Positions 1 to 64,000 of a DNA stretch of 64,000 nucleotides are shown here, piece by piece (the stretch's first letter is position 1; each line of letters starts with the position of its first letter). The notes under the pieces were generated by a model, which was not told the DNA's origin, ran no database searches, and saw nothing but the letters and a program-made list of their open reading frames with translations. Both the position numbers and the translations under genes were made by a program. Origin of the DNA: Parachryseolinea silvisoli (lineage in GTDB: Bacteria; Bacteroidota; Bacteroidia; Cytophagales; Cyclobacteriaceae); NCBI RefSeq assembly GCF_021190955.1, contig NZ_JAIOAO010000002.1, positions 806,001 through 870,000 on the forward strand, written 5' to 3'.

Positions 1-1
1 G

Positions 2-940
2 ATGAAGACCGACATCCGCCGCGTATGTGGTTTGAAGATCTTTATGGGCTCTTCTACAGGCAACCTGTTGGTAGACGATATAACCGCCCTGGAGGGATTC
101 TTCTCACGGTTCCCGTCCATCATCGCCACCCACTGCGAAGACGAAGCGACTATTCGCAAGAATTCGGCCGACTACAAAGCGCAGTACGGCGAGGAGATTC
201 CGATCGAATGTCACCCGCTCATCCGCAGTGCCGAGGCCTGTTATAAATCATCTTCGGCCGCCGTGGCGCTGGCCAAAAAACATGGCACGCGCCTGCACAT
301 ACTGCACATCTCGACGGCACGCGAGCTGGAATTGTTTGACAACACCATACCCCTCGAACAGAAAAAAATCACTGCAGAGGCCTGCATTCACCACCTGTGG
401 TTTAACGAAACGGACTATAAGACACTGGGCACACGCATTAAGTGGAACCCGGCGGTCAAGACCCGACACGACCAGCAGGCAGTATTCCAGGGCGTGCTCG
501 ACGATCATCTGGACGTGATCGCCACAGACCATGCCCCCCACACCTGGGAAGAAAAACAAAACACGTATTTCAAGGCGCCGTCGGGTGGACCGTTAGTGCA
601 GCACAGCCTGGTCGCAATGTTGGAGTTCTGTCGCCAGGGGCGGATCACCATCGAAAAGGTGGTGCAGAAAATGAGCCATAACCCCGCTATTCTCTTTCAG
701 ATCGAAAAGCGTGGTTTTATTCGTGAAGGGTATTTTGCCGACCTGGTGCTGGTCGACCTGGATAAACCGTGGACGGTCAGCAAAGAAAACATCCGCTCGA
801 AATGCGGCTGGTCGCCGTTGGAGGGGGTCACCTTCCAGGCGGCCGTTACGCACACTTTCGTATCCGGGCACCTGGCGTATGCTGATGGCACGCTGGACGA
901 GTCGACCATGGGTCAGCGGCTGCTCTTTGATCGAAAATGA
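2..940 (+). CDS. pyrC: Dihydroorotase, 3' part (5' end outside window)
   Basis: Dihydroorotase interconverts carbamoyl-aspartate and dihydroorotate in cytoplasmic pyrimidine synthesis. The visible 312 residues hold the middle and C-terminal parts of the amidohydrolase barrel. GLKIFMGSSTG at residues 10-20 carries the lysine expected to be carboxylated (K12). THCEDE near 43 and LHILHIST near 98 give metal-binding histidines. ATDHAPH near 174 gives the catalytic aspartate. The N-terminal HxH metal site is missing because the gene enters from the left; family members are about 420-450 residues, so roughly 110-130 codons lie outside. The ATG at 2 is therefore an internal methionine, not the start. 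A tRNA promoter begins just after the stop. Confidence 0.93.
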   Translation: MKTDIRRVCGLKIFMGSSTGNLLVDDITALEGFFSRFPSIIATHCEDEATIRKNSADYKAQYGEEIPIECHPLIRSAEACYKSSSAAVALAKKHGTRLHILHISTARELELFDNTIPLEQKKITAEACIHHLWFNETDYKTLGTRIKWNPAVKTRHDQQAVFQGVLDDHLDVIATDHAPHTWEEKQNTYFKAPSGGPLVQHSLVAMLEFCRQGRITIEKVVQKMSHNPAILFQIEKRGFIREGYFADLVLVDLDKPWTVSKENIRSKCGWSPLEGVTFQAAVTHTFVSGHLAYADGTLDESTMGQRLLFDRK

Positions 941-952
941 CGTAAAATCATT

Positions 953-983
953 TTTGCAAATTCGGCTAACCTCGCTACATTTG
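953..983 (+). promoter_or_regulatory. Bacteroidota-type promoter for tRNA-His
   Basis: TTTG at 953-956 and TACATTTG at 976-983 are separated by 19 bases. This fits the -33 TTTG / -7 TAnnTTTG consensus of the Bacteroidota primary sigma factor. Transcription would start near 990, six or seven bases before the mature tRNA. The match is seen directly; the activity is inferred. Confidence 0.75.
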
Positions 984-995
984 CAGTCCTTAAAC

Positions 996-1070
996 GGTGG
1001 ATGTAGCTCAGTTGGTTAGAGCACCAGATTGTGATTCTGGGGGTCGCGGGTTCGAGCCCCGTCTTTCACC
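996..1070 (+). tRNA. tRNA-His (anticodon GTG)
   Basis: The full cloverleaf can be drawn. Acceptor arm is 997-1003 with 1063-1069, D arm 1006-1009 with 1019-1022, anticodon arm 1024-1028 with 1036-1040, T arm 1046-1050 with 1058-1062. The loop at 1029-1035 has anticodon GTG at 1031-1033. G996 can serve as the extra G-1 opposite C1070 that marks tRNA-His. The CCA end is not encoded. The acceptor stem has one G:U pair and a U:U mismatch (1002 with 1064), which is unusual but can occur. A good promoter precedes it and a terminator follows. Confidence 0.95.
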
Positions 1071-1078
1071 CAAAAGAT

Positions 1079-1105
1079 AAACCCCTCATACGAGGGGTTT
1101 TTTGT
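1079..1105 (+). terminator. Rho-independent terminator after tRNA-His
   Basis: A perfect 9-bp stem (AAACCCCTC with GAGGGGTTT, loop ATAC) runs straight into a T run. It lies nine bases after the tRNA and would end that transcript. Confidence 0.85.
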
Positions 1106-1190
1106 TTTGCAGCCTTTTCCTTTCATAGAAATCCGGTGGCTTTTGAATCTGGAAAGCGGTATCTCGTGTCTATAACAACCCCCCTTTGCT

Positions 1191-2048
1191 ATGGACCAAC
1201 GTATCATCAACCTCTTTGACGAGTATACCCATAAGCCATTATCGCGTGAAGAGTTTATGCGTCGCCTGACAACACTGGCCGGTAGTACCGCCGCCGCGCT
1301 CTCCATCCTGCCACTACTGGAAGTAAACTATGCACATGCCGCCACGACCGCCATACAGGATGATCGGCTGACGACCGGCTATATTTCATATCCCTCGGAA
1401 GCAGGGCTCATGCGTGCTTATATCGCACGACCGAAAAAGCAGGGCCGTTATGGTAGCGTGGTAGTCATTCACGAGAACCGCGGATTGAATCCACACATTG
1501 AAGATGTGACACGCCGCGCTGCGCTGGAAGGATTTGTCGCGCTCGCACCTGATGCACTTTCGCCACTGGGAGGAACTCCCACCGACGCGGATAAAGCGCG
1601 CGACATGTTTCAGCAACTCGATATGCCGAAGACGATTGCGTCGTTTGCGAAAGCGTTTGAGTACCTCGGAACGCAAGCCGATAGTAATGGTAAATACGGA
1701 TGCGTCGGTTTTTGCTGGGGTGGTGCGATGGTCAGCAACCTGGCGGTGCAGGTACCGAATTTATTAGCAGCGGTTGCATTTTATGGCCGGCAACCCGATG
1801 CGGCGGATGTACCGAAGATTCACGCAGCACTGCAATTACACTATGCCGAAATGGACGAGCGTGTGAATGCCGGTATAGCAGCGTATGAAGGAGCGTTGAA
1901 GCAGGCCGGTAAAACATACCAGGTATATATGTACCCGGGCGCGCAGCACGCCTTTCACAACGATACTGCGCCGACGCGCTACAACGCCGACGCGGCTAAG
2001 CTTGCGTGGAAACGCACGATCGACTTCTTTAACGAAAAACTTCGCTAA
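1191..2048 (+). CDS. Dienelactone hydrolase family protein, probably exported
   Basis: This is an alpha/beta hydrolase of the dienelactone hydrolase family, 285 residues. The cysteine nucleophile sits in GFCWGG (C175). The paired glutamate is in IHENRG (E95), and the histidine is in GAQHAFH (H253); D222 is a likely third triad member. The first 50 residues hold a basic pair (RR at 24-25), then a hydrophobic run ending in AHA, which looks like a Tat-type signal peptide. Export is therefore likely, though the usual (S/T)RRxFLK motif is imperfect. The natural substrate cannot be told from sequence; family members open lactones or cleave small esters. It stands alone between the tRNA and a small unknown gene. 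Confidence 0.88.
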   Translation: MDQRIINLFDEYTHKPLSREEFMRRLTTLAGSTAAALSILPLLEVNYAHAATTAIQDDRLTTGYISYPSEAGLMRAYIARPKKQGRYGSVVVIHENRGLNPHIEDVTRRAALEGFVALAPDALSPLGGTPTDADKARDMFQQLDMPKTIASFAKAFEYLGTQADSNGKYGCVGFCWGGAMVSNLAVQVPNLLAAVAFYGRQPDAADVPKIHAALQLHYAEMDERVNAGIAAYEGALKQAGKTYQVYMYPGAQHAFHNDTAPTRYNADAAKLAWKRTIDFFNEKLR

Positions 2049-2092
2049 CAAACAACGTTGCCTTCCGGCTTTTTTTGGACTATGTTCATGCC

Positions 2093-2347
2093 ATGATTGT
2101 GTGGCCGGAATATAAGAAACTGACGCTGGAGGATAAGATCGATCTTTTGTATGAGCATGGTACATTCATCATGGCCATTCGCTACTATTCATATAAGATT
2201 AATCTCTATCTGATCGGCAATTTTTATGTGGAGGTCTTCGTTAGGCACAAGAATACCATTATTGAGAAAATAATTCCCCTCGATATGAAACACACGCGCA
2301 TGAAATTCTATTCAGACCAGATCATGCTGCCGTGTGATATGTTCTAA
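2093..2347 (+). CDS. Small hypothetical protein
   Basis: An 84-residue soluble protein with no domain I recognise. It has a charged helical start (KKLTLEDKIDLLYEHG) followed by alternating aromatic and hydrophobic segments (YYSYKINLYLIG, NFYVEVFV) that look like a small beta sheet. I chose the ATG at 2093; an in-frame TTG at 2075 would add six residues. The make-up is that of a real small protein and similar ones are, from memory, common in Cytophagales. It ends seven bases before the end of the convergent chrA gene, so the two share a very short terminator space. Confidence 0.6.
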   Translation: MIVWPEYKKLTLEDKIDLLYEHGTFIMAIRYYSYKINLYLIGNFYVEVFVRHKNTIIEKIIPLDMKHTRMKFYSDQIMLPCDMF

Positions 2348-2353
2348 AGGTTA

Positions 2354-3544
2354 TTAAACGTATCGCAATAAGAAGCCGAGCAGTAGCCCCCCTAAAATAA
2401 TCAGCGGCGACCACACCCGCGTAAACGCCAGCAGGGCGAACGTAATGATGGTAACGGCAAAATTCATCACCGTATTTTCTAGTGGTTGAAATAGAATAAC
2501 AGCCGAAGCAATTACCAGTCCGGCACTCGCAGCTGTAATCCCTTCCAGGGAAGCACGTACGGCGCGGTATTTCTTTAGGCTTTCCCAGAAACGTATCACA
2601 AAAAAGATCAGGAATGTACCCGGCAAGAAAATGCCGAGCGCGGCGACAAAGCCCCCGACGAGCTCGCCAGCCGTGCCGTATTCACGCATGGAGAGCGCAC
2701 CGATATACGCGCTGAACGAAAATACCGGCCCGGGTAAAGATTGCGCCACGGCATAGCCTGACAGAAACTCTTCCGACGACAGATATTGTTTAGGCGCGTA
2801 TTGTACAAACTCGGTGTACAGCAGGGGTGTCAGTACTTGGCCTCCGCCAAAGATCAGGCTACCGTTACGATAGAAGTTCTCGAACAGTCGCACCGGCAAT
2901 GCCTTTGTTATACCCCCTAACGCTGCCGCTCCAATCAATACACCGGCCCATAATAAAAAATTAGCCCAGGGTATAATGATCTTTGTCTTTTCCTCCTTCG
3001 GTTGCGCTTTATACTTTAACGCGGTCAGCAAGCCGGAGCAAAGCAACACGATGGGAAAGATAAAAGGAGTCTGAATAAAATACGAAAGCACCGCGGCGAG
3101 GATCATCAACGCCACACCCGTTTTTGTATGAATCGTTTTGACGCTGATCGTATAGGCACCATAGCTGACAAAGCCAACCGCCATGGGCTGAATAAAGCGC
3201 GTAAACTCAGTCGACCAATTTTTCTGTTCGATGCTTGACATCATCATGGCGGCCAACGTCATGAAGGTCACGCCGGGCAATATCCAAAGAATGAGGGTGA
3301 GGTAAGCGAGATTGGGACCGCCGATCTTAAAGCCGATAGCCGTCAACGTCTGCGTAGAGGTCGGGCCGGGCAGGATTTGACAGAGCGAGTTGATCTCGAG
3401 TAGTTCTTCCTCCGATAGATACTGGCGCTTGTCCACGAGTATCTTTTGGAAATGCGCTAAGTGTGCCTGGGGACCACCAAACGTAGTGACCGCCAGCATC
3501 AGCACATCTTTTAAAAAGATATAGTAGCGCACATTCCGGATCAT
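2354..3544 (-). CDS. chrA: Chromate transporter, long-chain CHR family
   Basis: CHR-family membrane protein of 396 residues, the usual length for the two-domain form. Each half carries the family signature: FGGPQAH near residues 22-28 and FGGGQV in the second half, with PGP motifs (LPGPTS near 59 and LPGPVF near 265). About ten hydrophobic segments are visible. In proteobacteria such proteins export chromate with sulfate-like specificity; here the substrate is assigned by family only. The gene starts 10 bases after the stop of the 2-oxoglutarate oxygenase gene on the same strand, so the two are probably co-transcribed. Nothing in the oxygenase suggests a direct role in chromate handling. Confidence 0.9.
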   Translation of the reverse strand: MIRNVRYYIFLKDVLMLAVTTFGGPQAHLAHFQKILVDKRQYLSEEELLEINSLCQILPGPTSTQTLTAIGFKIGGPNLAYLTLILWILPGVTFMTLAAMMMSSIEQKNWSTEFTRFIQPMAVGFVSYGAYTISVKTIHTKTGVALMILAAVLSYFIQTPFIFPIVLLCSGLLTALKYKAQPKEEKTKIIIPWANFLLWAGVLIGAAALGGITKALPVRLFENFYRNGSLIFGGGQVLTPLLYTEFVQYAPKQYLSSEEFLSGYAVAQSLPGPVFSFSAYIGALSMREYGTAGELVGGFVAALGIFLPGTFLIFFVIRFWESLKKYRAVRASLEGITAASAGLVIASAVILFQPLENTVMNFAVTIITFALLAFTRVWSPLIILGGLLLGFLLRYV

Positions 3545-3554
3545 GTGCAGCCTA

Positions 3555-4526
3555 TTATTTCTTTAAGCCAATCTCGCGCAGACGTTGGTCGAGAAATTCC
3601 CCGGCTGTAATATCCTCCCACTGTTTGGGATTAGCGGCGTCTACGCAACTGTTTAACGCGGCCAGGCTCATGTCGGCGCGCGGGTGCATAAAGAAAGGTA
3701 TAGAGTAACGCGGTGTGTTCATCAGCGCACGCGGCGGATTGACGACGCGGTGTATCGTCGACTTGAGGTATTTATTGGTGAGTCGCTCCAGCATGTCGCC
3801 TACATTTACTACAAGTTGGTCTGGCAGTGCAGTAATAGGTATCCACTTACCGTCGCGGCGCAATACCTGAAGGCCGTCGGCGCTGGCACCCATTAGCAGA
3901 GTAATAAGGTTGATGTCGCCGTGCTCGGCAGCACGTACCGCGTCTGCCGGTACGGCATCTGGATTTTCAATAGGGTAGTAGTGGATCGGGCGCAGAATGC
4001 TGTTACCGTGCTTTACCTTATCGTCAAAGTAGTTTTCTGGCAGTTTCAGGTATAACGCAATAGCCCGTAGCATAGCAAGACCGGTTTTTTCCAGGGCGCG
4101 ATACACCTCTATGCCGACCGTCTTTAATGCAGGCGACTCGGCGGGCCAAATATTCGCAGGATAGTTTTCACGTTGTCGCTCTTCCTCGGGCAGTTCCTGG
4201 CCCACGTGGTAAAATTCTTTTAAGTCGCCGGTGTTACGGCCTTTGGCATGTTCTTTACCCTTACCAATATAGCCCCGTTGACCGGCCAGCTCCGCACGCT
4301 CGTATTTTTTCTTAACATCGTCCGGCAACGCAAAGAACTGCTGAATGGCAGCGTAAAGCGATTGCTGCGCGGCATCCGTCAGATAGTGATTGCGAATGGC
4401 GACAAACCCGATATTATGATAAGCTTCGCCGAGCGTGGCTACAAAATTGGCTTTTTTTCCGCTGTCGCCTGACAAAAAATCGGCCAGGTCGAGGGAGGGT
4501 ATTTGATCGTAAAGAACTTCTGCCAT
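3555..4526 (-). CDS. Isopenicillin N synthase-like 2OG-Fe(II) oxygenase
   Basis: A 323-residue cytoplasmic oxygenase of the isopenicillin N synthase / plant DIOX family. The N-terminal DIOX_N segment (IPSLDLADFLSGD onward) is present. The iron facial triad is visible as HGD near residues 212-214 and the histidine in STIHRVVNPP near 269. RYSIPFF supplies the arginine and serine that bind 2-oxoglutarate. Members hydroxylate or cyclise small molecules; the substrate here is unknown. It is the first gene of a likely two-gene unit with chrA. A 14-base inverted repeat sits immediately upstream of its start codon, between it and the divergent superoxide dismutase. Confidence 0.88.
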   Translation of the reverse strand: MAEVLYDQIPSLDLADFLSGDSGKKANFVATLGEAYHNIGFVAIRNHYLTDAAQQSLYAAIQQFFALPDDVKKKYERAELAGQRGYIGKGKEHAKGRNTGDLKEFYHVGQELPEEERQRENYPANIWPAESPALKTVGIEVYRALEKTGLAMLRAIALYLKLPENYFDDKVKHGNSILRPIHYYPIENPDAVPADAVRAAEHGDINLITLLMGASADGLQVLRRDGKWIPITALPDQLVVNVGDMLERLTNKYLKSTIHRVVNPPRALMNTPRYSIPFFMHPRADMSLAALNSCVDAANPKQWEDITAGEFLDQRLREIGLKK

Positions 4527-4529
4527 AAC

Positions 4530-4543
4530 TGTAACTGGTTACA
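4530..4543. promoter_or_regulatory. Candidate operator, 14-base inverted repeat
   Basis: TGTAAC, two spacer bases, GTTACA: a perfect 6-bp dyad four bases upstream of the oxygenase start codon. It lies between two divergent genes, so a regulator bound here could act on either. No regulator gene is adjacent. The symmetry is seen; the function is inferred. Confidence 0.35.
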
Positions 4544-4566
4544 TGAGTGGTACGCCGCAAGCTAAA

Positions 4567-4574
4567 TATTTTTG
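4567..4574 (+). promoter_or_regulatory. Candidate -7 element for the superoxide dismutase gene
   Basis: TATTTTTG matches the TAnnTTTG element. No clear TTTG is found about 19 bases upstream, so support is partial. It would give a leader of about 100 bases. Confidence 0.35.
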
Positions 4575-4681
4575 TCTAAATTTCGCGGACAGGAAAATCC
4601 AGCCTTATAAAGAAATGCGATTTCTCTGGCATGATTTATTACACAACCAACTGTTCCTTCATTTTTAAAAGTACTGATCAT

Positions 4682-5413
4682 ATGAAAACAACCCGTAGAG
4701 AATTTGTACAACGTACTTTAAAGGCGACGGCGATCACCGCCATCGGTGCACCCCTGGCCCTTGACGCCCTTGCCGGATCTGCTCCCGCCGCGACGGTACC
4801 CGCCACGGGAGTTGCCGCCGTCCAGTTCTCACAGATCGCTTTGCCGTATGCTTACAATGCACTCGAGCCTTCCATTGACGCACAGACCATGGAAATTCAC
4901 TACACCAAACACCACGCTACCTATATTAAGAATGTAAACGAAGCGATCGTGGCAGAGAAAATCACCTACGCTTCAGAAAAAGATTTCTTTGCGAACGCCT
5001 CCAGGCTTTCTGACAAAGCGCGAAACAACGGCGGCGGTGCGTGGAACCACAACTTCTTCTGGGAATCAATGAAGCCGGGCGCGGCGGCACCCAGCGGCAA
5101 GCTGGCAGACGCGCTCAACAGCTCTTTCGGCTCCATCGATAAATTTAAAGAACAATTTAACGAAGCAGCGACCAAACGATTTGGCTCAGGCTGGGCCTGG
5201 CTCATAAAAGACGGCAGCAAGCTAAAGATCGGCTCGACACCGAACCAGGACAACCCGTTGATGGACTCCAGCGACTTCAAGGGCACGCCCTTACTTGCCC
5301 TCGATGTTTGGGAACACGCCTATTACTTAAAATATCAAAACAAACGTCCGGAATACATCGCCAACTGGTGGAAAGTGGTGAACTGGGACGAAGTGGCGAA
5401 GCGCTTCGCATAA
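4682..5413 (+). CDS. sodA: Superoxide dismutase, Fe/Mn family, Tat-type signal
   Basis: Converts superoxide to oxygen and hydrogen peroxide. I place the start at 4682, giving 243 residues, because TTRREFVQRTLKA then forms a Tat-type signal right at the N terminus, followed by a hydrophobic stretch and an AxA-like site near 33-37. The metal ligands are H73, H123, D208 and H212 (LDVWEHAYY). A glycine replaces the iron-type glutamine in NNGGGAWNH, and a glutamine occurs in STPNQDNP, which together favour manganese or mixed metal use. A Tat signal suggests the folded, metal-loaded enzyme is sent to the periplasm. An in-frame ATG at 4631 would put the signal 17 residues in, which is less likely. 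Confidence 0.92.
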   Translation: MKTTRREFVQRTLKATAITAIGAPLALDALAGSAPAATVPATGVAAVQFSQIALPYAYNALEPSIDAQTMEIHYTKHHATYIKNVNEAIVAEKITYASEKDFFANASRLSDKARNNGGGAWNHNFFWESMKPGAAAPSGKLADALNSSFGSIDKFKEQFNEAATKRFGSGWAWLIKDGSKLKIGSTPNQDNPLMDSSDFKGTPLLALDVWEHAYYLKYQNKRPEYIANWWKVVNWDEVAKRFA

Positions 5414-5431
5414 GGATATTAGTTTACAGGG

Positions 5432-5467
5432 AAAGAAGGCTTCTGCAGCAATGTGGAGGCCTTTCTT
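5432..5467 (+). terminator. Possible terminator after the superoxide dismutase gene
   Basis: AAGAAGGCTTC and GAGGCCTTTCTT can fold into a stem with a small bulge. The T run is short and interrupted. It lies between convergent genes. Confidence 0.4.
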
Positions 5468-5476
5468 ATGTATAGG

Positions 5477-7696
5477 TCAATTTAGCTCGTTCAGGATCAG
5501 GTCGGTTATATCAAACAATGGAAACTCACCGGTGTTGTTTAACAAGATCACGGTGTTGCCCCGGTCAGGCTGATGCGCCAGCATGGTTTTGAAACTGAAG
5601 TCCGTTCCCGGATGTAACAAAACAGTGTGATGTTTCGATACACGAAATTGATACCGGTCGATCATCCAGCCATAGCCATAATAAACACCCCAGTCCTGGT
5701 AGTACGTGCGGGGAATGAACTGTACGTCCAGCCCGGGCGTAGACTGATTATTGCTCCACCGCAGCAAGTCAGCGGCTGTCGACGTGATAGCGCCCGCACC
5801 CATTACGTTGGTCACGGCATACGCCGGTTCGTCGACACCGTAGAGGTAGCCTTTGGCCAGAGAGGGTTCTCGTCCATCCAGCGACGTATGGGCCAAGATC
5901 AGGGGAGCTGTGATTTTTTCGTGTAATAATTGACGGAAAGATTTACCCGAAACTTTTTCTGCTACAAGCGCCAACAGGGTGTAGCCGGTGTTGCTGTATA
6001 AGAAGTCCGTGCCGGGAGTAAACCGGGGAGGCTCACAACCAAAATGGCGAATGATCTCTTCAAGGCTATAGACATGTTGTATAGAATCGATAAAACCGGG
6101 ATGTGAAGTATAGCTCGGCAAACCGGAGGCATGCGTGAGTAAATGCTCCAGTGTGATGCCAGGGTATGGATACCAGGGCAAAAACTTTTGTACGGTATCC
6201 TGGTATTGCAAGAGCCCTTCTTGTTGCAGCGCAACGATTATGCGGCTGGTAAAGGTCTTGGATAACGACCCGATGCGAAAGACAGTGGTCGTATCGTGCG
6301 AACGCTGCGAAGCCTTGTCGGCGTAACCATATCCGCGATGCAGGATGACCTGACCGCGGTATTGTATGAGAGCAACACCCTGGAACATTCCTTTTTGATG
6401 ATAGATGCGCAAAACAGAGTCAACGCGTGAGGCAGGGTGCTTAGGTGAATTTCGCAAGACTGTTTGTACCGATGTTTTCAACGCCGTATAGCCATTGCGC
6501 GCTTCGATGTCTGCGGCCAGCGCGTTATAGTTTACCGAGGAGGGCAGCGTGTTATACCCTTCCCAGAACGTGCGGCTTGTGTCAGCAGACGACTCCAGGA
6601 ATCGCCCGGGAGAGGTACCCTGTGCGGATGAAGATTGGGCCGCGGTATCGATGCGTGTTATCAAAAAATCACTTCGCTCGTCCACCATGACATCAAAGCT
6701 ATAACGCTTGCTGGTGACACGCGTGCTTTCATCACGGGCTATGTGATCGAGATACCAGCGTCGGCCGAAAGGCCGATAATGAATGACCGTTCGCTGACGA
6801 TGTACATCGAGCTGGATGTTGAGGAGCTTTAAGACCGCACGCTCGGCAGCGTTGCCGGCTTGTACATACGGTAGCCCGTGTGGGCTAAGCTCGTATTCCA
6901 CCTGTACCAAAGCAAGCGACGAAGTGCTGAAGAAAATTCTGCCGCGGTATAATCCGTCTTTAATCAGGGCCTTTTGATCAAACGATATTTCATGAACTTC
7001 TTCCGTGCCAATGTGGGTGACACCTTCATACGTGAAGTCATGCTTTCGCAGACCGCTTTTACTAAAAAACAACGTGTTTGGGTTTATCGCCAGGTCGAGT
7101 GTCTTGACGGTGCTCACCTTGGTGCCAATGGCCATCCCTACACCATTAAAGGCACGTTCGTCTTCAACCTCACGCGCTTTTAGTACCGTGAGCTGCGCTT
7201 CTCCGCCGGAGGATTGGTGTAATTCAAAGGCAGCTTCAGAGATATGTATATAGTGGTCAGCCTTACGTGCTGCCAACCGATAAAAGCAAGTCAGGGTACG
7301 GGTTCCGCCATGATTTTGTGAAAGCCGTGCGAGCGCTTGTTGAATCAGTTGACGGGGGTTGACGGGGGTGATCTCCACAGCCTGGAGCAATACAGTGTCA
7401 GGCAGCAGCGCGATGTCGAGCACGCCACCCAACGACGGCACGGCCATTTGTACAGGCTGATAACCAATAGATGAAATCAAAGCATGCCGGCGGGCAGCAG
7501 AAGGAAGAAGCTTCAAGGAGTAATGACCGTGCTCATCGCCCAAGGTACCCTCTCCAGTTTCAGGAATAGAAACATGTACAAATGGAATGGGCTGCCGCGT
7601 AGCCCGGTCGGTAACCTTTCCCGAGATCACCTGCGCGTTTGCAGGGAAGACGGCAAACAATAACACAAGGAAGAGAAAAGCATTCGGTATAGACAC
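5477..7696 (-). CDS. Serine hydrolase (beta-lactamase family) with N-terminal carboxypeptidase-regulatory-like domain
   Basis: A 739-residue exported protein in three parts. Residues 1-21 form a signal peptide ending in ANA. Residues 22-105 are a CarboxypepD_reg-like beta sandwich (ISGKVTDRATRQPIPFVHV). Residues 110-340 resemble the beta-rich middle region of Bacteroidota outer-surface proteins that start with this domain. From about 415 on there is a class C beta-lactamase / penicillin-binding-protein fold: SLSK (SxxK nucleophile), YSNTGY (YxN) and HPGTDF (HxG replacing KTG). Such hydrolases act on D-amino-acid peptides or esters rather than on antibiotics. The fusion of this enzyme to a surface domain is uncommon. 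No partner is adjacent. Confidence 0.85.
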   Translation of the reverse strand: MSIPNAFLFLVLLFAVFPANAQVISGKVTDRATRQPIPFVHVSIPETGEGTLGDEHGHYSLKLLPSAARRHALISSIGYQPVQMAVPSLGGVLDIALLPDTVLLQAVEITPVNPRQLIQQALARLSQNHGGTRTLTCFYRLAARKADHYIHISEAAFELHQSSGGEAQLTVLKAREVEDERAFNGVGMAIGTKVSTVKTLDLAINPNTLFFSKSGLRKHDFTYEGVTHIGTEEVHEISFDQKALIKDGLYRGRIFFSTSSLALVQVEYELSPHGLPYVQAGNAAERAVLKLLNIQLDVHRQRTVIHYRPFGRRWYLDHIARDESTRVTSKRYSFDVMVDERSDFLITRIDTAAQSSSAQGTSPGRFLESSADTSRTFWEGYNTLPSSVNYNALAADIEARNGYTALKTSVQTVLRNSPKHPASRVDSVLRIYHQKGMFQGVALIQYRGQVILHRGYGYADKASQRSHDTTTVFRIGSLSKTFTSRIIVALQQEGLLQYQDTVQKFLPWYPYPGITLEHLLTHASGLPSYTSHPGFIDSIQHVYSLEEIIRHFGCEPPRFTPGTDFLYSNTGYTLLALVAEKVSGKSFRQLLHEKITAPLILAHTSLDGREPSLAKGYLYGVDEPAYAVTNVMGAGAITSTAADLLRWSNNQSTPGLDVQFIPRTYYQDWGVYYGYGWMIDRYQFRVSKHHTVLLHPGTDFSFKTMLAHQPDRGNTVILLNNTGEFPLFDITDLILNELN

Positions 7697-7762
7697 GACT
7701 TTTTACTGAAGATGTCGCCCGCCAGTAAAAAGTTTTTAAGGCCTCCATCTCCAACGGCCGTA

Positions 7763-7801
7763 AAACAAAGAATCCCCGGTCAGGAACAAGACCGGGGATT
7801 C
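7763..7801 (-). terminator. Rho-independent terminator, minus strand
   Basis: A perfect 12-bp GC-rich stem (7770-7781 with 7790-7801, 8-base loop). On the minus strand it is followed by TTTGTTTTA. It ends a short transcript that would carry the 22-codon reading frame at 7859-7927, and it separates that transcript from the serine hydrolase gene. Confidence 0.7.
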
Positions 7802-7858
7802 CAAAAATCCTCATTCAAATTTTATCCGTAACTAAAATTCCAAGAGGTTTAACCAACC

Positions 7859-7927
7859 CTAATGCGTGATACACCTTGGAATTGTTAGTGTACGTTTGAT
7901 TGATAAAATGTGCTTGGGACTAGACAT
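7859..7927 (-). CDS. Candidate 22-residue peptide with strong ribosome-binding site
   Basis: The frame encodes MSSPKHILSIKRTL followed by TIPRCITH and a stop. AAAGGAGGT lies at 7932-7940, so GGAGG is five bases from the ATG. This is a near-perfect Shine-Dalgarno sequence, rare in Bacteroidota, where most genes here lack one. A strong terminator lies about 60 bases after the stop, so the unit looks like a self-contained short transcript. The product is basic, with one cysteine, and has no signal peptide. It matches nothing I know. It could be a leader peptide, a signalling peptide precursor, or the coding part of a dual-function small RNA. Chance occurrence is possible. Confidence 0.4.
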   Translation of the reverse strand: MSSPKHILSIKRTLTIPRCITH

Positions 7928-8448
7928 GGGTACCTCCTTTCTTTTAGTGGGACATGAACTACAGGCGCTGTTCAAATACCTTATGAATCCTGGCCAGTAG
8001 CCGGCAGCGATCGCTGTCAGGATCATTAACGTTTTTGCAGGGTCGAATTGTTTACGGGCAACCTAATTTTTCGGGTTTTTCTAGCGAACAAGCGTTTTTT
8101 GCAGAATTTGGGGGTGATTCAGACAGTTTCCGGGTCAACCATGCCCAAATAGTTGCGGTGATTTCTATGCAAAAGGCCTTTTTTGCGCAAAAAACGCTTC
8201 CCGAAATGTCTTAAAAAGTCAAGAGCGACCGAATTTTCTTTTGACACATCCCCAGACGAGCAATGACCTTTGGTGTGCCCGCACACACAATGTTAACCAT
8301 TCTTCGCACCGCAACTCTCGTAAAACAAAATCCTGATCGGATGAAAAGCGATTTTTCCTTACACGAATTCATGTAAGAACCGCTTTGACGAGCAGGGCAC
8401 CGCGCAGCACCGCACCTTTGTATCATCAAAACAACACAAAAGCAACAT

Positions 8449-9018
8449 ATGAAATCCAAGATCGCCGTTTTAGCATTTGCCCTTCTGACATCCGCCGTAG
8501 CACTGGCTGATTCTCCCGCCATCCTGTCTGTAGTATCGACTGCCAACACCTACACTGTGTATTACAAAACCAGCGGTACCGGTAAAGTAAAGATCTCGAT
8601 TGTGAACGAAGCCAATAAGCTGGTTTACTCCGAAGTATTGAATAACGTAGCGTCTTTCTCTCGCCCGTATAACTTCAGCCAACTGGAAGAAGGTCAATAT
8701 ACTATTATCCTGGAAGACAAAAATGGTCGCCAGGTAGAGAAAGTAAACTACACGCAGAACCATATCAACAGCGTCGCGAAAGTTACCCGTCTGCAAGCGG
8801 ACCCGAACAAATACCTGGTAAGCCTTGCCAACAACGGTAGCGAAAAAGTTCTGGTAAGAATCTACAACGGCGAGCACACCATCCTGCACGAACAAACTGT
8901 GCAAGTAGACGGTAGCTTCGGCATGGTCTACAACCTGGGCCAGGCAAAGCTCGACTCAAACGTGCCCCTGACATTCGAGATCGTCACCAGCAACAAAGTT
9001 GAACTGGTGAACTTCTAA
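8449..9018 (+). CDS. Small secreted protein of unknown function
   Basis: A 189-residue protein with a clear signal peptide (about 20 residues, hydrophobic LAFALLTSAVALA). The mature part is rich in valine, threonine, asparagine and tyrosine in alternating patterns. It appears to hold two similar beta-sandwich halves, about residues 25-100 and 105-189, each with a YNLSQL/YNLGQ-like strand (SRPYNFSQLEEGQYTI; GMVYNLGQAKLDSN). This is typical of periplasmic or surface Bacteroidota proteins with a Por-secretion-like or DUF3244-like fold. No catalytic motif is visible. It has its own terminator and stands alone, so no role can be inferred from neighbours. Confidence 0.75.
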   Translation: MKSKIAVLAFALLTSAVALADSPAILSVVSTANTYTVYYKTSGTGKVKISIVNEANKLVYSEVLNNVASFSRPYNFSQLEEGQYTIILEDKNGRQVEKVNYTQNHINSVAKVTRLQADPNKYLVSLANNGSEKVLVRIYNGEHTILHEQTVQVDGSFGMVYNLGQAKLDSNVPLTFEIVTSNKVELVNF

Positions 9019-9054
9019 GAATTTCCAATTCGATTCGCAGAATTCTTAAAAAAC

Positions 9055-9092
9055 AGAAGCCTCCCCATGCTCAAGGGAGGCTTCTTCTTTTA
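9055..9092 (+). terminator. Rho-independent terminator after the small secreted protein gene
   Basis: A perfect 11-bp stem (9055-9065 with 9075-9085, 9-base loop) is followed by a T-rich run. It is 36 bases after the stop codon. Confidence 0.85.
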
Positions 9093-9143
9093 TTGAAAGT
9101 TTCGAGACGACTTGGTCCGTTGCGTTGCTGGCGCAAAGTCTAA

Positions 9144-9159
9144 TCCCGACAAGTCGGGA
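9144..9159. repeat. Short inverted repeat TCCCGAC-AA-GTCGGGA
   Basis: Seven-bp arms around two bases. A similar hairpin (TCCCGAC, three bases, GTTGGGA) occurs near 13327-13343. It may be a dispersed palindromic element of this genome, which cannot be judged from one window. Confidence 0.4.
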
Positions 9160-9305
9160 GGAACTTGTGACGAAAACGGGGCCACTCAGGCCAGTAAACA
9201 ATACGGTGTCCGCGGGGTGGCCTCATAGTGCCAGTTTAACCTGGGCTCCTGCCTCCCTGGATTCAAGCCTGCCCCAGCCATGTCCTACTCCCTTTATAGC
9301 GTAGA

Positions 9306-9337
9306 TCATCCGTGGTTCATCCGTGGAACATCTATGG
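9306..9337. repeat. Tandem 11-base repeat, unit TCATCCGTGGT
   Basis: TCATCCGTGG starts at 9306 and again at 9317; a diverged copy (ACATCTATGG) starts at 9328, all at 11-base spacing. Similar short ATCCGTGG arrays occur, from memory, between genes in several bacterial phyla. The surrounding 9019-9547 gap (529 bases) carries no gene that I can support. Confidence 0.5.
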
Positions 9338-9547
9338 AGGAACCCTGTGGCAGACTCGAAGGATCCCCGGCGAAAAATTCCTTTTTTCCGTCCTGGCTCC
9401 GACCCGTCCCGCAACTCCTTCTCTCCTCCGCGGAACCCCAAATTCCATTTTTTCAAACCAACGAAAATTATTTCAAAACAACCTGTCAAACCTGATTCAA
9501 CAGGTGATCATCAAGTGTGCGGCTGGCGTGAGTTTAAGCCCCGCCGA

Positions 9548-9991
9548 CTATTGGCCAGTCCCGGTTTGCTCAATCGCGCTAACCGCCGACATCAAAGGCA
9601 TCAACTTCGCATGCGCCTTTTCATCATCAAAAGTATGCGCAACCGTTTTCCCATCACCTGTGAATAGCGTTAAGGTAGAGTGCCGGGCACCATCATATTC
9701 CCGCGCCTGTGAGGGAGATTTCAGCGCAGGGATTTCAGAAAGAGATACGCCGCGAAGGCTTTTTTGCACAGCCGCCCATTCCTCCGGCGTGATGAGCCGG
9801 CGCGACGCCCGTTGCTCACGTCCGGAAATGGTCGTAATAAAACTGTCGGCGGTAATAACGACGTGTTTTTGGAAACCACGCGTCAGCGAGCTGTATTCAA
9901 CGCGACCAATTTTTTGTGAAGACTGGCATTGCATCAAAGCCATGGCCAATGTAAAAAGGAAAGCGGTCGACCCGCATCGGATAGTTTTCAT
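9548..9991 (-). CDS. Hypothetical lipoprotein
   Basis: A 147-residue protein starting with a signal peptide that ends in LMQC, a plausible lipobox with C22 as the acylated cysteine. The mature part has mixed strands and helices (VVITADSFITTISGRE, ITPEEWAAVQKSL, STLTLFTGDGKTVAHTFDD). Similar Bacteroidota lipoproteins have no known role. It is encoded downstream of the metallopeptidase gene on the same strand, 111 bases away, so co-transcription is possible but not shown. A long open frame on the other strand across this gene was judged a by-product of codon composition. Confidence 0.7.
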   Translation of the reverse strand: MKTIRCGSTAFLFTLAMALMQCQSSQKIGRVEYSSLTRGFQKHVVITADSFITTISGREQRASRRLITPEEWAAVQKSLRGVSLSEIPALKSPSQAREYDGARHSTLTLFTGDGKTVAHTFDDEKAHAKLMPLMSAVSAIEQTGTGQ

Positions 9992-10102
9992 GCCCGCAAG
10001 ATATCAAACAAACCGCAACAGCCGAGGCAAAAAGAAACCTCCGGGTCGTCCAGCACAAACGCTAATGATGACACCGGAGGTCGAATAATTGTGACTATTC
10101 TA

Positions 10103-13063
10103 TTATTCCTTCAAAAATTTCTCGCGAATAAGCCCCTTATCCGTCGACACCGATAAAATATACATACCCGTGGGCAGTGATGACACATCCAGCGAGCGCT
10201 CCTCCTGCCGCACATACGGCACTGCAGCACCCGTCAGATTATTGATCTGCAGCGCACGAATGACAACACCTTCTTCCAGTTCAAGCGTCAGCTGATCCTT
10301 TACCGGATTTGGATAAATGCGATGCGTCAGGATGCTTGCCTCTTCCGGAAGCACCACCTCGCCGCGATCCGTTTTAGCCAGGCCACTGCCGCCGGTAATG
10401 TTGACCGTATAATCTTCCACCTCACCATAAGCGAAAGCCTCGCAATAGCTCGGTACGCCATTATACTTCATAGATACGCGCAATCGGGTAGCGCCAGCGG
10501 TAACGGTAGAAGGCACCGTAAACGAGCCGCTCACGGGAGTGGTCGTGGTCGCATTACGGAACCACACACGCTCACCACTGTCGGCAAAATCACCGTCGCG
10601 GTTAAAGTCAATCCACGCGGCATAAGCTTCGCTATACGATGTGCCCGTCCAGGTAGGCGTGACGGTGATGGTGTAAGTCGAGCCTGCGCTAAGGGTTGTT
10701 GACAGGTTTGTAAAATTGCCATAGCCGCCGTTTGCGCCGCTTAGGTTGTTAATCGTGCCGAGCTGTACGCGACCAATGTATTCATCCGCGACGCTATTGC
10801 CGCGCGAGGCACAATAAGTAGGACCTGCATTGAGCGTGGTAAAGTTGACGGAAGCGCTGTAGGCCGAAGTAGTCGTGCCGCAGACGCTGCGCACCTGCGC
10901 CTCATACGCCGTCTGCGATGCGAGTGCGCTTAGCGTAATGGTTGTAGCCCCCGTGGAAACGGTTGTCCAGGTGGAGGCACTCGTCGCACGGTATTGTATA
11001 TCGTATGTGGCATTGGCCACCGCGTTCCAGTTCAGGGTTGCGCCGGAAGTAGTAACACCGGATGCTGCAAGGCCGGTGGGGATAGTGGCATTACAGGTCA
11101 CCGGACCTGTTGTAATGGTAAAGTTAGTGTTGGATATATCATAGAAGATATTGTCTGCAGCTTCCACTTTAATACGTGCCGTGGTTGTCGCGAGTGTCGG
11201 AACCGTAATAGCCTGCGAGCCATCGTTGGCTGTGCCGGCCACCAGCGTGGTGGGATAGGTAAAACCACCATCTGTAGAAAGAAGAATGTTTACCGTCGCA
11301 GAGTTTACCGGGGCTACGTTGGTGCTGGCCACATTCCAGGTAACGGTCTGTGCGCTGCCCGCGGCCCACGTCGTGGCGGCTGTTGGGAAGGTGACAACAA
11401 AAGGCCCCGCCGTACCGTTGACCGTTACGCGCATGAGATCTTCCGCTGTCTGGCCACCCCCGGCTTTGTTGTCACGTACGGTCAGTGCGAAGTTGAGCGT
11501 ACGGGCTACCGACGGTACCACTTCCCACGTCGGTGTCAGATTGTTGTTGACTACGTCGCTGATGCGTGGGAAATAACGGTCGGGGGAAGTAGTTCCTTCC
11601 CATGAGCGGAACATCGGGCCCACGGTGCGGGTAGATGTCGGCGCCGAGTTGGAGTTCGGATTACCCGGGTCGTTTTGTTCCCATGCGAAGGTAATGGCAT
11701 CGCTGTCGGGGTCTGTTCCTTGTCCGCGTAGCACAAAGGCGGTCGAGCGCGGAATGGTATAATCCGCGCCGGCGTTTGCCGTCGGCGGGTTGTTGGTCAG
11801 GTTAATAATCTGCGCACAGCCCGAGCTGTTACCGGATTGTACGTTCGCCGAGATATCGCGGATGTTTACATAGTGGAAGTATGCGTCGCTGTTGTTCTGT
11901 ACGTTGGCGGCGCAGATGCCGGCATAGCCCATGATGGTGCTGCCGCTGCCGGGCTCTACTTCGGTCAAACCACTGCCACTGCGACAGGAAGAATTACTTT
12001 GTGTATGATAGCCACCAAACTGGTGTCCCATTTCATGCGCCACATAGTCTATGTCAAATGCATCGCCCGTAGGATTGGAGCTGCCGGTAAAGCCGCTACC
12101 TTTGCTGCCCGTAGTACACACGCAACCGATGCACCCGGCGTTGCCGCCACCGGTGGTGTTGAAGTTGTGACCAATATCGTAGTTGGCGTTGCCGATCGCG
12201 GCATCGATCACCTGTTGTGTTTTAGTATTCCACTCGTTTGACCAGGGGTCGGTAGTTGTACTACCATGGTAAATGATGAGGTTGTTGTTCGGAACGATCT
12301 CCATCGTAATAGCAAGGTCACGTTCATACACACCGTTCACGCGCGTCATGCTCACGTTCATTTGGGCGAGGATGTTGGCTTTCTTTTGTGCGTCAGTACC
12401 CGTGCCGGCAAACAGGTTGCCATACTCGGCTGTACAGGACAATGCGAGCCGGTACTTGCGCAGCTTGCGGTCGTTGGTGCTGAGAGGTGTCGGTGCCGCC
12501 GTGCGACCTGAAAATACATTCGCTTCATCGGTGTAACATGTAAAGCTCGTCTCGCGGGTCACATCGGCTCGGCGGTATACAGTATATAACGAACGGTCTT
12601 CGGTGTAGGGATCAATGTAATACTGACGGTCATGATCGCTGGAAAGTACCATGCCGTGGAATCCCGTTTGATTGGACACACTAAACCGGATGGTCGCAGA
12701 AGGCTCATCGAGGCCCTGGCCGGCATACGATTTAATGCCCGGGTACTTCGCGGCTAAGTCGGGGTGCAGTACCGAAGCTTCCACCACGCGATAACGCTTC
12801 AGCATACCTTGTGGATCAGGGAAGCTGACGATCAGATCAGCTCGCCCGGCAGACAAGCCCCGTATAGGGGCCTTGTTAACCTCTTGTTGAAGGCCGGAGA
12901 AATCGAGGGCAAACACCCGGTGCGCCGACGGTTGCGCGCGACGTGCCGCTAATGGCTTTTCCAACGGAGGCTCTGAAGACTGGGTCCAGTACGTTTTTGT
13001 TTGGGCCATGCCCAACGTTGCTGTCAAAGAGAAGACAGCCATAAATAGTAGTTTCTTCTTCAT
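10103..13063 (-). CDS. Secreted zinc metallopeptidase (reprolysin-like) with Fn3, GEVED and type IX sorting domains
   Basis: A 986-residue exported protease. I place the start at 13063 (MKKKLLFMAVFSLTA...), since this gives a clean signal peptide ending in GMAQ; an ATG at 13087 would put eight residues before it. A propeptide-like region spans about 20-190. The peptidase domain has HEMGHQFGGYH near residue 345, the HExxHxxGxxH zinc motif of metzincins. Then come a Ca-dependent beta domain (PPTANAGADYTI), an Ig-like region (AGSAQTVTWNVAST), a fibronectin III domain (TIPTGLAASGVTTSGATLNW), and a GEVED domain ending in EVEDYTVNI. The C terminus (RIYPNPVKDQLTLE ... GMYILSV) is a type A sorting signal for type IX secretion. 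Confidence 0.92.
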   Translation of the reverse strand: MKKKLLFMAVFSLTATLGMAQTKTYWTQSSEPPLEKPLAARRAQPSAHRVFALDFSGLQQEVNKAPIRGLSAGRADLIVSFPDPQGMLKRYRVVEASVLHPDLAAKYPGIKSYAGQGLDEPSATIRFSVSNQTGFHGMVLSSDHDRQYYIDPYTEDRSLYTVYRRADVTRETSFTCYTDEANVFSGRTAAPTPLSTNDRKLRKYRLALSCTAEYGNLFAGTGTDAQKKANILAQMNVSMTRVNGVYERDLAITMEIVPNNNLIIYHGSTTTDPWSNEWNTKTQQVIDAAIGNANYDIGHNFNTTGGGNAGCIGCVCTTGSKGSGFTGSSNPTGDAFDIDYVAHEMGHQFGGYHTQSNSSCRSGSGLTEVEPGSGSTIMGYAGICAANVQNNSDAYFHYVNIRDISANVQSGNSSGCAQIINLTNNPPTANAGADYTIPRSTAFVLRGQGTDPDSDAITFAWEQNDPGNPNSNSAPTSTRTVGPMFRSWEGTTSPDRYFPRISDVVNNNLTPTWEVVPSVARTLNFALTVRDNKAGGGQTAEDLMRVTVNGTAGPFVVTFPTAATTWAAGSAQTVTWNVASTNVAPVNSATVNILLSTDGGFTYPTTLVAGTANDGSQAITVPTLATTTARIKVEAADNIFYDISNTNFTITTGPVTCNATIPTGLAASGVTTSGATLNWNAVANATYDIQYRATSASTWTTVSTGATTITLSALASQTAYEAQVRSVCGTTTSAYSASVNFTTLNAGPTYCASRGNSVADEYIGRVQLGTINNLSGANGGYGNFTNLSTTLSAGSTYTITVTPTWTGTSYSEAYAAWIDFNRDGDFADSGERVWFRNATTTTPVSGSFTVPSTVTAGATRLRVSMKYNGVPSYCEAFAYGEVEDYTVNITGGSGLAKTDRGEVVLPEEASILTHRIYPNPVKDQLTLELEEGVVIRALQINNLTGAAVPYVRQEERSLDVSSLPTGMYILSVSTDKGLIREKFLKE

Positions 13064-13087
13064 AACATGTATCGGTTTATGGTACAA

Positions 13088-13485
13088 AACAATATACCGA
13101 ATAAGCCAGGAAGAAACATCGCGGTCACGACATAATTCGCTTTTATTCGCTCAACAACGGGTATATATTCTTTGGAGTATATATAATACCTGATAAGTAA
13201 GGTATACGAGAAATAAGGTATGCAACAAGTGTACCTGACGCGACTCTTAATTCTTATGCTGTTGTTTGCCGGCGCGAGTCTTCAGATTGCGTAATGTTCA
13301 TGTCGTAGTGAATACACCGCCGGCGTCCCGACCAGGTTGGGATAACTGCATCTGCCTGCAGTCCGTCTTTCGTCGAGCATTATCCTCAGCAATCGATTGA
13401 TACGTTTCAAAAGTTTAAAAATTCCTTAACCTGGCATTCGCCTTTCCATCCTTTTTATTTGGGTTATTTGGACGTCTGAATAGTC
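13088..13485. other. Intergenic region, 398 bases, upstream of the sigma factor gene
   Basis: It holds an AT-rich imperfect dyad near 13160-13190 (TATATATTC...GAGTATATATA), a short signal-peptide-like frame (listed separately) and a hairpin near 13327-13343. Promoters for the divergent metallopeptidase and sigma factor genes should lie here, but I see no full TTTG/TAnnTTTG pair. Confidence 0.45.
13220..13294 (+). pseudogene. 24-codon frame that looks like an isolated signal peptide
   Basis: MQQVYLTRLLILMLLFAG followed by ASLQIA and TAA. One arginine, then a 12-residue hydrophobic core, then a small-residue end: exactly the form of a Bacteroidota signal peptide, but with nothing after it. It may be the remnant of a lost secreted protein, or a tiny membrane peptide. 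No Shine-Dalgarno sequence precedes it. A chance frame cannot be excluded. Confidence 0.3.
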
Positions 13486-14064
13486 ATGGAGACCCCGCAA
13501 CAACATATTCAGTCAGATGAGCAACTGCTGCAGTCCTTGCAGCAGGATAGCCGCCAGGCATTTAATGAATTGTATTTCAGGCATTGGGAGAATCTCTACC
13601 GGGCGGCCTATTCAGTGTTACGCGACGAAGACTCGGCCAAAGACATCGTACAGGAAGTATTCTTCAGTATCTGGAAAAAACGTCACACCCAGCAAATCCG
13701 CCAGTTGTCTGCCTATCTTTTTCAGGCGGTAAAGTTTCAGGTGGCGCGCCAGCTGCGGCACGGTAAGTTGTTGGATATTCATGTAGAGCGGCTTGGCCAC
13801 CTGCACACAATGAACACGACGGAGGAATCACTCCATGCCTCTGAGCTCGATGCGCTGCTCGAAACAACCCTGGGCAAATTGCCGGAGCGTTGCCGCGATG
13901 TCTTTTATCTAAGCCGCTTCGAACAGCTCTCGAATAAAGAGATCGCGCAACGTCTCAACCTTTCTACACGCACCGTGGAGTGGCATATCTCCAATGCGCT
14001 GAAACATCTGCGGCACACCATCGAGAACACCTTCCTGTTATTGATTCTATTTATGTTGCACTAA
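13486..14064 (+). CDS. ECF-type RNA polymerase sigma factor (Bacteroides expansion family)
   Basis: A 192-residue sigma-70 factor of the extracytoplasmic-function group. Region 2 spans about residues 25-95 (FNELYFRHWENLYRAAYSVLRDEDSAKDIVQEVFFSIWKK, seen in parts). Region 4 spans about 125-180, with the helix-turn-helix LSNKEIAQRLNLSTRTVEWHIS. The last 14 residues are strongly hydrophobic (NTFLLLILFMLH), a possible membrane-contact tail. It is followed by a FecR-type anti-sigma gene and then susC/susD. By analogy with the FecI/FecR system, it should turn on this uptake locus when the outer-membrane receptor senses its ligand. Confidence 0.93.
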   Translation: METPQQHIQSDEQLLQSLQQDSRQAFNELYFRHWENLYRAAYSVLRDEDSAKDIVQEVFFSIWKKRHTQQIRQLSAYLFQAVKFQVARQLRHGKLLDIHVERLGHLHTMNTTEESLHASELDALLETTLGKLPERCRDVFYLSRFEQLSNKEIAQRLNLSTRTVEWHISNALKHLRHTIENTFLLLILFMLH

Positions 14065-14186
14065 CACGCGTTGCGTGTGCAACGTGTTATGCCCAGGTTA
14101 TGGGTATTATGATTCTATTATTTGATGATTTTATGGCCCGTGTATCCGCCCGTTCCTGACACTATAGGACGTGTAAACACAGGTAC

Positions 14187-15176
14187 ATGACGAAGGAAGA
14201 ATTTTTAAAACTGTTGGATCGGTATATCGCGGGCAAATGTACCGAGGCCGAACGGCAGTCGTTAGATCGTTTTTTTGCCTCCTTTCAGGAGGATGGCTCC
14301 TGGCAGCAATCGTGGGAGCTCACAGCACGCGAACGTATAAAACTGGAGATCTATACATCGCTCAATCGCCAAATGGATGAAGAACAGGTAACCGGTCTCT
14401 CCGTATGGCGACGCGCTGTGCCGGCAGTATTGCGCATCGCCGCCACGGTGGTAGTGACGCTGGGTCTCGGTTGGCTGATCTATACACGTTTTTATAGCGA
14501 GCCTTCCCCCCGGTACATCACCCAAAAAACGATTCGCGGTCAGCGCGCTACGGTTACGTTGAGCGACGGCTCCGTGGTTCGTTTGAATGCTGAAAGTCAG
14601 ATCACCTATCCGGAGAAATTTACGGCAGATACCCGTGAGATACAGCTGACGGGTGAAGCGTTCTTCGATGTCCATCGCGACCCCGGGCATCCGTTTATTG
14701 TCCATTCACAAGGGTTAAAGACATCGGTGCTGGGTACCTCCTTTAATATACAGGCCGAAGCCACGGCGACAACCGTACAAGTAACCGTAAAGACGGGCCG
14801 GGTACAGGTTGAGCCGGAGGGGGACGACAGCAGTCGTCGACTGGTGCTGACCCCTACGCAGCAGGCAACCTATACGCGTGCGAACGCCAGCCTTACCCGC
14901 CAGACCGTGGCGTTGGATCGCTACCTGGCCTGGACGGACGATGTCATTTACCTCGACAATACGCCCATTCGCGAGATGGCACAGATCCTCGAAAAATGGT
15001 ATGGCGTCACGATTTCCCTGGAAAAAGAAGGCCTCGGAAATTGCCTCATCAGCGGTAAGTATAAAAGCGATCAGCTTATCAACATCCTGGAAGGACTGGA
15101 GTTCATGCAAGGTATTACCTACCGCTTTGTAAACAACCGCACCATTATTTTATCCGGAAACCCCTGTAACCATTAA
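14187..15176 (+). CDS. FecR-family anti-sigma factor
   Basis: A 329-residue single-pass inner-membrane regulator. The N-terminal cytoplasmic part (1-80) would hold the sigma factor. A transmembrane segment is visible at about 82-103 (AVLRIAATVVVTLGLGWLIY). The FecR domain spans about 118-212 (RATVTLSDGSVVRLNAES; GEAFFDVHRD; FIVHSQGLKTSVLGTSFNI). The C-terminal DUF4974 domain (about 253-325) should contact the STN domain of SusC. It lies 122 bases after the sigma gene and 118 bases before susC, the standard order. It is expected to pass the outer-membrane signal to the sigma factor. Confidence 0.93.
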   Translation: MTKEEFLKLLDRYIAGKCTEAERQSLDRFFASFQEDGSWQQSWELTARERIKLEIYTSLNRQMDEEQVTGLSVWRRAVPAVLRIAATVVVTLGLGWLIYTRFYSEPSPRYITQKTIRGQRATVTLSDGSVVRLNAESQITYPEKFTADTREIQLTGEAFFDVHRDPGHPFIVHSQGLKTSVLGTSFNIQAEATATTVQVTVKTGRVQVEPEGDDSSRRLVLTPTQQATYTRANASLTRQTVALDRYLAWTDDVIYLDNTPIREMAQILEKWYGVTISLEKEGLGNCLISGKYKSDQLINILEGLEFMQGITYRFVNNRTIILSGNPCNH

Positions 15177-15226
15177 CCAATGCCTATGCGATAAAAGACT
15201 ACCAAACAACCCCTACTCAAAAAAGA

Positions 15227-15258
15227 AAGCCCATCGCTGCGGGAACAGAGATGGGCCC
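15227..15258 (+). promoter_or_regulatory. Hairpin between fecR and susC
   Basis: GCCCATC at 15229-15235 pairs with GATGGGC at 15250-15256. Only C follows, with no T run, so it is more likely a leader structure or processing site than a terminator. Such stems before susC could set the ratio of regulator to receptor transcript; this is inference. Confidence 0.4.
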
Positions 15259-15294
15259 GACCCTAAAGATTGTAAAACCTTTAAAGCCTGATTC

Positions 15295-18200
15295 ATGCGC
15301 TTGAAATTACTCAAAATATTGATGTTCGTGTCAAGAAAACTGATCCATGTTTTTGTGTGGCACATCGTCGCCATGCAATGTTTGCTTGCGGCACCTTCGA
15401 ACGGCCAGGACCTGGAGGAGGTGAAGATTACCCTGAACCTGAAAGATGCGGCCCTGACAGAGGTTTTCTCTGCCATCGAAACCCAAACCGACTATGTGTT
15501 TGGCTATAACAGTCAGGTAAGGAAAATTAAAAAACGTTTCACATTTCAGTCGTCCAAAATTTCGATTGCCGATATCCTGCGTGCCGTATCGAAACAGGCG
15601 GACCTGAAATTCAAACAAATCAATTACAACATCACCGTTTCGTCCAAAAGTCCGACAGCCTATGTTGAACCTACATCGAATACCGATGTGGTGATCACGG
15701 GACAGGTGACCGATGCTGCTACCGGCGAGTCCATGCCCGGTGTAAACGTTATTGTAAAAGGCACGAGCATCGGTACCTCTACCGACGTGGACGGCCGCTA
15801 TACACTCAATGTACCCGACGACGGTATCGTTCAGTTTACGTTTATAGGATACTCTACTGTGGAAGTAGTGGCCGGTACGAAAACCACGATCGACGTACAG
15901 CTCAAGACGGATTCAAAATCACTTGAAGAGCTCGTGGTGATCGGCTATGGTACGGAGCGTAAGGCAAACCTCACGGGCTCAGTCGACCAGGTGAACGGCG
16001 AGGTATTTGAAAACCGGCCGGTGGCCAACGTGTCGCAAGGCTTGCAGGGGTTGATTCCCAACCTGAACATTACGCCGGAGGATGGTAAGCCCATTCAATC
16101 ACCCACGTATAATATCCGCGGGATAACGTCTATCGGTCAGGGTGGTAGTGCATTGATCTTGATCGATGGTGTGGAAGGCGATCCGCGCATGCTGAACCCA
16201 CGCGACATTGCCAACGTGTCCGTGCTAAAAGATGCGGCGTCCGCCGCGATCTACGGCGCGCGCGCGGCCTTTGGCGTGGTGCTGATCACCACCAAGAAGC
16301 CGGCAGTAAACAAGATGACGGTAGACTACAGCACGAACTTCTCGTCGAAGAGCCCAACCACGGTTCCCGATCTTGTCACCGACGGCTATCAACAAGCGAT
16401 GATCTTCAACGAGGCGTGGACGGCGTGGAACGACTACTCACAAACACCGCAGAACGTTAACAAAACCTTGAAATTTTCGCCCGCGTATCTCGAAGAATTA
16501 AAGCGCCGGTCAGAAGACCCTACACTACCAAAAGTAGAAGTGGGTCCGAGTGGCGAATATGTATACTACGGCAACACCGATTGGTATGATCTGCTGTATA
16601 AAGATCACACCACCGCCATGGAGCACAACCTCTCGGTTTCCGGCAGCACCGAAAAGGCAAGCCTCTACGTAACCGGTCGTTATTTCAAGCAGGATGGTCT
16701 CTTTCGTTACAACTCGGACGACTTTAAGATGTATAACTTCCGTGTGAAAGGAACGGTCCAGGTAACGCCGTGGCTGCAGTTGGAAAACAACACGCAGTAC
16801 TCGGACATGAAATATCACAACCCACTCAATACGGGCGAAGGGGGCAGCATCTGGCGTAACATAGCCGACGAAGGCCACGTCATGTCGCCCATGTTTAACC
16901 CCGACGGCACGCTGACGTATTCAGCGGCATATACCGTAGGCGACTTCTGGTATGGCAAGAACGGTATTGATATGAAGAACCGCGTGCTGCGGAACACAAC
17001 CGGTTTTACCGCCGAGTTCTTTGACAAGAAATTTCGTGTGAAGGGCAACTTTACGTACCAGAACACCGACTCCGCGCGGAAATTCATTCGCGTGCCGGTG
17101 CCGTACAGCAGACGCCCCGGTGTAATCGAGTATGTCGGTACGGGTACCAATGACATACGCATCGCTAACAGCGTGGCACAATATATTGCTACCAACATTT
17201 ACGCAGAGTACGAAAACACCTACCACGAGAAGCACTATATAAAGGGATTGATCGGGTATAACTACGAGCAGTCTACATTGGAAGGCTTGTCAGCGCAGCG
17301 CAACGGACTTATATACAACGGTGCGCAAGACATCAACCTGGCGCTGGGCCAGTCGTATACCACCATCGGTGGCTGGGACAAGTGGAATGTGCTGGGCGGT
17401 TTCTTCCGGTTGAACTATCACTTCAACGACAAGTACCTGGTGGAAGTGAACGGCCGCTACGACGGTTCTTCCAAGTTTCCCACGCACGAACGCTTTGCAT
17501 TCTTCCCGTCGATATCAGCAGGCTGGCGTGTCTCCAACGAATCGTTCTGGCATGTATCACCGAATCTTATTTCCGACTTGAAGCTGCGCGCTTCCTATGG
17601 TTCCCTGGGTAACGGTAGCATTGCCTCGTATGCTTTCCAGGAGAAGTTCGCCATTCGGCAGGCCAACCTGGCCCTCGGCGGTGTAAAGCCTCCGTATACG
17701 TCACAACCCAACGTACTGCCAGATGGTCTCACATGGGAAACATCGACGACGCAAAACATTGGCCTGGATCTGTCGATGGTACGAAACCGGTTGACGCTAA
17801 GCGCGGATGCATACATTCGCAAGACAACGGATATGTTCACCGTAGGCAGAACCCTGCCGAAGGTCTTTGGTACCGACGTACCGAAAGGCAACTATGCTGA
17901 CTTGAAAACCACGGGTTGGGAAATTGTACTGAATTGGAATGATGAAGTTAATGTTGGCTCCAAGACGTTGGGGTATGTCGTACGCCTGACGCTGGCCGAC
18001 AACCAGTCAGTCATCGAGAAGTATAACAACCCCGACAAAAAGCTGATCGACTACTATGAAGGCCAGAAAGTAGGCGAGATCTGGGGGTACGAAACAGAAG
18101 GTTTCTATGAGTCAGTGGAGGACATCGCGAATCATGCCGACCAGACGTTAATCAAATCCTCTACCAGTGGCAAAACCCTGCCGGGTGACATCAAGTTCCG

Positions 18201-18828
18201 CGACCTCGATAACAATAACAAAATTGACAACGGTGCCGCCACAGCAAACAAGCCGGGTGACATGCGGGTGATCGGGAACTCGCAGGCCCGCTATACCTAT
18301 GGCATTATGCTGGGTGCAACGTGGAATAACTTTTCCTTGTCGGGTTTTTTCCAGGGTGTGGGCAAGCAGGACTGGTGGCCCGGTGCCGAGGCAGATGCCT
18401 TCTGGGGCCCGTACAACCGCCCCTACAACGGTACGCCGGAGTACATCGTCGGCAACTACTGGACGGAAGATAAACCCTACGGCTATTTTCCCCGCATGCG
18501 TGGTTATTCGGCGCAGTCCGACTGGCGTGAGCTGGGTGTGAAGCAGACAAAGTATTTACAGAATGTCGCATACCTCCGGTTGAAGAATGTGCAATTGAGC
18601 TATACGTTGCCAAAGTCGCTGGTGGAAAAGATCCGCGCCAGCAATGCGCGTGTCTATGTGACCGGCGAAAACTTGTGGACATGGTCGCCGTTGTACCGCC
18701 TTACCCGTGATATCGATGTCGAGAGCATTGGCCCGTCAGATAAAGTGCTGACGACAAACAATGCCGGCAACGGTAATAACTACCCGATATTGAAGAGCTA
18801 TACCGCCGGTTTGGTTGTCACTTTTTAA
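15295..18828 (+). CDS. SusC/RagA-family TonB-dependent outer-membrane receptor with STN domain
   Basis: A 1177-residue outer-membrane transporter. After a signal segment (1-37) comes an STN domain (about 48-118, LKDAALTEVFSAIETQTDYVF), which marks it as a signal-transducing receptor paired with FecR and the sigma factor. A CarboxypepD_reg-like domain follows (about 134-205, GQVTDAATGESMPGVNV). The TonB box region is near 212-220 (ELVVIGYGT). The plug domain (about 225-345) contains IRGITSIGQGG and DVSVLKDAASAAIYGARA-like SusC signatures. The rest is a beta barrel ending in the aromatic VVTF. With SusD it should import a bound ligand using TonB energy. The ligand is unknown. Confidence 0.95.
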   Translation: MRLKLLKILMFVSRKLIHVFVWHIVAMQCLLAAPSNGQDLEEVKITLNLKDAALTEVFSAIETQTDYVFGYNSQVRKIKKRFTFQSSKISIADILRAVSKQADLKFKQINYNITVSSKSPTAYVEPTSNTDVVITGQVTDAATGESMPGVNVIVKGTSIGTSTDVDGRYTLNVPDDGIVQFTFIGYSTVEVVAGTKTTIDVQLKTDSKSLEELVVIGYGTERKANLTGSVDQVNGEVFENRPVANVSQGLQGLIPNLNITPEDGKPIQSPTYNIRGITSIGQGGSALILIDGVEGDPRMLNPRDIANVSVLKDAASAAIYGARAAFGVVLITTKKPAVNKMTVDYSTNFSSKSPTTVPDLVTDGYQQAMIFNEAWTAWNDYSQTPQNVNKTLKFSPAYLEELKRRSEDPTLPKVEVGPSGEYVYYGNTDWYDLLYKDHTTAMEHNLSVSGSTEKASLYVTGRYFKQDGLFRYNSDDFKMYNFRVKGTVQVTPWLQLENNTQYSDMKYHNPLNTGEGGSIWRNIADEGHVMSPMFNPDGTLTYSAAYTVGDFWYGKNGIDMKNRVLRNTTGFTAEFFDKKFRVKGNFTYQNTDSARKFIRVPVPYSRRPGVIEYVGTGTNDIRIANSVAQYIATNIYAEYENTYHEKHYIKGLIGYNYEQSTLEGLSAQRNGLIYNGAQDINLALGQSYTTIGGWDKWNVLGGFFRLNYHFNDKYLVEVNGRYDGSSKFPTHERFAFFPSISAGWRVSNESFWHVSPNLISDLKLRASYGSLGNGSIASYAFQEKFAIRQANLALGGVKPPYTSQPNVLPDGLTWETSTTQNIGLDLSMVRNRLTLSADAYIRKTTDMFTVGRTLPKVFGTDVPKGNYADLKTTGWEIVLNWNDEVNVGSKTLGYVVRLTLADNQSVIEKYNNPDKKLIDYYEGQKVGEIWGYETEGFYESVEDIANHADQTLIKSSTSGKTLPGDIKFRDLDNNNKIDNGAATANKPGDMRVIGNSQARYTYGIMLGATWNNFSLSGFFQGVGKQDWWPGAEADAFWGPYNRPYNGTPEYIVGNYWTEDKPYGYFPRMRGYSAQSDWRELGVKQTKYLQNVAYLRLKNVQLSYTLPKSLVEKIRASNARVYVTGENLWTWSPLYRLTRDIDVESIGPSDKVLTTNNAGNGNNYPILKSYTAGLVVTF

Positions 18829-18847
18829 GATTTAAACGCGCATCACC

Positions 18848-20650
18848 ATGAAAAAACAATATTGGTCTATCGTACTCCTGAGTGTGCTGCTGGGCGCATG
18901 CGATCTGGAGCAAACGCCCGAAGCTACCACGACCCGCGACGCGGTGTTTAATAGCGAGAAGGGGCTCGAAGTTTATAGCAATTCTTTTTATGTGCCGCTA
19001 ACAAATCCCGACTACAGCATCCTGCCTACTGCCAACAACCAGGTGCGTGGCGACGAGATGTCGGATTTTGCCGCACGTACACAAATACCCGACTTTTTAC
19101 GTGATGGAGCGTTTGGGCCACGCCAAAGTTCTGGTTGGGACTGGCGTGCCCTGCGCAACATCAACTTCTTTATCGAAAATGCCAAGCCGTCGCCCGACGT
19201 TTCCACGGAGGCGCGCGAGCACTACCTGGGCGTGGCGCGTTTCTTCCGGGCCATGTTTTACTTCGACAAAGTGAAACGCTTTGGCGATGTACCGTGGATT
19301 AACAAGACTATGAGCATCGAAGATCCTGATCTGTATAGTAATCGCGACTCGCGGACGCTGGTGATGGACTCCGTGCTGGCCGACCTGGACTATGCGGGCG
19401 CACACGTGCGGGAGGCAGCGGATAACAGCCGTAGCACCGTGACACGGTACGTGGTATACGGATTTAAGTCACGGGTCTGTTTGTTTGAGGGAACGTTCCG
19501 CAAGTATCATACAGAATATAATCTGGGTGGAACCGCGACAAAATGGCTTGAAGAAGCTGCCGGCGCGGCGCAAAAGGTTATGGAGAAAGGCGGCTATCTG
19601 CTGAATGAGTCGGGTGGACCGACGGCGTCGTATCGCCAGGTATTTATCTCGCGCACGCCAGTAACGTCTGAAGTGATGCTGGCGGCGGCCGCGGACGTAA
19701 ACCTGAGCTTGTTCAACGATGCCAACTGGTATTGGACCAGCGCTACGTATGGCTCGCGCGTAAGCTTTACCCGTACGTTTATCAATACGTACCTGCTGGA
19801 AGACGGCACGCCGTTTACGGATCAGTCCGGTCATGAAACGATGGTATTTGCTGACGAGGTGAAAGGCCGTGACAAACGTCTGCAACAAACCATTCGCATG
19901 GGTAACTATACACGTGTCAATGCCGGCAAGCGTGAGGTAGCACCGCCGGTCTTCTCATACACCTATACGGGTTATCAGCCTATCAAGTGGACGCTGGACG
20001 ATACCTATTACGACGGGGGTACCCGCAATGACAATTCGGTGGCGTTGCTGCGGTATGCTGAAGTCTTGTTGAACTATGCTGAGGCCCGCGCAGAATTGGA
20101 AACGATCACCACCGACGATTGGACCAAGACCGTAGGGGCATTGCGCCGTCGTGCGGGTATTACGGGTAACCTGACAACGTTGCCCACAATGCTCGATGAC
20201 TATATGCAGGCTGAATATTTCCCCGACATTAGTAACCCTGTGCTCATGGAGATACGCCGCGAGCGTGGTATTGAACTGGCACTGGAAGGCCTTCGCTTCT
20301 ACGACCTGGTGCGATGGAAACATGGTGAGTTGCTGCTCAAGGTGTGGAACGGATTGTATGTTCCCGCGCTGGATGTGCCGATGGATCTGAACGAAGACGG
20401 CGTCATGGACGTGGCTTTCTACAAGACGATGCCGGCGAACCCTGTTAAGGGTGTTACCTATGTCAATGTGGGTGAAAAGATTAATAACCTGGACAATCCG
20501 CAGCGCTTGTCACATGACTCCTCTGGAGAAATTACATGGCTGGCAAATGTGGACCGGGGAGAATGGAATGACAAACGTTATCTTTACCCGATACCGGAAA
20601 CGGACTCGCTGATGAACCCTGCTCTTGGTCAAAATCCCGGATGGTATTGA
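18848..20650 (+). CDS. SusD/RagB-family substrate-binding lipoprotein
   Basis: A 600-residue surface lipoprotein. The signal peptide ends in LLGAC, so C18 should be lipidated; the following D and E may favour surface export. The SusD-like fold is shown by helix patterns (REHYLGVARFFRAMFYFDKVKRFGDVPW in parts), by YAEVLLNYAEARAEL, and by the C-terminal signature RRERGIELALEGLRFYDLVRWK. It starts 19 bases after susC and forms the lid of that transporter. The first enzyme gene follows with no gap to speak of, so the three are one operon. Confidence 0.95.
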   Translation: MKKQYWSIVLLSVLLGACDLEQTPEATTTRDAVFNSEKGLEVYSNSFYVPLTNPDYSILPTANNQVRGDEMSDFAARTQIPDFLRDGAFGPRQSSGWDWRALRNINFFIENAKPSPDVSTEAREHYLGVARFFRAMFYFDKVKRFGDVPWINKTMSIEDPDLYSNRDSRTLVMDSVLADLDYAGAHVREAADNSRSTVTRYVVYGFKSRVCLFEGTFRKYHTEYNLGGTATKWLEEAAGAAQKVMEKGGYLLNESGGPTASYRQVFISRTPVTSEVMLAAAADVNLSLFNDANWYWTSATYGSRVSFTRTFINTYLLEDGTPFTDQSGHETMVFADEVKGRDKRLQQTIRMGNYTRVNAGKREVAPPVFSYTYTGYQPIKWTLDDTYYDGGTRNDNSVALLRYAEVLLNYAEARAELETITTDDWTKTVGALRRRAGITGNLTTLPTMLDDYMQAEYFPDISNPVLMEIRRERGIELALEGLRFYDLVRWKHGELLLKVWNGLYVPALDVPMDLNEDGVMDVAFYKTMPANPVKGVTYVNVGEKINNLDNPQRLSHDSSGEITWLANVDRGEWNDKRYLYPIPETDSLMNPALGQNPGWY

Positions 20651-20669
20651 GAAAGAACAAAATAAACCG

Positions 20670-21524
20670 ATGAAGAACAAATTGATCATGGCATTGCTCG
20701 CGCTGATACTGGCGGGCAACACCTTCGCACAAACATTACGCGTGGCGACCTACAACATGCGTTACGACAATCCGGGTGACAGCCTTAACCGGTGGAAGTA
20801 CCGCCTGCCCATTATTATTGATCAGATAAAATTTCACGATTTTGACCTGCTCGGCGGTCAGGAATTGCTTAGCCACCAGGTTGAAGGGCTGATGAAACAA
20901 CTCAAGGACTATGAATACGCCGGTGTCGGCAGGGACGATGGTGAGAAGAAAGGCGAGTTTTCCGCACTGTTCTATAAAAAAGACAAGTTCAAGCTGTTGA
21001 AGAAAGGCAACTTCTGGCTGTCGCTAACGCCTGACAAGCCAGGTGCGGGCTGGGATGCTGCACTGTCACGGATCTGCACGTGGGTGCAGTTGGAAGAAAA
21101 AGCCACCGGTTTGCGCTTCTATTTCTTCAACACGCACTTTGACCACCGCGGTGTTCAGGCGCGCAAGGAGAGCGGACGGTTGATCGCTGAAAAGATTGCT
21201 CAGATCGCCGGTGATGCACCGGCGATTCTCACGGGAGACTTCAACTTCGACGAGCAACACGAAGGTTTTGCTGCCATCACGGCTTCCGGCAAGCTGCGTA
21301 ATTCGTTTGACCTGGCGCCCATTAAGCTGGCACCTACCGGAACCTTCAACAGCTTTGACATAGCAACAACGAACAAGGTTCGCATTGACCACATCTTTGT
21401 GACCAGCCAATTCAATGTAAAGAAGTATGGCATTCTGACCGACAATTACGGTGGTCGTTTTCCGTCGGATCACTTTCCTGTGATGGTTGAGATTATACCG
21501 GCAACGACACGCAAAGCAAAATAA
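20670..21524 (+). CDS. Secreted endonuclease/exonuclease/phosphatase-family enzyme
   Basis: A 284-residue metal-dependent hydrolase. I chose ATG 20670, 19 bases after susD, because it gives a signal peptide (MKNKLIMALLALILAGNTFAQ, seen in parts); an in-frame start at 20625 lies inside susD. Fold motifs are ATYNMRYDN (metal/phosphate side), LLGGQE (catalytic metal-binding glutamate), FNTHFDHRG, LTGDFNFDE, RIDHIF and SDHFPV (catalytic histidine). Members cleave phosphodiesters or phosphomonoesters in nucleic acids, phospholipids or inositol phosphates. The location in a SusCD operon suggests it acts outside the cytoplasm on the imported nutrient. Confidence 0.88.
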   Translation: MKNKLIMALLALILAGNTFAQTLRVATYNMRYDNPGDSLNRWKYRLPIIIDQIKFHDFDLLGGQELLSHQVEGLMKQLKDYEYAGVGRDDGEKKGEFSALFYKKDKFKLLKKGNFWLSLTPDKPGAGWDAALSRICTWVQLEEKATGLRFYFFNTHFDHRGVQARKESGRLIAEKIAQIAGDAPAILTGDFNFDEQHEGFAAITASGKLRNSFDLAPIKLAPTGTFNSFDIATTNKVRIDHIFVTSQFNVKKYGILTDNYGGRFPSDHFPVMVEIIPATTRKAK

Positions 21525-21553
21525 ACCGTTTTTAAATTTTCCTTAGTAGTTTG

Positions 21554-21583
21554 AGGCCACGGCACATGCTGTGGCCTTTTTTT
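21554..21583 (+). terminator. Rho-independent terminator at the end of the sus-like operon
   Basis: AGGCCACGG...GTGGCCT forms a nearly perfect stem (one G:U pair) with a short loop, followed by seven Ts. It ends the plus-strand operon just before the convergent reductase gene. Confidence 0.85.
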
Positions 21584-21587
21584 ATAC

Positions 21588-22973
21588 CTACGCGCCGATG
21601 CTGGCAAAAAGATTATTGAGTGACTCGGCATACGTGGGATGCGCAAAGATACCGTCGCGGAGGGCCTCGTAGGTCAGGCCACCCATCATGGCTACTTGCA
21701 GGATCGTGACGATCTCGCCCCCCTCGTTACCCAATATCGCAGCGCCCAGAATCTGTTTTGTCTCGCGGTTTACAATCGCTTTCATTAATCCGGCGGCGCG
21801 GCCCACTTCGTTGGCGCGGGCTACACGTGACATCGGCAGGGTGGCGACTTCGATCGGTAATCCCTTGTCGCGTGCTTCCTGTTCGGTCAGTCCTACACGG
21901 CCTAACGGCGGGTCGGTGAAAACACAGTAAGGTACCAGCCGGCCGGTGATGCGGTCATGGCCGCCGTGCAGCAGGTTGTTAAATAATATAAGATAGTCGT
22001 TGTACGATACGTGTGTAAAGGCGGGTCCTCCCTTAACATCACCCAAGGCATATATACCCGGAGCGGAGGTCTCGAGGGCATCGTTTGTTTTGATATAACC
22101 TTTGTCGTCGGTTTCGATACCGGCTGCTGCCAGGTTCAGGGCATCGGTGTTGGGTGTTCGACCCGTCGCCATCAGGAGGTGAGAAGCTCTTATCGTGATC
22201 TCGATTCCCTGCTTGTCAATTGTGGCGGCAACACCATCACCGTCAGGTTGTACATGCCGCAGGTTGCTGGCGGCGTGGAGCGTCATGCCTTCGTTTTCGA
22301 GAATGGTTTTGAGTGCGTTGGCGATGTCGGTGTCTTCGCGCGGGAGCAGCCGGTCATGTGGGTCGATCAATGTCACCCGGCTGCCAAACCGCCGGAACAT
22401 TTGCCCCAGCTCCAGGCCGATATAGCCACTGCCTGCCACGAGTAAATGCTCGGGTAGGACTTTCAAATCGAGGATGGTGGTAGAGGTAAGGTAGCGGACG
22501 GTGTCCAGGCCTTCGATCCTGGGTATTGCCGGACGTACGCCGGTATTGATAAATATAAAGTCGGCCGTGCACGACGCGACCGTGCCATCGAGCAACGTGA
22601 CCGCCACCGTTTTGCGACCGGTGAAAGTGGCGGTACCATATACCAGGTCGAGGTGATCAGTGTCTTGCAGCTTTTGCTCGAGGCCACTACGCGATTTCAG
22701 TACGAGCTTGTCTTTACGTGCGAGGATGGCGGGCAGGTTGACGCTATAGCCATCGATGTCGATGCCCAGCGCTTTCGCGTGCGCGGTGACGCTCGCTGCC
22801 TGGGCGGAGGCGATCATGGTTTTGGTAGGGGTACAGCCGTCGTTCACGCAGGTGCCACCGACCCATCGTTGTTCAATGAGGCAGGTATTCCAGCCGGCTT
22901 CTGCCAGGCGCTTGGCCATGGGGTTGCCACCCTGGCCCGAACCGATCACGATAGCTTTGTAATGTTTTTGCAT
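21588..22973 (-). CDS. FAD-dependent pyridine nucleotide-disulfide oxidoreductase (mercuric-reductase-like)
   Basis: A 461-residue flavoprotein. The FAD-binding GSGQGG (12-17) and the redox-active pair in GGTCVNDGCTPTK (C42, C47) place it in the class I disulfide reductase family. The NAD(P) site is near 175-181 (GSGYIG), the second FAD motif is YALGDV near 318, and the C-terminal HPTYAE (near 447) gives the catalytic histidine of the dimer partner. It lacks the N-terminal HMA domain and the C-terminal cysteine pair of true MerA, so mercury reduction is unlikely despite the likely database name. Lipoamide or another disulfide is possible. It stands alone. Confidence 0.88.
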   Translation of the reverse strand: MQKHYKAIVIGSGQGGNPMAKRLAEAGWNTCLIEQRWVGGTCVNDGCTPTKTMIASAQAASVTAHAKALGIDIDGYSVNLPAILARKDKLVLKSRSGLEQKLQDTDHLDLVYGTATFTGRKTVAVTLLDGTVASCTADFIFINTGVRPAIPRIEGLDTVRYLTSTTILDLKVLPEHLLVAGSGYIGLELGQMFRRFGSRVTLIDPHDRLLPREDTDIANALKTILENEGMTLHAASNLRHVQPDGDGVAATIDKQGIEITIRASHLLMATGRTPNTDALNLAAAGIETDDKGYIKTNDALETSAPGIYALGDVKGGPAFTHVSYNDYLILFNNLLHGGHDRITGRLVPYCVFTDPPLGRVGLTEQEARDKGLPIEVATLPMSRVARANEVGRAAGLMKAIVNRETKQILGAAILGNEGGEIVTILQVAMMGGLTYEALRDGIFAHPTYAESLNNLFASIGA

Positions 22974-23184
22974 AAGCAGGTCTTAGTTAATTTCTGTGCA
23001 GGCTTCTTGTCAACGGCAAAGCCAACAATGAAAATACGCGTGGTCTAACGGTAAGGATCAATATGTAAATTTACCGACGAAGGGGCATGTGGTAAAAAAC
23101 CGTGCCCGAAAATTCCTCACACAGTATATCTACGGAAGATAACAATTTCCTATGGGTGGTATGATAGTTAGTAGGATGAATCAA

Positions 23185-23192
23185 TACCTTTG
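23185..23192 (+). promoter_or_regulatory. Candidate -7 element for the phytochrome operon
   Basis: TACCTTTG matches TAnnTTTG exactly and would start transcription about 25 bases before the phytochrome start codon. No clear TTTG is seen at the expected upstream distance. Confidence 0.45.
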
Positions 23193-23223
23193 AATTTCGT
23201 GGATTTTTTAGTTTACAGTATAC

Positions 23224-24729
23224 ATGAAGAATTTTGACTCGGAGCTTTGTGGAAGCCTACCCATCCACCTGACCAACCACATCCAGCCGTATGGTGTCTT
23301 ACTGGTGATCAATCGCAAAGATTTCAAAGTCATTCAGGCCAGTGAAAATAGTAATCTCGTTTTTGGTGATCCGATCCAAGAGATGATCGACAAGCCACTG
23401 AGTGCTTATGTTCCGGAAAATATTGTAGAAAAGATTCAACAAAAACTTACTACATCTTTTACAAATCCGCTTCCTGACCAATGGAACATTCGCGGTGTGG
23501 AGCATTTTGTTCTTTGGCACGCCAAGGAAAATTATCTCCTTGCCGAAATCGAAATACCAGGCGGTCGCACAGGTGATCTCTCCAGTTTTGCCAACGTATA
23601 CCATGAATTAAAATATGCCATGAACCGCATTGAATCCGCAGAGACCCTCACGGCGCTCTGGCAGATCGTGGTGGCGGAGATCAAAAAGGTCTCGGGCTTT
23701 GACAAGATCATGGTGTACCAATTTGACGAGGAGTGGAACGGCACCGTGGTGGCCGAGGTGCTGGAACCGGGTATGGAGGTATACCTCGGCATAACCTTCC
23801 CGGCCTCGGACATACCCCGCCAGGCACGGGAGTTGTACAAAAAAAACGCCTACCGGTATATACCGGATCGCGACGCACAGCCCGTGCGATTATATCCCGT
23901 CATTAATTCACTCACCGGCGCCTTTATTGACCTGTTTGATTGCAACCTGCGCAGTGTAGCGTCAGTGCACGTAGAATACCTGCGGAACATGGACGTGGCC
24001 GCTTCCATGTCCATCCGCATTATGAAAAACAACGAGTTGTGGGGACTTATGGCCTGCCACCATCGTACGCCGCGGCAGCTATCGTTCCAGATGTGTTCTG
24101 TGTTGGAAATGCTTTCCGCAGCAATCTCGGCCAAACTGTCGTTGCTTGTAAATAAGAACAGCTACCAGTTCGACCAGAACCTGAAAGAAAAGTATACGAC
24201 GCTGGTGAAAGAGATTTATGCATCGGGCAATCCGGATGATACGATGGTCGGGACGGGGCGTATTGCCGAGCTCTTTGAAGCCGATGGATTAGCCATTATA
24301 CGCAATGGGCTGACGCGCACATGGGGCAAAACGCCGCCGGAGGAGGACCTGCAAGAATTGGCACTCTGGCTGAGCGTACAAGACATTAAAAGCCTTTATC
24401 ATACCACCTCGATATCATCGGTGAACGACGCAGCAGAACGATACAAAGGCTCTTGCAGCGGACTGCTGTGCCTGGTTATTGATCCGCGCCGGCATGACTT
24501 CCTGTTGCTCTTTCGGCGCGAGATGATCGAGACCCTCCAATGGGGCGGTAACCCGCACGAACGGATCCAGTTTGAAAGCGATGGCAAGTCGTATCATCCG
24601 CGCAACTCCTTTAAGATCTGGCAACAGACCGTCACGGGACGGTCCGCGCGGTGGCGGAAAGAAGAGCTCATCCTGGCGGAAGTGCTGCGCAACTTTTTAT
24701 ATGAATTTAGCACAACTCGTATTAAATAA
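23224..24729 (+). CDS. Bacteriophytochrome photosensory module (PAS-GAF-PHY) without output domain
   Basis: A 501-residue red/far-red light sensor. The N-terminal C9 sits just before IHLTNHIQPYG, the place where bacteriophytochromes attach biliverdin. PAS spans about 12-115 and GAF about 135-310, with PASDIP at 193-198 and conserved histidines H249 and H279/H280 around the chromophore. PHY spans about 325-495; its tongue has WGGNP (440-444) and PRNSF (459-463). Usual phytochromes continue into a histidine kinase of about 250 residues; here the protein ends after PHY. The kinase gene starts 15 bases later, so signalling probably passes between proteins. No heme oxygenase gene is in view. Confidence 0.93.
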   Translation: MKNFDSELCGSLPIHLTNHIQPYGVLLVINRKDFKVIQASENSNLVFGDPIQEMIDKPLSAYVPENIVEKIQQKLTTSFTNPLPDQWNIRGVEHFVLWHAKENYLLAEIEIPGGRTGDLSSFANVYHELKYAMNRIESAETLTALWQIVVAEIKKVSGFDKIMVYQFDEEWNGTVVAEVLEPGMEVYLGITFPASDIPRQARELYKKNAYRYIPDRDAQPVRLYPVINSLTGAFIDLFDCNLRSVASVHVEYLRNMDVAASMSIRIMKNNELWGLMACHHRTPRQLSFQMCSVLEMLSAAISAKLSLLVNKNSYQFDQNLKEKYTTLVKEIYASGNPDDTMVGTGRIAELFEADGLAIIRNGLTRTWGKTPPEEDLQELALWLSVQDIKSLYHTTSISSVNDAAERYKGSCSGLLCLVIDPRRHDFLLLFRREMIETLQWGGNPHERIQFESDGKSYHPRNSFKIWQQTVTGRSARWRKEELILAEVLRNFLYEFSTTRIK

Positions 24730-24743
24730 CACATAGACGCTCC

Positions 24744-27700
24744 ATGGCCCGCGAAACGGATCATTTTATAGTAGGAATAGGTGCCTCGGCCGGCGGACTC
24801 GAAGCCATCAATGAATTCTTCGACAACATGCCGGCGTCACCGGCCTGCTCGTTTGTGGTGATCCAGCACCTTTCCCCCGACCACAAAAGCCTGCTGGCCG
24901 AGATCATTACCCGTCATACTAAGATGCGTGTATACGAGGCCGTCGATGGTATGCAGGTGGAGCCCAATTGCGTATATATCATACCCAGTAACCGGGCGCT
25001 GACGATCCGCGGCAATAACCTGACGGTTGAAAAAAAGGAACCTCTGAAAGTACCAAACAATGCCATTGACGTATTTCTCCAATCACTGGCGCACGAGCGG
25101 AAAGAGAAAAGCATTGGTGTGATTCTCTCGGGCACGGGTTCGGACGGTACCCGGGGCATCGAAGCCATTAAAAACTGCGGAGGTCTGGTACTGGTGCAAG
25201 ACCCGAAGACGGCGCAATTCGATGGCATGCCCATCAGCGCGATACAGTCGGGTCATGCACGGGCGATATTATCACCATCGCAGATGCCGGAAGAGATCCT
25301 GTTCCATACCCAGACCAACCTCTCGTATCTTAATACCAACAACCTGCTCGAGAACAAAGCGCTTGACGAGATTTTCCAGCTTATTCACGACGAAGTAGGT
25401 TTTAACTTTCACTATTATAAGACGCCTACCCTGTTGCGGCGTATTTACAACCGGATATCGAAGGGAAATCACGGCACGTTGGAAGGTTATTTAGAGGTGC
25501 TGCGCAAGTCGCCACAGGAGTGTCGTGCGCTGAGCAACGATTTTCTGATTGGGGTCACAAAATTCTTCCGCGACAAGGAGGCCTTCCAGGTATTGGCGCG
25601 TGAGGTCATCAACCCACTGGTGGCTTCGAAAGAGAATGGTGACATTCTGAAAGTATGGGTAGTAGCGTGTAGCACGGGCGAAGAGGCGCTTTCCATCGCG
25701 ATCCTCATCAATGAAGCGCTGGAAAAGCAAAAGAAAGATTTGATGGTAAAAATCTTCGCCACGGATATTGACGAGCGGAGTATCACCATCGCTAACAAAG
25801 GTATATATCCAACTTCGATCGAGGCGGACATCAGCAAGGAACTGCTCGAAAAGTATTTTTCCAGGAGCAACAATAGCTATCAGGTCCTGCCGCACATCCG
25901 CAAGCAGATCATATTCGTTAAACATGATATCACCAACGAGGCGCCGTTTGTCAAGAATGACCTGGTAAGCTGCCGTAACATGCTTATCTACATGACGCGC
26001 TCGCTGCAAGAGAAGCTGTTTCCCATTTTACTATACGCGCTCAAACGGCAGAGTTACTTGTTTTTGGGATCCAGCGAATCGCCGGTGACGATTGAAAAAT
26101 ACCTGGTCGACGTCGACGCGAAAGCCAAGGTATATCGCAAGGAATATGAGGCCCCCCTGAACAGTCGTCACCTCATGGACATATCGCAGCGTAAAAGCAG
26201 CTATCCCGAGCCTGAGAGTACTGCGATGGGAAGAAGTGGAGACAGCTACGCTAAGTTCTTTCAGCAGGAGATCAGCCGCGAATTTGGATATGTAGGTTGT
26301 TACATTAATGACGAGTTTGAAATCGTCAAGACTATTGGGGACTATAACAATATACTATCGCTGCCACAGCGCGAGTTGGTGTTCAACTTGCTGGAGATGT
26401 TGCCGCCCAACCTCGGTCCGATGTTAAGCCTGGAGGTCCGTAAGGTATGGAAGACAAATCAACGGGTATTGCTCCGCGACCTGAAGTTTCAACGGGACGA
26501 TGAAGAGTATGTGCTGGAGGTACTGATCGTGCCGGCCAAGGTAGAAGTGCCCACACGACTGACGCTGGTGATACTTCGCCAACAGCAAACACTGCCTGGC
26601 ATGACGCCACCCCCGGTGGTGCCCGATCTCGATTCGACGGATAAATTCACGAGCGACTATATTCGGTCGCTGGAAATGGACCTGCAAAAGGTCCGCTACA
26701 ATCTGCAAGTAACAGTAGAGAATACAGAAACGATCAACGAAGAGCTGCAAAGCTCGAACGAGGAATTACTCACGGCGAACGAGGAATTACAGAGCTCGAA
26801 CGAAGAGTTGCAGTCTGTAAACGAGGAACTGCACACGCTCAATACGGAGTACCAGCTGCGCATTCAGGAGCTGTCGGAATTGAACGACGATTTGAACAAT
26901 TATTTCCGCAGCAGTGACTTTGGACAGATTTTCCTGGACGAAGAGCTGAACATCCGGAAGTTCAATCCAGCGTCCGCCAAAATGATCAACCTCATCGAAA
27001 GCGATGTCGGTAGACCCATTACACACTTCTCGACAAACTTCCGGTACGATAACCTGGCGCAGGACTTGCAGGTAGTGCAGCAAACTAACCAGACACTTGA
27101 GCGAGAGCTATTATTGGCAAATGGCCGAAACCTGCTCATGCGGATGATGCCTTACCTTTCCAACGAAGACAAGCAAGTAGGCATCGTGATATCGTTTGTT
27201 GACGTGAGCTTGGTGAAACACCTCAGCACATTTATTGCTGCCGTGTTCAACGTTAGCCCGAGTGCCATTCTGGCGTTGAAAAGCGTGCGCAGCGTGGAGC
27301 GAAATATACTCGACTTCGTTGTAGAGACTTCCAACTATATGGCCAGCTCCTTGCTGGGCACGACCGAAGACCTGAAAGGGAAATCGGTGCGTAAGGACCT
27401 GCCACAACTGGTCAGCGACGAGTTGTTCCAGGAAATGCAATACGTCGTGGAGCGCAACGTTCCTATGCAGCAGGATTTTTACCTTCTTCACACACGCCGC
27501 TGGTACCAGGTGAACGCCATTCGCATGGAGGACGGGCTGGTGATGACGTTTGCCGATATCACGCAAAAGAAGGCCGCCGAAGACAAGCTGCGCAATAGCT
27601 ATGCAGAATTGGTGCGGGCAAAAGACAGTCTGAAAGAGCTAAACGCCGACCTGGAGCAGAAAGTACGGGAGCGTACGCTCGAGTTATCAAAAAGTGAGGA

Positions 27701-29225
27701 GCGTTTCAAGACCATTGCCACCACCACGATCGATGCTATTTGGGAGTGGGACTTTGTACGGAATGAAGCGTGGTGGAGCGATACTTTTTACAACGTCTTC
27801 GGTTATGATGTCGTGCGCGATAAGTTCACGCGCGCTACCTGGGCGGAAAGGATTCACTCTGACGATAAGGACCGTGTACAACAGACATTGTACAGAGCCA
27901 TCAATCAGAACAGTCAGCGTTGGTCTACCGAGTATCGTTTTCAGCGGGCCGATGGTGAATACCTCGACATACTCGACCAGGCCACAATCATCAAGGACGA
28001 GCTCGGTGCACCCTGCCGGATGATCGGTTCGATGCTCGACATCACGCAGCTCAAACAGGCCGAGCAAGCTATTGCCAACTCACAGGCCGAGCGCAAGTTC
28101 CTGGCAGAGTCTATGCCACTGATCGTGTGGATGGCCGACGAATCGGGAAATATCACGTTTGTGAACCGTCAGTTCGAGAAATATACGGGCCTGTCAACCG
28201 AAGAAATTCTGGCGAAGGGTTGGAGCACGGTGATCCACCCGCAGCACATTGACGTTTTCTTAGAGACGTGGCGTCAGTCTGTAAACCGCGCCGAGGAGTT
28301 TACGCTCGAGCTGCGGCTGTTGGTGCAGGGGGGCGAATACCGCTGGAACCTGCTGCGCGCCAACCCGCGTAAGAATCGCGCTGGCGTGATTGTGAACTGG
28401 GTTATTACCTCCGTGGACATCCACGAACAAAAAAGTCTGAATAAGCTCCTGGAGGAAAAAGTCGCCAGCCGTACCCGGGAACTGGAGGAGGTAAACGAGG
28501 CGCTTCGCTTGAGCAACAACGACCTGAAGCAATTTGCTTCGGTAGCGTCGCATGACCTGCAGGAACCTATTCGGAAAATGGTGATGTTTTCGCGTATGGT
28601 CGGCAGCCAGTTCCGCGATCAGCTGCCCGAGAAGGCGCACTTTTACCTCGATGCCATTGCCTCGTCGTCGGAGCGCATGCGCGCGATGATTACCAACATC
28701 CTGAACTTTTCCAAAATCTCTCCCGACCGTGGCGACTTCCGGGTAACGGACATCAATGCCATGTTAAAAGATATACAAGATGACTATGAGCTGTTGATCA
28801 AAGAAAGGAAAGCGGTCCTTACGGTGGACCAGTTCCCGGACATGGAAGTTATACCGAACCTGATCCGCCAGGTATTCCAGAACCTGATCAGCAACGCCCT
28901 CAAGTTTGCACGCGACGGTGTGCCGCCGCACGTTACCATTACGGCGACACGCGTGGCCGAAAAATCGTTCACCGCCTCTTCAGACCCCAACGGTCCTTTC
29001 TGTATATGCACTGTCCGCGACAATGGCATAGGATTTAATGAGGAATTCAGGGAAAAAATATTCGTGTTGTTCCATCGTATCAACCCCAAGGACAAATACG
29101 AAGGCTCCGGCATCGGCCTGGCCATCGTGAAGAAGGTGATTGATATACACCAGGGGCTGGTACGCGGCTCCAGTGAGGAGGGACAAGGCGCACTATTTGA
29201 ACTTGTAATTCCGATTAAACAGTAA
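24744..29225 (+). CDS. CheB-CheR-PAS hybrid sensor histidine kinase
   Basis: A 1493-residue multidomain signalling protein. CheB methylesterase covers about 5-190, with GASAGG (serine), QHLSPDHKS (histidine) and LSGTGSDG (aspartate). CheR methyltransferase covers about 200-475 (GVTKFFRD; ACSTGEEALS; LVSCRNMLIYM). A long coiled coil with repeated SSNEELLTANEELQ-type heptads follows near 645-735. Then come several PAS/PAC domains (about 740-1245; two clear PAC ends are VDVSLVK and SMLDITQLKQAE). The kinase has phospho-acceptor H1270 (SHDLQEP) and ATPase boxes (NLISNALKFA, DNGIGF, GSGIGLAIVKKV). No membrane segment is seen. It lies between a phytochrome and a response regulator in one operon. 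Confidence 0.93.
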   Translation: MARETDHFIVGIGASAGGLEAINEFFDNMPASPACSFVVIQHLSPDHKSLLAEIITRHTKMRVYEAVDGMQVEPNCVYIIPSNRALTIRGNNLTVEKKEPLKVPNNAIDVFLQSLAHERKEKSIGVILSGTGSDGTRGIEAIKNCGGLVLVQDPKTAQFDGMPISAIQSGHARAILSPSQMPEEILFHTQTNLSYLNTNNLLENKALDEIFQLIHDEVGFNFHYYKTPTLLRRIYNRISKGNHGTLEGYLEVLRKSPQECRALSNDFLIGVTKFFRDKEAFQVLAREVINPLVASKENGDILKVWVVACSTGEEALSIAILINEALEKQKKDLMVKIFATDIDERSITIANKGIYPTSIEADISKELLEKYFSRSNNSYQVLPHIRKQIIFVKHDITNEAPFVKNDLVSCRNMLIYMTRSLQEKLFPILLYALKRQSYLFLGSSESPVTIEKYLVDVDAKAKVYRKEYEAPLNSRHLMDISQRKSSYPEPESTAMGRSGDSYAKFFQQEISREFGYVGCYINDEFEIVKTIGDYNNILSLPQRELVFNLLEMLPPNLGPMLSLEVRKVWKTNQRVLLRDLKFQRDDEEYVLEVLIVPAKVEVPTRLTLVILRQQQTLPGMTPPPVVPDLDSTDKFTSDYIRSLEMDLQKVRYNLQVTVENTETINEELQSSNEELLTANEELQSSNEELQSVNEELHTLNTEYQLRIQELSELNDDLNNYFRSSDFGQIFLDEELNIRKFNPASAKMINLIESDVGRPITHFSTNFRYDNLAQDLQVVQQTNQTLERELLLANGRNLLMRMMPYLSNEDKQVGIVISFVDVSLVKHLSTFIAAVFNVSPSAILALKSVRSVERNILDFVVETSNYMASSLLGTTEDLKGKSVRKDLPQLVSDELFQEMQYVVERNVPMQQDFYLLHTRRWYQVNAIRMEDGLVMTFADITQKKAAEDKLRNSYAELVRAKDSLKELNADLEQKVRERTLELSKSEERFKTIATTTIDAIWEWDFVRNEAWWSDTFYNVFGYDVVRDKFTRATWAERIHSDDKDRVQQTLYRAINQNSQRWSTEYRFQRADGEYLDILDQATIIKDELGAPCRMIGSMLDITQLKQAEQAIANSQAERKFLAESMPLIVWMADESGNITFVNRQFEKYTGLSTEEILAKGWSTVIHPQHIDVFLETWRQSVNRAEEFTLELRLLVQGGEYRWNLLRANPRKNRAGVIVNWVITSVDIHEQKSLNKLLEEKVASRTRELEEVNEALRLSNNDLKQFASVASHDLQEPIRKMVMFSRMVGSQFRDQLPEKAHFYLDAIASSSERMRAMITNILNFSKISPDRGDFRVTDINAMLKDIQDDYELLIKERKAVLTVDQFPDMEVIPNLIRQVFQNLISNALKFARDGVPPHVTITATRVAEKSFTASSDPNGPFCICTVRDNGIGFNEEFREKIFVLFHRINPKDKYEGSGIGLAIVKKVIDIHQGLVRGSSEEGQGALFELVIPIKQ

Positions 29226-29232
29226 AGTAAGT

Positions 29233-29628
29233 ATGTCGAAGTACTTGTTGTTATGTGAAGACGATCAGTATGACCGTGCCGTTTTCGCAGAGATCTTTCA
29301 AGAGGTGGAGAAAGAATATGAGCTCGTGATGCTCGAAGAGGGCAGCGAAGTAATACCCTTCCTCGCCAAAAAACAGCGGCGCGATGCATACCCGGCGTTG
29401 ATTTTGCTGGATCAAAACATGCCGCAAAAAAAGGGAACGGAAGTGTTAAAAGAAGTGAAAGCGAGCGATGACTATAAACACATTCCGGTAGTGATATACT
29501 CTACCCATGATGGCCAGGAGCTTGCCAGCGAGTCGAAGGCGCTCGGCGCGGTGACATTCATGTCTAAGCCGTATGATTACAACGAGTATATAGCACTGAT
29601 TAAAATGCTGATGACCCTCGCTCTCTGA
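29233..29628 (+). CDS. Single-domain response regulator
   Basis: A 131-residue receiver domain with no output domain. The acidic pair D10/D11, phosphorylation site D60 (LILLDQNMP), switch serine S90 and lysine K112 (MSKPYD) are all present. It starts eight bases after the kinase gene, so it is the likely phosphate acceptor of that kinase. Similar small regulators follow phytochrome kinases in many bacteria and pass the phosphate on to other proteins. The target is not in view. Confidence 0.93.
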   Translation: MSKYLLLCEDDQYDRAVFAEIFQEVEKEYELVMLEEGSEVIPFLAKKQRRDAYPALILLDQNMPQKKGTEVLKEVKASDDYKHIPVVIYSTHDGQELASESKALGAVTFMSKPYDYNEYIALIKMLMTLAL

Positions 29629-29813
29629 AGAAAATACTCCACAGTGAGTGTGTCGACTGTTCCACGCCTTCGTTCGATAGCTTGTTGAATTTATTCCACA
29701 GGCTAGGTTGATTTCTTTTTCGACCCTTTCGTGCGTCATTACTTCTCATGCTGCGGGCACAATAATTAAATTATGATAGCCGGTACTTTCACCAATAAGA
29801 TCCGTCTATCATA

Positions 29814-30920
29814 ATGAACGAACTATTAGAACGCGAGTATTGGAACAATACCGTACAAGACTATCTCATTGCCCTGGCGATCATTGTCGTCGGCACATTG
29901 GCCCTGCGCATCTTTAAAGGCACGTTGTTGCGCCGCCTGGAAAAATGGGCAAATACCACCAAGACTACCAATGATGATTTTCTCTTAAAGAGTGTGGAAC
30001 GTTTTGCGCTGCCGGCGTTATACTACTTTATTATCTATTCGGGTATCAACTACCTGGAGCTGACACCGAAGGCCGACAATGTGCTGCGCATTGCTACCGC
30101 CCTGGTGATTACGTTTTTTATCCTGCGGCTGATATCCTCGATCATTTTGCTGGTGCTTCAGAACTATATACGCCGACAGGAGAAAGGCGAGGAGAAGATC
30201 AGACAGCTCGGAGGCCTGATGGTGATCATCAACATTGTCGTCTGGATTTTGGGCGCGGTATTCTTAATCGACAACCTGGGTTACAATGTTACAACTATTA
30301 TCACCGGGTTGGGCATCGGTGGTATTGCTATAGCCCTGGCAGCACAAAACATTCTGGGTGATTTATTTAATTACTTTGTCATCTTTTTTGATCGACCGTT
30401 TGAGGTCGGTGACTTTATTGTCGTAGATGACAAGATGGGTTCCGGGGAATATATAGGTCTGAAAACAACGCGCATTCGAAGCCTCAGTGGTGAGCAGTTG
30501 GTCATCGGCAACTCCAACCTCATGAACGCCAGAATTCATAACTTCAAAACCCAAAACTTACGGCGCGTAGTTTTTAACATCAATATCTCGTATGCCACAC
30601 CAATCGAAAAAGTGCGGGAGATTCCAGCAATCTTAAAAGCAATTGTGGAAGCCCAGGCAGATGTACGGTTCGACCGTGCACACTTTGCTTCCTATAAGGA
30701 CTGGAGCCTGAACTTCGAGATCGTATACTTTGTGCTCAGTTCGGACTTCAACAAGTACATGGATATTCAACAATCAATCAATCTCGCAATCTACGATCGT
30801 TTGCAGGCATTGGGCGTAGACTTCGCATTGCCGACACAACGTTTGATGATGAAAGGTGGCGGGGAGGAAGCTTTGAATCCCAATGAGGCGACAGATAAAA
30901 CGGAAGCCGCCAGAACTTAA
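29814..30920 (+). CDS. MscS-family mechanosensitive ion channel
   Basis: A 368-residue membrane protein. Three or four N-terminal hydrophobic segments (about 17-35, 60-80, 90-115, 140-160) lead to the pore-lining helix with GLGIGGIAIALAAQNILGDLF (seen in parts), the glycine/alanine-packed TM3 of MscS. The beta domain follows (FFDRPFEVGDFIVV; GLKTTRIRSLSGEQLVIGNSNL), then a C-terminal alpha/beta domain. Such channels open under hypo-osmotic stress, or act as regulated small-conductance channels. It is separated from the light-signalling operon by 185 bases, so there is no clear functional link. Confidence 0.92.
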   Translation: MNELLEREYWNNTVQDYLIALAIIVVGTLALRIFKGTLLRRLEKWANTTKTTNDDFLLKSVERFALPALYYFIIYSGINYLELTPKADNVLRIATALVITFFILRLISSIILLVLQNYIRRQEKGEEKIRQLGGLMVIINIVVWILGAVFLIDNLGYNVTTIITGLGIGGIAIALAAQNILGDLFNYFVIFFDRPFEVGDFIVVDDKMGSGEYIGLKTTRIRSLSGEQLVIGNSNLMNARIHNFKTQNLRRVVFNINISYATPIEKVREIPAILKAIVEAQADVRFDRAHFASYKDWSLNFEIVYFVLSSDFNKYMDIQQSINLAIYDRLQALGVDFALPTQRLMMKGGGEEALNPNEATDKTEAART

Positions 30921-31058
30921 CGCCTGACTATGCGTCCCAAGGCGGACAAAAACATCCGGAACCGGACACCATATAATCATTTGCTACGCCAAACGCCAGA
31001 TCAAATACCAATATCGATTGTGGTCACATAATTGCATGCCTTGGCCAAATCGCCCGCC

Positions 31059-33488
31059 ATGATCCGCAACTACTTCAAAGTGATCCTCCGCACGATGCTT
31101 CGAAACAAAGCATATTCGATCATCAACATTCTGGGCCTCTCTGTCGGTCTCGCGATGTACATCATCATCTCGCAGTATGTACAATACGAAGCGAGTTACG
31201 ATCGATTTCATACCCACACGTCGGACATCTACCGTGTCGCCATGCACTTTGCCCGTCCCAACCAAGAGGCATATACCGACGCAGCGACTTATGTGCCTGC
31301 CGGCGCGGCGCTGAAAGCTGACTTTCCGGAAGTACAGGCCTATACCTTTATCACTCCTGAATACGGCCGCATCGTTTTCCAGGTTGACGACCGCATTTTT
31401 GAGGAAGAGAAAGTATACTACGCTGATTCCACCTTCTTCCGCTTCTTCGACTTCCAGGTGTTGACCGGTGACCCGGCTACGATGCTCGTCGAACCCGCAT
31501 CGATCGTGCTGTCGCGTCGGGCGGCAGAGAAGTATTTCGGCCCAATGGACACCTGGAAAGAGAGCCCGTTGAATAAAACCATCCGGGTAAACGGCCAAAG
31601 CATCATGCGTGTGACCGGAATCATGGAGAATGTACCGGGTAACTCACACTTCAAACCCAACGTGCTGATCTCGTATGCAGAATTTACAGCCGGCAGGGAC
31701 CTGACCCATAACTGGGGCTGGAATGACTTCTATACGTACATCCGGTTGGCGCCCGGCACTGACTATAGCATGCTGCAAGCGAAGCTTGACGACCGCTATG
31801 CCGAGAAGTATATGGGCAAAGATTCGCACAAGAGCTTTGTATTACAGCCTTTGGAGGATATTCACTTGCGCTCGCACCTGTCGTTTGAATTAGAACCTCG
31901 TGGCGACGGACGCGCGGTGCAGTTCCTGGTAGTGATTTCAATCATGATCCTGGTTATTGCCTGGGTCAACTATATCAACCTGTCGACTGCGCGGGGCGAA
32001 AGCCGCGGCAAGGAAATTGGCGTGCGCAAGGTAAACGGCGCCAGCCGACGGGAGATTATGGGCCAATTCCTGTTAGAGTCGTTCTGCATGAACCTGATCG
32101 GCATTTTGCTGGCCGTGATGATTGTACAGGCGTCGGTGCCGTTGATTGGCGCCATGTTGGAAAAAGACCTGCGCTTTACGTTGCTGGGCGATATAGATTT
32201 TCTGCGCGCATTGCTGACGTTGTATGTCGTCGGAAGCCTGGTAGCGGGCCTATATCCGGCGTTGGCATTATCATCGTTTCAACCGCTGCGGGTCCTCAAG
32301 GCTTCGTCGGGGAGCGTTGCGCGGGGCAAGTCGTGGTTGCGTCAGGCGCTGGTGGTGTTTCAATTCGTGATGTCGGCAGGTCTCATTACCGGTACGATCA
32401 TCGTCATAAATCAGTTGCAATTTATGCGTAAGGCAGACCTCGGATTTTCATTCGACAAAACGCTGGTGATCAACAGCCCCAGTACGATTACGAACGACTC
32501 GGTGTTTTTCAGTCGCTATCAGCATTTCAAAGAGCAGGTGCTGAAATACCCGGCGGTAAAATATGTGACTTTGTCTTCCGCATTGCCGGGTAAATCTTAT
32601 AACGACCTCGATAACATGGCCAACATTCGCCTCCTGGGTCGATCGGATCAATACCTGGGCTTGTTGACCTACCGTGTGGACGAAGACTTCCTGAATGTGT
32701 TCGACCTGAAGCTGTTGACGGGGCGTAAGTTCCCGCCCATGGAGCCGGGCAGGGACAGCCTGGTGTACCTCAATGAAAAAGCGGTGGAGCTATTTGGCAT
32801 TGCTTCGCCGGAGGCGGCCGTGGGTCAAAAGATTGACTTCCAGGGTCGGACCGTAGAAGTGTTGGGCGTGGTGCAGAATTACCATCATAAATCATTGCGC
32901 AACAGCTTTGAGCCGATGATGCTCCGCAACACGCCGGCGTATCCGCTCTATATATCGTTACGGCTGAGCCCGGATAATACCGTTTCCATACAGGATATTA
33001 TTACCCACGTACGGCAACAATGGCAGCAGACATACGCGGACAATCCTTTCAACTACTCGTTTCTTGACACGCACGTCGCGGATCAGTATAAAGAAGACCT
33101 ACGCTTTGGTCGTGTGTTTACCATGTTTGCGTTCTTCTCAATTGCCATTTCCTGTTTAGGCCTGCTGGGCCTGGTGTCGTATACGGTCACGGTGCGCATG
33201 AAAGAGGTGGGTGTACGCAAAGTATTGGGCGCCACGGCATCCAGTATTTTTCTGCTCTTCTCGCGGGATTATATGCGTCTGTTGCTGACAGCCAACGTGG
33301 TGGGTATACCCCTGGCGTATTTTGTGCTGACGTTGTGGTTGGAAGATTTTGCTTACCGCGCATCGCTGGCGTGGTGGATGTTCCTGATGCCGGTTGTCGT
33401 AGTAGCCGTCCTGGCCCTTGTGGCCGTGGGTAGTCAAATTCTGAAGGCGGCGCACATGAATCCCGTCAATACTTTACGGCAGGAATAA
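31059..33488 (+). CDS. ABC transporter permease, MacB/FtsX type
   Basis: A 809-residue inner-membrane protein. I chose ATG 31059 (MIRNYFKVILRTMLRNKAYSIIN, seen in parts), which gives the standard N terminus; a TTG at 31032 would add nine residues. The order is TM1 (about 18-40), a large periplasmic MacB-like domain (45-275), an FtsX core with three helices (about 285-420), TM, a second periplasmic domain (430-660), and a second FtsX core (about 680-805). The motif RGKEIGVRKVNGASRREI and its repeat KEVGVRKVLGATASSIF mark the two halves. No ATPase gene is adjacent; Bacteroidota often encode these duplicated permeases alone. Confidence 0.9.
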   Translation: MIRNYFKVILRTMLRNKAYSIINILGLSVGLAMYIIISQYVQYEASYDRFHTHTSDIYRVAMHFARPNQEAYTDAATYVPAGAALKADFPEVQAYTFITPEYGRIVFQVDDRIFEEEKVYYADSTFFRFFDFQVLTGDPATMLVEPASIVLSRRAAEKYFGPMDTWKESPLNKTIRVNGQSIMRVTGIMENVPGNSHFKPNVLISYAEFTAGRDLTHNWGWNDFYTYIRLAPGTDYSMLQAKLDDRYAEKYMGKDSHKSFVLQPLEDIHLRSHLSFELEPRGDGRAVQFLVVISIMILVIAWVNYINLSTARGESRGKEIGVRKVNGASRREIMGQFLLESFCMNLIGILLAVMIVQASVPLIGAMLEKDLRFTLLGDIDFLRALLTLYVVGSLVAGLYPALALSSFQPLRVLKASSGSVARGKSWLRQALVVFQFVMSAGLITGTIIVINQLQFMRKADLGFSFDKTLVINSPSTITNDSVFFSRYQHFKEQVLKYPAVKYVTLSSALPGKSYNDLDNMANIRLLGRSDQYLGLLTYRVDEDFLNVFDLKLLTGRKFPPMEPGRDSLVYLNEKAVELFGIASPEAAVGQKIDFQGRTVEVLGVVQNYHHKSLRNSFEPMMLRNTPAYPLYISLRLSPDNTVSIQDIITHVRQQWQQTYADNPFNYSFLDTHVADQYKEDLRFGRVFTMFAFFSIAISCLGLLGLVSYTVTVRMKEVGVRKVLGATASSIFLLFSRDYMRLLLTANVVGIPLAYFVLTLWLEDFAYRASLAWWMFLMPVVVVAVLALVAVGSQILKAAHMNPVNTLRQE

Positions 33489-33550
33489 GTGCGAATGGCA
33501 TGGTTATTTAACGTGGATTTTTATCCACCGTTAATGAAAATGCCGGTCGT

Positions 33551-34291
33551 ATGGAAGAACCAGGTGCAGAGAATAAAGCTCCCCAAAAAGAAGAAAAGAA
33601 ATCCAGCAACGTCTTGATGTTTGCTGCCATCGGTGTGTTGGCGGTGCTCGTGGGTTGTTACTTTATCTTCCCGGATTTCCAGGCCGGGGTTAATGAGGCT
33701 TTTGAAATTATTACAAGCCAAGACGAGGAACGGATCAAATCCTGGGTACAGCAGTTTGGATTGTGGGGTCCGCTGGTGTTGATCGTGGCGATGATGCTGC
33801 AGATGTTTATGTTTGTGGTTCCGAATGTCCTGTTGTTTATGATCTCCATTATTTGCTACGGGCCCATATGGGGTGGGTTGATCTCGCTCGCCGGCGTATT
33901 TGCTTCATCAACCCTGGGATATTTCATCGGTCGCAAACTCGGCCCACGTGCTATCGACCGCTTTGTCTCAAAGAAAGCACAAGACAAGATTTGTATTTTT
34001 ATTGAGCGCTATGGTGTGAAGGCGATTGCCATTACACGCTTGTCGTCCTTTTCGAATGATGCGTTGAGTTTTGTTGCCGGCATTCTGGAAATGAGTTATC
34101 GGAAATATATACTGGCTACCCTGGGTGGCATCACACCGCTTATCGTGCTCATGGCAATCTATGGTAACAACGGTAAGATCGAAAAGGCGTTGATTTGGAT
34201 CGCGTCTATTTCGGTGGTGTTGTTATTGGGGTATATTTACCTTGACCGGCACAAACGACGCGAGGCATATGCCCGGTATGCTGACCGTTAG
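33551..34291 (+). CDS. TVP38/TMEM64-family membrane protein (VTT domain)
   Basis: A 246-residue inner-membrane protein of the DedA-like VTT superfamily. A charged N-terminal tail (1-20, rich in E and K) precedes about six hydrophobic segments. Family features are the re-entrant region with YGPIWGGLISLAGVFASSTLGYFIGRKLG (seen in parts) and the second half FSNDALSFVAGILEMSYRKYILATLGG. The superfamily is linked to lipid scrambling or undecaprenyl-phosphate flipping; the role here is unknown. It is 62 bases after the permease gene on the same strand, so the two may be co-transcribed. Confidence 0.85.
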   Translation: MEEPGAENKAPQKEEKKSSNVLMFAAIGVLAVLVGCYFIFPDFQAGVNEAFEIITSQDEERIKSWVQQFGLWGPLVLIVAMMLQMFMFVVPNVLLFMISIICYGPIWGGLISLAGVFASSTLGYFIGRKLGPRAIDRFVSKKAQDKICIFIERYGVKAIAITRLSSFSNDALSFVAGILEMSYRKYILATLGGITPLIVLMAIYGNNGKIEKALIWIASISVVLLLGYIYLDRHKRREAYARYADR

Positions 34292-34459
34292 TAAGTAACA
34301 TCCATGTTGTAACGCGGGGTCAGAACGAATATATATTACGTTTCCCATTCCACATTTGGCGGCGAATGTGTATATTCATTGCACGCTCGACGTTCGAACG
34401 CCCGTGCAGAACGCACGGCACACTTTTTTATGTGTTGTTGGCAAATAAAGCGCACGATC

Positions 34460-34756
34460 ATGGAAAACCTTAAATTTAATCTCGATAGCGTAGAAGTATC
34501 GTACGGCGACAATGTCCTGACATCGATCATCCAGATAGACGAACGTATTTCCGACATTGCCAAATACCTGCGTACGCACAACGAGTCTAATGACTTTGAA
34601 AAGACCGAGGTCATCGACCGACTGAACAAGCTGATCGAGCTGAACCATAAGATCCAGCAAGAGCTGGAAGCGCAGGTACAAAAGATCAACGATATAAAGC
34701 CTATGTTGGCGCACGAGCCGATGAACGAATCCTTGCGAATAGCTTCCGTTCTCTAA
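34460..34756 (+). CDS. Small helical hypothetical protein
   Basis: A 98-residue protein starting MENLKFNLDSVEVSYG. The middle (about 28-80) is almost purely helical with heptad spacing (DRLNKLIELNHKIQQELEAQVQKI, seen in parts), so a coiled coil or helix-pair fold is likely. I chose ATG 34460; an in-frame ATG at 34379 would add 27 residues of atypical, cysteine- and arginine-rich sequence. No family is recognised. The last residues have low complexity and the gene is followed by a GC-rich hairpin. It stands alone between short intergenic regions. Confidence 0.6.
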   Translation: MENLKFNLDSVEVSYGDNVLTSIIQIDERISDIAKYLRTHNESNDFEKTEVIDRLNKLIELNHKIQQELEAQVQKINDIKPMLAHEPMNESLRIASVL

Positions 34757-34819
34757 GGCTTTTGTAAAGTCAAAAAAAGACCTGAATGTAGAAGGAGCCC
34801 ATAACCTGCTACAAAACGA

Positions 34820-34849
34820 ACGAGCCCTTCCCGAAAGAGAAGGGCTCTC
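34820..34849. terminator. GC-rich hairpin, possible terminator
   Basis: A perfect 9-bp stem (34822-34830 with 34839-34847), and no good T run on the plus strand. It lies between two small same-strand genes. Confidence 0.45.
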
Positions 34850-34913
34850 GTGTCTTAATTCGGCCGGGGAGGGCATCATTTTTTATCTTGTACAGTAAAA
34901 ACAACTGAAGACC

Positions 34914-35147
34914 ATGAGCCAGGCATTTGTACGCGAGAACGACGACCTGTGGCTGCACGATGTGGCCCCCTCTGTAACCGCGCTGATCGTGTTCCTGACA
35001 CAGGAAAACGGCGGCATCCGGGTGAATGAAACAAAGACCTTTACCGACCCGTCGGGCAAAGACGTGCATACCATGAGCAACGGCCTGTCATATGCTAAAG
35101 ATGACCGCGGGCGGTGGGAAGTGGTCGTGGAAAATCCCACTTCCTAA
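34914..35147 (+). CDS. Small hypothetical protein
   Basis: A 77-residue soluble protein (MSQAFVRENDDLWLHDVAPS ...) with no recognised domain. The composition looks coding: acidic, with predicted short strands (ALIVFLTQ; WEVVVENP) and a glycine- and asparagine-rich centre (ENGGIRVNETKTFTDPSGKDVHTM in parts). It converges with another small gene, and only three bases separate the two stops. No signal peptide or membrane segment is present, so a cytoplasmic role is likely. Confidence 0.6.
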   Translation: MSQAFVRENDDLWLHDVAPSVTALIVFLTQENGGIRVNETKTFTDPSGKDVHTMSNGLSYAKDDRGRWEVVVENPTS

Positions 35148-35150
35148 TGC

Positions 35151-35408
35151 TTAGTGCATCAGCTTGAATAATCCGGTGTGGATGTTGTCGTCGGTATTGA
35201 CGGGCTTAACCTGAAAGGTCCACCGTCGCATCGACGAGTCTGTCGTATTTCGTTGGCTGTCAGAAAGTGTGCCGGTCACTTCCCAGGTATCACCTTTCTC
35301 GTCGATCAGCATCATTCCCAGGGCCGGCTCCACATGCCTGTCCAGCAGCAGCTCGGCCATATCGCCCACCGGCGTATATTCCGTTTCAATGACGTTTACA
35401 GTGATCAT
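35151..35408 (-). CDS. Small hypothetical protein
   Basis: An 85-residue soluble protein with no recognised family. It shows beta-type alternation (ITVNVIETEYTP; GMMLIDEKGDTWEVTGTL; RRWTFQVKPVN) and would suit a small barrel or SH3-like fold. The sequence GDTWEVTG-like strand pair recurs in small conserved Bacteroidota proteins, but I cannot name one. It is convergent with the gene at 34914-35147 and upstream of nothing obvious. Confidence 0.6.
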   Translation of the reverse strand: MITVNVIETEYTPVGDMAELLLDRHVEPALGMMLIDEKGDTWEVTGTLSDSQRNTTDSSMRRWTFQVKPVNTDDNIHTGLFKLMH

Positions 35409-35517
35409 AGTAAAAAGTGTTGATACTGCTGTAAAATAGTAAAAAATCGCGCCTTTTGGTATGGAATGGTATGGAAGGAGTTGGATACGTATCTGGCCCG
35501 TGGAGAGCGATTGCTCG

Positions 35518-37128
35518 CTAATGCGTATAGTGGTTCAATTTGGCTTCTTCCAGGTCAAGCTGCGCCTCCTGTTTCCGCACCACTTCATGATCGTATAACT
35601 TCTCCCGCCGAATCAACGCAAGCTCCTTCCGTTGCGCCTCAACAAGTTCCTGAAGAATATGTGTATACTCTCGTATCTCCCGCATCTCCGGATCATGATG
35701 CGTAAGTGTCTCCAACCGTTGACGCGTCAGATCCAGGTCACTCTCCAGCTGCTGTTTAATGTTTTCAATCAATTCATTCTCTTCCACTTCCGTAGCGTGT
35801 TTCTGATCCAACCAGTGCAGAGAGACTTTCATCAGCCGCAGACGAATAGCAGCCTCTTGTTCCTCTTCCGGCACAATCTCGTCGATCTCTTTGATCTTTA
35901 ACAATCGCAGCACCAGCGGCAGGGTGAGGCCCTGAATGACCAGCGTGATCAGAATGACGACAAAGGTGATAAAGAGGATGAGGTTTCGTTGCGGGAAGGC
36001 TTCACCGCCTTCCAGCGTTAAGGGAATGGCCAGTGCGGAAGCAAGCGATACCACACCGCGCATACCCGCCCAACCCATGACAAAAACTGTATTAAGACCC
36101 GGCGCGGGGTCGCGGTCGCGTATGCGTTTGCTGAACCAGCGGGGTAAATAAAAGATCGGATAGACCCAGATGATCCGGAGCACGATCGTGATGACACTGA
36201 TGATGACGCCATAGCGGATGGCCTCGGAAACGGAATACCCGCCCATTTCGGCCATGATCACCGGCAGTTGCAACCCGATCAGAATAAAGACAAAGCCGTT
36301 CATCAGGAATACCAGTGTAGCCCACACACTGGTCGACTGCATACGCGAGCGATAGTTGAGAAAATCGTGTGAACGGAAGGAGAGAAACAATCCGCCGCTG
36401 ACAACGGCCATGACCCCCGAGAAATGAAACCGTTCGGCGCCGATGTACATGATGTATGGCGTCATCAGCGTAAGCGCGGTGTCTACACTGGCGGTCGTGG
36501 GCATGTAGCGGTGAATAAAATACATGACATGGGCAATGGCTATTCCGACGACGACGCCCATACCGGCTACAATAAAGAAATCTCCAATAGCATCGTTCAG
36601 AATAAAATTCCCCGAGATGATAGCCGCCAGCGCAAACCGGAACACAATGAGTGACGATGCGTCGTTCACCAGGCTTTCACCTTCCAGGATGGTTACGACG
36701 CGCCGGGGCACTGGCAAGCCTTTGAGCACGGAGGTAGCGGCGACAGCGTCCGGTGGCGAGATGATGCCGCCAAGCAGGAAGCCGAGCGCCAGGGTAAAGC
36801 CCGGAATCATCTTGCTGGATATCACGGCGACCACACACGATGTGATGATCACCAAACCGAACGCCAGCTGACTGATGGGCCGTTTCCATTTCCAGAAGTC
36901 GTGCCACGAAGTATACCATGCTGCTTCGTATAACAGCGGTGGCAAAAAGATGAGAAAGATCAGCTCGGGGTTGAGTGTGATGTGGGGTGTGCCGGGGATA
37001 AGACTGATGAGCAGTCCGCCGATGACCAGGAATATAGGGTAAGAGACCCGCAGCTTCTGGCTTAACAGGGAAAGAATAGAGACCGCAAACAGCAGCGAAA
37101 GGATCAGCAGCAGGTTATGATGAATCAT
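35518..37128 (-). CDS. Na+/H+ antiporter, CPA1 (NhaP) type
   Basis: A 536-residue inner-membrane exchanger. I chose ATG 37128, which gives MIHHNLLLILSLLFAVSI and a first helix at once; an ATG at 37212 would prepend 28 proline- and glycine-rich residues. About 12 hydrophobic helices run to residue 415. The ion-binding ND-type motif is SLVNDASSLIVF near 152-163, preceded by GGIISPPDAVAATSVL, both typical of CPA1. The C-terminal 110 residues are cytoplasmic, charged and helical (ENELIENIKQQLESDLDLTRQRL in parts), probably regulatory. It would export sodium in exchange for protons and help set pH. Confidence 0.9.
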   Translation of the reverse strand: MIHHNLLLILSLLFAVSILSLLSQKLRVSYPIFLVIGGLLISLIPGTPHITLNPELIFLIFLPPLLYEAAWYTSWHDFWKWKRPISQLAFGLVIITSCVVAVISSKMIPGFTLALGFLLGGIISPPDAVAATSVLKGLPVPRRVVTILEGESLVNDASSLIVFRFALAAIISGNFILNDAIGDFFIVAGMGVVVGIAIAHVMYFIHRYMPTTASVDTALTLMTPYIMYIGAERFHFSGVMAVVSGGLFLSFRSHDFLNYRSRMQSTSVWATLVFLMNGFVFILIGLQLPVIMAEMGGYSVSEAIRYGVIISVITIVLRIIWVYPIFYLPRWFSKRIRDRDPAPGLNTVFVMGWAGMRGVVSLASALAIPLTLEGGEAFPQRNLILFITFVVILITLVIQGLTLPLVLRLLKIKEIDEIVPEEEQEAAIRLRLMKVSLHWLDQKHATEVEENELIENIKQQLESDLDLTRQRLETLTHHDPEMREIREYTHILQELVEAQRKELALIRREKLYDHEVVRKQEAQLDLEEAKLNHYTH

Positions 37129-37376
37129 GTGGGGCAAATTAAAAAAAGGAAACGGAGGTAGGCAACCCATCCCGGCCAGCGGCCTGGCCGTGGTGACGTC
37201 GTACGCGTACAAATCGACTTGTCAGCACTGAAAAAACGACATATTCGTCGGGAATTAAAAAAGCATTAAAATTCGCAGAGCAGTGGCCTGTCGCAGGAAG
37301 CATAAAAAAATAAAACAAGGGATCGCCAACTTGCGGAAGCATTCTGCGTATATTGAACGAATATTGTTGCGTGATT

Positions 37377-37916
37377 ATGTTACCGTTTTATGCAGTCATG
37401 AGAAAAAGGCCATGGCTTATCTTTGGTATGCTATCTATTGGGTTCACCGCCCTTTTCTCGATTATTCCGAATCATGATTTATCGCTCGCTGAGCACATCG
37501 GTAAATCGATGTTCATGGGCATCCTGATGGCCGGCTTTATGAAGTTCTCATTTTCCAGCCAGATGCGAACTGACGTATCGTTGCTGGGTGCAATACTGGA
37601 ACAGGATGAGAAAACTGTAAGGTCAGCACAGGCTGGATACGTCGTGGATGGACAACTCACACAAGGTAACCTAATCCTGACCAATCAGCGACTGATCTTT
37701 TGTTATCCCAGTGAGAAGTACTGGCTGCGCCCGAGACATGTGGAGGCAGACCGGAACGAAATAAGCGAAGTACAATTATCCATTCTGCACAGCAAATATC
37801 GCACGGGCGTTACCGTAAAAGTCAAGGGCCGCACACACATCTTTACGGTATCATTGGCCGATCGCTGGGTAGATGACATTCGAAACGTCGTCAGACATGG
37901 TCATACTGCAAACTAA
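37377..37916 (+). CDS. Membrane-anchored protein with GRAM/PH-like domain
   Basis: About 179 residues. Two hydrophobic stretches near the N terminus (LIFGMLSIGFTALFSII; MFMGILMAGFMKFSF) are followed by a soluble domain of about 110 residues. That domain has the GRAM/bacterial PH pattern of strands (GYVVDGQLTQGNLILTNQRLIFCYP in parts; GVTVKVKGRTHIFTVS) ending in a helix (ADRWVDDIRNVV). LTNQRLIF is the typical lipid-binding-fold strand. The start is uncertain: ATG 37377, ATG 37398 or TTG 37353. The gene overlaps the start of the GNAT gene by 20 bases, so the two are probably translated together. Confidence 0.6.
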   Translation: MLPFYAVMRKRPWLIFGMLSIGFTALFSIIPNHDLSLAEHIGKSMFMGILMAGFMKFSFSSQMRTDVSLLGAILEQDEKTVRSAQAGYVVDGQLTQGNLILTNQRLIFCYPSEKYWLRPRHVEADRNEISEVQLSILHSKYRTGVTVKVKGRTHIFTVSLADRWVDDIRNVVRHGHTAN

Positions 37917-38418
37917 TCGCCTTACCCTTTCAACAGTATCGATGGAAGACGCTCCATTCATATTGGAGCTACTCAATACACCCAACTGGTTACGGTATAT
38001 TGGCGATCGTGGTATATTTAGCCTAGAGCGCGCCGAAGACTATATTCAGCAAGGCCCGCAAAAGAGCTATGCCCAGTTTGGCTTTGGCTTGTGGCGTGTT
38101 GCACGTACGGACGATAACTTGTCCTTGGGTGTCTGCGGGCTGTTAAAGCGCGACACGCTCGACGACCCGGACATTGGGTTTGCATTTTTGCCGGAGTATG
38201 AGGGGCAAGGGCTTGCGTTTGAATCATCACACGCGGTATTGAACTACGCTGCCACGACGCTGAAGCTCAAGCGCATCATTGCCATCACGACAGAAGAAAA
38301 CCAGCGCTCGCTAAACCTGCTGAATCGGTTGGGATTGAGTTTTGAAAAAAAGATTACACTACCCGGACAGCTGCAAGAGTTTATTCTGTTAGGCAAAAAT
38401 CTTTCGGTGGAAGAATAA
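37897..38418 (+). CDS. GNAT-family N-acetyltransferase
   Basis: A 173-residue acetyltransferase of the RimJ/RimL subgroup. It starts MVILQTNRLTLSTVSMEDA, the standard opening of that group, which decides the start at 37897. The acetyl-CoA-binding region has DIGFAFLPEYEGQGLAFESS, where the usual Q/RxxGxG/A motif reads EGQGLA. The C-terminal strand and helix (IIAITTEENQRSLNLLNRLGLSFEK in parts) completes the fold. The substrate could be a ribosomal protein N terminus or a small amine. It overlaps the gene upstream by 20 bases and is followed by a strong terminator. Confidence 0.88.
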   Translation: MVILQTNRLTLSTVSMEDAPFILELLNTPNWLRYIGDRGIFSLERAEDYIQQGPQKSYAQFGFGLWRVARTDDNLSLGVCGLLKRDTLDDPDIGFAFLPEYEGQGLAFESSHAVLNYAATTLKLKRIIAITTEENQRSLNLLNRLGLSFEKKITLPGQLQEFILLGKNLSVEE

Positions 38419-38480
38419 ATGTAAAGTGTGGCATTTTACTGCCATAAAAAAATAAAAATATTATGCGATATCCTTACGGA

Positions 38481-38513
38481 AAGTAAAAGCCTCTCATGAG
38501 GCTTTTACTTTCG
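38481..38513. terminator. Rho-independent terminator (bidirectional form)
   Basis: A perfect 13-bp stem (38481-38493 with 38498-38510, loop TCAT) whose ends are A- and T-rich on both sides. It is 62 bases after the GNAT stop. Confidence 0.8.
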
Positions 38514-39063
38514 TCCGGTGTACCGGAAGTAATACCTGATAGGGTCGGTTAGGAGCTTGTCAGGCGAAGTGTACCCGGCTACCGGGTACACGGAGGTGAG
38601 GGGTTAGTTTTTTTTACTTCATTAGCAGGGGGTTCGTCCAACCTTTACATGCTGGAGTATGCATGCCTCAACTTAAAAGCATGAGGTGCTCAAATCTAGG
38701 TACTTATTAGAGCCCATCTAATAAAGTCAGTGGTAAACAAGGTTCCGGGCTATCATAATTTTCGCAAATTCTGCGGACATCGACCGGAACAGAGCACGTA
38801 GCCAGAAAAGGCAGGATCTTGTTAAAACACAATCAACCCGTAAAGCACAAATCGATTAAGACTTACCAACTCAGACTACGTAAAATAGACAAAGCCCATC
38901 TATCCAATCACACTTTTAGCGGTATGACGGGATCGATGGGCTCGTGGGACCGAATGTAGAGAGCCCCTAACGATTTTGCAAACTTTACCTATATTAATTT
39001 TTTCATATCTATAGTAACTATATATATGATTTGTTACTGTGTATTTAACAGTTTTGGACCGGA
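38514..39063. other. Structured non-coding region, function unknown
   Basis: This stretch has no supportable gene. It is richer in A and T than its surroundings. It holds a perfect 10-bp stem with a 3-base loop (38569-38591), a T8 run near 38608-38615, a GCATGCCTCA/TGAGGTGC dyad near 38660-38690, and AGCCCATCTA twice (38711-38720 and 38893-38902). The second copy pairs with GATGGGCT at 38935-38942 in a 12-of-14 matched stem. On the minus strand the last stem lies downstream of the RBBP9-like gene and could end that transcript. A small RNA or decayed element is possible. It does not match tmRNA, RNase P or SRP RNA signatures that I know. Confidence 0.45.
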
Positions 39064-39588
39064 CTACAACATTTTGGCAAGCGCTAATCCCTCTTCCCAC
39101 GGGCCAAACCCTGCGTCAACATTGACATGGCCTGCGTCGCCGATGTTGACAAGGGTACTTCCCCAATTCTTCGCAAACAGTGTTGCACGTTCCAATGTTA
39201 CCCACGGATCGTTTGTGCTGGTGACCATGATGGTTTTGAAGTCGATGCGCTTCTTCGGCATTTTGTCGAATCCTTTTATCGGAAAAGTATACAGGGGGGA
39301 CTCCATGTCGCTTGGTGCTACGAGCAATGCGCCGCGCACCCGTTTGCTATAGTGTGCGGCCCAATGCGCGATCGTGGAGCAGCCCAGGCTGTGCCCGATC
39401 AGCACAACGTCGGAAAGGTCATGGTTTTGTAAGGCGGTGTTGATGGTCGCGATCCATTCTGCGCAGTCTGGCGCTTCCCATTCCTGTTGCTCGATGCGCC
39501 GCGTGTTGCGGAGTGTTTTTTCAAAATGGGTTTGCCAATGTTCGGGACCGGAGTTTCCCAGGCCGGGAACGATGAAGTAGTGTGTCAT
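39064..39588 (-). CDS. RBBP9/YdeN-family serine hydrolase
   Basis: A 174-residue alpha/beta hydrolase. The family features are the N-terminal FIVPGLGNSGPEHWQTHFE, in parts, the nucleophile elbow GHSLGC (S67), an aspartate in TSTNDPWV near 130 and the histidine in GDAGHVNVDAGFG near 154. The YdeN/RBBP9 group are small serine hydrolases without a lid; natural substrates are not known. Its ATG overlaps the stop of the DUF488 gene by four bases (ATGA), so the two form a translationally coupled pair. The cytoplasm is the likely location, as no signal peptide is present. Confidence 0.9.
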   Translation of the reverse strand: MTHYFIVPGLGNSGPEHWQTHFEKTLRNTRRIEQQEWEAPDCAEWIATINTALQNHDLSDVVLIGHSLGCSTIAHWAAHYSKRVRGALLVAPSDMESPLYTFPIKGFDKMPKKRIDFKTIMVTSTNDPWVTLERATLFAKNWGSTLVNIGDAGHVNVDAGFGPWEEGLALAKML

Positions 39589-40109
39589 ATTCGATTTCCA
39601 AAAAGATCTTGTAATCCTTTTCGCAAGGTCTGCATGACGGCGGTATGGGTTTGTAATCCGCCGTGCTCGTCGATGTGCATGACGTCGATCTGTCGGGTCA
39701 CGAGTGTCTCACCGATGAGTCGCGTGCGATGGCAGTCCTCCGGTTTACTTTCCGCGCACAGGATGGCCAGTGCAATGTCTCTGTCGTACGCTGTTTGCAA
39801 GCGGGCGATGCCTTGCTGGTAAAATTCTTTCTCTGCGACGAGCGCGTAGTTTATTTTTTGATCGATATAACAGGAGGGGTCTTCCGGCCGGCCGCCGAGT
39901 GTATCCCCGAGATAGACATAGGTAATGCCGCGTGTCTCTAACGACGCTGCAAGAGCCTCGCGATTAAACTGCGGATTGTAGCGCGAGTAAGGGCGGGAAC
40001 GGACGTCGGCGAGATACCGGATGGAATATCCTTCCAGCAGATCCAGCAACAGCGTAATGGGTCGGTTGCCATGACCGATAGTATAAAGTGGTTTCTTCGG
40101 CGCTGTCAT
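39585..40109 (-). CDS. DUF488-family protein
   Basis: A 174-residue cytoplasmic protein. I chose ATG 40109, since MTAPKKPLYTIGHGNRP is the typical opening; an earlier ATG at 40178 lies inside a region used as the promoter of the divergent SWIM gene. Family motifs are YTIGHGNR, LADVRSRPYSRYNPQFN and LLCAE-type CAESKPEDCHRT(RL), the last with the cysteine and histidine that recur in DUF488. Roles in nucleic-acid or damage responses have been suggested for the family, but none is established. It is co-translated with the RBBP9-like hydrolase and transcribed away from the five-gene SWIM-MoxR-VWA operon. Confidence 0.87.
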   Translation of the reverse strand: MTAPKKPLYTIGHGNRPITLLLDLLEGYSIRYLADVRSRPYSRYNPQFNREALAASLETRGITYVYLGDTLGGRPEDPSCYIDQKINYALVAEKEFYQQGIARLQTAYDRDIALAILCAESKPEDCHRTRLIGETLVTRQIDVMHIDEHGGLQTHTAVMQTLRKGLQDLFGNRI

Positions 40110-40198
40110 ACGACAAGAGGTACGAAGATAAATTAAATTCCAGGAACGACTTGCATCTGCCTGCGCGGTTCTATTCATTTAAGGATCATTTTGCAGCA

Positions 40199-41512
40199 AT
40201 GGATTTTTCGGAGGAACAAGTTCTCGCGATGGCCCCGGACGAGTCGTCCAAAAAGTCGGGAAAGGAACTGGCAAACGCATCGAAGTGGGGGAAACGCGCC
40301 TGTAGTGAGCGGGCCTTGTGGGGCGAATGCCAGGGCAGCGGCAAGCTGCCATATCAGGCACAGGTCGACCTGGCGGCAGTGGCGTTTAAATGCACATGTC
40401 CCAGTCGCAAGTTCCCCTGCAAGCACGGATTGGGACTCATGCTGCTCTACGTGCGCGATAAAAAGCTCTTTACGGAAACACCCGAGCCGGACTGGGTAAC
40501 CGACTGGCTAGACAAACGTTCAGCGCGGGAAGAGAAAAAAGTCGAGAAGAAGGAAAAGGGAGCGAAGGTCGATCCGGAGGAGCAGGCGAAGCGACAGGCC
40601 ACGCGGCTCAAGCGCGTGAAGGAGGGCATGGCGGATCTTAAACTCTGGATTAAAGATATTGTTCGCAATGGCCTGCACGCCTTGTCGGACCGAGACGCGA
40701 ATTACTTCGAGGCAACGGCGCGGCGGATGGTTGACGCCCAGGCTTCCGGCCTGGCCGCCATGGTGCGACAGCTTGGTGCGATCAACCGGTTTCAGGATGG
40801 TTGGCAGGGTGCGTTTCTCGAGCAAATGATTCGTATATACCTGGTGATAGAAGGATTCAGTCGCCTGGACCAGTTGCCGGAAAACCTGCAGGCGGAGCTT
40901 CGTACGTGGGTGGGCTTTGCCCAGAGCCAGGAAGAGGTGAAAGCCGGTGCTGGTGTACGTGATACCTGGATGGTGTTGTCGCGTCGGTCGGAACAGGAGG
41001 ATAACCTCATGGTGGAGCGTACGTGGCTGTTTGGCACCACGACACAACAATATGCATTGATCTTGCAGTTCTCTGTCCGCAACGCAGTGCCTGAGCTCAC
41101 GCTCATGCCCGGCACGTGCATCGATGCGGAGCTATGTTATTTTTCCGGCGCTACGCCGCGGCGGGCGTTGGTACGCCAGCAGTTTGGTATGGTTGAGCCG
41201 GGTGTTGTGAAGGGATTAAAGAATTGGCACGAGGTGGCCGACATGCTGGCCGCCGTGCAAATGACAAACCCGTTGGTGGGTGCGAGTCCGGTGATCATCG
41301 ACGGCGTCATACCGGTGCGCGACGGCAGCAACCGCTGGTTATTAAAAGATGCCGAAGGCCATGGCGTGGTGCTGCAAGGCAATGACGACCGTGCCTGGAA
41401 GCTGATGGCCGTCAGCGGCGGTACTCCCCTGCGGCTTTTTGTTTTGGGCAGTGCGCAGGCATTCGAGCCCCTGGGTGTATGGATCGACGAACATTACGTG
41501 GCATGGGCATGA
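40199..41512 (+). CDS. SWIM zinc-finger protein of the MoxR-VWA operon
   Basis: A 437-residue protein. I chose ATG 40199 because MDFSEEQVLAMAPD is the typical start; a frame from 40088 runs back across the divergent DUF488 start. The SWIM motif CxC...CxH is at C65, C67, C74 and H76 (KCTCPSRKFPCKH), followed by GLGLMLLY. SWIM domains bind nucleic acid or protein through one zinc. A charged linker, rich in E and K, spans about 105-145. The rest is helical and then a beta-rich C terminus. It is the first gene of a five-gene operon and could be the part that recognises a target. Confidence 0.88.
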   Translation: MDFSEEQVLAMAPDESSKKSGKELANASKWGKRACSERALWGECQGSGKLPYQAQVDLAAVAFKCTCPSRKFPCKHGLGLMLLYVRDKKLFTETPEPDWVTDWLDKRSAREEKKVEKKEKGAKVDPEEQAKRQATRLKRVKEGMADLKLWIKDIVRNGLHALSDRDANYFEATARRMVDAQASGLAAMVRQLGAINRFQDGWQGAFLEQMIRIYLVIEGFSRLDQLPENLQAELRTWVGFAQSQEEVKAGAGVRDTWMVLSRRSEQEDNLMVERTWLFGTTTQQYALILQFSVRNAVPELTLMPGTCIDAELCYFSGATPRRALVRQQFGMVEPGVVKGLKNWHEVADMLAAVQMTNPLVGASPVIIDGVIPVRDGSNRWLLKDAEGHGVVLQGNDDRAWKLMAVSGGTPLRLFVLGSAQAFEPLGVWIDEHYVAWA

Positions 41513-43005
41513 AGCATTGGGAAACGATACAACAACATGCGATGCTGGGCACGGCACGCGCACCCCTTACGATCGCTGATCTTCCGGCAACCATTGCCGG
41601 CGAGCTGTCGTGGACACCGATTGATGCCGAGGAAGATTTTCTGCGGCTGGCCGGCGTGGCTTGGCAATATGGCCAGACGGGCAGATTGCCATCGGCAATA
41701 TCGACGGTAACATCAGTGGCCGCGCCCGAAGAAAAACCGTATAGCTCGTCGCAGGCGGCGAATGAGCTGCAATCGCTGGTAGAGGATGAGTTATATACGT
41801 TAGTGCGGCTGTGGCTTGAATATTGTCAGGCCGCCGGCCAGTTGGCGAGACCTGAAATCTTGCCAGCATTACTCGACCTGGCGATACGTCGTCCAGAGTT
41901 TCGTACGATGATTACCACAGTGGCCGGCAATCGTGGTCAGTGGCTGATGCGCCTCAATCCTGCCTGGCGTATCGATACGCCGGCAGAAGACGACACCACC
42001 GTGTGGCAGACCGGTAAACCGGAAGCGCGCCGCGCCTTGCTGGCCCACATTCGTCAAACAGACGCGCCCGGCGCGCTGGTGCTGCTGCAAAGTACATGGG
42101 CAACGGAGAGTGCGGCCGATAAGGTGGCGTTCCTGAACATCTTGCAGGCGCAGGCTTCGGATGCCGACTTGCCCTGGCTGGAAAGTTTACAAGAAAAGGG
42201 ACAGAAGGTAACGACTGCGATCACCAATGTCTTAAAACATATACCCGGATCAAAAATTGTCACAGCGTATCAGGACGTGCTTCGTCAGGCCTTTGTCATG
42301 CGCACGGGTAAGGCGCTGTTGGGCATGTTGAACAAAACATCGGTGGAGATACAGGAAGCGGTGGCTATACCGGCTGAGATCTTTACCACCGGCGTTGAAA
42401 AACTGAGCAGTAACAAACAGATTACCGACCAGCAATATATCCTGATCCAACTGGTTATGGCCGTGCCGCCGGTATTCTGGCAGACGCAGCTGCAACAAGC
42501 AGACGCCCGCGCGGTCATTACACTATTGCAAAAAGAACAACACACGGCACTCTATCTGCCCGCACTGGCCGATGCAGCCGTCACCTTCCGCGATCTCACC
42601 TGGGTACGGACATTGCTCGATCATGGCGACGAGGTACTGATCGACTCCGCCATCGTGTTGTTGCTAAAAGCGCTGCCGGTAGCAGAACGTATGACCTGCG
42701 CTGCCCGCTTCCTGCCACGCCAGCCACAGGCCATCATAGAACTCTTACTGGAACAGGATGAGCCGTGGGATATCGCGCTGGCAAGGGCTATTATAGCGTA
42801 TACGGCCGGTGAAGTATATACCTATAACCGTACATTTTACCGGCAGGCTGTGCATAATATACCCGTGGAGCTGCTCTCGTATATCGATACGTTTACGCCA
42901 GCGGAGGAAGCCAAAAAACCATACTGGCGGACACAAGCCAACGAGCTATACCGGCTTGTGTCCTGGAAACAACAATTACAGAAATCATTCTCGCAGATAA
43001 ATTAA
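41509..43005 (+). CDS. DUF5691-family protein
   Basis: A 498-residue, mostly helical cytoplasmic protein with no recognised catalytic motif. It begins MKHWETIQQHAMLGTARAP, a conserved opening in this family as I recall it. Helical hairpins of 30-40 residues recur (about 130-400), such as ARRALLAHIRQTDAPGALVLL and DLPWLESLQEKGQKVTTAI, which suggests a HEAT-like scaffold. The ATG overlaps the SWIM stop codon (ATGA, 41509-41512), so translation is coupled. The gene is followed by the MoxR gene after 14 bases. A scaffold or adaptor role in the ATPase machine is inference. Confidence 0.8.
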   Translation: MKHWETIQQHAMLGTARAPLTIADLPATIAGELSWTPIDAEEDFLRLAGVAWQYGQTGRLPSAISTVTSVAAPEEKPYSSSQAANELQSLVEDELYTLVRLWLEYCQAAGQLARPEILPALLDLAIRRPEFRTMITTVAGNRGQWLMRLNPAWRIDTPAEDDTTVWQTGKPEARRALLAHIRQTDAPGALVLLQSTWATESAADKVAFLNILQAQASDADLPWLESLQEKGQKVTTAITNVLKHIPGSKIVTAYQDVLRQAFVMRTGKALLGMLNKTSVEIQEAVAIPAEIFTTGVEKLSSNKQITDQQYILIQLVMAVPPVFWQTQLQQADARAVITLLQKEQHTALYLPALADAAVTFRDLTWVRTLLDHGDEVLIDSAIVLLLKALPVAERMTCAARFLPRQPQAIIELLLEQDEPWDIALARAIIAYTAGEVYTYNRTFYRQAVHNIPVELLSYIDTFTPAEEAKKPYWRTQANELYRLVSWKQQLQKSFSQIN

Positions 43006-43019
43006 TCACGACCGATACC

Positions 43020-44102
43020 ATGAGCACCATCCTTCGTCAACATGCCGAGCAACTGTTTGCCGCCGAACTGGAAGAACTGAAAAAGAACGATGCCGACAAG
43101 CGTCCACCGAACTGGCTGATGTCACCGCAGGCAGTGGTGACCTACCTGATGGGCGGTAAGCTCAAAAATGGCTTTGAAGTATCGCCGAAGTATATCGGCA
43201 ATCGCAGATTGATCGAAATAGCGGTCGCCACACTGACAACCGACCGCGCCTTGTTGTTATACGGCCTGCCAGGTACGGCGAAGTCGTGGGTGTCGGAACA
43301 CCTCGCCGCGGCGATCTCGGGGGACTCAACCATGATCATACAAGGCACGGCCGGTACGAGCGAAGAATCTGTTCGGTATGGATGGAACTATGCCCGCTTG
43401 TTAGCGGAAGGCCCGTCAGAGAAAGCGCTGGTCGAGACCCCGGTGATGAAGGGCATGAAAGCCGGCAAGATCGTGCGGCTGGAAGAGCTGACGCGTATTG
43501 GCTCTGACGTGCAGGATACACTCATCACCATCCTGTCGGAGAAGACGCTGCCGGTGCCTGAATTAAGTATGGAGGTACAGGCCGTGAAGGGCTTTAACCT
43601 GATCGCGACGGCTAACAACCGTGACAAGGGTGTAAACGAATTGTCGGGTGCATTGAAGCGCCGGTTTAATACCGTCATCCTGCCATTGCCAGACAGTATG
43701 GAAGAAGAGATCGACATTGTGCGCCGTCGCGTGCAGAGCTTTGAAAAGATCATGGAGCTTCCCGCCGAGCCACCGGCGGTAGCGGAGATCAAACGCATCG
43801 TGACTATTTTCCGCGAATTGCGCGCGGGTGTCACCCTGGATGGAAAGACCAAACTGAAAGTACCGTCCGGTACACTCAGCACGGCCGAAGCTATATCGGT
43901 CGTGAACAGCGGTATGGCCATGGCGGCGTACTTTGGTGATGGTACGTTGAAAGCGCCCGACCTGGCGGCGGGCATAGTCGGAGCCGTTGTAAAAGACCCT
44001 GTACAGGACAAGATCGTATGGCAGGAATACCTCGAGACCGTGGTCAAGCCGCGTGACGAGTGGAAAGATATTTACCGCGCTTGCCGCGACCTTGGTATAT
44101 GA
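43020..44102 (+). CDS. MoxR-type AAA+ ATPase
   Basis: A 360-residue AAA+ ATPase. The Walker A loop is GLPGTAKS (82-89). The Walker B segment is IVRLEELTRI (about 151-160), with EE in place of DE. Sensor-1 is ATANNRDKG and the arginine-rich GALKRRFN supplies the sensor/finger region. MoxR proteins act with VWA partners as chaperones that remodel or insert metal into client complexes. Here the VWA partner is the fifth gene of the same operon. The stop codon overlaps the start of the DUF5682 gene (ATGA, 44099-44102). Confidence 0.92.
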   Translation: MSTILRQHAEQLFAAELEELKKNDADKRPPNWLMSPQAVVTYLMGGKLKNGFEVSPKYIGNRRLIEIAVATLTTDRALLLYGLPGTAKSWVSEHLAAAISGDSTMIIQGTAGTSEESVRYGWNYARLLAEGPSEKALVETPVMKGMKAGKIVRLEELTRIGSDVQDTLITILSEKTLPVPELSMEVQAVKGFNLIATANNRDKGVNELSGALKRRFNTVILPLPDSMEEEIDIVRRRVQSFEKIMELPAEPPAVAEIKRIVTIFRELRAGVTLDGKTKLKVPSGTLSTAEAISVVNSGMAMAAYFGDGTLKAPDLAAGIVGAVVKDPVQDKIVWQEYLETVVKPRDEWKDIYRACRDLGI

Positions 44103-46372
44103 GTATACACATTCTGGGTATACGGCACCATGGGCCTGGATCGGCGCGGAATGTAAAGACATTCCTGGAAAGGCTGCAGCCGGATATGATCCTGGTAGAA
44201 GGGCCGCAGGAAGGCGACGACCTGCTGCGGTGGTCGCAACACAGCGAGCTCAAGCCGCCCGTGGCGATCCTGGCATTTCGACCCGACAAGCCGGCGCACG
44301 CTGTATTTTATCCGTTTGCCGAATTCTCGCCGGAGTGGCAGGCAATTCAACATGGCGCAACGAATAGCGTACCCGTGCGGTTTATGGACTTGCCGCTGGT
44401 ATACCGGTTTGCGTTCGAGTCGGAGCAAGCGTCGCCGGCCGAAGGGCTGGAATCAACCGGTACACCGCCTGTGGAAGAAGAACACGTCGAAGCGCTTCAT
44501 GATCATCGTGACCCGCTGCGACATCTGGCAGAGGCGGCCGGGTTCAACGATGGCGAACGCTGGTGGGATCAGATGTTCGAGCAACGGGTAAACAACGACG
44601 ATATATTTGAGGCGGTAGGCGAAGCCATGCGCGCGCTGCGGCAGACGCTGCCCAACCGCGAAAATCGTACGGAGCAACTGCGCGAAGCCTATATGCGCAA
44701 AATGATCCGGCAGGCGGAGAAAGAGGGCTATCAAAAGATTGCCGTAATCTGTGGTGCCTGGCACGCGCCTGCACTGGAGACGATGCCCAAACAAAAAGAT
44801 GATGAAGCCCTATTGAAGGGCCTGACGAAAGTAAAGGTAGAAACAACCTGGATTCCGTGGACCTACGACCGCCTGTCGTTTGCCAGCGGTTATGGTGCGG
44901 GCATTCTGTCGCCGGGATGGTATCATCATGTATGGAATTTCCCGAACGACGACGGCACGCAGTGGATGACGAACGTCGCCCGCCTGTTTCGAAGCCGCGA
45001 CATCGATACCTCGGTGGCACACATCATCGAGGCTGTGCGCCTGGCCGAATCGTTGGCCTCTTTGCGCGGCCGGAGCAAAGCCGGACTGGACGAGCTCAAC
45101 GAGGCTGCCCTGGCGGTGTTGTGTGGCGGCGAGCCGATCTTGCTTGAACTGATCCGCGAGGCGCTGATCGTAAGCGATACGATCGGCACGGTGCCGTCGG
45201 CTATTCCCAAACCGCCGCTCCTCCAGGATGTTGAGAAAACGCAGAAGCGGCTGCGCATGCCGGCGGAGGCGGGTATAAAAGAGCTGCTGCTCGACTTGCG
45301 TGAATCGCTGCACCTGGAACGAAGTATATTTCTGCACCGGTTGTTACTGCTAGAGATTACCTGGGGACACCTGCAACACGTGCGCGGCAAAGGCACCTTT
45401 AAAGAGCAGTGGCAGCTGCGGTGGGAACCCGAATACTCCATTCGCATCATCGAAAAAGGCAACTGGGGCAATACCCTCGAAGAGGCTGTTACGCAATATG
45501 TAGCCAACGAGGCGGGTGAGGCGGCCACACTCGGTGTGGTCAGCGGGCTGTTGGAAAAAGTAATACCTGCGGAGCTCCCCCGCGCCACGGAGGCGCTGAT
45601 CGCGCGGATCGATGGCCTCGCGGCGGCGACGGGGGACGTGCTACAACTATTGGAAGTGCTGCCGTCCCTCGCTACTGCATCGCGCTACGGCAACGTGCGT
45701 CAGACTGACCAGGAGATGCTGCTCGGAATTTTGCAGTCCATGATCGCCCGGGTATGCGTGAGCTTACCGCCGGCGTGTGTGTCGATCGACGACGATGCTG
45801 CGACCACCATCACGGTACACCTGCACCAGTTAAGTGATACGATCGCCCTGCTGGATATACCCGAGCAGCGACAAGCCTGGTACGAGACATTGCAGCAGAT
45901 TGCTGACCACCGTCAGGCAGCACCGCTGGTATCAGGCTATAGCACGCGCCTGTTGGCCGATGCAAAGGTGATCGACAGTGAAGCGTTGGAAGCACGCTTC
46001 GCGCGTGCACTCTCCCGGGCAGAGAACCCTGCGGCAGCGGCTTCGTGGATCGAAGGATTTCTCAAGGGCAGTGGCTCCCTGCTGATACTTGATTTGCGTC
46101 TTTGGAGTCTGGTCAATCGCTGGGTGCGCGACCTGCAGGAGCCGGACTTTGTGGCGCTGTTGCCGCTCATGCGGCGGACGTTCTCGCAGTTCTCGCATGC
46201 GGAGCGACGCAAGATCGGTGAGAAGGCGCGACAAGAGGATGCGGGCTTAGCGCCTGTCGAGGTACTTGATACCACTGCACTCGATCCCACGCGCGCCCGG
46301 CAAGGACTGCCGGTTATACTTCAATTGTTGGGCCTGCAGCGCAGTGGCATAGCGACAGATAAACCAGCCTGA
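44099..46372 (+). CDS. DUF5682-family protein with TraB/TIKI/EreA-like motifs
   Basis: A 757-residue protein that starts MSIHILGIRHHGPGSARN; ATG 44099 overlaps the MoxR stop. The N-terminal 230 residues carry motifs that resemble the TraB/TIKI/EreA/ChaN group: GIRHHGPGSA (8-16), PDMILVEGP (28-36, with a putative catalytic E34), LREAYMRKMI (about 194-203) and IAVICGAWHAP (215-224). In that group the histidines and glutamate bind metal or act as base. The C-terminal 500 residues are helical. I infer a metal-dependent hydrolase fused to a large helical region. This would be the effector of the operon, but no substrate is known. Confidence 0.82.
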   Translation: MSIHILGIRHHGPGSARNVKTFLERLQPDMILVEGPQEGDDLLRWSQHSELKPPVAILAFRPDKPAHAVFYPFAEFSPEWQAIQHGATNSVPVRFMDLPLVYRFAFESEQASPAEGLESTGTPPVEEEHVEALHDHRDPLRHLAEAAGFNDGERWWDQMFEQRVNNDDIFEAVGEAMRALRQTLPNRENRTEQLREAYMRKMIRQAEKEGYQKIAVICGAWHAPALETMPKQKDDEALLKGLTKVKVETTWIPWTYDRLSFASGYGAGILSPGWYHHVWNFPNDDGTQWMTNVARLFRSRDIDTSVAHIIEAVRLAESLASLRGRSKAGLDELNEAALAVLCGGEPILLELIREALIVSDTIGTVPSAIPKPPLLQDVEKTQKRLRMPAEAGIKELLLDLRESLHLERSIFLHRLLLLEITWGHLQHVRGKGTFKEQWQLRWEPEYSIRIIEKGNWGNTLEEAVTQYVANEAGEAATLGVVSGLLEKVIPAELPRATEALIARIDGLAAATGDVLQLLEVLPSLATASRYGNVRQTDQEMLLGILQSMIARVCVSLPPACVSIDDDAATTITVHLHQLSDTIALLDIPEQRQAWYETLQQIADHRQAAPLVSGYSTRLLADAKVIDSEALEARFARALSRAENPAAAASWIEGFLKGSGSLLILDLRLWSLVNRWVRDLQEPDFVALLPLMRRTFSQFSHAERRKIGEKARQEDAGLAPVEVLDTTALDPTRARQGLPVILQLLGLQRSGIATDKPA

Positions 46373-46380
46373 TTAATCCG

Positions 46381-47532
46381 ATGGAAGAAAACGAAAAAAC
46401 GACAGCACACCTGGAACGGTGGCGCATGGTACTCGGCGGAAATGAGAACGATGGCACCGGCGTAACATTGACCGGTATAAACCTGCAGATCGACCAGACC
46501 CTGGAAGCACTATATGATGCTGAAAGACAGGGTAGCCTGGGACCCTCTTCACCCAACATCAGCCGCTGGCTGGGTGATATCCGTACCTATTTCCCTAACA
46601 CGGTGGTGCGTGTCATGCAGCAAGATGCCTTCAAGCGGCTTAACCTCACGTCGATGTTGTTGGAAAAAGAGATGCTGGAAAATGTCGAGCCCGATGTACA
46701 CCTGGTCGCGACGCTGATGACGCTGAGCCACGTCATACCCGCGAAGACCAAAGACACGGCCCGGCAGGTTGTACGTCAGGTGGTGGAGGCGCTGCTGAAA
46801 AAACTACAGCAGCCCACGCAGCAAGCGATCGCCGGCAGTCTGAATCGTGCGGCGCGCAACCGGCGGCCCCGGCATAACGAGATCAACTGGCATAGCACCA
46901 TACTCAAAAATCTGAAACACTATCAGCCCAGGTATAAAACTATTATACCCGAAGAACGCATTGGGTATGGCAAGCGGCGACGTTCGTTGAAAGATGTCGT
47001 ATTGTGTCTCGATCAAAGTGGCTCGATGGGCACTTCGGTGATCTACTCCGGTATATTCGGTGCCGTGATGGCATCTATACCGGCGATTCAGACGCGCATG
47101 GTGGTATTTGATACCAACGTGGTGGATCTTACAGACGAGCTGCAAGACCCGGTCGAGCTGTTGTTTGGTGTACAGCTGGGCGGCGGCACCGACATCAACC
47201 GCGCCCTGACATACTGCCAGCAGATTATTCAACGGCCTGCCGATACGGTACTGGTACTGATCACGGACTTGTACGAGGGCGGTGATGCCGCCGAAATGCG
47301 CAAACGTGCCCGCACATTGGTGGAGGCCGGTGTACAGGTAGTAGTACTGCTGGCGCTGAACGACGAAGGAGCACCGTCGTATGATCATGGTAACGCCGCC
47401 TATATGGCGACGCTGGGCATACCGGTGTTTGCCTGTACACCCGATAAATTTCCCGACCTGATGGCGGCGGCGCTGAGCAAACAGGACATTGGTATGTGGG
47501 CCGCGAAGGAAGAGTTGGTAACAAAACACTAA
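46381..47532 (+). CDS. VWA-domain protein (MoxR partner)
   Basis: A 383-residue protein. A helical N-terminal part (1-200) precedes a von Willebrand A domain (about 204-375). The MIDAS metal site is complete: DQSGS (D211, S213, S215), a threonine in GGGTDIN near 258, and an aspartate in LITDLYEG near 288. Such VWA proteins bind MoxR ATPases and hold the client. The arginine-rich stretch RAARNRRPRH (about 157-166) may contact nucleic acid or a partner. It starts eight bases after the DUF5682 stop and ends the five-gene operon. Confidence 0.9.
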   Translation: MEENEKTTAHLERWRMVLGGNENDGTGVTLTGINLQIDQTLEALYDAERQGSLGPSSPNISRWLGDIRTYFPNTVVRVMQQDAFKRLNLTSMLLEKEMLENVEPDVHLVATLMTLSHVIPAKTKDTARQVVRQVVEALLKKLQQPTQQAIAGSLNRAARNRRPRHNEINWHSTILKNLKHYQPRYKTIIPEERIGYGKRRRSLKDVVLCLDQSGSMGTSVIYSGIFGAVMASIPAIQTRMVVFDTNVVDLTDELQDPVELLFGVQLGGGTDINRALTYCQQIIQRPADTVLVLITDLYEGGDAAEMRKRARTLVEAGVQVVVLLALNDEGAPSYDHGNAAYMATLGIPVFACTPDKFPDLMAAALSKQDIGMWAAKEELVTKH

Positions 47533-47577
47533 GCGATTGGATATTATGCCCCAAGGCCGGATATTTGTGCCGGAGTG

Positions 47578-48729
47578 ATGAGCATGGAGGCAAAGGATAA
47601 GAATCGGGTTTTTCTAAGCGTTTTCTTTTTTCTATCGGGCATTTGTTTTTCGACCTGGGCGTCGCGTATTCCGACGATCAAGACGACCTTTCAATACAAC
47701 GAAGCCGAGCTGGGTACCATACTGATCTTTATGCCGATCAGCTCACTCATCGGTCTGCCGATCTCCGGCTGGCTTGTGTCGCGCTATGACAGCCGTATTC
47801 CCTTAGTCGCCGGATTCATCATGCTATCGGTTGCGCTCGCCTGCATCGGCTGGGCTTCTACCAGCCTGGCCCTGGTGGCATCGATCTGTCTCTTTGCCTT
47901 TAGCCTGCGCATGCTCAACATCTCGGCTAACACCCAGGCGCTCGCCTTGCAGCAGCTCTTTCAACGCAAGATCAATGGCTCGTTTCACGGTTTGTGGAGC
48001 ACAGGCGGTATCGTGGGGGTAAGTATTTCCACCGCGCTTATTGCATGGGATGTGCCTATGAATATCCACCTGTCGTGCATAGCTGTACTGGCATTGCTCG
48101 TGACGGCATATGCGTATCGTTTCCTCATCCGGAACGACCGCTCCACCTCCGGCAACCGCATTGTGTTGAGCAAACCCGATCCCTATATTATGTACCTGGG
48201 CCTCCTGGTCTTCTTTGCTTCTGTCTGCGAAGGAGGTATGTTTGACTGGAGCGGTATATACTTCAAAGAAGTCGTGCACGAAGAGATCTTTACATTGGGG
48301 TACCTCAGCTTTATGATCTGCATGGCGCTGTCGCGGTTTGCGTCGGACCGTATCGTCGAGCTGATCGGCATGACCCGTACCTATATCATGAGTGCCTCGC
48401 TGGTCGTGACAGGCATTGCATTGGCGGTATTGTTCCCCATGTTCTGGCCATCGTTACTCGGTTTTTGTTTTGTAGGCCTGGGCACTGCGGCCGTCATTCC
48501 GATGACCTATACCCTGGCCTCAGGCTCGCGCAAATATTCCCCGGGCATGGCGATTTCCATCATCACCACCTATGGCATCGCGGGTGTATTTCTCGGCCCG
48601 CCACTCATTGGCTACATCGCTCACGCATTTAGCCTACGTGTATCGTTTGTGGCCTTTGGACTTTCTGGCCTGATGCTGATACCGATTTCGCAACGGTTTT
48701 TCCGCCATCAGCGAGCACTCGACACATAA
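47578..48729 (+). CDS. MFS transporter
   Basis: A 383-residue inner-membrane transporter of the major facilitator family with about 12 hydrophobic helices. The first half has FSTWASRIPTIKTTFQYNEAELG and the loop 2-3 signature region GWLVSRYDSRIP; the second half carries SRFASDRIVELIGMTR. The group, YbjJ-like, often has sugar or unknown substrates. I chose ATG 47578; GTG 47575 and ATG 47584 are alternatives. It is 45 bases after the VWA gene on the same strand, but a break in function is likely because the five genes before it form a set found together elsewhere. Confidence 0.88.
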   Translation: MSMEAKDKNRVFLSVFFFLSGICFSTWASRIPTIKTTFQYNEAELGTILIFMPISSLIGLPISGWLVSRYDSRIPLVAGFIMLSVALACIGWASTSLALVASICLFAFSLRMLNISANTQALALQQLFQRKINGSFHGLWSTGGIVGVSISTALIAWDVPMNIHLSCIAVLALLVTAYAYRFLIRNDRSTSGNRIVLSKPDPYIMYLGLLVFFASVCEGGMFDWSGIYFKEVVHEEIFTLGYLSFMICMALSRFASDRIVELIGMTRTYIMSASLVVTGIALAVLFPMFWPSLLGFCFVGLGTAAVIPMTYTLASGSRKYSPGMAISIITTYGIAGVFLGPPLIGYIAHAFSLRVSFVAFGLSGLMLIPISQRFFRHQRALDT

Positions 48730-48774
48730 TCCACTACCCCGGCATTCTTTTTTACGCTACACAATCTTGCAATA

Positions 48775-49887
48775 ATGAGTTCTATCATCATGCTGGATTT
48801 TACCGCGCTCTTTTCTCATTTTAAACACGATGTCTACAACGTGCTCATTTTATTAGGCACGGTAGTCGGTGTTTTCCTCGCGAGCTACCTGCTATTTAAG
48901 CTGGTGTCGGTGTTAGTAAAGCGCATATCGGGATCGTCGTACGCACTCATCCATAAACGTCTCAGCGTTCCGTTTCGATTGTTGATCACCGTCATCGGCC
49001 TGATCGTGGCACAACGGTTCATGTATTTTCATAACATCAGCAACTATTACCTGAATAAAATCACGTATCTGTTGCTGATCGCCGCGTTAGCGGGACTGCT
49101 GATCAAGATCACGGAGTTTGTGCGTGATGCGTTATACGAGCGTTTCGATATACAGGCGGCCAACAACCTGAATGAACGCAAGATCCGCACGCAAATTGAT
49201 TTTATTCAAAAGATAGGCACGTTGTTTATCGGGCTCATCGCCCTGGCGGTCATGCTCATGAGCTTTACGCGTGTACGCGAGCTGGGCACCAGCTTGATTG
49301 CCTCAGCGGGTATCGCCAGCGTGATCATCGGTTTTGCCGCGCAGAAGTCCATTGCCAACTTATTAGCAGGTTTACAAATAGCGTTTACACAACCGATCCG
49401 GTTGGACGATGTGGTAATCGTCGAGGGAGAGTGGGGACGCGTGGAGGAGATCACACTCACGTACGTGGTGTTGCGCATTTGGGACTCGCGTCGCCTGATT
49501 GTACCGATATCATATTTCCTGGAAAAACCCTTTCAGAACTGGACACGTACATCATCCGATCTGCTGGGCACCGTGTTTCTGTCGGTAGATTATACCCTGC
49601 CCGTAGACGCCGTGCGCCAGGAACTGGTAAAGATTCTGGCGCAGGAAGACGCAAAAACATTATGGGACGGCCGCACGAGCGTGGTTCAAGTAACAGACAC
49701 GACAGAAACAACGATGCAGCTACGCATTTTGGTGAGCGCCGCCAACGCGGGCGATACGTTCGATCTGCGCTGTATTGTGCGCGAGCGCATCATTGCCTTC
49801 ATTACGCAGCACTATCCCGATGCATTGCCGAAGCGACGTGTCGATGAAAGCAGCGTGAAGCAAGCAGACCTGAAGAGCCTGGTATAA
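48775..49887 (+). CDS. MscS-family mechanosensitive ion channel
   Basis: A 370-residue membrane protein. Four or five hydrophobic segments (about 20-42, 60-80, 95-112, 145-165) lead to the pore helix ASAGIASVIIGFAAQKSIANLLAGLQIAF (seen in parts). The beta domain follows (QPIRLDDVVIVEGEWGRVEEITLTYVVLRIWDSRRLIVP in parts). It differs clearly from the channel at 29814-30920, so it is not a recent duplicate. It ends seven bases before the convergent cyclase gene ends, with no terminator between them. Confidence 0.92.
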   Translation: MSSIIMLDFTALFSHFKHDVYNVLILLGTVVGVFLASYLLFKLVSVLVKRISGSSYALIHKRLSVPFRLLITVIGLIVAQRFMYFHNISNYYLNKITYLLLIAALAGLLIKITEFVRDALYERFDIQAANNLNERKIRTQIDFIQKIGTLFIGLIALAVMLMSFTRVRELGTSLIASAGIASVIIGFAAQKSIANLLAGLQIAFTQPIRLDDVVIVEGEWGRVEEITLTYVVLRIWDSRRLIVPISYFLEKPFQNWTRTSSDLLGTVFLSVDYTLPVDAVRQELVKILAQEDAKTLWDGRTSVVQVTDTTETTMQLRILVSAANAGDTFDLRCIVRERIIAFITQHYPDALPKRRVDESSVKQADLKSLV

Positions 49888-49894
49888 CAGGATC

Positions 49895-50779
49895 TTAGCG
49901 CACCTTGGCCATTGCCCGCACAGGAAAAGTACCCACACCTTTAAACTTGGGTGGCACAGCGCTAAAGGTAAAGCCTTCGTGCGGCAGCAGGTGCAGGTTG
50001 CAGAGGTGCTCGACAATGAGAATGTCGGCTTCCAGCAACGTCGTGTGCACGGGTCGATCGTTGCCCGTGGTATTGTCGATGTTGTGTGAATCAATACCTA
50101 CCAACGCTACGTTGCAGTCACGCAGGTACGCAGCGGCTTCAGCCGTTACGTAGGGGTGGTGCTCATAATACGTTGAGGTATTCCAATGCTCAGCCCAGCC
50201 GGTATGGATTAATACCGCCCGGCGACGGATCTCGTAGTTGCGTACGTGGTCGAGTGTAACGGCGAGTGTGTCGGTATAGGGCACGGAAATGACAATGCCT
50301 TCCAGGTCGGTAAAGCTTTCCAGCGTGATCTCCGATAAATCTTTACCATGCTCAAAGCGGTGAAAGGGGCAATCCAGATATGTACCCGTGTTCGTGACCA
50401 TTTCAATTTTCCCGATTTGAAATTCTGTGCCCGGCGCGTAACGCGTCCGCGATTCCGCGCGGCTGAGATAGTCGCAAATGATCGGGGCGGGGAGGCCTTT
50501 GTATGTTACCAGGCCGTTCTCGATGGTATGGCTCAGGTCGATGAGTAAAGGCCCGCGCGTAGCATCCACGGCTTTGCGTTTGTGTGACTCGGTCAGGATC
50601 TGCTTGTTGAGAATCTTCGTCTCGCCGACCATAAGCAGCCGCATGTCCGCTACGATGTAGTCGGCCAGAGCCTGATCGCTGATGTCGTCGCCGACAATGT
50701 CCAGGCGGAATCCTTCTCCTTTTATCCCGCCGCCATTGGTAAAGAAAATCTCAAAGTCGAATGCTACGCGTTTTTCCAT
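49895..50779 (-). CDS. Cyclase-family protein with altered metal motif
   Basis: A 294-residue protein of the cyclase / kynurenine-formamidase fold. Residues 1-70 form an extra N-terminal domain (FDFEIFFTNGGGIKGEGFRLDI in parts) that standard formamidases lack. The family motif HxGTHxDxPxH reads NTGTYLDCPFH (130-140): N130 and Y134 replace two zinc-binding histidines, while D136 and H140 remain. Metal use and activity may therefore differ from kynurenine formamidase. Similar NTGTYLD variants exist, so this may be a separate subgroup. Its start codon lies inside the end of the WYL-PhyH gene (16-base overlap), so the two are translationally coupled. Confidence 0.85.
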   Translation of the reverse strand: MEKRVAFDFEIFFTNGGGIKGEGFRLDIVGDDISDQALADYIVADMRLLMVGETKILNKQILTESHKRKAVDATRGPLLIDLSHTIENGLVTYKGLPAPIICDYLSRAESRTRYAPGTEFQIGKIEMVTNTGTYLDCPFHRFEHGKDLSEITLESFTDLEGIVISVPYTDTLAVTLDHVRNYEIRRRAVLIHTGWAEHWNTSTYYEHHPYVTAEAAAYLRDCNVALVGIDSHNIDNTTGNDRPVHTTLLEADILIVEHLCNLHLLPHEGFTFSAVPPKFKGVGTFPVRAMAKVR

Positions 50780-52503
50780 AAGTCATATTTCTCCGCCCAC
50801 GTTAAACCGTTGGGCAATGTCGTACTGTTAAATTCGAGGTGTATCACACGCCGGTGTTTGCCTTGTGTGGCTTTTGATGACGCATGCAGCAGCAATGGCC
50901 GCATGACGTGCACACCACCCGCCGGTACATCGCAGCATTGGGGCACGGTGTTTTGTGTCAGGAACCTGATCTCATCATCCGATAACTTCTTATGATGGGA
51001 GCCAGGCAATATTTGTAGCGCGCCGTTTGTCTCATCCGTGTCGTCGAGGTGAATACGCAGCGTGACCGTATCTTTTAAGATGTCTTCCGGTGGGGTAACG
51101 CCGTGTACATCGTTCTTGCGGGTCCAGCCAGTAAAGCCTTCCGTCGCGATCTTCTCGGTGACGTTAATGATAATATCCTGATGCCAGGTGACGTACCAGT
51201 TCGCGTCGGGCGACTTGTCAAAGAATATAGCTTTGGTCAGGAACAAGTTCGGATTTATTTTCTTTACTACCTCCAACAAATTCGGTGTAAAGAGCATTTG
51301 TTTGAGTGTGGGAATCTCTTTCAACACATGCCGGATGGCGTATGTGTCGGCGCCCTCGCCGGTGGCCTTCAGATACAGGTAAATAGTATTCCGGATCTTG
51401 TCGACTTCTTTCCGCCGGTATATATGATGCAGCGTAGTTGATCCGCGGTGGATAAACCTTTGCAGATTGTTCTGGAGCGATTTGGAATTAAACTCGTAGA
51501 GATAGGAGTCGAGTGCATTGTTGAGGATATCGCGGATGCGTCGTTTCAGACGTGCCGGCTCTAATACCTGGACTCGGTCGCCATATCCCAGAAGCTCCCG
51601 TTCCAATTCAAAATTAATTTGTACCTGCAAAGATACCAGGGGCTCGCCGGTGGAGGACTCGAGAATCTCCTGCGAGTGGTGCAGTGGTTTGGTTTGTACA
51701 TAGGGCAGTGTTTGCCGGTCGAACTTGAGCAAGACCCGCTCCGTCGCAAGGCCGGGACTAACGCTCACCCCGATCACATGCTGGAAATGGTCGTGCAGGT
51801 TAAAGTTGCCGGGGCCAATATACGTTAGTTTACAATCCTGAATCTCGACGATCCGGTCCAACGCCAGATTCAACAACGGTTCACCCCGCTTCCGCACACC
51901 GAGTACAAACCAGCGGTTGCGATACTCCTTAAGGTAATACGCGTGGAAATGAAAGACCGATGCCTCGCGTGCCTTAAATGACTGATAGGTTAGGTCGACG
52001 GCACGCTTGTTAACAATGGCTTGATACAGCGTGTCGATGTGTTCAAGCCCTTTCAGATTGTCATTCTTTTCGAAGTCGATGACCGGGGCTTGGTTGGTTT
52101 TAGCAGAGCGGATCTTATTTTCCAGTCGCTGGACCATGCCGCCCAGGTCTTGAAAGTGGCTAAAGCCTTTAAATTGGCGCAGAATCTCTACCGCCTCAGT
52201 CAGACGACCCAGGTCCTGGTCGGTTACCGGACTATTGGTGATCGAATACTCAGGGTCTTCGTAGGTATAATATTTCTTTTCCAGGACCACAATGGGGGCG
52301 TTGTAGCCCAGCTTGTCGCTGCGCATCAACTGGATGTCCATTTGTATAGTACGGCGGCTGATGCCTTTGTCGATCCCTTCGTACTCATATAGTGCTTCGG
52401 AGCAGGCGTCCAGCAGGTCGTCCAGTGTCCAGCGGCGGTACCGGTTGCGCAGGCAGGTGTCGATCGTGCGAAAACGGATCAGGGCATTGCGATTGACAGG
52501 CAT
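50764..52503 (-). CDS. WYL-domain regulator fused to PhyH-type 2OG-Fe(II) dioxygenase
   Basis: A 579-residue protein, one continuous frame. Residues 1-335 are a WYL regulator of Bacteroidota length: an N-terminal winged-helix part (FRTIDTCLRN ... ISRRTIQMDIQLM), the WYL core (ASVFHFHAYYLKEYRNRWFVLG in parts, 182-202) and a WCX-like end (ARLKRRIRDILNNALDSY). Residues about 350-579 are a PhyH-like dioxygenase with iron ligands H441 and D443 (TWHQD), H540 (LLLHASSKA) and R552 (HRRVIHLEF) for 2-oxoglutarate. Each half matches full-length stand-alone proteins. The divergent neighbour is rtcB, and a cyclase gene overlaps its end. Confidence 0.9.
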   Translation of the reverse strand: MPVNRNALIRFRTIDTCLRNRYRRWTLDDLLDACSEALYEYEGIDKGISRRTIQMDIQLMRSDKLGYNAPIVVLEKKYYTYEDPEYSITNSPVTDQDLGRLTEAVEILRQFKGFSHFQDLGGMVQRLENKIRSAKTNQAPVIDFEKNDNLKGLEHIDTLYQAIVNKRAVDLTYQSFKAREASVFHFHAYYLKEYRNRWFVLGVRKRGEPLLNLALDRIVEIQDCKLTYIGPGNFNLHDHFQHVIGVSVSPGLATERVLLKFDRQTLPYVQTKPLHHSQEILESSTGEPLVSLQVQINFELERELLGYGDRVQVLEPARLKRRIRDILNNALDSYLYEFNSKSLQNNLQRFIHRGSTTLHHIYRRKEVDKIRNTIYLYLKATGEGADTYAIRHVLKEIPTLKQMLFTPNLLEVVKKINPNLFLTKAIFFDKSPDANWYVTWHQDIIINVTEKIATEGFTGWTRKNDVHGVTPPEDILKDTVTLRIHLDDTDETNGALQILPGSHHKKLSDDEIRFLTQNTVPQCCDVPAGGVHVMRPLLLHASSKATQGKHRRVIHLEFNSTTLPNGLTWAEKYDLWKNA

Positions 52504-52672
52504 AGTGACCTCGAATTTTTTAATTAAAGAAAGGCAAATTTTTCACTACGCAAAAAGGCTGCGCAGAGGTCCTTCAGCTTTGCATCATCAAACGGGTTTT
52601 CAGGGGGGAAGGTTTACAACAGCACCTTTGCCGGGAGATCGCGATATTTGTCATACATAAACAAGCACAACG

Positions 52673-54076
52673 ATGAGCTTAACAGGAAACGATCTGAAAA
52701 GTGTAGGGTTCGAGGAGGGAAAAGCATTGGGCCTCGCCCTGCAAGTGATGGAAAAGAACTTCAGCACCCTGCCGGCAGCAGATCAGCTTTCACTTTTAAA
52801 ACAAGTAATAACCGACCCTGCAGCCTATCAGCACGATACGCATTTCGGAGCCGTGGCAAACCAGCTGTTGCAACCGGTGGATCCCGTCATCGCGCTGGAG
52901 CCGCAGAAGGCGTATACCGTCTACGGTGCAGAAGGTATTGAGCAGGGAGCCATTGGCCAGATGCAAACTGCTATGAGGTTGCCGGTAACCGTAGGTGGGG
53001 CGTTAATGCCCGATGCGCACCAGGGCTATGGCCTGCCCATCGGCGGCGTGCTGGCGACACGCAACGCGGTTATTCCGTACGGCGTAGGCGTTGATATCGG
53101 GTGCCGTATGTGCATGACGCTGTATACGCTGCCGGCGACTATGCTACAGCAAAAGACCGAATCCTTTAAAAAGATGCTGGTGGATAATACACGGTTCGGT
53201 ATAGCAACGTTTAAGAAGCCACAGGACGACGCCGTCTTTGAACGAAAAGAGTTTCAAGACTTGAATATTCTACGCGGGTTGAAAGACCGTGCGTGGCAAC
53301 AGATCGGTTCTTCCGGTGGGGGCAACCACTTCGTGGAGTTTGGAGTGGTCGAGATCACAAATGCTATCAATGAACTGAATGTACCGGTCGGTCAATATTT
53401 AGCGGTATTGTCGCATTCCGGTTCGCGTGGTTTGGGTGCTAACATCGCCCGACACTATACGGATGTCGCCATGAATCTTTGCAAGCTACCGACGGAAGCC
53501 AAACACTTAGCCTGGCTTGACCTCGATACCGAAGCTGGGCAGGAATACTGGTTGGCAATGAACCTGGCGGGCGACTACGCCTCGGCGTGCCATCACCAGA
53601 TCCACAGCCGCCTGGCGGTGGCGTTGGGTGAGACGCCGCTCGCGATGATCGAGAACCACCATAACTTTGCGTGGAAGGAGAAAGACGCGCACGGCCGTGA
53701 GATCATCGTACACCGTAAAGGGGCAACGCCCGCCGGTAAAGGCGTACTCGGAATTATACCGGGCTCCATGGCGTCGCCGGGCTTTATCGTCCGGGGTAAA
53801 GGTCTGGCGGCATCGATCAGTTCGGCATCACACGGCGCCGGCCGTTTGATGTCGCGAACGAAGGCTAAGGCGAGCATATCACCGGGAGCAGTAAAGGCAA
53901 TGTTGCAACACGAAGGCGTGGAGCTAATCGGCGCCGGCCTGGATGAAGCACCGATGGCGTATAAGAATATACACCAGGTTATGGAGTACCAGAAAGACCT
54001 GGTGGATACACTGGGAACGTTTATGCCTCGTATCGTACGGATGTGCGGCGACGAGCGGTTCCAGGAGGTGGATTAA
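52673..54076 (+). CDS. rtcB: RNA-splicing ligase RtcB
   Basis: A 467-residue RNA ligase that joins 2',3'-cyclic phosphate or 3'-phosphate ends to 5'-hydroxyl ends, using manganese and GTP. Signature motifs are DAHQGYGLPIGGVLAT (112-127), GVDIGCRM with the metal-binding cysteine (about 140-147), SSGGGNHFVEFG (about 209-220), SHSGSRGLG (about 249), ENHHNFAW (about 326) and HRKGATPAGKG (about 346-356), which carries the GMP-accepting histidine region. In bacteria it repairs tRNA or rRNA cut by stress RNases. It starts 169 bases from the divergent WYL-PhyH gene and has its own strong terminator. No archease gene is adjacent. Confidence 0.95.
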   Translation: MSLTGNDLKSVGFEEGKALGLALQVMEKNFSTLPAADQLSLLKQVITDPAAYQHDTHFGAVANQLLQPVDPVIALEPQKAYTVYGAEGIEQGAIGQMQTAMRLPVTVGGALMPDAHQGYGLPIGGVLATRNAVIPYGVGVDIGCRMCMTLYTLPATMLQQKTESFKKMLVDNTRFGIATFKKPQDDAVFERKEFQDLNILRGLKDRAWQQIGSSGGGNHFVEFGVVEITNAINELNVPVGQYLAVLSHSGSRGLGANIARHYTDVAMNLCKLPTEAKHLAWLDLDTEAGQEYWLAMNLAGDYASACHHQIHSRLAVALGETPLAMIENHHNFAWKEKDAHGREIIVHRKGATPAGKGVLGIIPGSMASPGFIVRGKGLAASISSASHGAGRLMSRTKAKASISPGAVKAMLQHEGVELIGAGLDEAPMAYKNIHQVMEYQKDLVDTLGTFMPRIVRMCGDERFQEVD

Positions 54077-54090
54077 GAAAATAACAATAG

Positions 54091-54121
54091 AAAAGGCAGG
54101 TATACCACCTGCCTTTTTCTT
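54091..54121 (+). terminator. Rho-independent terminator after rtcB
   Basis: A perfect 11-bp stem (54091-54101 with 54107-54117, loop ATACC), then T-rich sequence. It lies 15 bases after the rtcB stop. Confidence 0.85.
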
Positions 54122-54125
54122 TTCA

Positions 54126-54695
54126 TTATTTGTTTTCGCGAATCAGCTTCATGCCTTTCGTCCACCGGGTTAACTCCCGGAGGAGTACTTCGGCCGACTT
54201 GGTGGTAGATTCTGGTGGGACAAATGTTGAGTCTTCGGTGATATATTGGGTGAAGAAGGGAATGCTGACCAGTTCCATCAACGGCACCATGCGGAGTGCC
54301 GGCAGGTCTGCCTTCAGCCCGTTGATCGCCCGGGTACCACCCGACAGACCACCATAACTCACCAAGCCAGCCGGTTTATAGGCCCACTCGTGTGACAGGT
54401 ACTCCAACGCATTGCGCAGTGCGGCGGGGTAGTTGTAATTATACTCCGCCGTCACGAAGATGAAAGCGTCAGCGGGATCGATCAGGGCGCTCCACTGTTT
54501 GGTATGGTCATGTTGATATTGGCGCAGCACCGGATGGGCGGGCTCGTTCATCAACGGCAGGTTGATGTCGGCCAGGTCCAGCACTTCCACCTGGAAGTGG
54601 CCATGCGCACGTGCCAGGTCAGCGATCCAGGAAGTGATGATTGGCCCTTTACGACCGGGACGCACCGTAGAATTAATGATCTTTAAACTGTACAT
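54126..54695 (-). CDS. NAD(P)H-dependent FMN reductase
   Basis: A 189-residue flavodoxin-like reductase of the YieF/SsuE group. The FMN phosphate site is STVRPGRKGP at residues 9-18, and the family loop AEYNYNYPAALRNALEYL (109-126) is clear. SYGGLSGGTRAI follows. It uses NAD(P)H to reduce flavin, quinones or chromate-like oxidants. It is the last gene of a minus-strand group (tetR, yceI, doxX, reductase) with spacing of 30-130 bases. Shared control by the TetR protein is inferred from the operator pair described separately. Confidence 0.9.
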   Translation of the reverse strand: MYSLKIINSTVRPGRKGPIITSWIADLARAHGHFQVEVLDLADINLPLMNEPAHPVLRQYQHDHTKQWSALIDPADAFIFVTAEYNYNYPAALRNALEYLSHEWAYKPAGLVSYGGLSGGTRAINGLKADLPALRMVPLMELVSIPFFTQYITEDSTFVPPESTTKSAEVLLRELTRWTKGMKLIRENK

Positions 54696-54740
54696 AAAAA
54701 TTAGAGAAGACGATTGAAGAAAGAAGGTAAAGAGGGCCGA

Positions 54741-55160
54741 CTATGCCTGCTTTCTGGAGATAAGATAGTCGACTGAATATCTGCCGCTACCGGTCACAGC
54801 CAGTACGACATAGAACAGAAGATAGACCATCGACAATTCTTTTACATTGATCGGGTCGGCAGCGTGCACGATAAAAAATGCCACCAACATCACCACGATC
54901 AGCGGGATTGCCGCCAGGCGTGTAGCAAAACCAATCAGCAGGAGCGTTGAGCAGAGCACTTCGGCGAAGACTGTCAATGCCAACGAGAGGGTAACTCCAA
55001 GGCCGATAGGATCGACATACTGAATAGGTCCGTCTGAAAAAAATTGCCCGAGCTTAGGAATACCATGCGTAAACATCAGAAGCGCCAAGCCAATGCGTGC
55101 TATGAGTAATGCAGCATCCAGGTAGGATGCGTTGATAGTTGTCTTAAATACTGCTTTCAT
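54741..55160 (-). CDS. DoxX-family membrane protein
   Basis: A 139-residue inner-membrane protein with four hydrophobic helices. It shows the DoxX signature ALLIARIGLALLMFTHGIPKLGQFF near the N terminus, then FAEVLCSTLLLIGFATRLAAIPL in the middle. Family members are linked to thiol or sulfur oxidation and to oxidative-stress complexes, but the role is not settled. It is 36 bases after yceI and 45 bases before the FMN reductase gene on the same strand, so the three are likely one transcript. Confidence 0.9.
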   Translation of the reverse strand: MKAVFKTTINASYLDAALLIARIGLALLMFTHGIPKLGQFFSDGPIQYVDPIGLGVTLSLALTVFAEVLCSTLLLIGFATRLAAIPLIVVMLVAFFIVHAADPINVKELSMVYLLFYVVLAVTGSGRYSVDYLISRKQA

Positions 55161-55196
55161 AAATGGATAGGATTTAGCAGGAGCGTGGGTAAGATG

Positions 55197-55730
55197 TTAA
55201 GCCGGCTTAGCGACTTGAATGTTCGCGACGAATTTAATGTCTTCACCCAGTGCGAGGCCGCCGGTTTCTGTCAGCGCGCTATAGGTCAATCCGAATTCCT
55301 TGCGGTTTACAACACCCTTCACTTCAAAGCCGTGACGAATGTTGCCCCAGGGATCTTTCGCGGTGCCACCATATTCAGCATCCAGCGTGATGGGTTTGGT
55401 GATGCCTTTCATCGTCAGGTCGCCGGTCAGCGCATATTGGTCGTCGCTTACTTTTTTGAAGCCGGTCGACCGGAAGCTGATCGTGGGATAGGTGGCGGTA
55501 TCGAAAAATTCCGGTGAGCGCAGGTGCTCATCGCGCTGTGCCTGGTGGGTCGAAATGCTGTCCGTATCCAGTGAGAATTCAATGGCGGCGTTTTCAAAAT
55601 CATCGCCCTGCGTGGTGGCGGATCCCTGGAATTTGGTGAACGATCCGCTTACGGTAGAGATGACAAGGTGTTTTACCTTGAATTGCACTTCAGAGTGCAT
55701 GGGGTCAATAGACCAGGTAGTTGCTGACAT
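55197..55730 (-). CDS. YceI-family lipid/isoprenoid-binding protein
   Basis: A 177-residue lipocalin-like beta barrel. It starts MSATTWSIDPMHSEVQFKVKHL, the typical YceI opening, with no signal peptide; this sets it apart from secreted YceI. Further motifs are SGSFTKFQGSATT and a repeated FRSTGFKKVSDDQYALTGDLTMKG-type strand set. The fold binds polyisoprenoids or quinone-like lipids. It heads the yceI-doxX-reductase group. A palindrome that matches one in front of tetR lies 100 bases upstream. The set looks like a small membrane redox response. Confidence 0.92.
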   Translation of the reverse strand: MSATTWSIDPMHSEVQFKVKHLVISTVSGSFTKFQGSATTQGDDFENAAIEFSLDTDSISTHQAQRDEHLRSPEFFDTATYPTISFRSTGFKKVSDDQYALTGDLTMKGITKPITLDAEYGGTAKDPWGNIRHGFEVKGVVNRKEFGLTYSALTETGGLALGEDIKFVANIQVAKPA

Positions 55731-55829
55731 GTTAGAAAATGTTTAATGTTTTGATTATCTGACGCTTAGTGCTTTTTGATCTTCTTGATTAGCAGCTTTC
55801 TAGCGTTTCTATAACATTAAAACAAAATA

Positions 55830-55841
55830 TAACAGTGTTAG
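55830..55841. promoter_or_regulatory. Candidate TetR operator, yceI side
   Basis: TAACAGTGTTAG, an odd-centred dyad (TAACA/TGTTA). It shares 11 of 12 bases with the site at 56472-56483 in front of tetR. It lies just upstream of a TATATTTTG-like promoter element read towards yceI. Confidence 0.5.
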
Positions 55842-55862
55842 TTCATGTTATTGATGGAATAT

Positions 55863-56453
55863 TTACAAAGATTTGATAAAGCCGGCAACAGCATCTTTTA
55901 AGATAAGCTGACCTAATGGATCAGCGTCACGCTTAATCATCTGAATGGACACTAAACCGTGTAAAATGGACCAATAGGTGTGGAATTTCAAGAATGCATC
56001 GGCATTGGGGTAAGGACCGCTGGCCACGGCCTTGCCAATACTGTCAATCATAATAGCCGTCAATTGTTGTAATTCTGGCGAATTTCGAACGGCTTCGCAC
56101 GCAGGAATGCCCAAACCAAACATAAGCTGATAGTATTCTTTCTGCTCGAACGCGAAGTCCCAGTAAGTCTGGGCCATGGCTTCCAATTGTTGGCGCGGCT
56201 CCGGTTGGGTTGTTTTGGTGTCATTCAGGCGGTCAGCCAACATCGTAAAACCCTGACAGGTGAATTCTGCTAAAATGGCCTCTTTGTTGGCAAAATGCGC
56301 GTAAATAACGGGTATGCTATATTCAATGGCATCGGCAATTCTGCGAATGGAAAGCGCCTGCCAGCCTTCTTCGCGGGCAATTTTCCAGGCGGCCTCCAGA
56401 ATCAAGCCACGCACTTCTTCTTTTTGTCGTTGACGGCGCTCAATAATGCCCAT
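55863..56453 (-). CDS. TetR-family transcriptional regulator
   Basis: A 196-residue repressor-type regulator. The helix-turn-helix covers about 27-50 (LSIRRIADAIEYSIPVIYAHFANKEAILAEF in parts). The C-terminal ligand-binding domain is helical (WDFAFEQKEYYQLMFGLGIPA; FLKFHTYWSILHGLVSIQM), typical of the TetR_C_33/WHG group. It lies 132 bases upstream of yceI on the same strand. A dyad sits 19 bases before its start codon and a near-identical one upstream of yceI, which suggests that it represses both itself and the redox group. The inducer is unknown. Confidence 0.9.
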   Translation of the reverse strand: MGIIERRQRQKEEVRGLILEAAWKIAREEGWQALSIRRIADAIEYSIPVIYAHFANKEAILAEFTCQGFTMLADRLNDTKTTQPEPRQQLEAMAQTYWDFAFEQKEYYQLMFGLGIPACEAVRNSPELQQLTAIMIDSIGKAVASGPYPNADAFLKFHTYWSILHGLVSIQMIKRDADPLGQLILKDAVAGFIKSL

Positions 56454-56471
56454 AATGCTATTTAATAATAC

Positions 56472-56483
56472 TAACGGTGTTAG
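56472..56483. promoter_or_regulatory. Candidate TetR operator, tetR side
   Basis: TAACGGTGTTAG, inside CTAAC-GGT-GTTAG. It matches the 55830-55841 site in 11 of 12 bases and lies 19 bases upstream of the tetR start, in the 52-base gap after the araC gene. Two like sites around one regulator are the usual pattern for autoregulation. Confidence 0.5.
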
Positions 56484-56505
56484 CGTCGTGATTGTTCGTT
56501 TCAGC

Positions 56506-57507
56506 TTATTTATTGTTCCGGAGGCTGCCGGGCGTTACGCCATACTTCTTTTTGAACGATCGGGTAAAATGCTGGGCGTGCTCATAGCCGCAGTAGCTGG
56601 CAATTTCGTGGATGGGTTTTCCGGCATTATTCAGCAGCAGCCGGCGTGCTTCTTCCATTCGCAGGTCGTGCAGGTAGCCGAACACGGTATTACCGAATGT
56701 TTCTTTAAAGCCCTTCTTCAATTTGAAATCGTTCAGTCCTACCGCGCGGGCCAATGCCTGTAAAGTATGTGGCGTGTCGCGATGTTGTTCGAGCAGGTAC
56801 CGGGCGTGGTGCAGCTTGTCGATGTCACACGGCTTGAGGCATGGCATGTCGCGGACGACATCCTCCTGCGTGAATTGTTCGATCTGCAACAATAGCAGCT
56901 CCAGCACTTTTGCTTCCAGGTATAGCCGTTTAAAGACACCGGTGCGTTCGCACGTCATGATCTCGTGAATCACGCGCGTCATGGCCGGTGTGATCAGGTG
57001 GTTCTGGCGACTCATCGTCACGATGTGCCCTCGGTCCATCTGCTCCATAAATTTCTCCAGCAGGGTAAAGGGCGCATGGGCCAGGCGTTTGAAGTACGCT
57101 TCGGTAAAATGTACCTCGAATACTTCGTGGAGGACGTCTTCTCTACCCGTTTTCAGGTAGCCTTCAAACCCCGGCATATAAAAAAGGTTATGCTGCTGCG
57201 GCTGAAAAACAAAATCGTGGATATTGTTGACCCTTGCTGAATGCGCGGTCCCACCCAGGCCGAAGTGCATTTCGATCACCGGTGTGTCGCTTTCAAAGTG
57301 TAGGGACGTATTGCCCTTCACACGCGACTTTCCGAAATTGAGGTGCACGCCTTCAAACCAGATTTCACGTATGGATGCGCTCCCAAGTCCGGCATGATCA
57401 AAATCGAGGGAATGATCTTCAATGCCGTCTGCGGTGTGAAAGTTGTCGGCAAAGGTCCGCTCAAACACGGGCTCCCAATTACTGGTATCGGTCAATCGCA
57501 TCCGCAT
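56506..57507 (-). CDS. AraC-family transcriptional regulator
   Basis: A 333-residue regulator. The C-terminal 100 residues hold two helix-turn-helix units (LQALARAVGLNDFKLKKGFKETFG; IHEIASYCGYEHAQHFTRSFKKKYGVTPGSLR, seen in parts), with the AraC signature at the end. The N-terminal 220 residues have a beta-rich region (FHTADGIEDHSLDFDHAG; ASIREIWFEGVHLNFGKS). This layout fits PchR-type regulators, which respond to ferric siderophores. The divergent gene encodes a siderophore-interacting protein, which supports an iron-linked role. The role is inferred from context. Confidence 0.88.
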   Translation of the reverse strand: MRMRLTDTSNWEPVFERTFADNFHTADGIEDHSLDFDHAGLGSASIREIWFEGVHLNFGKSRVKGNTSLHFESDTPVIEMHFGLGGTAHSARVNNIHDFVFQPQQHNLFYMPGFEGYLKTGREDVLHEVFEVHFTEAYFKRLAHAPFTLLEKFMEQMDRGHIVTMSRQNHLITPAMTRVIHEIMTCERTGVFKRLYLEAKVLELLLLQIEQFTQEDVVRDMPCLKPCDIDKLHHARYLLEQHRDTPHTLQALARAVGLNDFKLKKGFKETFGNTVFGYLHDLRMEEARRLLLNNAGKPIHEIASYCGYEHAQHFTRSFKKKYGVTPGSLRNNK

Positions 57508-57600
57508 AAATAATCCCTTTAAGGTCAGTAAAAATCCGTCTGGGGTAAGAAGCGCCAGCCTCTAAAGACGAATCTTTGCCAAAGCTAATCATTATTCTTT

Positions 57601-58044
57601 ATGCCGGGAGTTTCGAAGTGGTTGGGAGATACGATGAATGACCTGCTCAGCAGGTCTCTATATCGCGCAGACAGCAAGTATCATTTTTTCTTTGGTGATG
57701 AAACTTCGCTGCGGTTGTTCAGCAGCCTCACGCGCAAGATTCACGCGAACAGTCAGGAGTATTTTGGTGTATTGGAATTGCGCGAGGCATGCACGGAGTT
57801 GCCCGAGCAAGCTGGTTTGATGCTCGATGTCGTACCACGATCGAATATACCTGCCGCCCACGCCATTCACTATGTTGAAACGCTACACGAACGTGTGTGG
57901 CACGTGTGGCATACCGCAGCCTTTTACCTGGCGGGCAATACGCATTCCATTAAAGCTTTCCGCAAAGCCCTTTTGGACATGGGCGTCGACGCCAAAAATA
58001 TTATCGTTCAACCTTATTGGGCAGAAGGAAAGGAAGGCTTGTAA
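57601..58044 (+). pseudogene. Siderophore-interacting protein, FAD domain missing
   Basis: A 147-residue protein that matches only the C-terminal half of the siderophore-interacting / ferric-reductase family: KYHFFFGDETSLRLFSSL (NAD-side start), VWHVWHTAAFYLAGNTHSIKAF and the end VQPYWAEGKEGL. Full-length members are about 230-270 residues, with an N-terminal FAD-binding barrel that has an RxYS/T-type motif. Here the first 20 residues (MPGVSKWLGDTMNDLLSRSL) look like the usual start, then the sequence jumps to the NAD half. This looks like an in-frame internal loss of about 100 codons. The product may be inactive. It is divergent from the AraC gene, and its end overlaps the convergent epimerase end by 31 bases. 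Confidence 0.65.
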
Positions 58045-58955
58045 GCACGTGCTGTTTCAGCAACGCCTTCTTCATAGGACGTGGGCGCTACACCAAAGGC
58101 TTTTTCAAATTTGCTGCTGTCGAACAAATAGTCTGCATTGTTCTGATACAGCATTTCAACAACCTCGCGAATGTTGCCGTCCATCAGGCCACCCAGGCGC
58201 ACCATCCATTTTTTCAGCACGAGGTAATCCGGCTTTACACCATACGCCTTTGCTGTTAAGGCAATGAATTCTTTTCCCGTCAACGCGTTTCGGTCTGTCG
58301 GCGCGTGCCACACCTGGTTGTATGCGTGCGGCGTATTTCCCAGCAGGGCCATGGCGTTGCCGGCATCGGGGGTATAGGTAAAAGAGTGGCGTACATCGTC
58401 GCGCATCAGCCACTGCGCGCTTTTCTTTTTAGCGTAGTTTTCAAACAACATCATGGTTAAAAAACTAAGCGGAGTGGCCGGGCCATAAAAGTCGGCACCA
58501 CGTACGATCATGGCCTGAACGTTGCCCTTGCGTACTTCCTCCAGCAAGTGTTCTTCTATTTTCGCGCGCACTTCACCTTTCTTGCTGACCGGATTGAAGG
58601 GAGTCTCTTCGGTCATCCAGCCTTGTACGTTGCCATAGGGATATACATTGCTAAAAAACACCAGTTTGGCGCCGTGACGTTTACAGGCGTCGATAACATT
58701 GGTCATTAATGCGGGCCATTGCTCGCGCCAGACTTTGATGTTGTAAGGCAGTCCTGCCGTAAGATAAACAATGTCCGAACCGGCCACGGCCTGATCCGTT
58801 TGCACGGCGTCTAACAGGTCGGCGGCGATGACTTCGGTCGCCGATGACACCCGTTGCGGATGGCGGCTTACCAGTCTGATGTTATCGGTGTAGGCGGGAA
58901 GGGCTTTCACCAGGTTGTTTGCAATGGCGCCGTTAGCGCCCAAAATCGTTTGCAT
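58014..58955 (-). CDS. NAD-dependent epimerase/dehydratase family protein
   Basis: A 313-residue Rossmann-fold protein of the extended SDR group. The nucleotide site is ILGANGAIANNLVKAL (4-19), a GxxGxxG variant in which the second and third glycines are partly replaced. The middle has VFFSNVYPYGNVQG, where the SDR tyrosine is expected (YxxxK is imperfect), then IVRGADFYGP (150-159). Substrate may be a sugar nucleotide or a flavonoid-like ketone; family members of this length are often named only as epimerases. Its end overlaps the end of the siderophore-interacting gene. Confidence 0.85.
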   Translation of the reverse strand: MQTILGANGAIANNLVKALPAYTDNIRLVSRHPQRVSSATEVIAADLLDAVQTDQAVAGSDIVYLTAGLPYNIKVWREQWPALMTNVIDACKRHGAKLVFFSNVYPYGNVQGWMTEETPFNPVSKKGEVRAKIEEHLLEEVRKGNVQAMIVRGADFYGPATPLSFLTMMLFENYAKKKSAQWLMRDDVRHSFTYTPDAGNAMALLGNTPHAYNQVWHAPTDRNALTGKEFIALTAKAYGVKPDYLVLKKWMVRLGGLMDGNIREVVEMLYQNNADYLFDSSKFEKAFGVAPTSYEEGVAETARAYKPSFPSAQ

Positions 58956-59180
58956 GTTCGAGGCTTTCTATCAGGGACGTGCCGGCAAAGAAAATTATTG
59001 CAAAAAATTAAAAACCCTTGTGATCAGAGAGTTAAGGTTGTGCAACGACCATTCCGACGTTCACGTCGCCGCTGGCTTTACACTTCCGGCCCAATGCCTT
59101 ATACTTGCGGTCCCTCTGGCTGAACCCCCACCGTTTTGGCGGTGAAACGGCCGGCATCTTAACACCTTGCGCAACATCCT

Positions 59181-62105
59181 ATGATGCTTTTTCCGGACGA
59201 GAAGAAAGAAAAGAAAAGTGCTGAGCGCCCCAGACTACCGGCAGGCACGGTAGTCGATTATGAAATAGGTTTTTTATTTAACCTGGTATCCGGCAAGTCT
59301 ACGCGCTTCGACCTGGAACCGATGCTGATCTATCGCAAAAACGGAATTCCCGAATACCGCCGTATTTCCATCAACACCGAACGCGGACTGGCGCTGTTGC
59401 AACCGCTGAGCGATGAGTTTTACAAAGATGTGCTGCAGTTTTCCGACAACCAATTACTGGACTGGATGACGCGCACGGGCAATCGGTTTATTCGCAATCA
59501 TTCCGGCACGTGGGCTCACGTGTCTATTAAAGAGCTTGCCAACCTGCGCAAGCACTACGTAGAGTTGCTGCAAAAACTGTGGCCCGCGTTGCGTGCGTGG
59601 CCGCAACTATATATGCTCCGGTCATACGGACGCTTTAACCACAACAACGTTAAGCCGGTACAGCTGGCGGAGGCTCCTGCGAAGATAATGATCGCTGCCG
59701 ACAGCAAAGGCAACGACATTGTGTTGCGCCTGAAACTTTTTCTCGATGGCGAAGAGTCCGAGCTAAAAATAGCGGGCGGCTGTTTGCTAGAAAAGGACGG
59801 CACGTTTTACCTGCCGCCGGACGCCGCAACGCTGGCCATCATCGACCAGTTTAAGAGTGGCCCGCTGGTATTCCCTAAGGAAGAGAAGCGAGACATCACA
59901 CGTCGTTACCTGGTACCGTGGATGGAGAAATACGAAGTCACCATCAGCGACAAGCTCAATATCGACATCGTTCAGCCAGAGCCGCAGCCAAGCGTGTTGC
60001 TCAGCGAGCTGAATGAAAGCAACCTCATGCTGCGTCCACAGTTTGCGTATAACGAGGAGGTGATAGATTACAGTGATGCACAAAGTCACGTAACCGAGAT
60101 CAACGGCGAAGTCAAGATCATTCAACGCGACACCCCGCGCGAAAAGAAACTATACGAATACCTGCGCTCACTGCACAGCGCATTTTCCAACCAGCGCAAC
60201 AACCAGTATTATTATCTGCCTTTTGCCGACGTGATGAAGAACGGCTGGTTCATCACCATGATGCGCAAGGTGCAACAGGAAGGGTACGCCGTGCATGGCC
60301 TGCACGAGCTGAAAAAGTTTCGGTATAATACCAATCACGCGCAATTCATTATCCATGCCAGTACGGGGACCGATTGGTTTGACCTGAAAGTTACCATACG
60401 CTGGGGCGAGCTGGAGGTGACGCTTAAAGAGATTCGTCGAGCCATTCTCAACCGGCAGGATACGATCATGCTCGAAGACGGCACCCTGGGTCATATACCA
60501 GACGAATGGGTGAGTCAATACAGCTTGCTGTTGCGTACAGGCAGCGAAGACAATGGCACGCTACGCGTCAGCAAAATGCACTATACGCTGCTGGAAGATA
60601 TCCTCGACAAGATCGATGGCGCCACCGTGCAACAGGACATTGAAGCCCGGAAACGTAAGTTGCTGGCATATGACGAGATTGAAAAGGTGCCCCTCTCGTC
60701 GCAGATCCAGGCCACGCTGCGTCCGTACCAGCAATCGGGATTCCACTGGCTGCAAGCACTGGACGAACTGGGCTGGGGTGGATGTTTGGCCGACGATATG
60801 GGTCTGGGAAAAACCTTACAGACAATATCCTTCCTGCAATTTGTAAAAGAGAAATACGTGGGTTGTACACAATTGGTGGTATGCCCCACGTCACTGATCT
60901 TTAACTGGGAGAATGAAATACGCAAGTTCTGCCCATCGCTGAAGTTTTATACCTACTACGGACTACAACGCGACTTTAAAGAAGAGCATTTCAAAGAATA
61001 CGACGTCGTGCTCGCCACCTACGGTGTGGTGCGCAATGACCTGGAGCGCCTCACCGACTTCCTTTTTCAATATGTCATCCTCGACGAAAGCCAGGCCATC
61101 AAAAACCCGGATGCACGCGTAACGCGTGCCGTCGCGCAGTTGAATGCCGTGAATCGCGTCATCCTCAGTGGTACGCCGATTCAGAACAATACGTCCGATC
61201 TGTACGCGCAGTTCAACTTCCTGAACCCAGGTCTGTTGGGCTCACGCGAATACTTTAACCGGGAGTTTGCAAACCCCATCGACAAGCAAGGCAACAAAGA
61301 GAAAACGCAACACCTCAAACGCCTTATTCATCCTTTTACGCTACGTCGTACCAAAGAGCAGGTGGCGAAAGACCTGCCCGATAAAACCATTTCTGTGTTG
61401 TGGTGCGTCATGGAAGCGGAGCAGCGAAAACTTTACAACGCTTACCGCGATAACTACCGCAACCTGCTGTTGAAAAAGATAGACGAAGAGGGACTCGAGA
61501 AATCGGGTATATATGTGTTAGAAGGTCTGCTTCGCCTTCGACAGATCTGCGACCACCCGTCATTGATCAAGAACGCAGGCGACGACCTGAAAGCGTCTGT
61601 AAAAGTAGAAGAGTTAGTGCGCGAGGTACAGGAGAATGCGGGCATTCGCAAGCTGCTGGTGTTCTCACAATTCACAGAAATGCTGAACGTCATTAGTGAG
61701 GCGTTCGACGAGGCGGAGATCAGCCACTGCCGTCTCGACGGTAGCACGTCCCTGCCGAAACGCAAGGCGGAAGTAGAGCGCTTTACAGAAGACGAAAGTA
61801 TAAAAGCGTTCCTGATCTCGCTCAAGGCTGGTGGCACAGGATTGAACCTGACGGTCGCCGACTATGTATACCTGGTCGACCCATGGTGGAACCCGGCCGC
61901 CGAACAGCAGGCTATCGACCGGGCACACCGGATCGGTCAGACGCGCAAGGTGTTCGCCTATAAAATGATCTGTAAAGACACGGTAGAAGAAAAGATACTT
62001 CAGTTACAGGAGCGCAAAAAGATGCTTGCCGACGAGCTCATTCACGAAGACGCCGGCTTTGTCAAGAACCTGTCGCGCGACGATGTTGAATTCCTCTTTG
62101 GCTAA
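59181..62105 (+). CDS. SNF2-family DEAD/DEAH helicase
   Basis: A 974-residue ATP-driven DNA translocase. The N-terminal 450 residues are a Bacteroidota-specific region without motifs that I recognise. The SNF2 core starts near 510 with YQQSGFHWLQAL. Walker A is DDMGLGKTLQT (538-547), Walker B is DESQ near 635, SGTPIQNN is near 665, and the C-terminal half has LLVFSQFTEML, LKAGGTGLNLT and DPWWNPAAEQQAIDRAHRIGQ with the arginine finger. Such proteins remodel nucleoprotein or assist repair or transcription. There is no linked nuclease or methylase gene, so a defence role is not supported here. Confidence 0.93.
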   Translation: MMLFPDEKKEKKSAERPRLPAGTVVDYEIGFLFNLVSGKSTRFDLEPMLIYRKNGIPEYRRISINTERGLALLQPLSDEFYKDVLQFSDNQLLDWMTRTGNRFIRNHSGTWAHVSIKELANLRKHYVELLQKLWPALRAWPQLYMLRSYGRFNHNNVKPVQLAEAPAKIMIAADSKGNDIVLRLKLFLDGEESELKIAGGCLLEKDGTFYLPPDAATLAIIDQFKSGPLVFPKEEKRDITRRYLVPWMEKYEVTISDKLNIDIVQPEPQPSVLLSELNESNLMLRPQFAYNEEVIDYSDAQSHVTEINGEVKIIQRDTPREKKLYEYLRSLHSAFSNQRNNQYYYLPFADVMKNGWFITMMRKVQQEGYAVHGLHELKKFRYNTNHAQFIIHASTGTDWFDLKVTIRWGELEVTLKEIRRAILNRQDTIMLEDGTLGHIPDEWVSQYSLLLRTGSEDNGTLRVSKMHYTLLEDILDKIDGATVQQDIEARKRKLLAYDEIEKVPLSSQIQATLRPYQQSGFHWLQALDELGWGGCLADDMGLGKTLQTISFLQFVKEKYVGCTQLVVCPTSLIFNWENEIRKFCPSLKFYTYYGLQRDFKEEHFKEYDVVLATYGVVRNDLERLTDFLFQYVILDESQAIKNPDARVTRAVAQLNAVNRVILSGTPIQNNTSDLYAQFNFLNPGLLGSREYFNREFANPIDKQGNKEKTQHLKRLIHPFTLRRTKEQVAKDLPDKTISVLWCVMEAEQRKLYNAYRDNYRNLLLKKIDEEGLEKSGIYVLEGLLRLRQICDHPSLIKNAGDDLKASVKVEELVREVQENAGIRKLLVFSQFTEMLNVISEAFDEAEISHCRLDGSTSLPKRKAEVERFTEDESIKAFLISLKAGGTGLNLTVADYVYLVDPWWNPAAEQQAIDRAHRIGQTRKVFAYKMICKDTVEEKILQLQERKKMLADELIHEDAGFVKNLSRDDVEFLFG

Positions 62106-62123
62106 GCCTTAGGATTGCCGGGA

Positions 62124-62873
62124 TTATTTGGCCGGCGCCTGGTTTTGATTTTTGGCAAACACGCGGATGTTGCCGGCCAGCGAGCGGTGATACTTTCTTT
62201 CCTGCGGACTCATTTGCAGGAGCTCCGTCATAAGCTCCCGCACGAGCTCTTGCAGCTTTTCACGCTGCCCGGTCTCGCGCAGAAATTGACAGTATGCCAG
62301 GCGGTGGTCGTAGTTGGTGAACGTTTTGTTGAGATCTTCAAATATTGCCGCAGCAGTATCCGACTGGCCGGCATAATGATGCGACCAGGCATAGGCAATA
62401 CGCGCCTGCGAATTCCGGAAGTCCTTTTCCGATTCCACCAGGCGGCCGACGGCCAGCACCTCGTCGAACGCTTTGTTAAAGAAGTAAGCCTCCATCAACT
62501 TCATGCGTAGCGTAGGGTCGTCTGCCATAAAGGCGCCGCTCAGACAGTCGTTGTACAACGCAATAGCCTCTGGCAACCGCCCGACAGAAACATAGGCGTC
62601 GGCCAGCAGGGTTTTATTGGCAACGTTGTCGACAAATTTTACTTGTTTTTCCAGTTGCTCGATGCGGTAATTGCTGTTTACCGCTTCGTTCAGTCCTTGC
62701 TTGAGGGTCTGTAAGTTATTCCGGTTATAGAAATTGTGCGCGAGGTAAAAAGCACAACCAATGCCAGGAACTAAAACAATGAGCCAATACCAATACTGGT
62801 CCGCACGGCTACGGTAGGCGTGATACAGGCAAATGGCCTGAAAAATGAGTAACGGTGTATAGAGTCCAACCAT
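62124..62873 (-). CDS. Membrane-anchored tetratricopeptide-repeat protein
   Basis: A 249-residue protein. Two N-terminal hydrophobic segments (about 4-18 and 25-45, YWYWLIVLVPGIGCAFYLAH) are followed by a helical part made of TPR-like hairpins (about 85-225), for example LADAYVSVGRLPEAIALYNDCL and RIAYAWSHHYAGQSDTAAAIFEDL. TPR repeats bind other proteins. It converges with the SNF2 gene (18-base gap) and lies 31 bases after the hybrid kinase gene start region on the same strand. No specific partner can be named. Confidence 0.8.
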   Translation of the reverse strand: MVGLYTPLLIFQAICLYHAYRSRADQYWYWLIVLVPGIGCAFYLAHNFYNRNNLQTLKQGLNEAVNSNYRIEQLEKQVKFVDNVANKTLLADAYVSVGRLPEAIALYNDCLSGAFMADDPTLRMKLMEAYFFNKAFDEVLAVGRLVESEKDFRNSQARIAYAWSHHYAGQSDTAAAIFEDLNKTFTNYDHRLAYCQFLRETGQREKLQELVRELMTELLQMSPQERKYHRSLAGNIRVFAKNQNQAPAK

Positions 62874-62904
62874 ACCGCAATATGGTATAAATTTGCGAGA
62901 TTTT

Positions 62905-64000
62905 TTACAGGAGCTTTGACTTCAACTCTTCTACGATGCCCATCAGCAACTCATCGAGTTGAACAATACTTTTTTGATGTTTTGGAGGATCGTTTTCCAG
63001 GCTGCCTTTTTCCAGCTCTTGCAAAATTGTTACAGCGTCGGGAATGTGCAGAAAACTAACGGGTGATTTTAGACTGTGTGCCTTATGACGGAGCGACGCC
63101 AGATCGTTTACAAGGGCGTAATCTTTAATTTCTTGTAAATGCTGCGGTATGCTTTTCAGGAATTTGCCCAACAGTTCCTGATACACTGCCTGATCCCCGT
63201 CGCTCAGGCGGATCAGTTGATCCAGGCTATACCGCGCACACTCCGCCGCAGGCGTTGTTACCGGCGATGTGGCAACCGTATCGCACCGCAGTTGTAACAG
63301 CCGTAATATCTTACGCAGCAACACCATCTCTTCAAAGGGCTTGGCCACGAAGTCGTTCATGCCGGCTTCTAAACATGCGTCCTCCTCCTCCTTGAGGGCG
63401 TTGGCGGTGAGCGCGATAATGGGCAGATTGTTGTGCAGCGCGTTCCGGATATAGCGTGTGGCTGTCAGCCCGTCCATCTCCGGCATTTGCATATCCATTA
63501 ATACAATATCGTACGGATAATTTTTGATCTTCTGAATGGCCGCCTTCCCATTGTGGGCGACATCCACCGTAGCTTTCCAGCCCTCCAGGCACATCTTGGC
63601 CAAAAACGTATTGATCTCGACATCATCTACCACGAGTATGCGCAGACCGTCCAATACTTCGTGTGTGGGGATATCGTCGTCGTGCCGGATAATGTCGCTT
63701 TCGGAGCCTACTTGTAGTGGTAGCACTACGATAAAAGTGGTACCCTTACCGTGCACGCTCTTCACATCAATGGTGCCATGAAACTGGCTGATCAATTGAC
63801 TGCAAATGGCGAGCCCTAAACCTGTACCGCCGTATTTACGAGTAACGGTGTTGTTCTCTTGCTCGAAGGAGTTAAAGATGCGTGAGGTATCGCTCATGCC
63901 GATGCCCGTGTCGGCCACGGTGAACTGTACAACTTCTATATCTTCATTTTTCTCCAGGAGCGAGCACGTAACCGATACATAACCTTTATCGGTAAACTTG
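62905..64000 (-). CDS. Hybrid sensor histidine kinase, C-terminal part (gene leaves the window)
   Basis: The frame is open to the right edge, so the start is outside. Visible are the end of the HATPase domain (DTGIGM; FNSFEQENNTVTRKYGGTGLGLAI in parts), a receiver domain with acidic DD, phosphorylation aspartate in IVLMDMQMPEMDG and lysine in VAKPFE, and an HPt domain with the histidine in RHKAHSLKSPVSFL near the end. The kinase, receiver and HPt order is that of a multistep phosphorelay. An upstream sensory part is expected beyond 64000. The final segment before the stop (LDELLMGIVEELKSKLL) is helical. Confidence 0.92.
   Translation of the reverse strand, partial: KFTDKGYVSVTCSLLEKNEDIEVVQFTVADTGIGMSDTSRIFNSFEQENNTVTRKYGGTGLGLAICSQLISQFHGTIDVKSVHGKGTTFIVVLPLQVGSESDIIRHDDDIPTHEVLDGLRILVVDDVEINTFLAKMCLEGWKATVDVAHNGKAAIQKIKNYPYDIVLMDMQMPEMDGLTATRYIRNALHNNLPIIALTANALKEEEDACLEAGMNDFVAKPFEEMVLLRKILRLLQLRCDTVATSPVTTPAAECARYSLDQLIRLSDGDQAVYQELLGKFLKSIPQHLQEIKDYALVNDLASLRHKAHSLKSPVSFLHIPDAVTILQELEKGSLENDPPKHQKSIVQLDELLMGIVEELKSKLL

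Follow-up and report, generated by a model that had tools for sequence, protein, structure and literature searches.

A five-gene MoxR–VWA operon of Parachryseolinea silvisoli matches Deinococcus ddrTUVWX by homology and gene order and is related to E. coli yehLMPQ

Homology and gene order identify a five-gene operon of Parachryseolinea silvisoli as the Bacteroidota version of Deinococcus ddrTUVWX, with the SWIM, DUF5691, MoxR, DUF5682 and VWA proteins predicted to correspond to DdrT, DdrU, DdrV, DdrW and DdrX, respectively. The same comparisons make it a relative of E. coli yehLMPQ, in which yehLMP matches its MoxR–DUF5682–VWA core. Our preferred reading, to which we give a probability of roughly 60%, is that the operon is a stress-response orthologue of ddrTUVWX (DNA damage in Deinococcus) in which a MoxR–VWA pair would drive or gate a DUF5682 hydrolase aimed by a nucleic-acid-binding SWIM protein. 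Positions refer to the window, that is, the whole 64,000-nucleotide stretch of P. silvisoli DNA that was analyzed. Each of the five genes has an ATG start and an in-frame stop, and orthologue names are assigned by homology:

40199..41512, forward strand: SWIM gene, 437 aa (PF04434), DdrT orthologue
40391..40426, forward strand: SWIM zinc ligands C65, C67, C74 and H76 (CxCx6CxH), invariant in 44/44 sequences of alignment A3
40952..41503, forward strand: SWIM C-terminal beta region, residues 252-435, AlphaFold2 model with mean pLDDT 94.3
41509..43005, forward strand: DUF5691 gene, 498 aa (PF18944), DdrU orthologue by position
43020..44102, forward strand: MoxR AAA+ ATPase gene, YehL type, 360 aa, DdrV orthologue
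43251..43667, forward strand: AAA_5 ATPase domain (PF07728), residues 78-216 of MoxR
44099..46372, forward strand: DUF5682 gene, 757 aa, DdrW orthologue and YehM relative
44099..44857, forward strand: DUF5682 N-terminal alpha/beta domain, residues 1-253, with motifs G7-x-x-H10, E34, R195-E196 and G219-x-x-H222
46381..47532, forward strand: VWA (CoxE-like) gene, 383 aa, DdrX orthologue and YehP relative

The single operon described in the earlier note was confirmed in every detail: ATGA overlaps join the SWIM and DUF5691 genes (41509-41512, checked on the sequence) and the moxR and DUF5682 genes (44099-44102), and gaps of 14 and 8 bases separate DUF5691 from moxR and DUF5682 from VWA, respectively. 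Pfam matched all five P. silvisoli proteins, with scores of 21.3 bits for SWIM (cut-off 19.6), 289.1 for DUF5691 (E 1.3e-85), 119.2 for AAA_5 of MoxR (E 1.8e-34), 894.5 for DUF5682 (PF18934, E 7.2e-269) and 174.7 for VWA_CoxE (PF05762, E 2.4e-51).

In D. deserti, Deide_18730 is the opening gene of a putative operon of five genes that also encodes a MoxR-like ATPase (Deide_18710) and a VWA protein (Deide_18690) (PMC2669436), and Deide_18730–Deide_18690 received the name ddrTUVWX as an IrrE-dependent set with an RDRM upstream (PMC5552922). The same paper places ddrT in the most strongly radiation-induced D. deserti gene class, with the SWIM zinc-finger protein Deide_18730 induced >10-fold, and Deide_18690, 18710 and 18720 in the class induced >5-fold; Deide_18700 is unnamed there. 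Like the set of D. deserti and other deinococci, the P. silvisoli operon comprises five genes with SWIM first, MoxR third and VWA last, and the complete order SWIM–DUF5691–MoxR–DUF5682–VWA is common to it and our D. taeanensis locus (L098). The latter agrees gene for gene with the published D. taeanensis ddrTUVWX, down to the additional gene of 78 aa that separates ddrV from ddrW (PMC9510100). By blastp, four of the five P. silvisoli proteins matched their D. taeanensis counterparts (SWIM 32% identity over 450 columns, 1e-50; MoxR 69%; DUF5682 39%; VWA 53%); D. taeanensis DUF5691 was not matched by blastp from P. silvisoli DUF5691 and was matched by profile at 62 bits. The operon as an IrrE-dependent, radiation-induced ddrTUVWX of D. 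deserti is thus already in print, and de Groot et al. proposed in 2009 that it forms a chaperone system (PMC2669436), beyond which the accessible text of these papers gives no function. The earlier note, which knew of no function assigned to the set, was incomplete in that the set had already been published; the stress role that it thought possible is documented, as radiation induction, for the Deinococcus orthologues rather than for the P. silvisoli operon.

E. coli K-12 encodes orthologues of the MoxR, DUF5682 and VWA proteins in the same order as yehL–yehM–yehP, together with a SWIM protein, YehQ. Pairwise identities of the P. silvisoli proteins were 40% to YehL (356 columns), 28% to YehM and 35% to YehP. 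The two layouts differ in that yehQ stands last whereas the P. silvisoli SWIM gene stands first, with the zinc finger as the sole aligning part, and in that the E. coli control genome gave no DUF5691 match and carries DUF4132 (YehI) upstream instead. MoxR proteins fall into seven subfamilies, of which the one named after YehL is delimited by sequence and by the order of nearby genes (PMC3893208), and the placement of P. silvisoli MoxR in it is based on pairwise identity to YehL and on the adjoining YehM and YehP relatives. The ATPase and MIDAS residues are conserved. In MoxR, the Walker A K, the Glu-Glu at the Walker B position, the sensor N and an RR pair were invariant in 71/71 rows (70 proteins); in VWA, the MIDAS residues D, S, S and D were invariant in 69/69 rows (68 proteins), and the T was kept in 66, with N in the other three, D. 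taeanensis included. P. silvisoli MoxR matched seven distinct PDB sequences, among them NorQ chains (E 8e-5) and, with a better value, midasin (3.5e-12). NorQ–NorD of the CGN subfamily, an ATP-driven remodelling pair (PMC13036017), likewise joins a MoxR to a VWA partner, but belongs to another MoxR subfamily, and the P. silvisoli operon has no nitric oxide reductase and adds three conserved subunits. Homology supports the MoxR–VWA machine that the earlier note had seen in these genes.

The five-gene order was kept in 63 of the 88 loci examined, which span seven phyla by record title, and recurred outside that set in actinobacterial and Deinococcus records, in agreement with the wide phylum spread expected at the outset; the actinobacterial occurrence named in the earlier note was borne out by Nonomuraea (L096) and Nocardia (L097). 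Profile searches of a Bacteroidota sample found all five families in the identical 7 of 198 genomes, one DUF5691 match among them falling below its cut-off. The chance of such identity is 4.7e-13 for one family pair with kinship ignored, and three of the seven carriers have the five genes scattered. By these searches, the five families are inherited all-or-none in this phylum sample. Rarity outside close relatives had been named as grounds for abandoning the module; the loci and genomes above instead indicate that the five-gene module is real. In the phylum of a cyanobacterial locus, 12 of 292 genomes were carriers (11 above cut-off), parts of the tree mix phyla, and 36 records come from a plasmid collection, several being chromosome-sized. 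Mean identity over the 63 loci was 75% for MoxR, 66% for VWA and 26-48% for the other three. Two joined forms also occur: a natural DUF5682–VWA fusion in Streptomyces (1255 aa as annotated) and a single open frame holding SWIM and DUF5691 in Nocardia.

The Tiki/TraB superfamily includes TraB, PrgY and GumN, with ChaN and EreA as kin, and is recognized by a pair of GX2H motifs plus a conserved Glu, a pattern that we checked on a TraB alignment (A4). The N-terminus of DUF5682 carries a motif set of this metallohydrolase type in the same order and spacing: two GX2H motifs, a Glu 27-29 residues past the first Gly and an Arg 22-24 residues before the second. H10, E34, R195, E196, G219 and H222 were invariant in 72/72 rows (71 proteins), and G7 was present in 70, with P in D. 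taeanensis DdrW and in Proteus; unlike the superfamily, DUF5682 continues into a mostly helical part of ~500 residues. Fold comparisons give weak support. The top BFVD match was a TraB family protein (probability 1.00, E 3.2e-3, rmsd 13.5; TM 0.43 by target and 0.14 by query), and no PDB match by Foldseek reached E 0.001, the best 50 of 612 being mostly helical-repeat proteins. Profile comparison by hhalign did not connect the N-terminus with TraB or ChaN (probabilities of 0.2 and 3.6%, or 0.1 and 3.5% once the TraB set had been cleaned), and it did not connect TraB with ChaN in the control either (0.8 and 0.6%); TIGR00261 traB matched DUF5682 at E 0.18.

The modelled C-terminal half of the SWIM protein is perhaps, weakly, a tandem OB fold. 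Its first eight Foldseek rows were LEF-3 and HIN-domain chains, which are tandem-OB DNA binders, at E ≥0.009 and TM ≤0.21 by query length, amid many unrelated beta-protein matches.

Upstream of the D. taeanensis operon, an RDRM lies 20 nt before the SWIM start with a score of 23.2, against 8.9 for the next site in 18 kb and 13.9 for the best of 60 shuffles; we had found it before meeting the ddrTUVWX literature. The best score upstream of the P. silvisoli SWIM gene was 4.6, so no RDRM is present there, and the Deinococcus region was the only one of 70 upstream regions to carry it. The LexA-type motifs tested, which come from other groups, had no more than single matches across the upstream regions and none at the P. 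silvisoli operon. Because the P. silvisoli operon has no damage-type motif and only 1/70 regions has an RDRM, a DNA-damage role outside Deinococcus would be an extrapolation; by sequence, the operon is a homologous one, and membership of the RDR regulon is not implied. Proteins of the accessory kind, DUF4132/WGR, are damage-responsive elsewhere: in D. radiodurans, the DdrO targets DRA0166 and DR2173 rise with mitomycin C (PMC8533742), and published lists place E. coli molR under LexA regulation (PMC11039860, PMC4576408). D. radiodurans, host of these damage-induced proteins, itself lacks ddrTUVWX as Table 4 of PMC5552922 is read here. In E. coli, yehF lies ~8 kb upstream of yehL, which does not imply a shared transcript.

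We regard each of two alternatives as possible but doubtful. The set might be a dedicated MoxR–VWA chaperone that matures a metalloenzyme or large complex, with DUF5682 as client or co-chaperone and stress induction reflecting repair of that client. NorQD, CbbQO and RavA–ViaA act in this way (PMC9976466, PMC13036017), the 2009 proposal points in the same direction, and conservation is highest in MoxR and VWA, as expected of a common engine. However, no NorQD/CbbQO-type client enzyme recurs in the flanks of the loci examined, where the most widely shared neighbor family is found in eight loci, at varying distances from the module, and only four Chitinophaga loci have a GH20 gene after it, and the near-invariant hydrolase-like motifs of DUF5682 would be odd for a mere client. 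Alternatively, a general stress or protein-quality machine would leave nucleic acid uninvolved and make the Deinococcus regulation local wiring, which fits the lack of an RDRM in the 69 other upstream regions, the merely single LexA-type sites, and the fact that a SWIM domain may bind protein rather than DNA. Against it, the SWIM proteins of type-A sets combine the zinc finger with an OB-like half (in the one protein modelled), and type-B sets add DUF4132 proteins, joined in E. coli by WGR proteins, which are kinds found in the damage regulons of two distantly related bacteria.

An anti-phage or self/non-self conflict system of the MoxR–vWA ternary type, a role in defence that had been raised at the start, now appears very unlikely. 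Such systems likewise combine MoxR, vWA and further components with a patchy distribution, as seen here in the low carrier counts, the mixed phyla and the plasmid records; MoxR scored 26.9 bits, just below the cut-off of 27 of the bpMoxR (beta-propeller-system) model. Some loci have defence-like neighbors: L091 encloses a DNA methylase, L103 and L044 are followed by a type I restriction set and a ResIII helicase, respectively, and the P. silvisoli operon adjoins a DUF488 gene. Yet Kaur et al. 2020 describe as the hallmark a vWA protein that bears many different C-terminal effector domains, and their other components differ from SWIM, DUF5691 and DUF5682, the main text naming none of SWIM, YehL and DUF5682 (PMC7159879). 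Here, the gene set is constant and the longest VWA frame per locus spans 308-470 aa in 75 loci; since VWA length varies so little, nothing points to an exchange of effector domains. Domains were scanned in the P. silvisoli and Streptomyces proteins, and apart from VWA-type matches the former had just a weak YjeF_N match (E 0.029). The neighbors inspected were not consistently defence genes. Against the known anti-phage systems in PADLOC, the set gave 0 matches for four proteins and a weak IetA match of MoxR over 32 ATP-binding-region residues (E 0.0013).

Under the preferred stress-response reading, a MoxR hexamer and its VWA partner would form an ATP-driven remodelling pair on the model of NorQ–NorD, which would drive, load or gate DUF5682 rather than a respiratory enzyme, while SWIM and DUF5691 would direct this machine to nucleic acid or to a protein that nucleic acid carries. 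The D. deserti operon is switched on after irradiation through IrrE/DdrO, and our guess is that the machine might clear, cleave or remodel proteins that stress has left damaged or stuck, frequently on DNA. We infer all steps from the machine onward; the five genes probably encode an ATP-driven machine centered on the enzyme-like DUF5682 protein. A sharper version, which we consider quite unlikely, has a MoxR–VWA motor that feeds or gates DUF5682 as a Tiki-like metalloprotease, which a SWIM–OB protein aims at damaged or single-stranded DNA, in both ddrTUVWX and yehLMPQ layouts and across many phyla. SPRTN with p97 offers a functional parallel for ATPase-plus-protease repair of protein-blocked DNA.

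As far as our searches show, the unification of ddrTUVWX, yehLMPQ and the multi-phylum module is new, as are its all-or-none inheritance, the Tiki/TraB-like motifs of DUF5682 with their weak fold support, the DUF5682–VWA fusion, the SWIM–DUF5691 frame and the weakly OB-like SWIM half. The link to yehLMPQ makes the operon accessible to standard E. coli genetics, and the DUF5682 motif set indicates specific residues for mutagenesis. Should the hydrolase reading prove true, the module would represent a metallohydrolase machine powered by ATP that, as far as our searches show, had gone unrecognized.

The five genes of the window's operon, which the earlier note had described as an uncharacterised ATPase machine, follow one another closely at 40199-47532, overlapping by ATGA at two junctions and leaving 14 and 8 bases at the other two; these positions proved exact, and Pfam returned the same five families, SWIM, DUF5691, MoxR, DUF5682 and VWA. 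Judged by sequence comparison, the operon is an orthologue of the published radiation-response operon ddrTUVWX of Deinococcus, and the module is an already-known system rather than a new one. DUF5691 and DUF5682 each gave one match in the whole 7.9-Mb source genome, in which DUF4132, a family found near the module elsewhere, gave none. An Rfam search of 39500-48000 produced no match. The operon and the neighboring genes discussed here are as follows.

39588-40178, minus strand: DUF488 gene, divergent from the operon and 20 bases away; PADLOC candidate PDC-M45B (5e-53)
40199-47532, plus strand: five-gene operon, with MoxR at 43020-44102
49898-50779, minus strand: cyclase-family protein with a Pfam match from residue 80, leaving ~80 N-terminal residues outside the match
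50767-52503, minus strand: single 579-aa frame in which a WYL/WCX transcription-regulator part is fused with a PhyH (phytanoyl-CoA dioxygenase) part, an uncommon pairing

The link to Deinococcus draws on published annotation and on our own comparison. One study places Deide_18730, which carries a radiation response motif, first in a putative operon that encodes five uncharacterised proteins, with Deide_18710 described as MoxR-like and Deide_18690 as a VWA protein, perhaps forming a chaperone system (PMC2669436). A later study identifies Deide_18730 as a SWIM zinc-finger protein in the >10-fold class of radiation induction, places Deide_18690, 18710 and 18720 at >5-fold, names the operon ddrTUVWX, and reports IrrE-dependent induction with an RDRM upstream (PMC5552922). 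Table 4 of that study, as read, also assigns ddrTUVWX and the RDRM to D. gobiensis, D. maricopensis and D. peraridilitoris, and gives D. radiodurans, D. geothermalis and D. proteolyticus as being without the operon (PMC5552922). In the ddrTUVWX operon of D. taeanensis, a 78-aa gene is described between ddrV and ddrW (PMC9510100). The D. taeanensis locus examined here is that operon, with the order SWIM, DUF5691, AAA ATPase, 78-aa protein, DUF5682 and VWA, and the window's proteins share 32% (SWIM), 69% (MoxR), 39% (DUF5682) and 53% (VWA) identity with it.

The upstream region of the D. taeanensis operon contains an RDRM scoring 23.2, with the next site within 18 kb at 8.9 and the best of 60 shuffles at 13.9; this site was found from the sequence independently of the ddrTUVWX papers, though with the D. 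radiodurans DdrO regulon already in view. Across 70 upstream regions, the next best score was 15.2, and the window's operon scored 4.6. Upstream regions were also scanned group by group for LexA-type motifs, with the Nocardia locus left out. CTGT-N8-ACAG occurred in 1/11 (Delftia, at -339; expected 0.0), the alpha-type LexA motif in 0/3, GAAC-N4-GTTC in 0/13 (expected 0.05) and the cyanobacterial LexA motif in 1/7 (expected 0.37); among Bacteroidota, GGA-N5-TCC occurred in 0/39 (expected 4.3) and CTAA-N5-TTAG in 1/39 (expected 0.08).

The five-protein module is real and is spread over many phyla. A DUF5682 profile run against a single genome of each species yielded at least 570 confirmed relatives, and the locus set leans to close relatives because only the best 80 loci were kept. 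Together with the window, E. coli and six further loci of the same phylum as the window, these made up 88 loci, which were labelled by iterated profiles. All five genes were present in the order SWIM-DUF5691-MoxR-DUF5682-VWA in 63 of the 88, so that the module is found together beyond close relatives; three of these full sets have one or two genes split into two frames, and two carry DUF4132 between DUF5682 and VWA. Within the 80 loci, full sets were found in Bacteroidota (33/44), Cyanobacteriota (6/12), Pseudomonadota (9/9), Chloroflexota (5/6), Verrucomicrobiota (3/3), Planctomycetota (2/2), Melainabacteria (1/2) and Acidobacteriota (0/2), with phylum labels taken from record titles, many records being MAGs and several incomplete loci being short contigs. 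Beyond the 88-locus set, all five families also occur in Nonomuraea, Deinococcus, Rhizobium and Methylobacterium records. Nonomuraea bears out the earlier note's statement that the gene set occurs in actinobacteria, as does Nocardia, where SWIM and DUF5691 share one frame followed by MoxR, DUF5682 and VWA. Individual loci depart from the common layout (positions within each locus): in Scytonematopsis (2786-9991), ~7.2 kb and several genes separate MoxR from DUF5682; in Allochromatium (7832-8779), the same two are separated by a C5 cytosine DNA methylase gene; and in Fusobacterium, the DUF5691 position (4941-6854) is taken by a 637-aa protein with no credible Pfam match and a 1234-aa uncharacterised protein follows the VWA gene (11932-15636).

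A role in defence, which the earlier note had considered possible alongside one in stress, is unlikely. PADLOC run on eight neighboring genes of the window matched the DUF488 gene and the WYL gene; DUF488 is widespread, so the PDC-M45B match may mean little. The flanks look ordinary, with a Na+/H+ exchanger, a frame without a match, GNAT, serine hydrolase and DUF488 genes on one side and MFS, mechanosensitive channel, cyclase and WYL-PhyH genes on the other. DUF4132 aside, no neighbor family recurred widely around the loci, and 20 hand-picked adjacent or inserted genes had unrelated Pfam domains, two of them having none. DUF4132 itself lies in or beside nine of the 80 loci (layout as in the window), all from Bacteroidota, as assigned by similarity to E. 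coli YehI, with a Pfam check in L018 alone. One unverified 'Bacteriophage sp.' record from faeces (MT835988.1) carries MoxR-DUF5682-VWA; it is probably of bacterial rather than phage origin.

In a sample of the window's phylum, the module is all-or-none. Among 198 evenly drawn genomes, the window's included, DUF5682, MoxR, VWA and SWIM were each matched in the identical seven; DUF5691 was found in the same seven, with G162 below the cut-off (23.6 versus 27 bits), and, weakly, in one further genome (G014, 20.4 bits). The SWIM-family match of G162 spans only positions 137-438 and does not include the zinc finger, and the VWA frame of G166 contains one stop. The genes lie apart or on different contigs in G037, G162 and G178, so linkage alone does not account for the co-occurrence pattern. 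Fifteen of 25 loci or genomes with incomplete clusters were examined; a YehL-type MoxR was present in 15/15 and DUF5691 in 13/15 (12 over the cut-off), the misses being G198 and G204, the latter with a locus (L035) weakly matched by a custom profile. Patchiness was also seen in the phylum to which a cyanobacterial locus belongs (12/292 genomes, 11 over the cut-off).

Mean pairwise identity over the 63 full sets was 75% for MoxR, 66% for VWA, 48% for DUF5682, 40% for SWIM and 26% for DUF5691. The distance matrices of the five proteins correlated at 0.74-0.90, a range that fell to 0.55-0.81 when pairs with differing phylum labels were compared, four unlabelled Bacteroidota sets being treated as a separate group. 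In a quick DUF5682 tree built without a mixture model, in which long branches were flagged and phylum mixing is no proof of transfer, labelled Bacteroidota formed one clade (100), two Verrucomicrobiaceae fell within Pseudomonadota (99), and Cyanobacteriota, Chloroflexota and one Pseudomonadota were intermixed (80-91); the rows nearest to the window's protein were Chitinophagaceae. We read these data as suggesting mostly joint inheritance, probably with some transfer between phyla.

A second layout has the order MoxR, DUF5682, VWA, SWIM, with DUF4132 before or inside, and includes E. coli K-12 (yehI, yehL, yehM, yehP, yehQ), an E. coli plasmid, Agrobacterium vitis, Iodobacter and Proteus. The window's MoxR shares 40% identity with YehL (2e-78), its VWA protein 35% with YehP (5e-78) and its DUF5682 protein 28% with YehM (5e-41); profile comparison of its SWIM protein with YehQ aligned the zinc finger only. 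A relationship between DUF5691 and DUF4132 was considered and dropped, profile comparison giving nothing credible. In Streptomyces atratus, DUF5682 is fused to VWA, and the last gene matches SWIM only below the cut-off. The E. coli plasmid, a conjugative IncF replicon of 180,962 bases (NZ_CP103756.1), has a stretch in which yehI, the yehL-yehQ genes, btsS and mlrA follow one another as on the chromosome. YehL is the namesake of one of seven MoxR subfamilies (PMC3893208).

Accessory DUF4132/WGR genes link the module to DNA damage indirectly. A CTGT-N8-ACAG site with one mismatch lies directly before E. coli yehF, whose product has a WGR domain. We take yehF/yehH to be molR. E. coli molR is listed as LexA-regulated (PMC11039860, PMC4576408), and D. 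radiodurans DRA0166 (DUF4132) and DR2173 (WGR) are given as DdrO targets whose IrrE-dependent induction follows mitomycin C (PMC8533742). The connection is indirect: D. radiodurans is without ddrTUVWX, and yehF lies about 8 kb upstream of yehL.

MoxR keeps the Walker A Lys, the sensor Asn and a pair of Arg residues in 71/71 rows (70 proteins); all of these YehL-type rows, the window's included, have Glu-Glu at the Walker B position, which is usually Asp-Glu. The VWA metal site has invariant Asp, Ser, Ser and Asp in 69/69 rows (68 proteins) and Thr in 66, and the longest VWA frame per locus measures 308-470 aa (75 loci). The SWIM zinc ligands are invariant in 44/44 sequences, and the predicted model has a pLDDT of 94.3. 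Among its PDB matches, baculovirus LEF-3 and HIN-domain chains take the first eight places, RPA ranks 23rd and 40th, and PrgE 35th, all of them OB-fold DNA binders; the matches are weak (E 0.009 or worse, low TM-scores), with unrelated beta proteins interspersed. Searches by sequence for solved relatives gave none for the VWA protein and none credible for the DUF5682 or SWIM protein.

The AlphaFold2 model of DUF5682 (mean pLDDT 87.5) comprises an N-terminal alpha/beta domain of ~250 residues followed mostly by helices. Invariant residues, G7-I-R-H10, E34, R195-E196 and G219-A-W-H222, sit at strand ends or a preceding helix, with Pro in place of the first Gly in D. taeanensis and Proteus. In related genomes, eight TraB/GumN proteins show G52-T-x-H55, E81, R247-N248 and G269-x-x-H272, in identical order and with similar spacing (29 versus 27 in DUF5682, and 22 versus 24). 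Against viral models, the top match was a TraB family protein (probability 1.00, E 3.2e-3, rmsd 13.5), and TIGR00261 traB matched very weakly (E 0.18). Profile alignment of DUF5682 with TraB or ChaN gave no match, the TraB result being unchanged with a clean alignment; TraB and ChaN, compared as a control, did not align with each other either. None of 612 PDB matches of the model reached E 0.001; the best 50 were mostly helical repeats and included two Tetrahymena complex IV chains (probability 0.98 and 0.92). A search by sequence for solved relatives of one TraB protein gave none.

In the NorQ-NorD pair, the VWA partner inserts a finger into the MoxR pore, and a linker within NorD is remodelled by the activity of NorQ (PMC13036017). 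By this analogy, and given the DUF5682-VWA fusion in Streptomyces, MoxR may act through VWA on DUF5682, likely a metallohydrolase. A second arm, recognising the target, would be made up of SWIM and DUF5691, which share a frame in Nocardia. That target would lie on or near damaged DNA, a placement favored by the Deinococcus regulation and by the kinds of domain involved (SWIM, perhaps OB, and WGR in E. coli).

Our literature search found no paper mentioning DUF5682 or DUF5691; among the matches listed, two or more of yehL/M/P/Q were mentioned together in a strain paper and a genome-resource paper, and a unification of ddrTUVWX with yehLMPQ was not found in print among the matches listed in this search, which ran without subscription papers and preprints. 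For a system already known from Deinococcus, the useful and testable points here are how it is inherited, that it can be unified with yehLMPQ, and that DUF5682 carries a hydrolase-like motif set.
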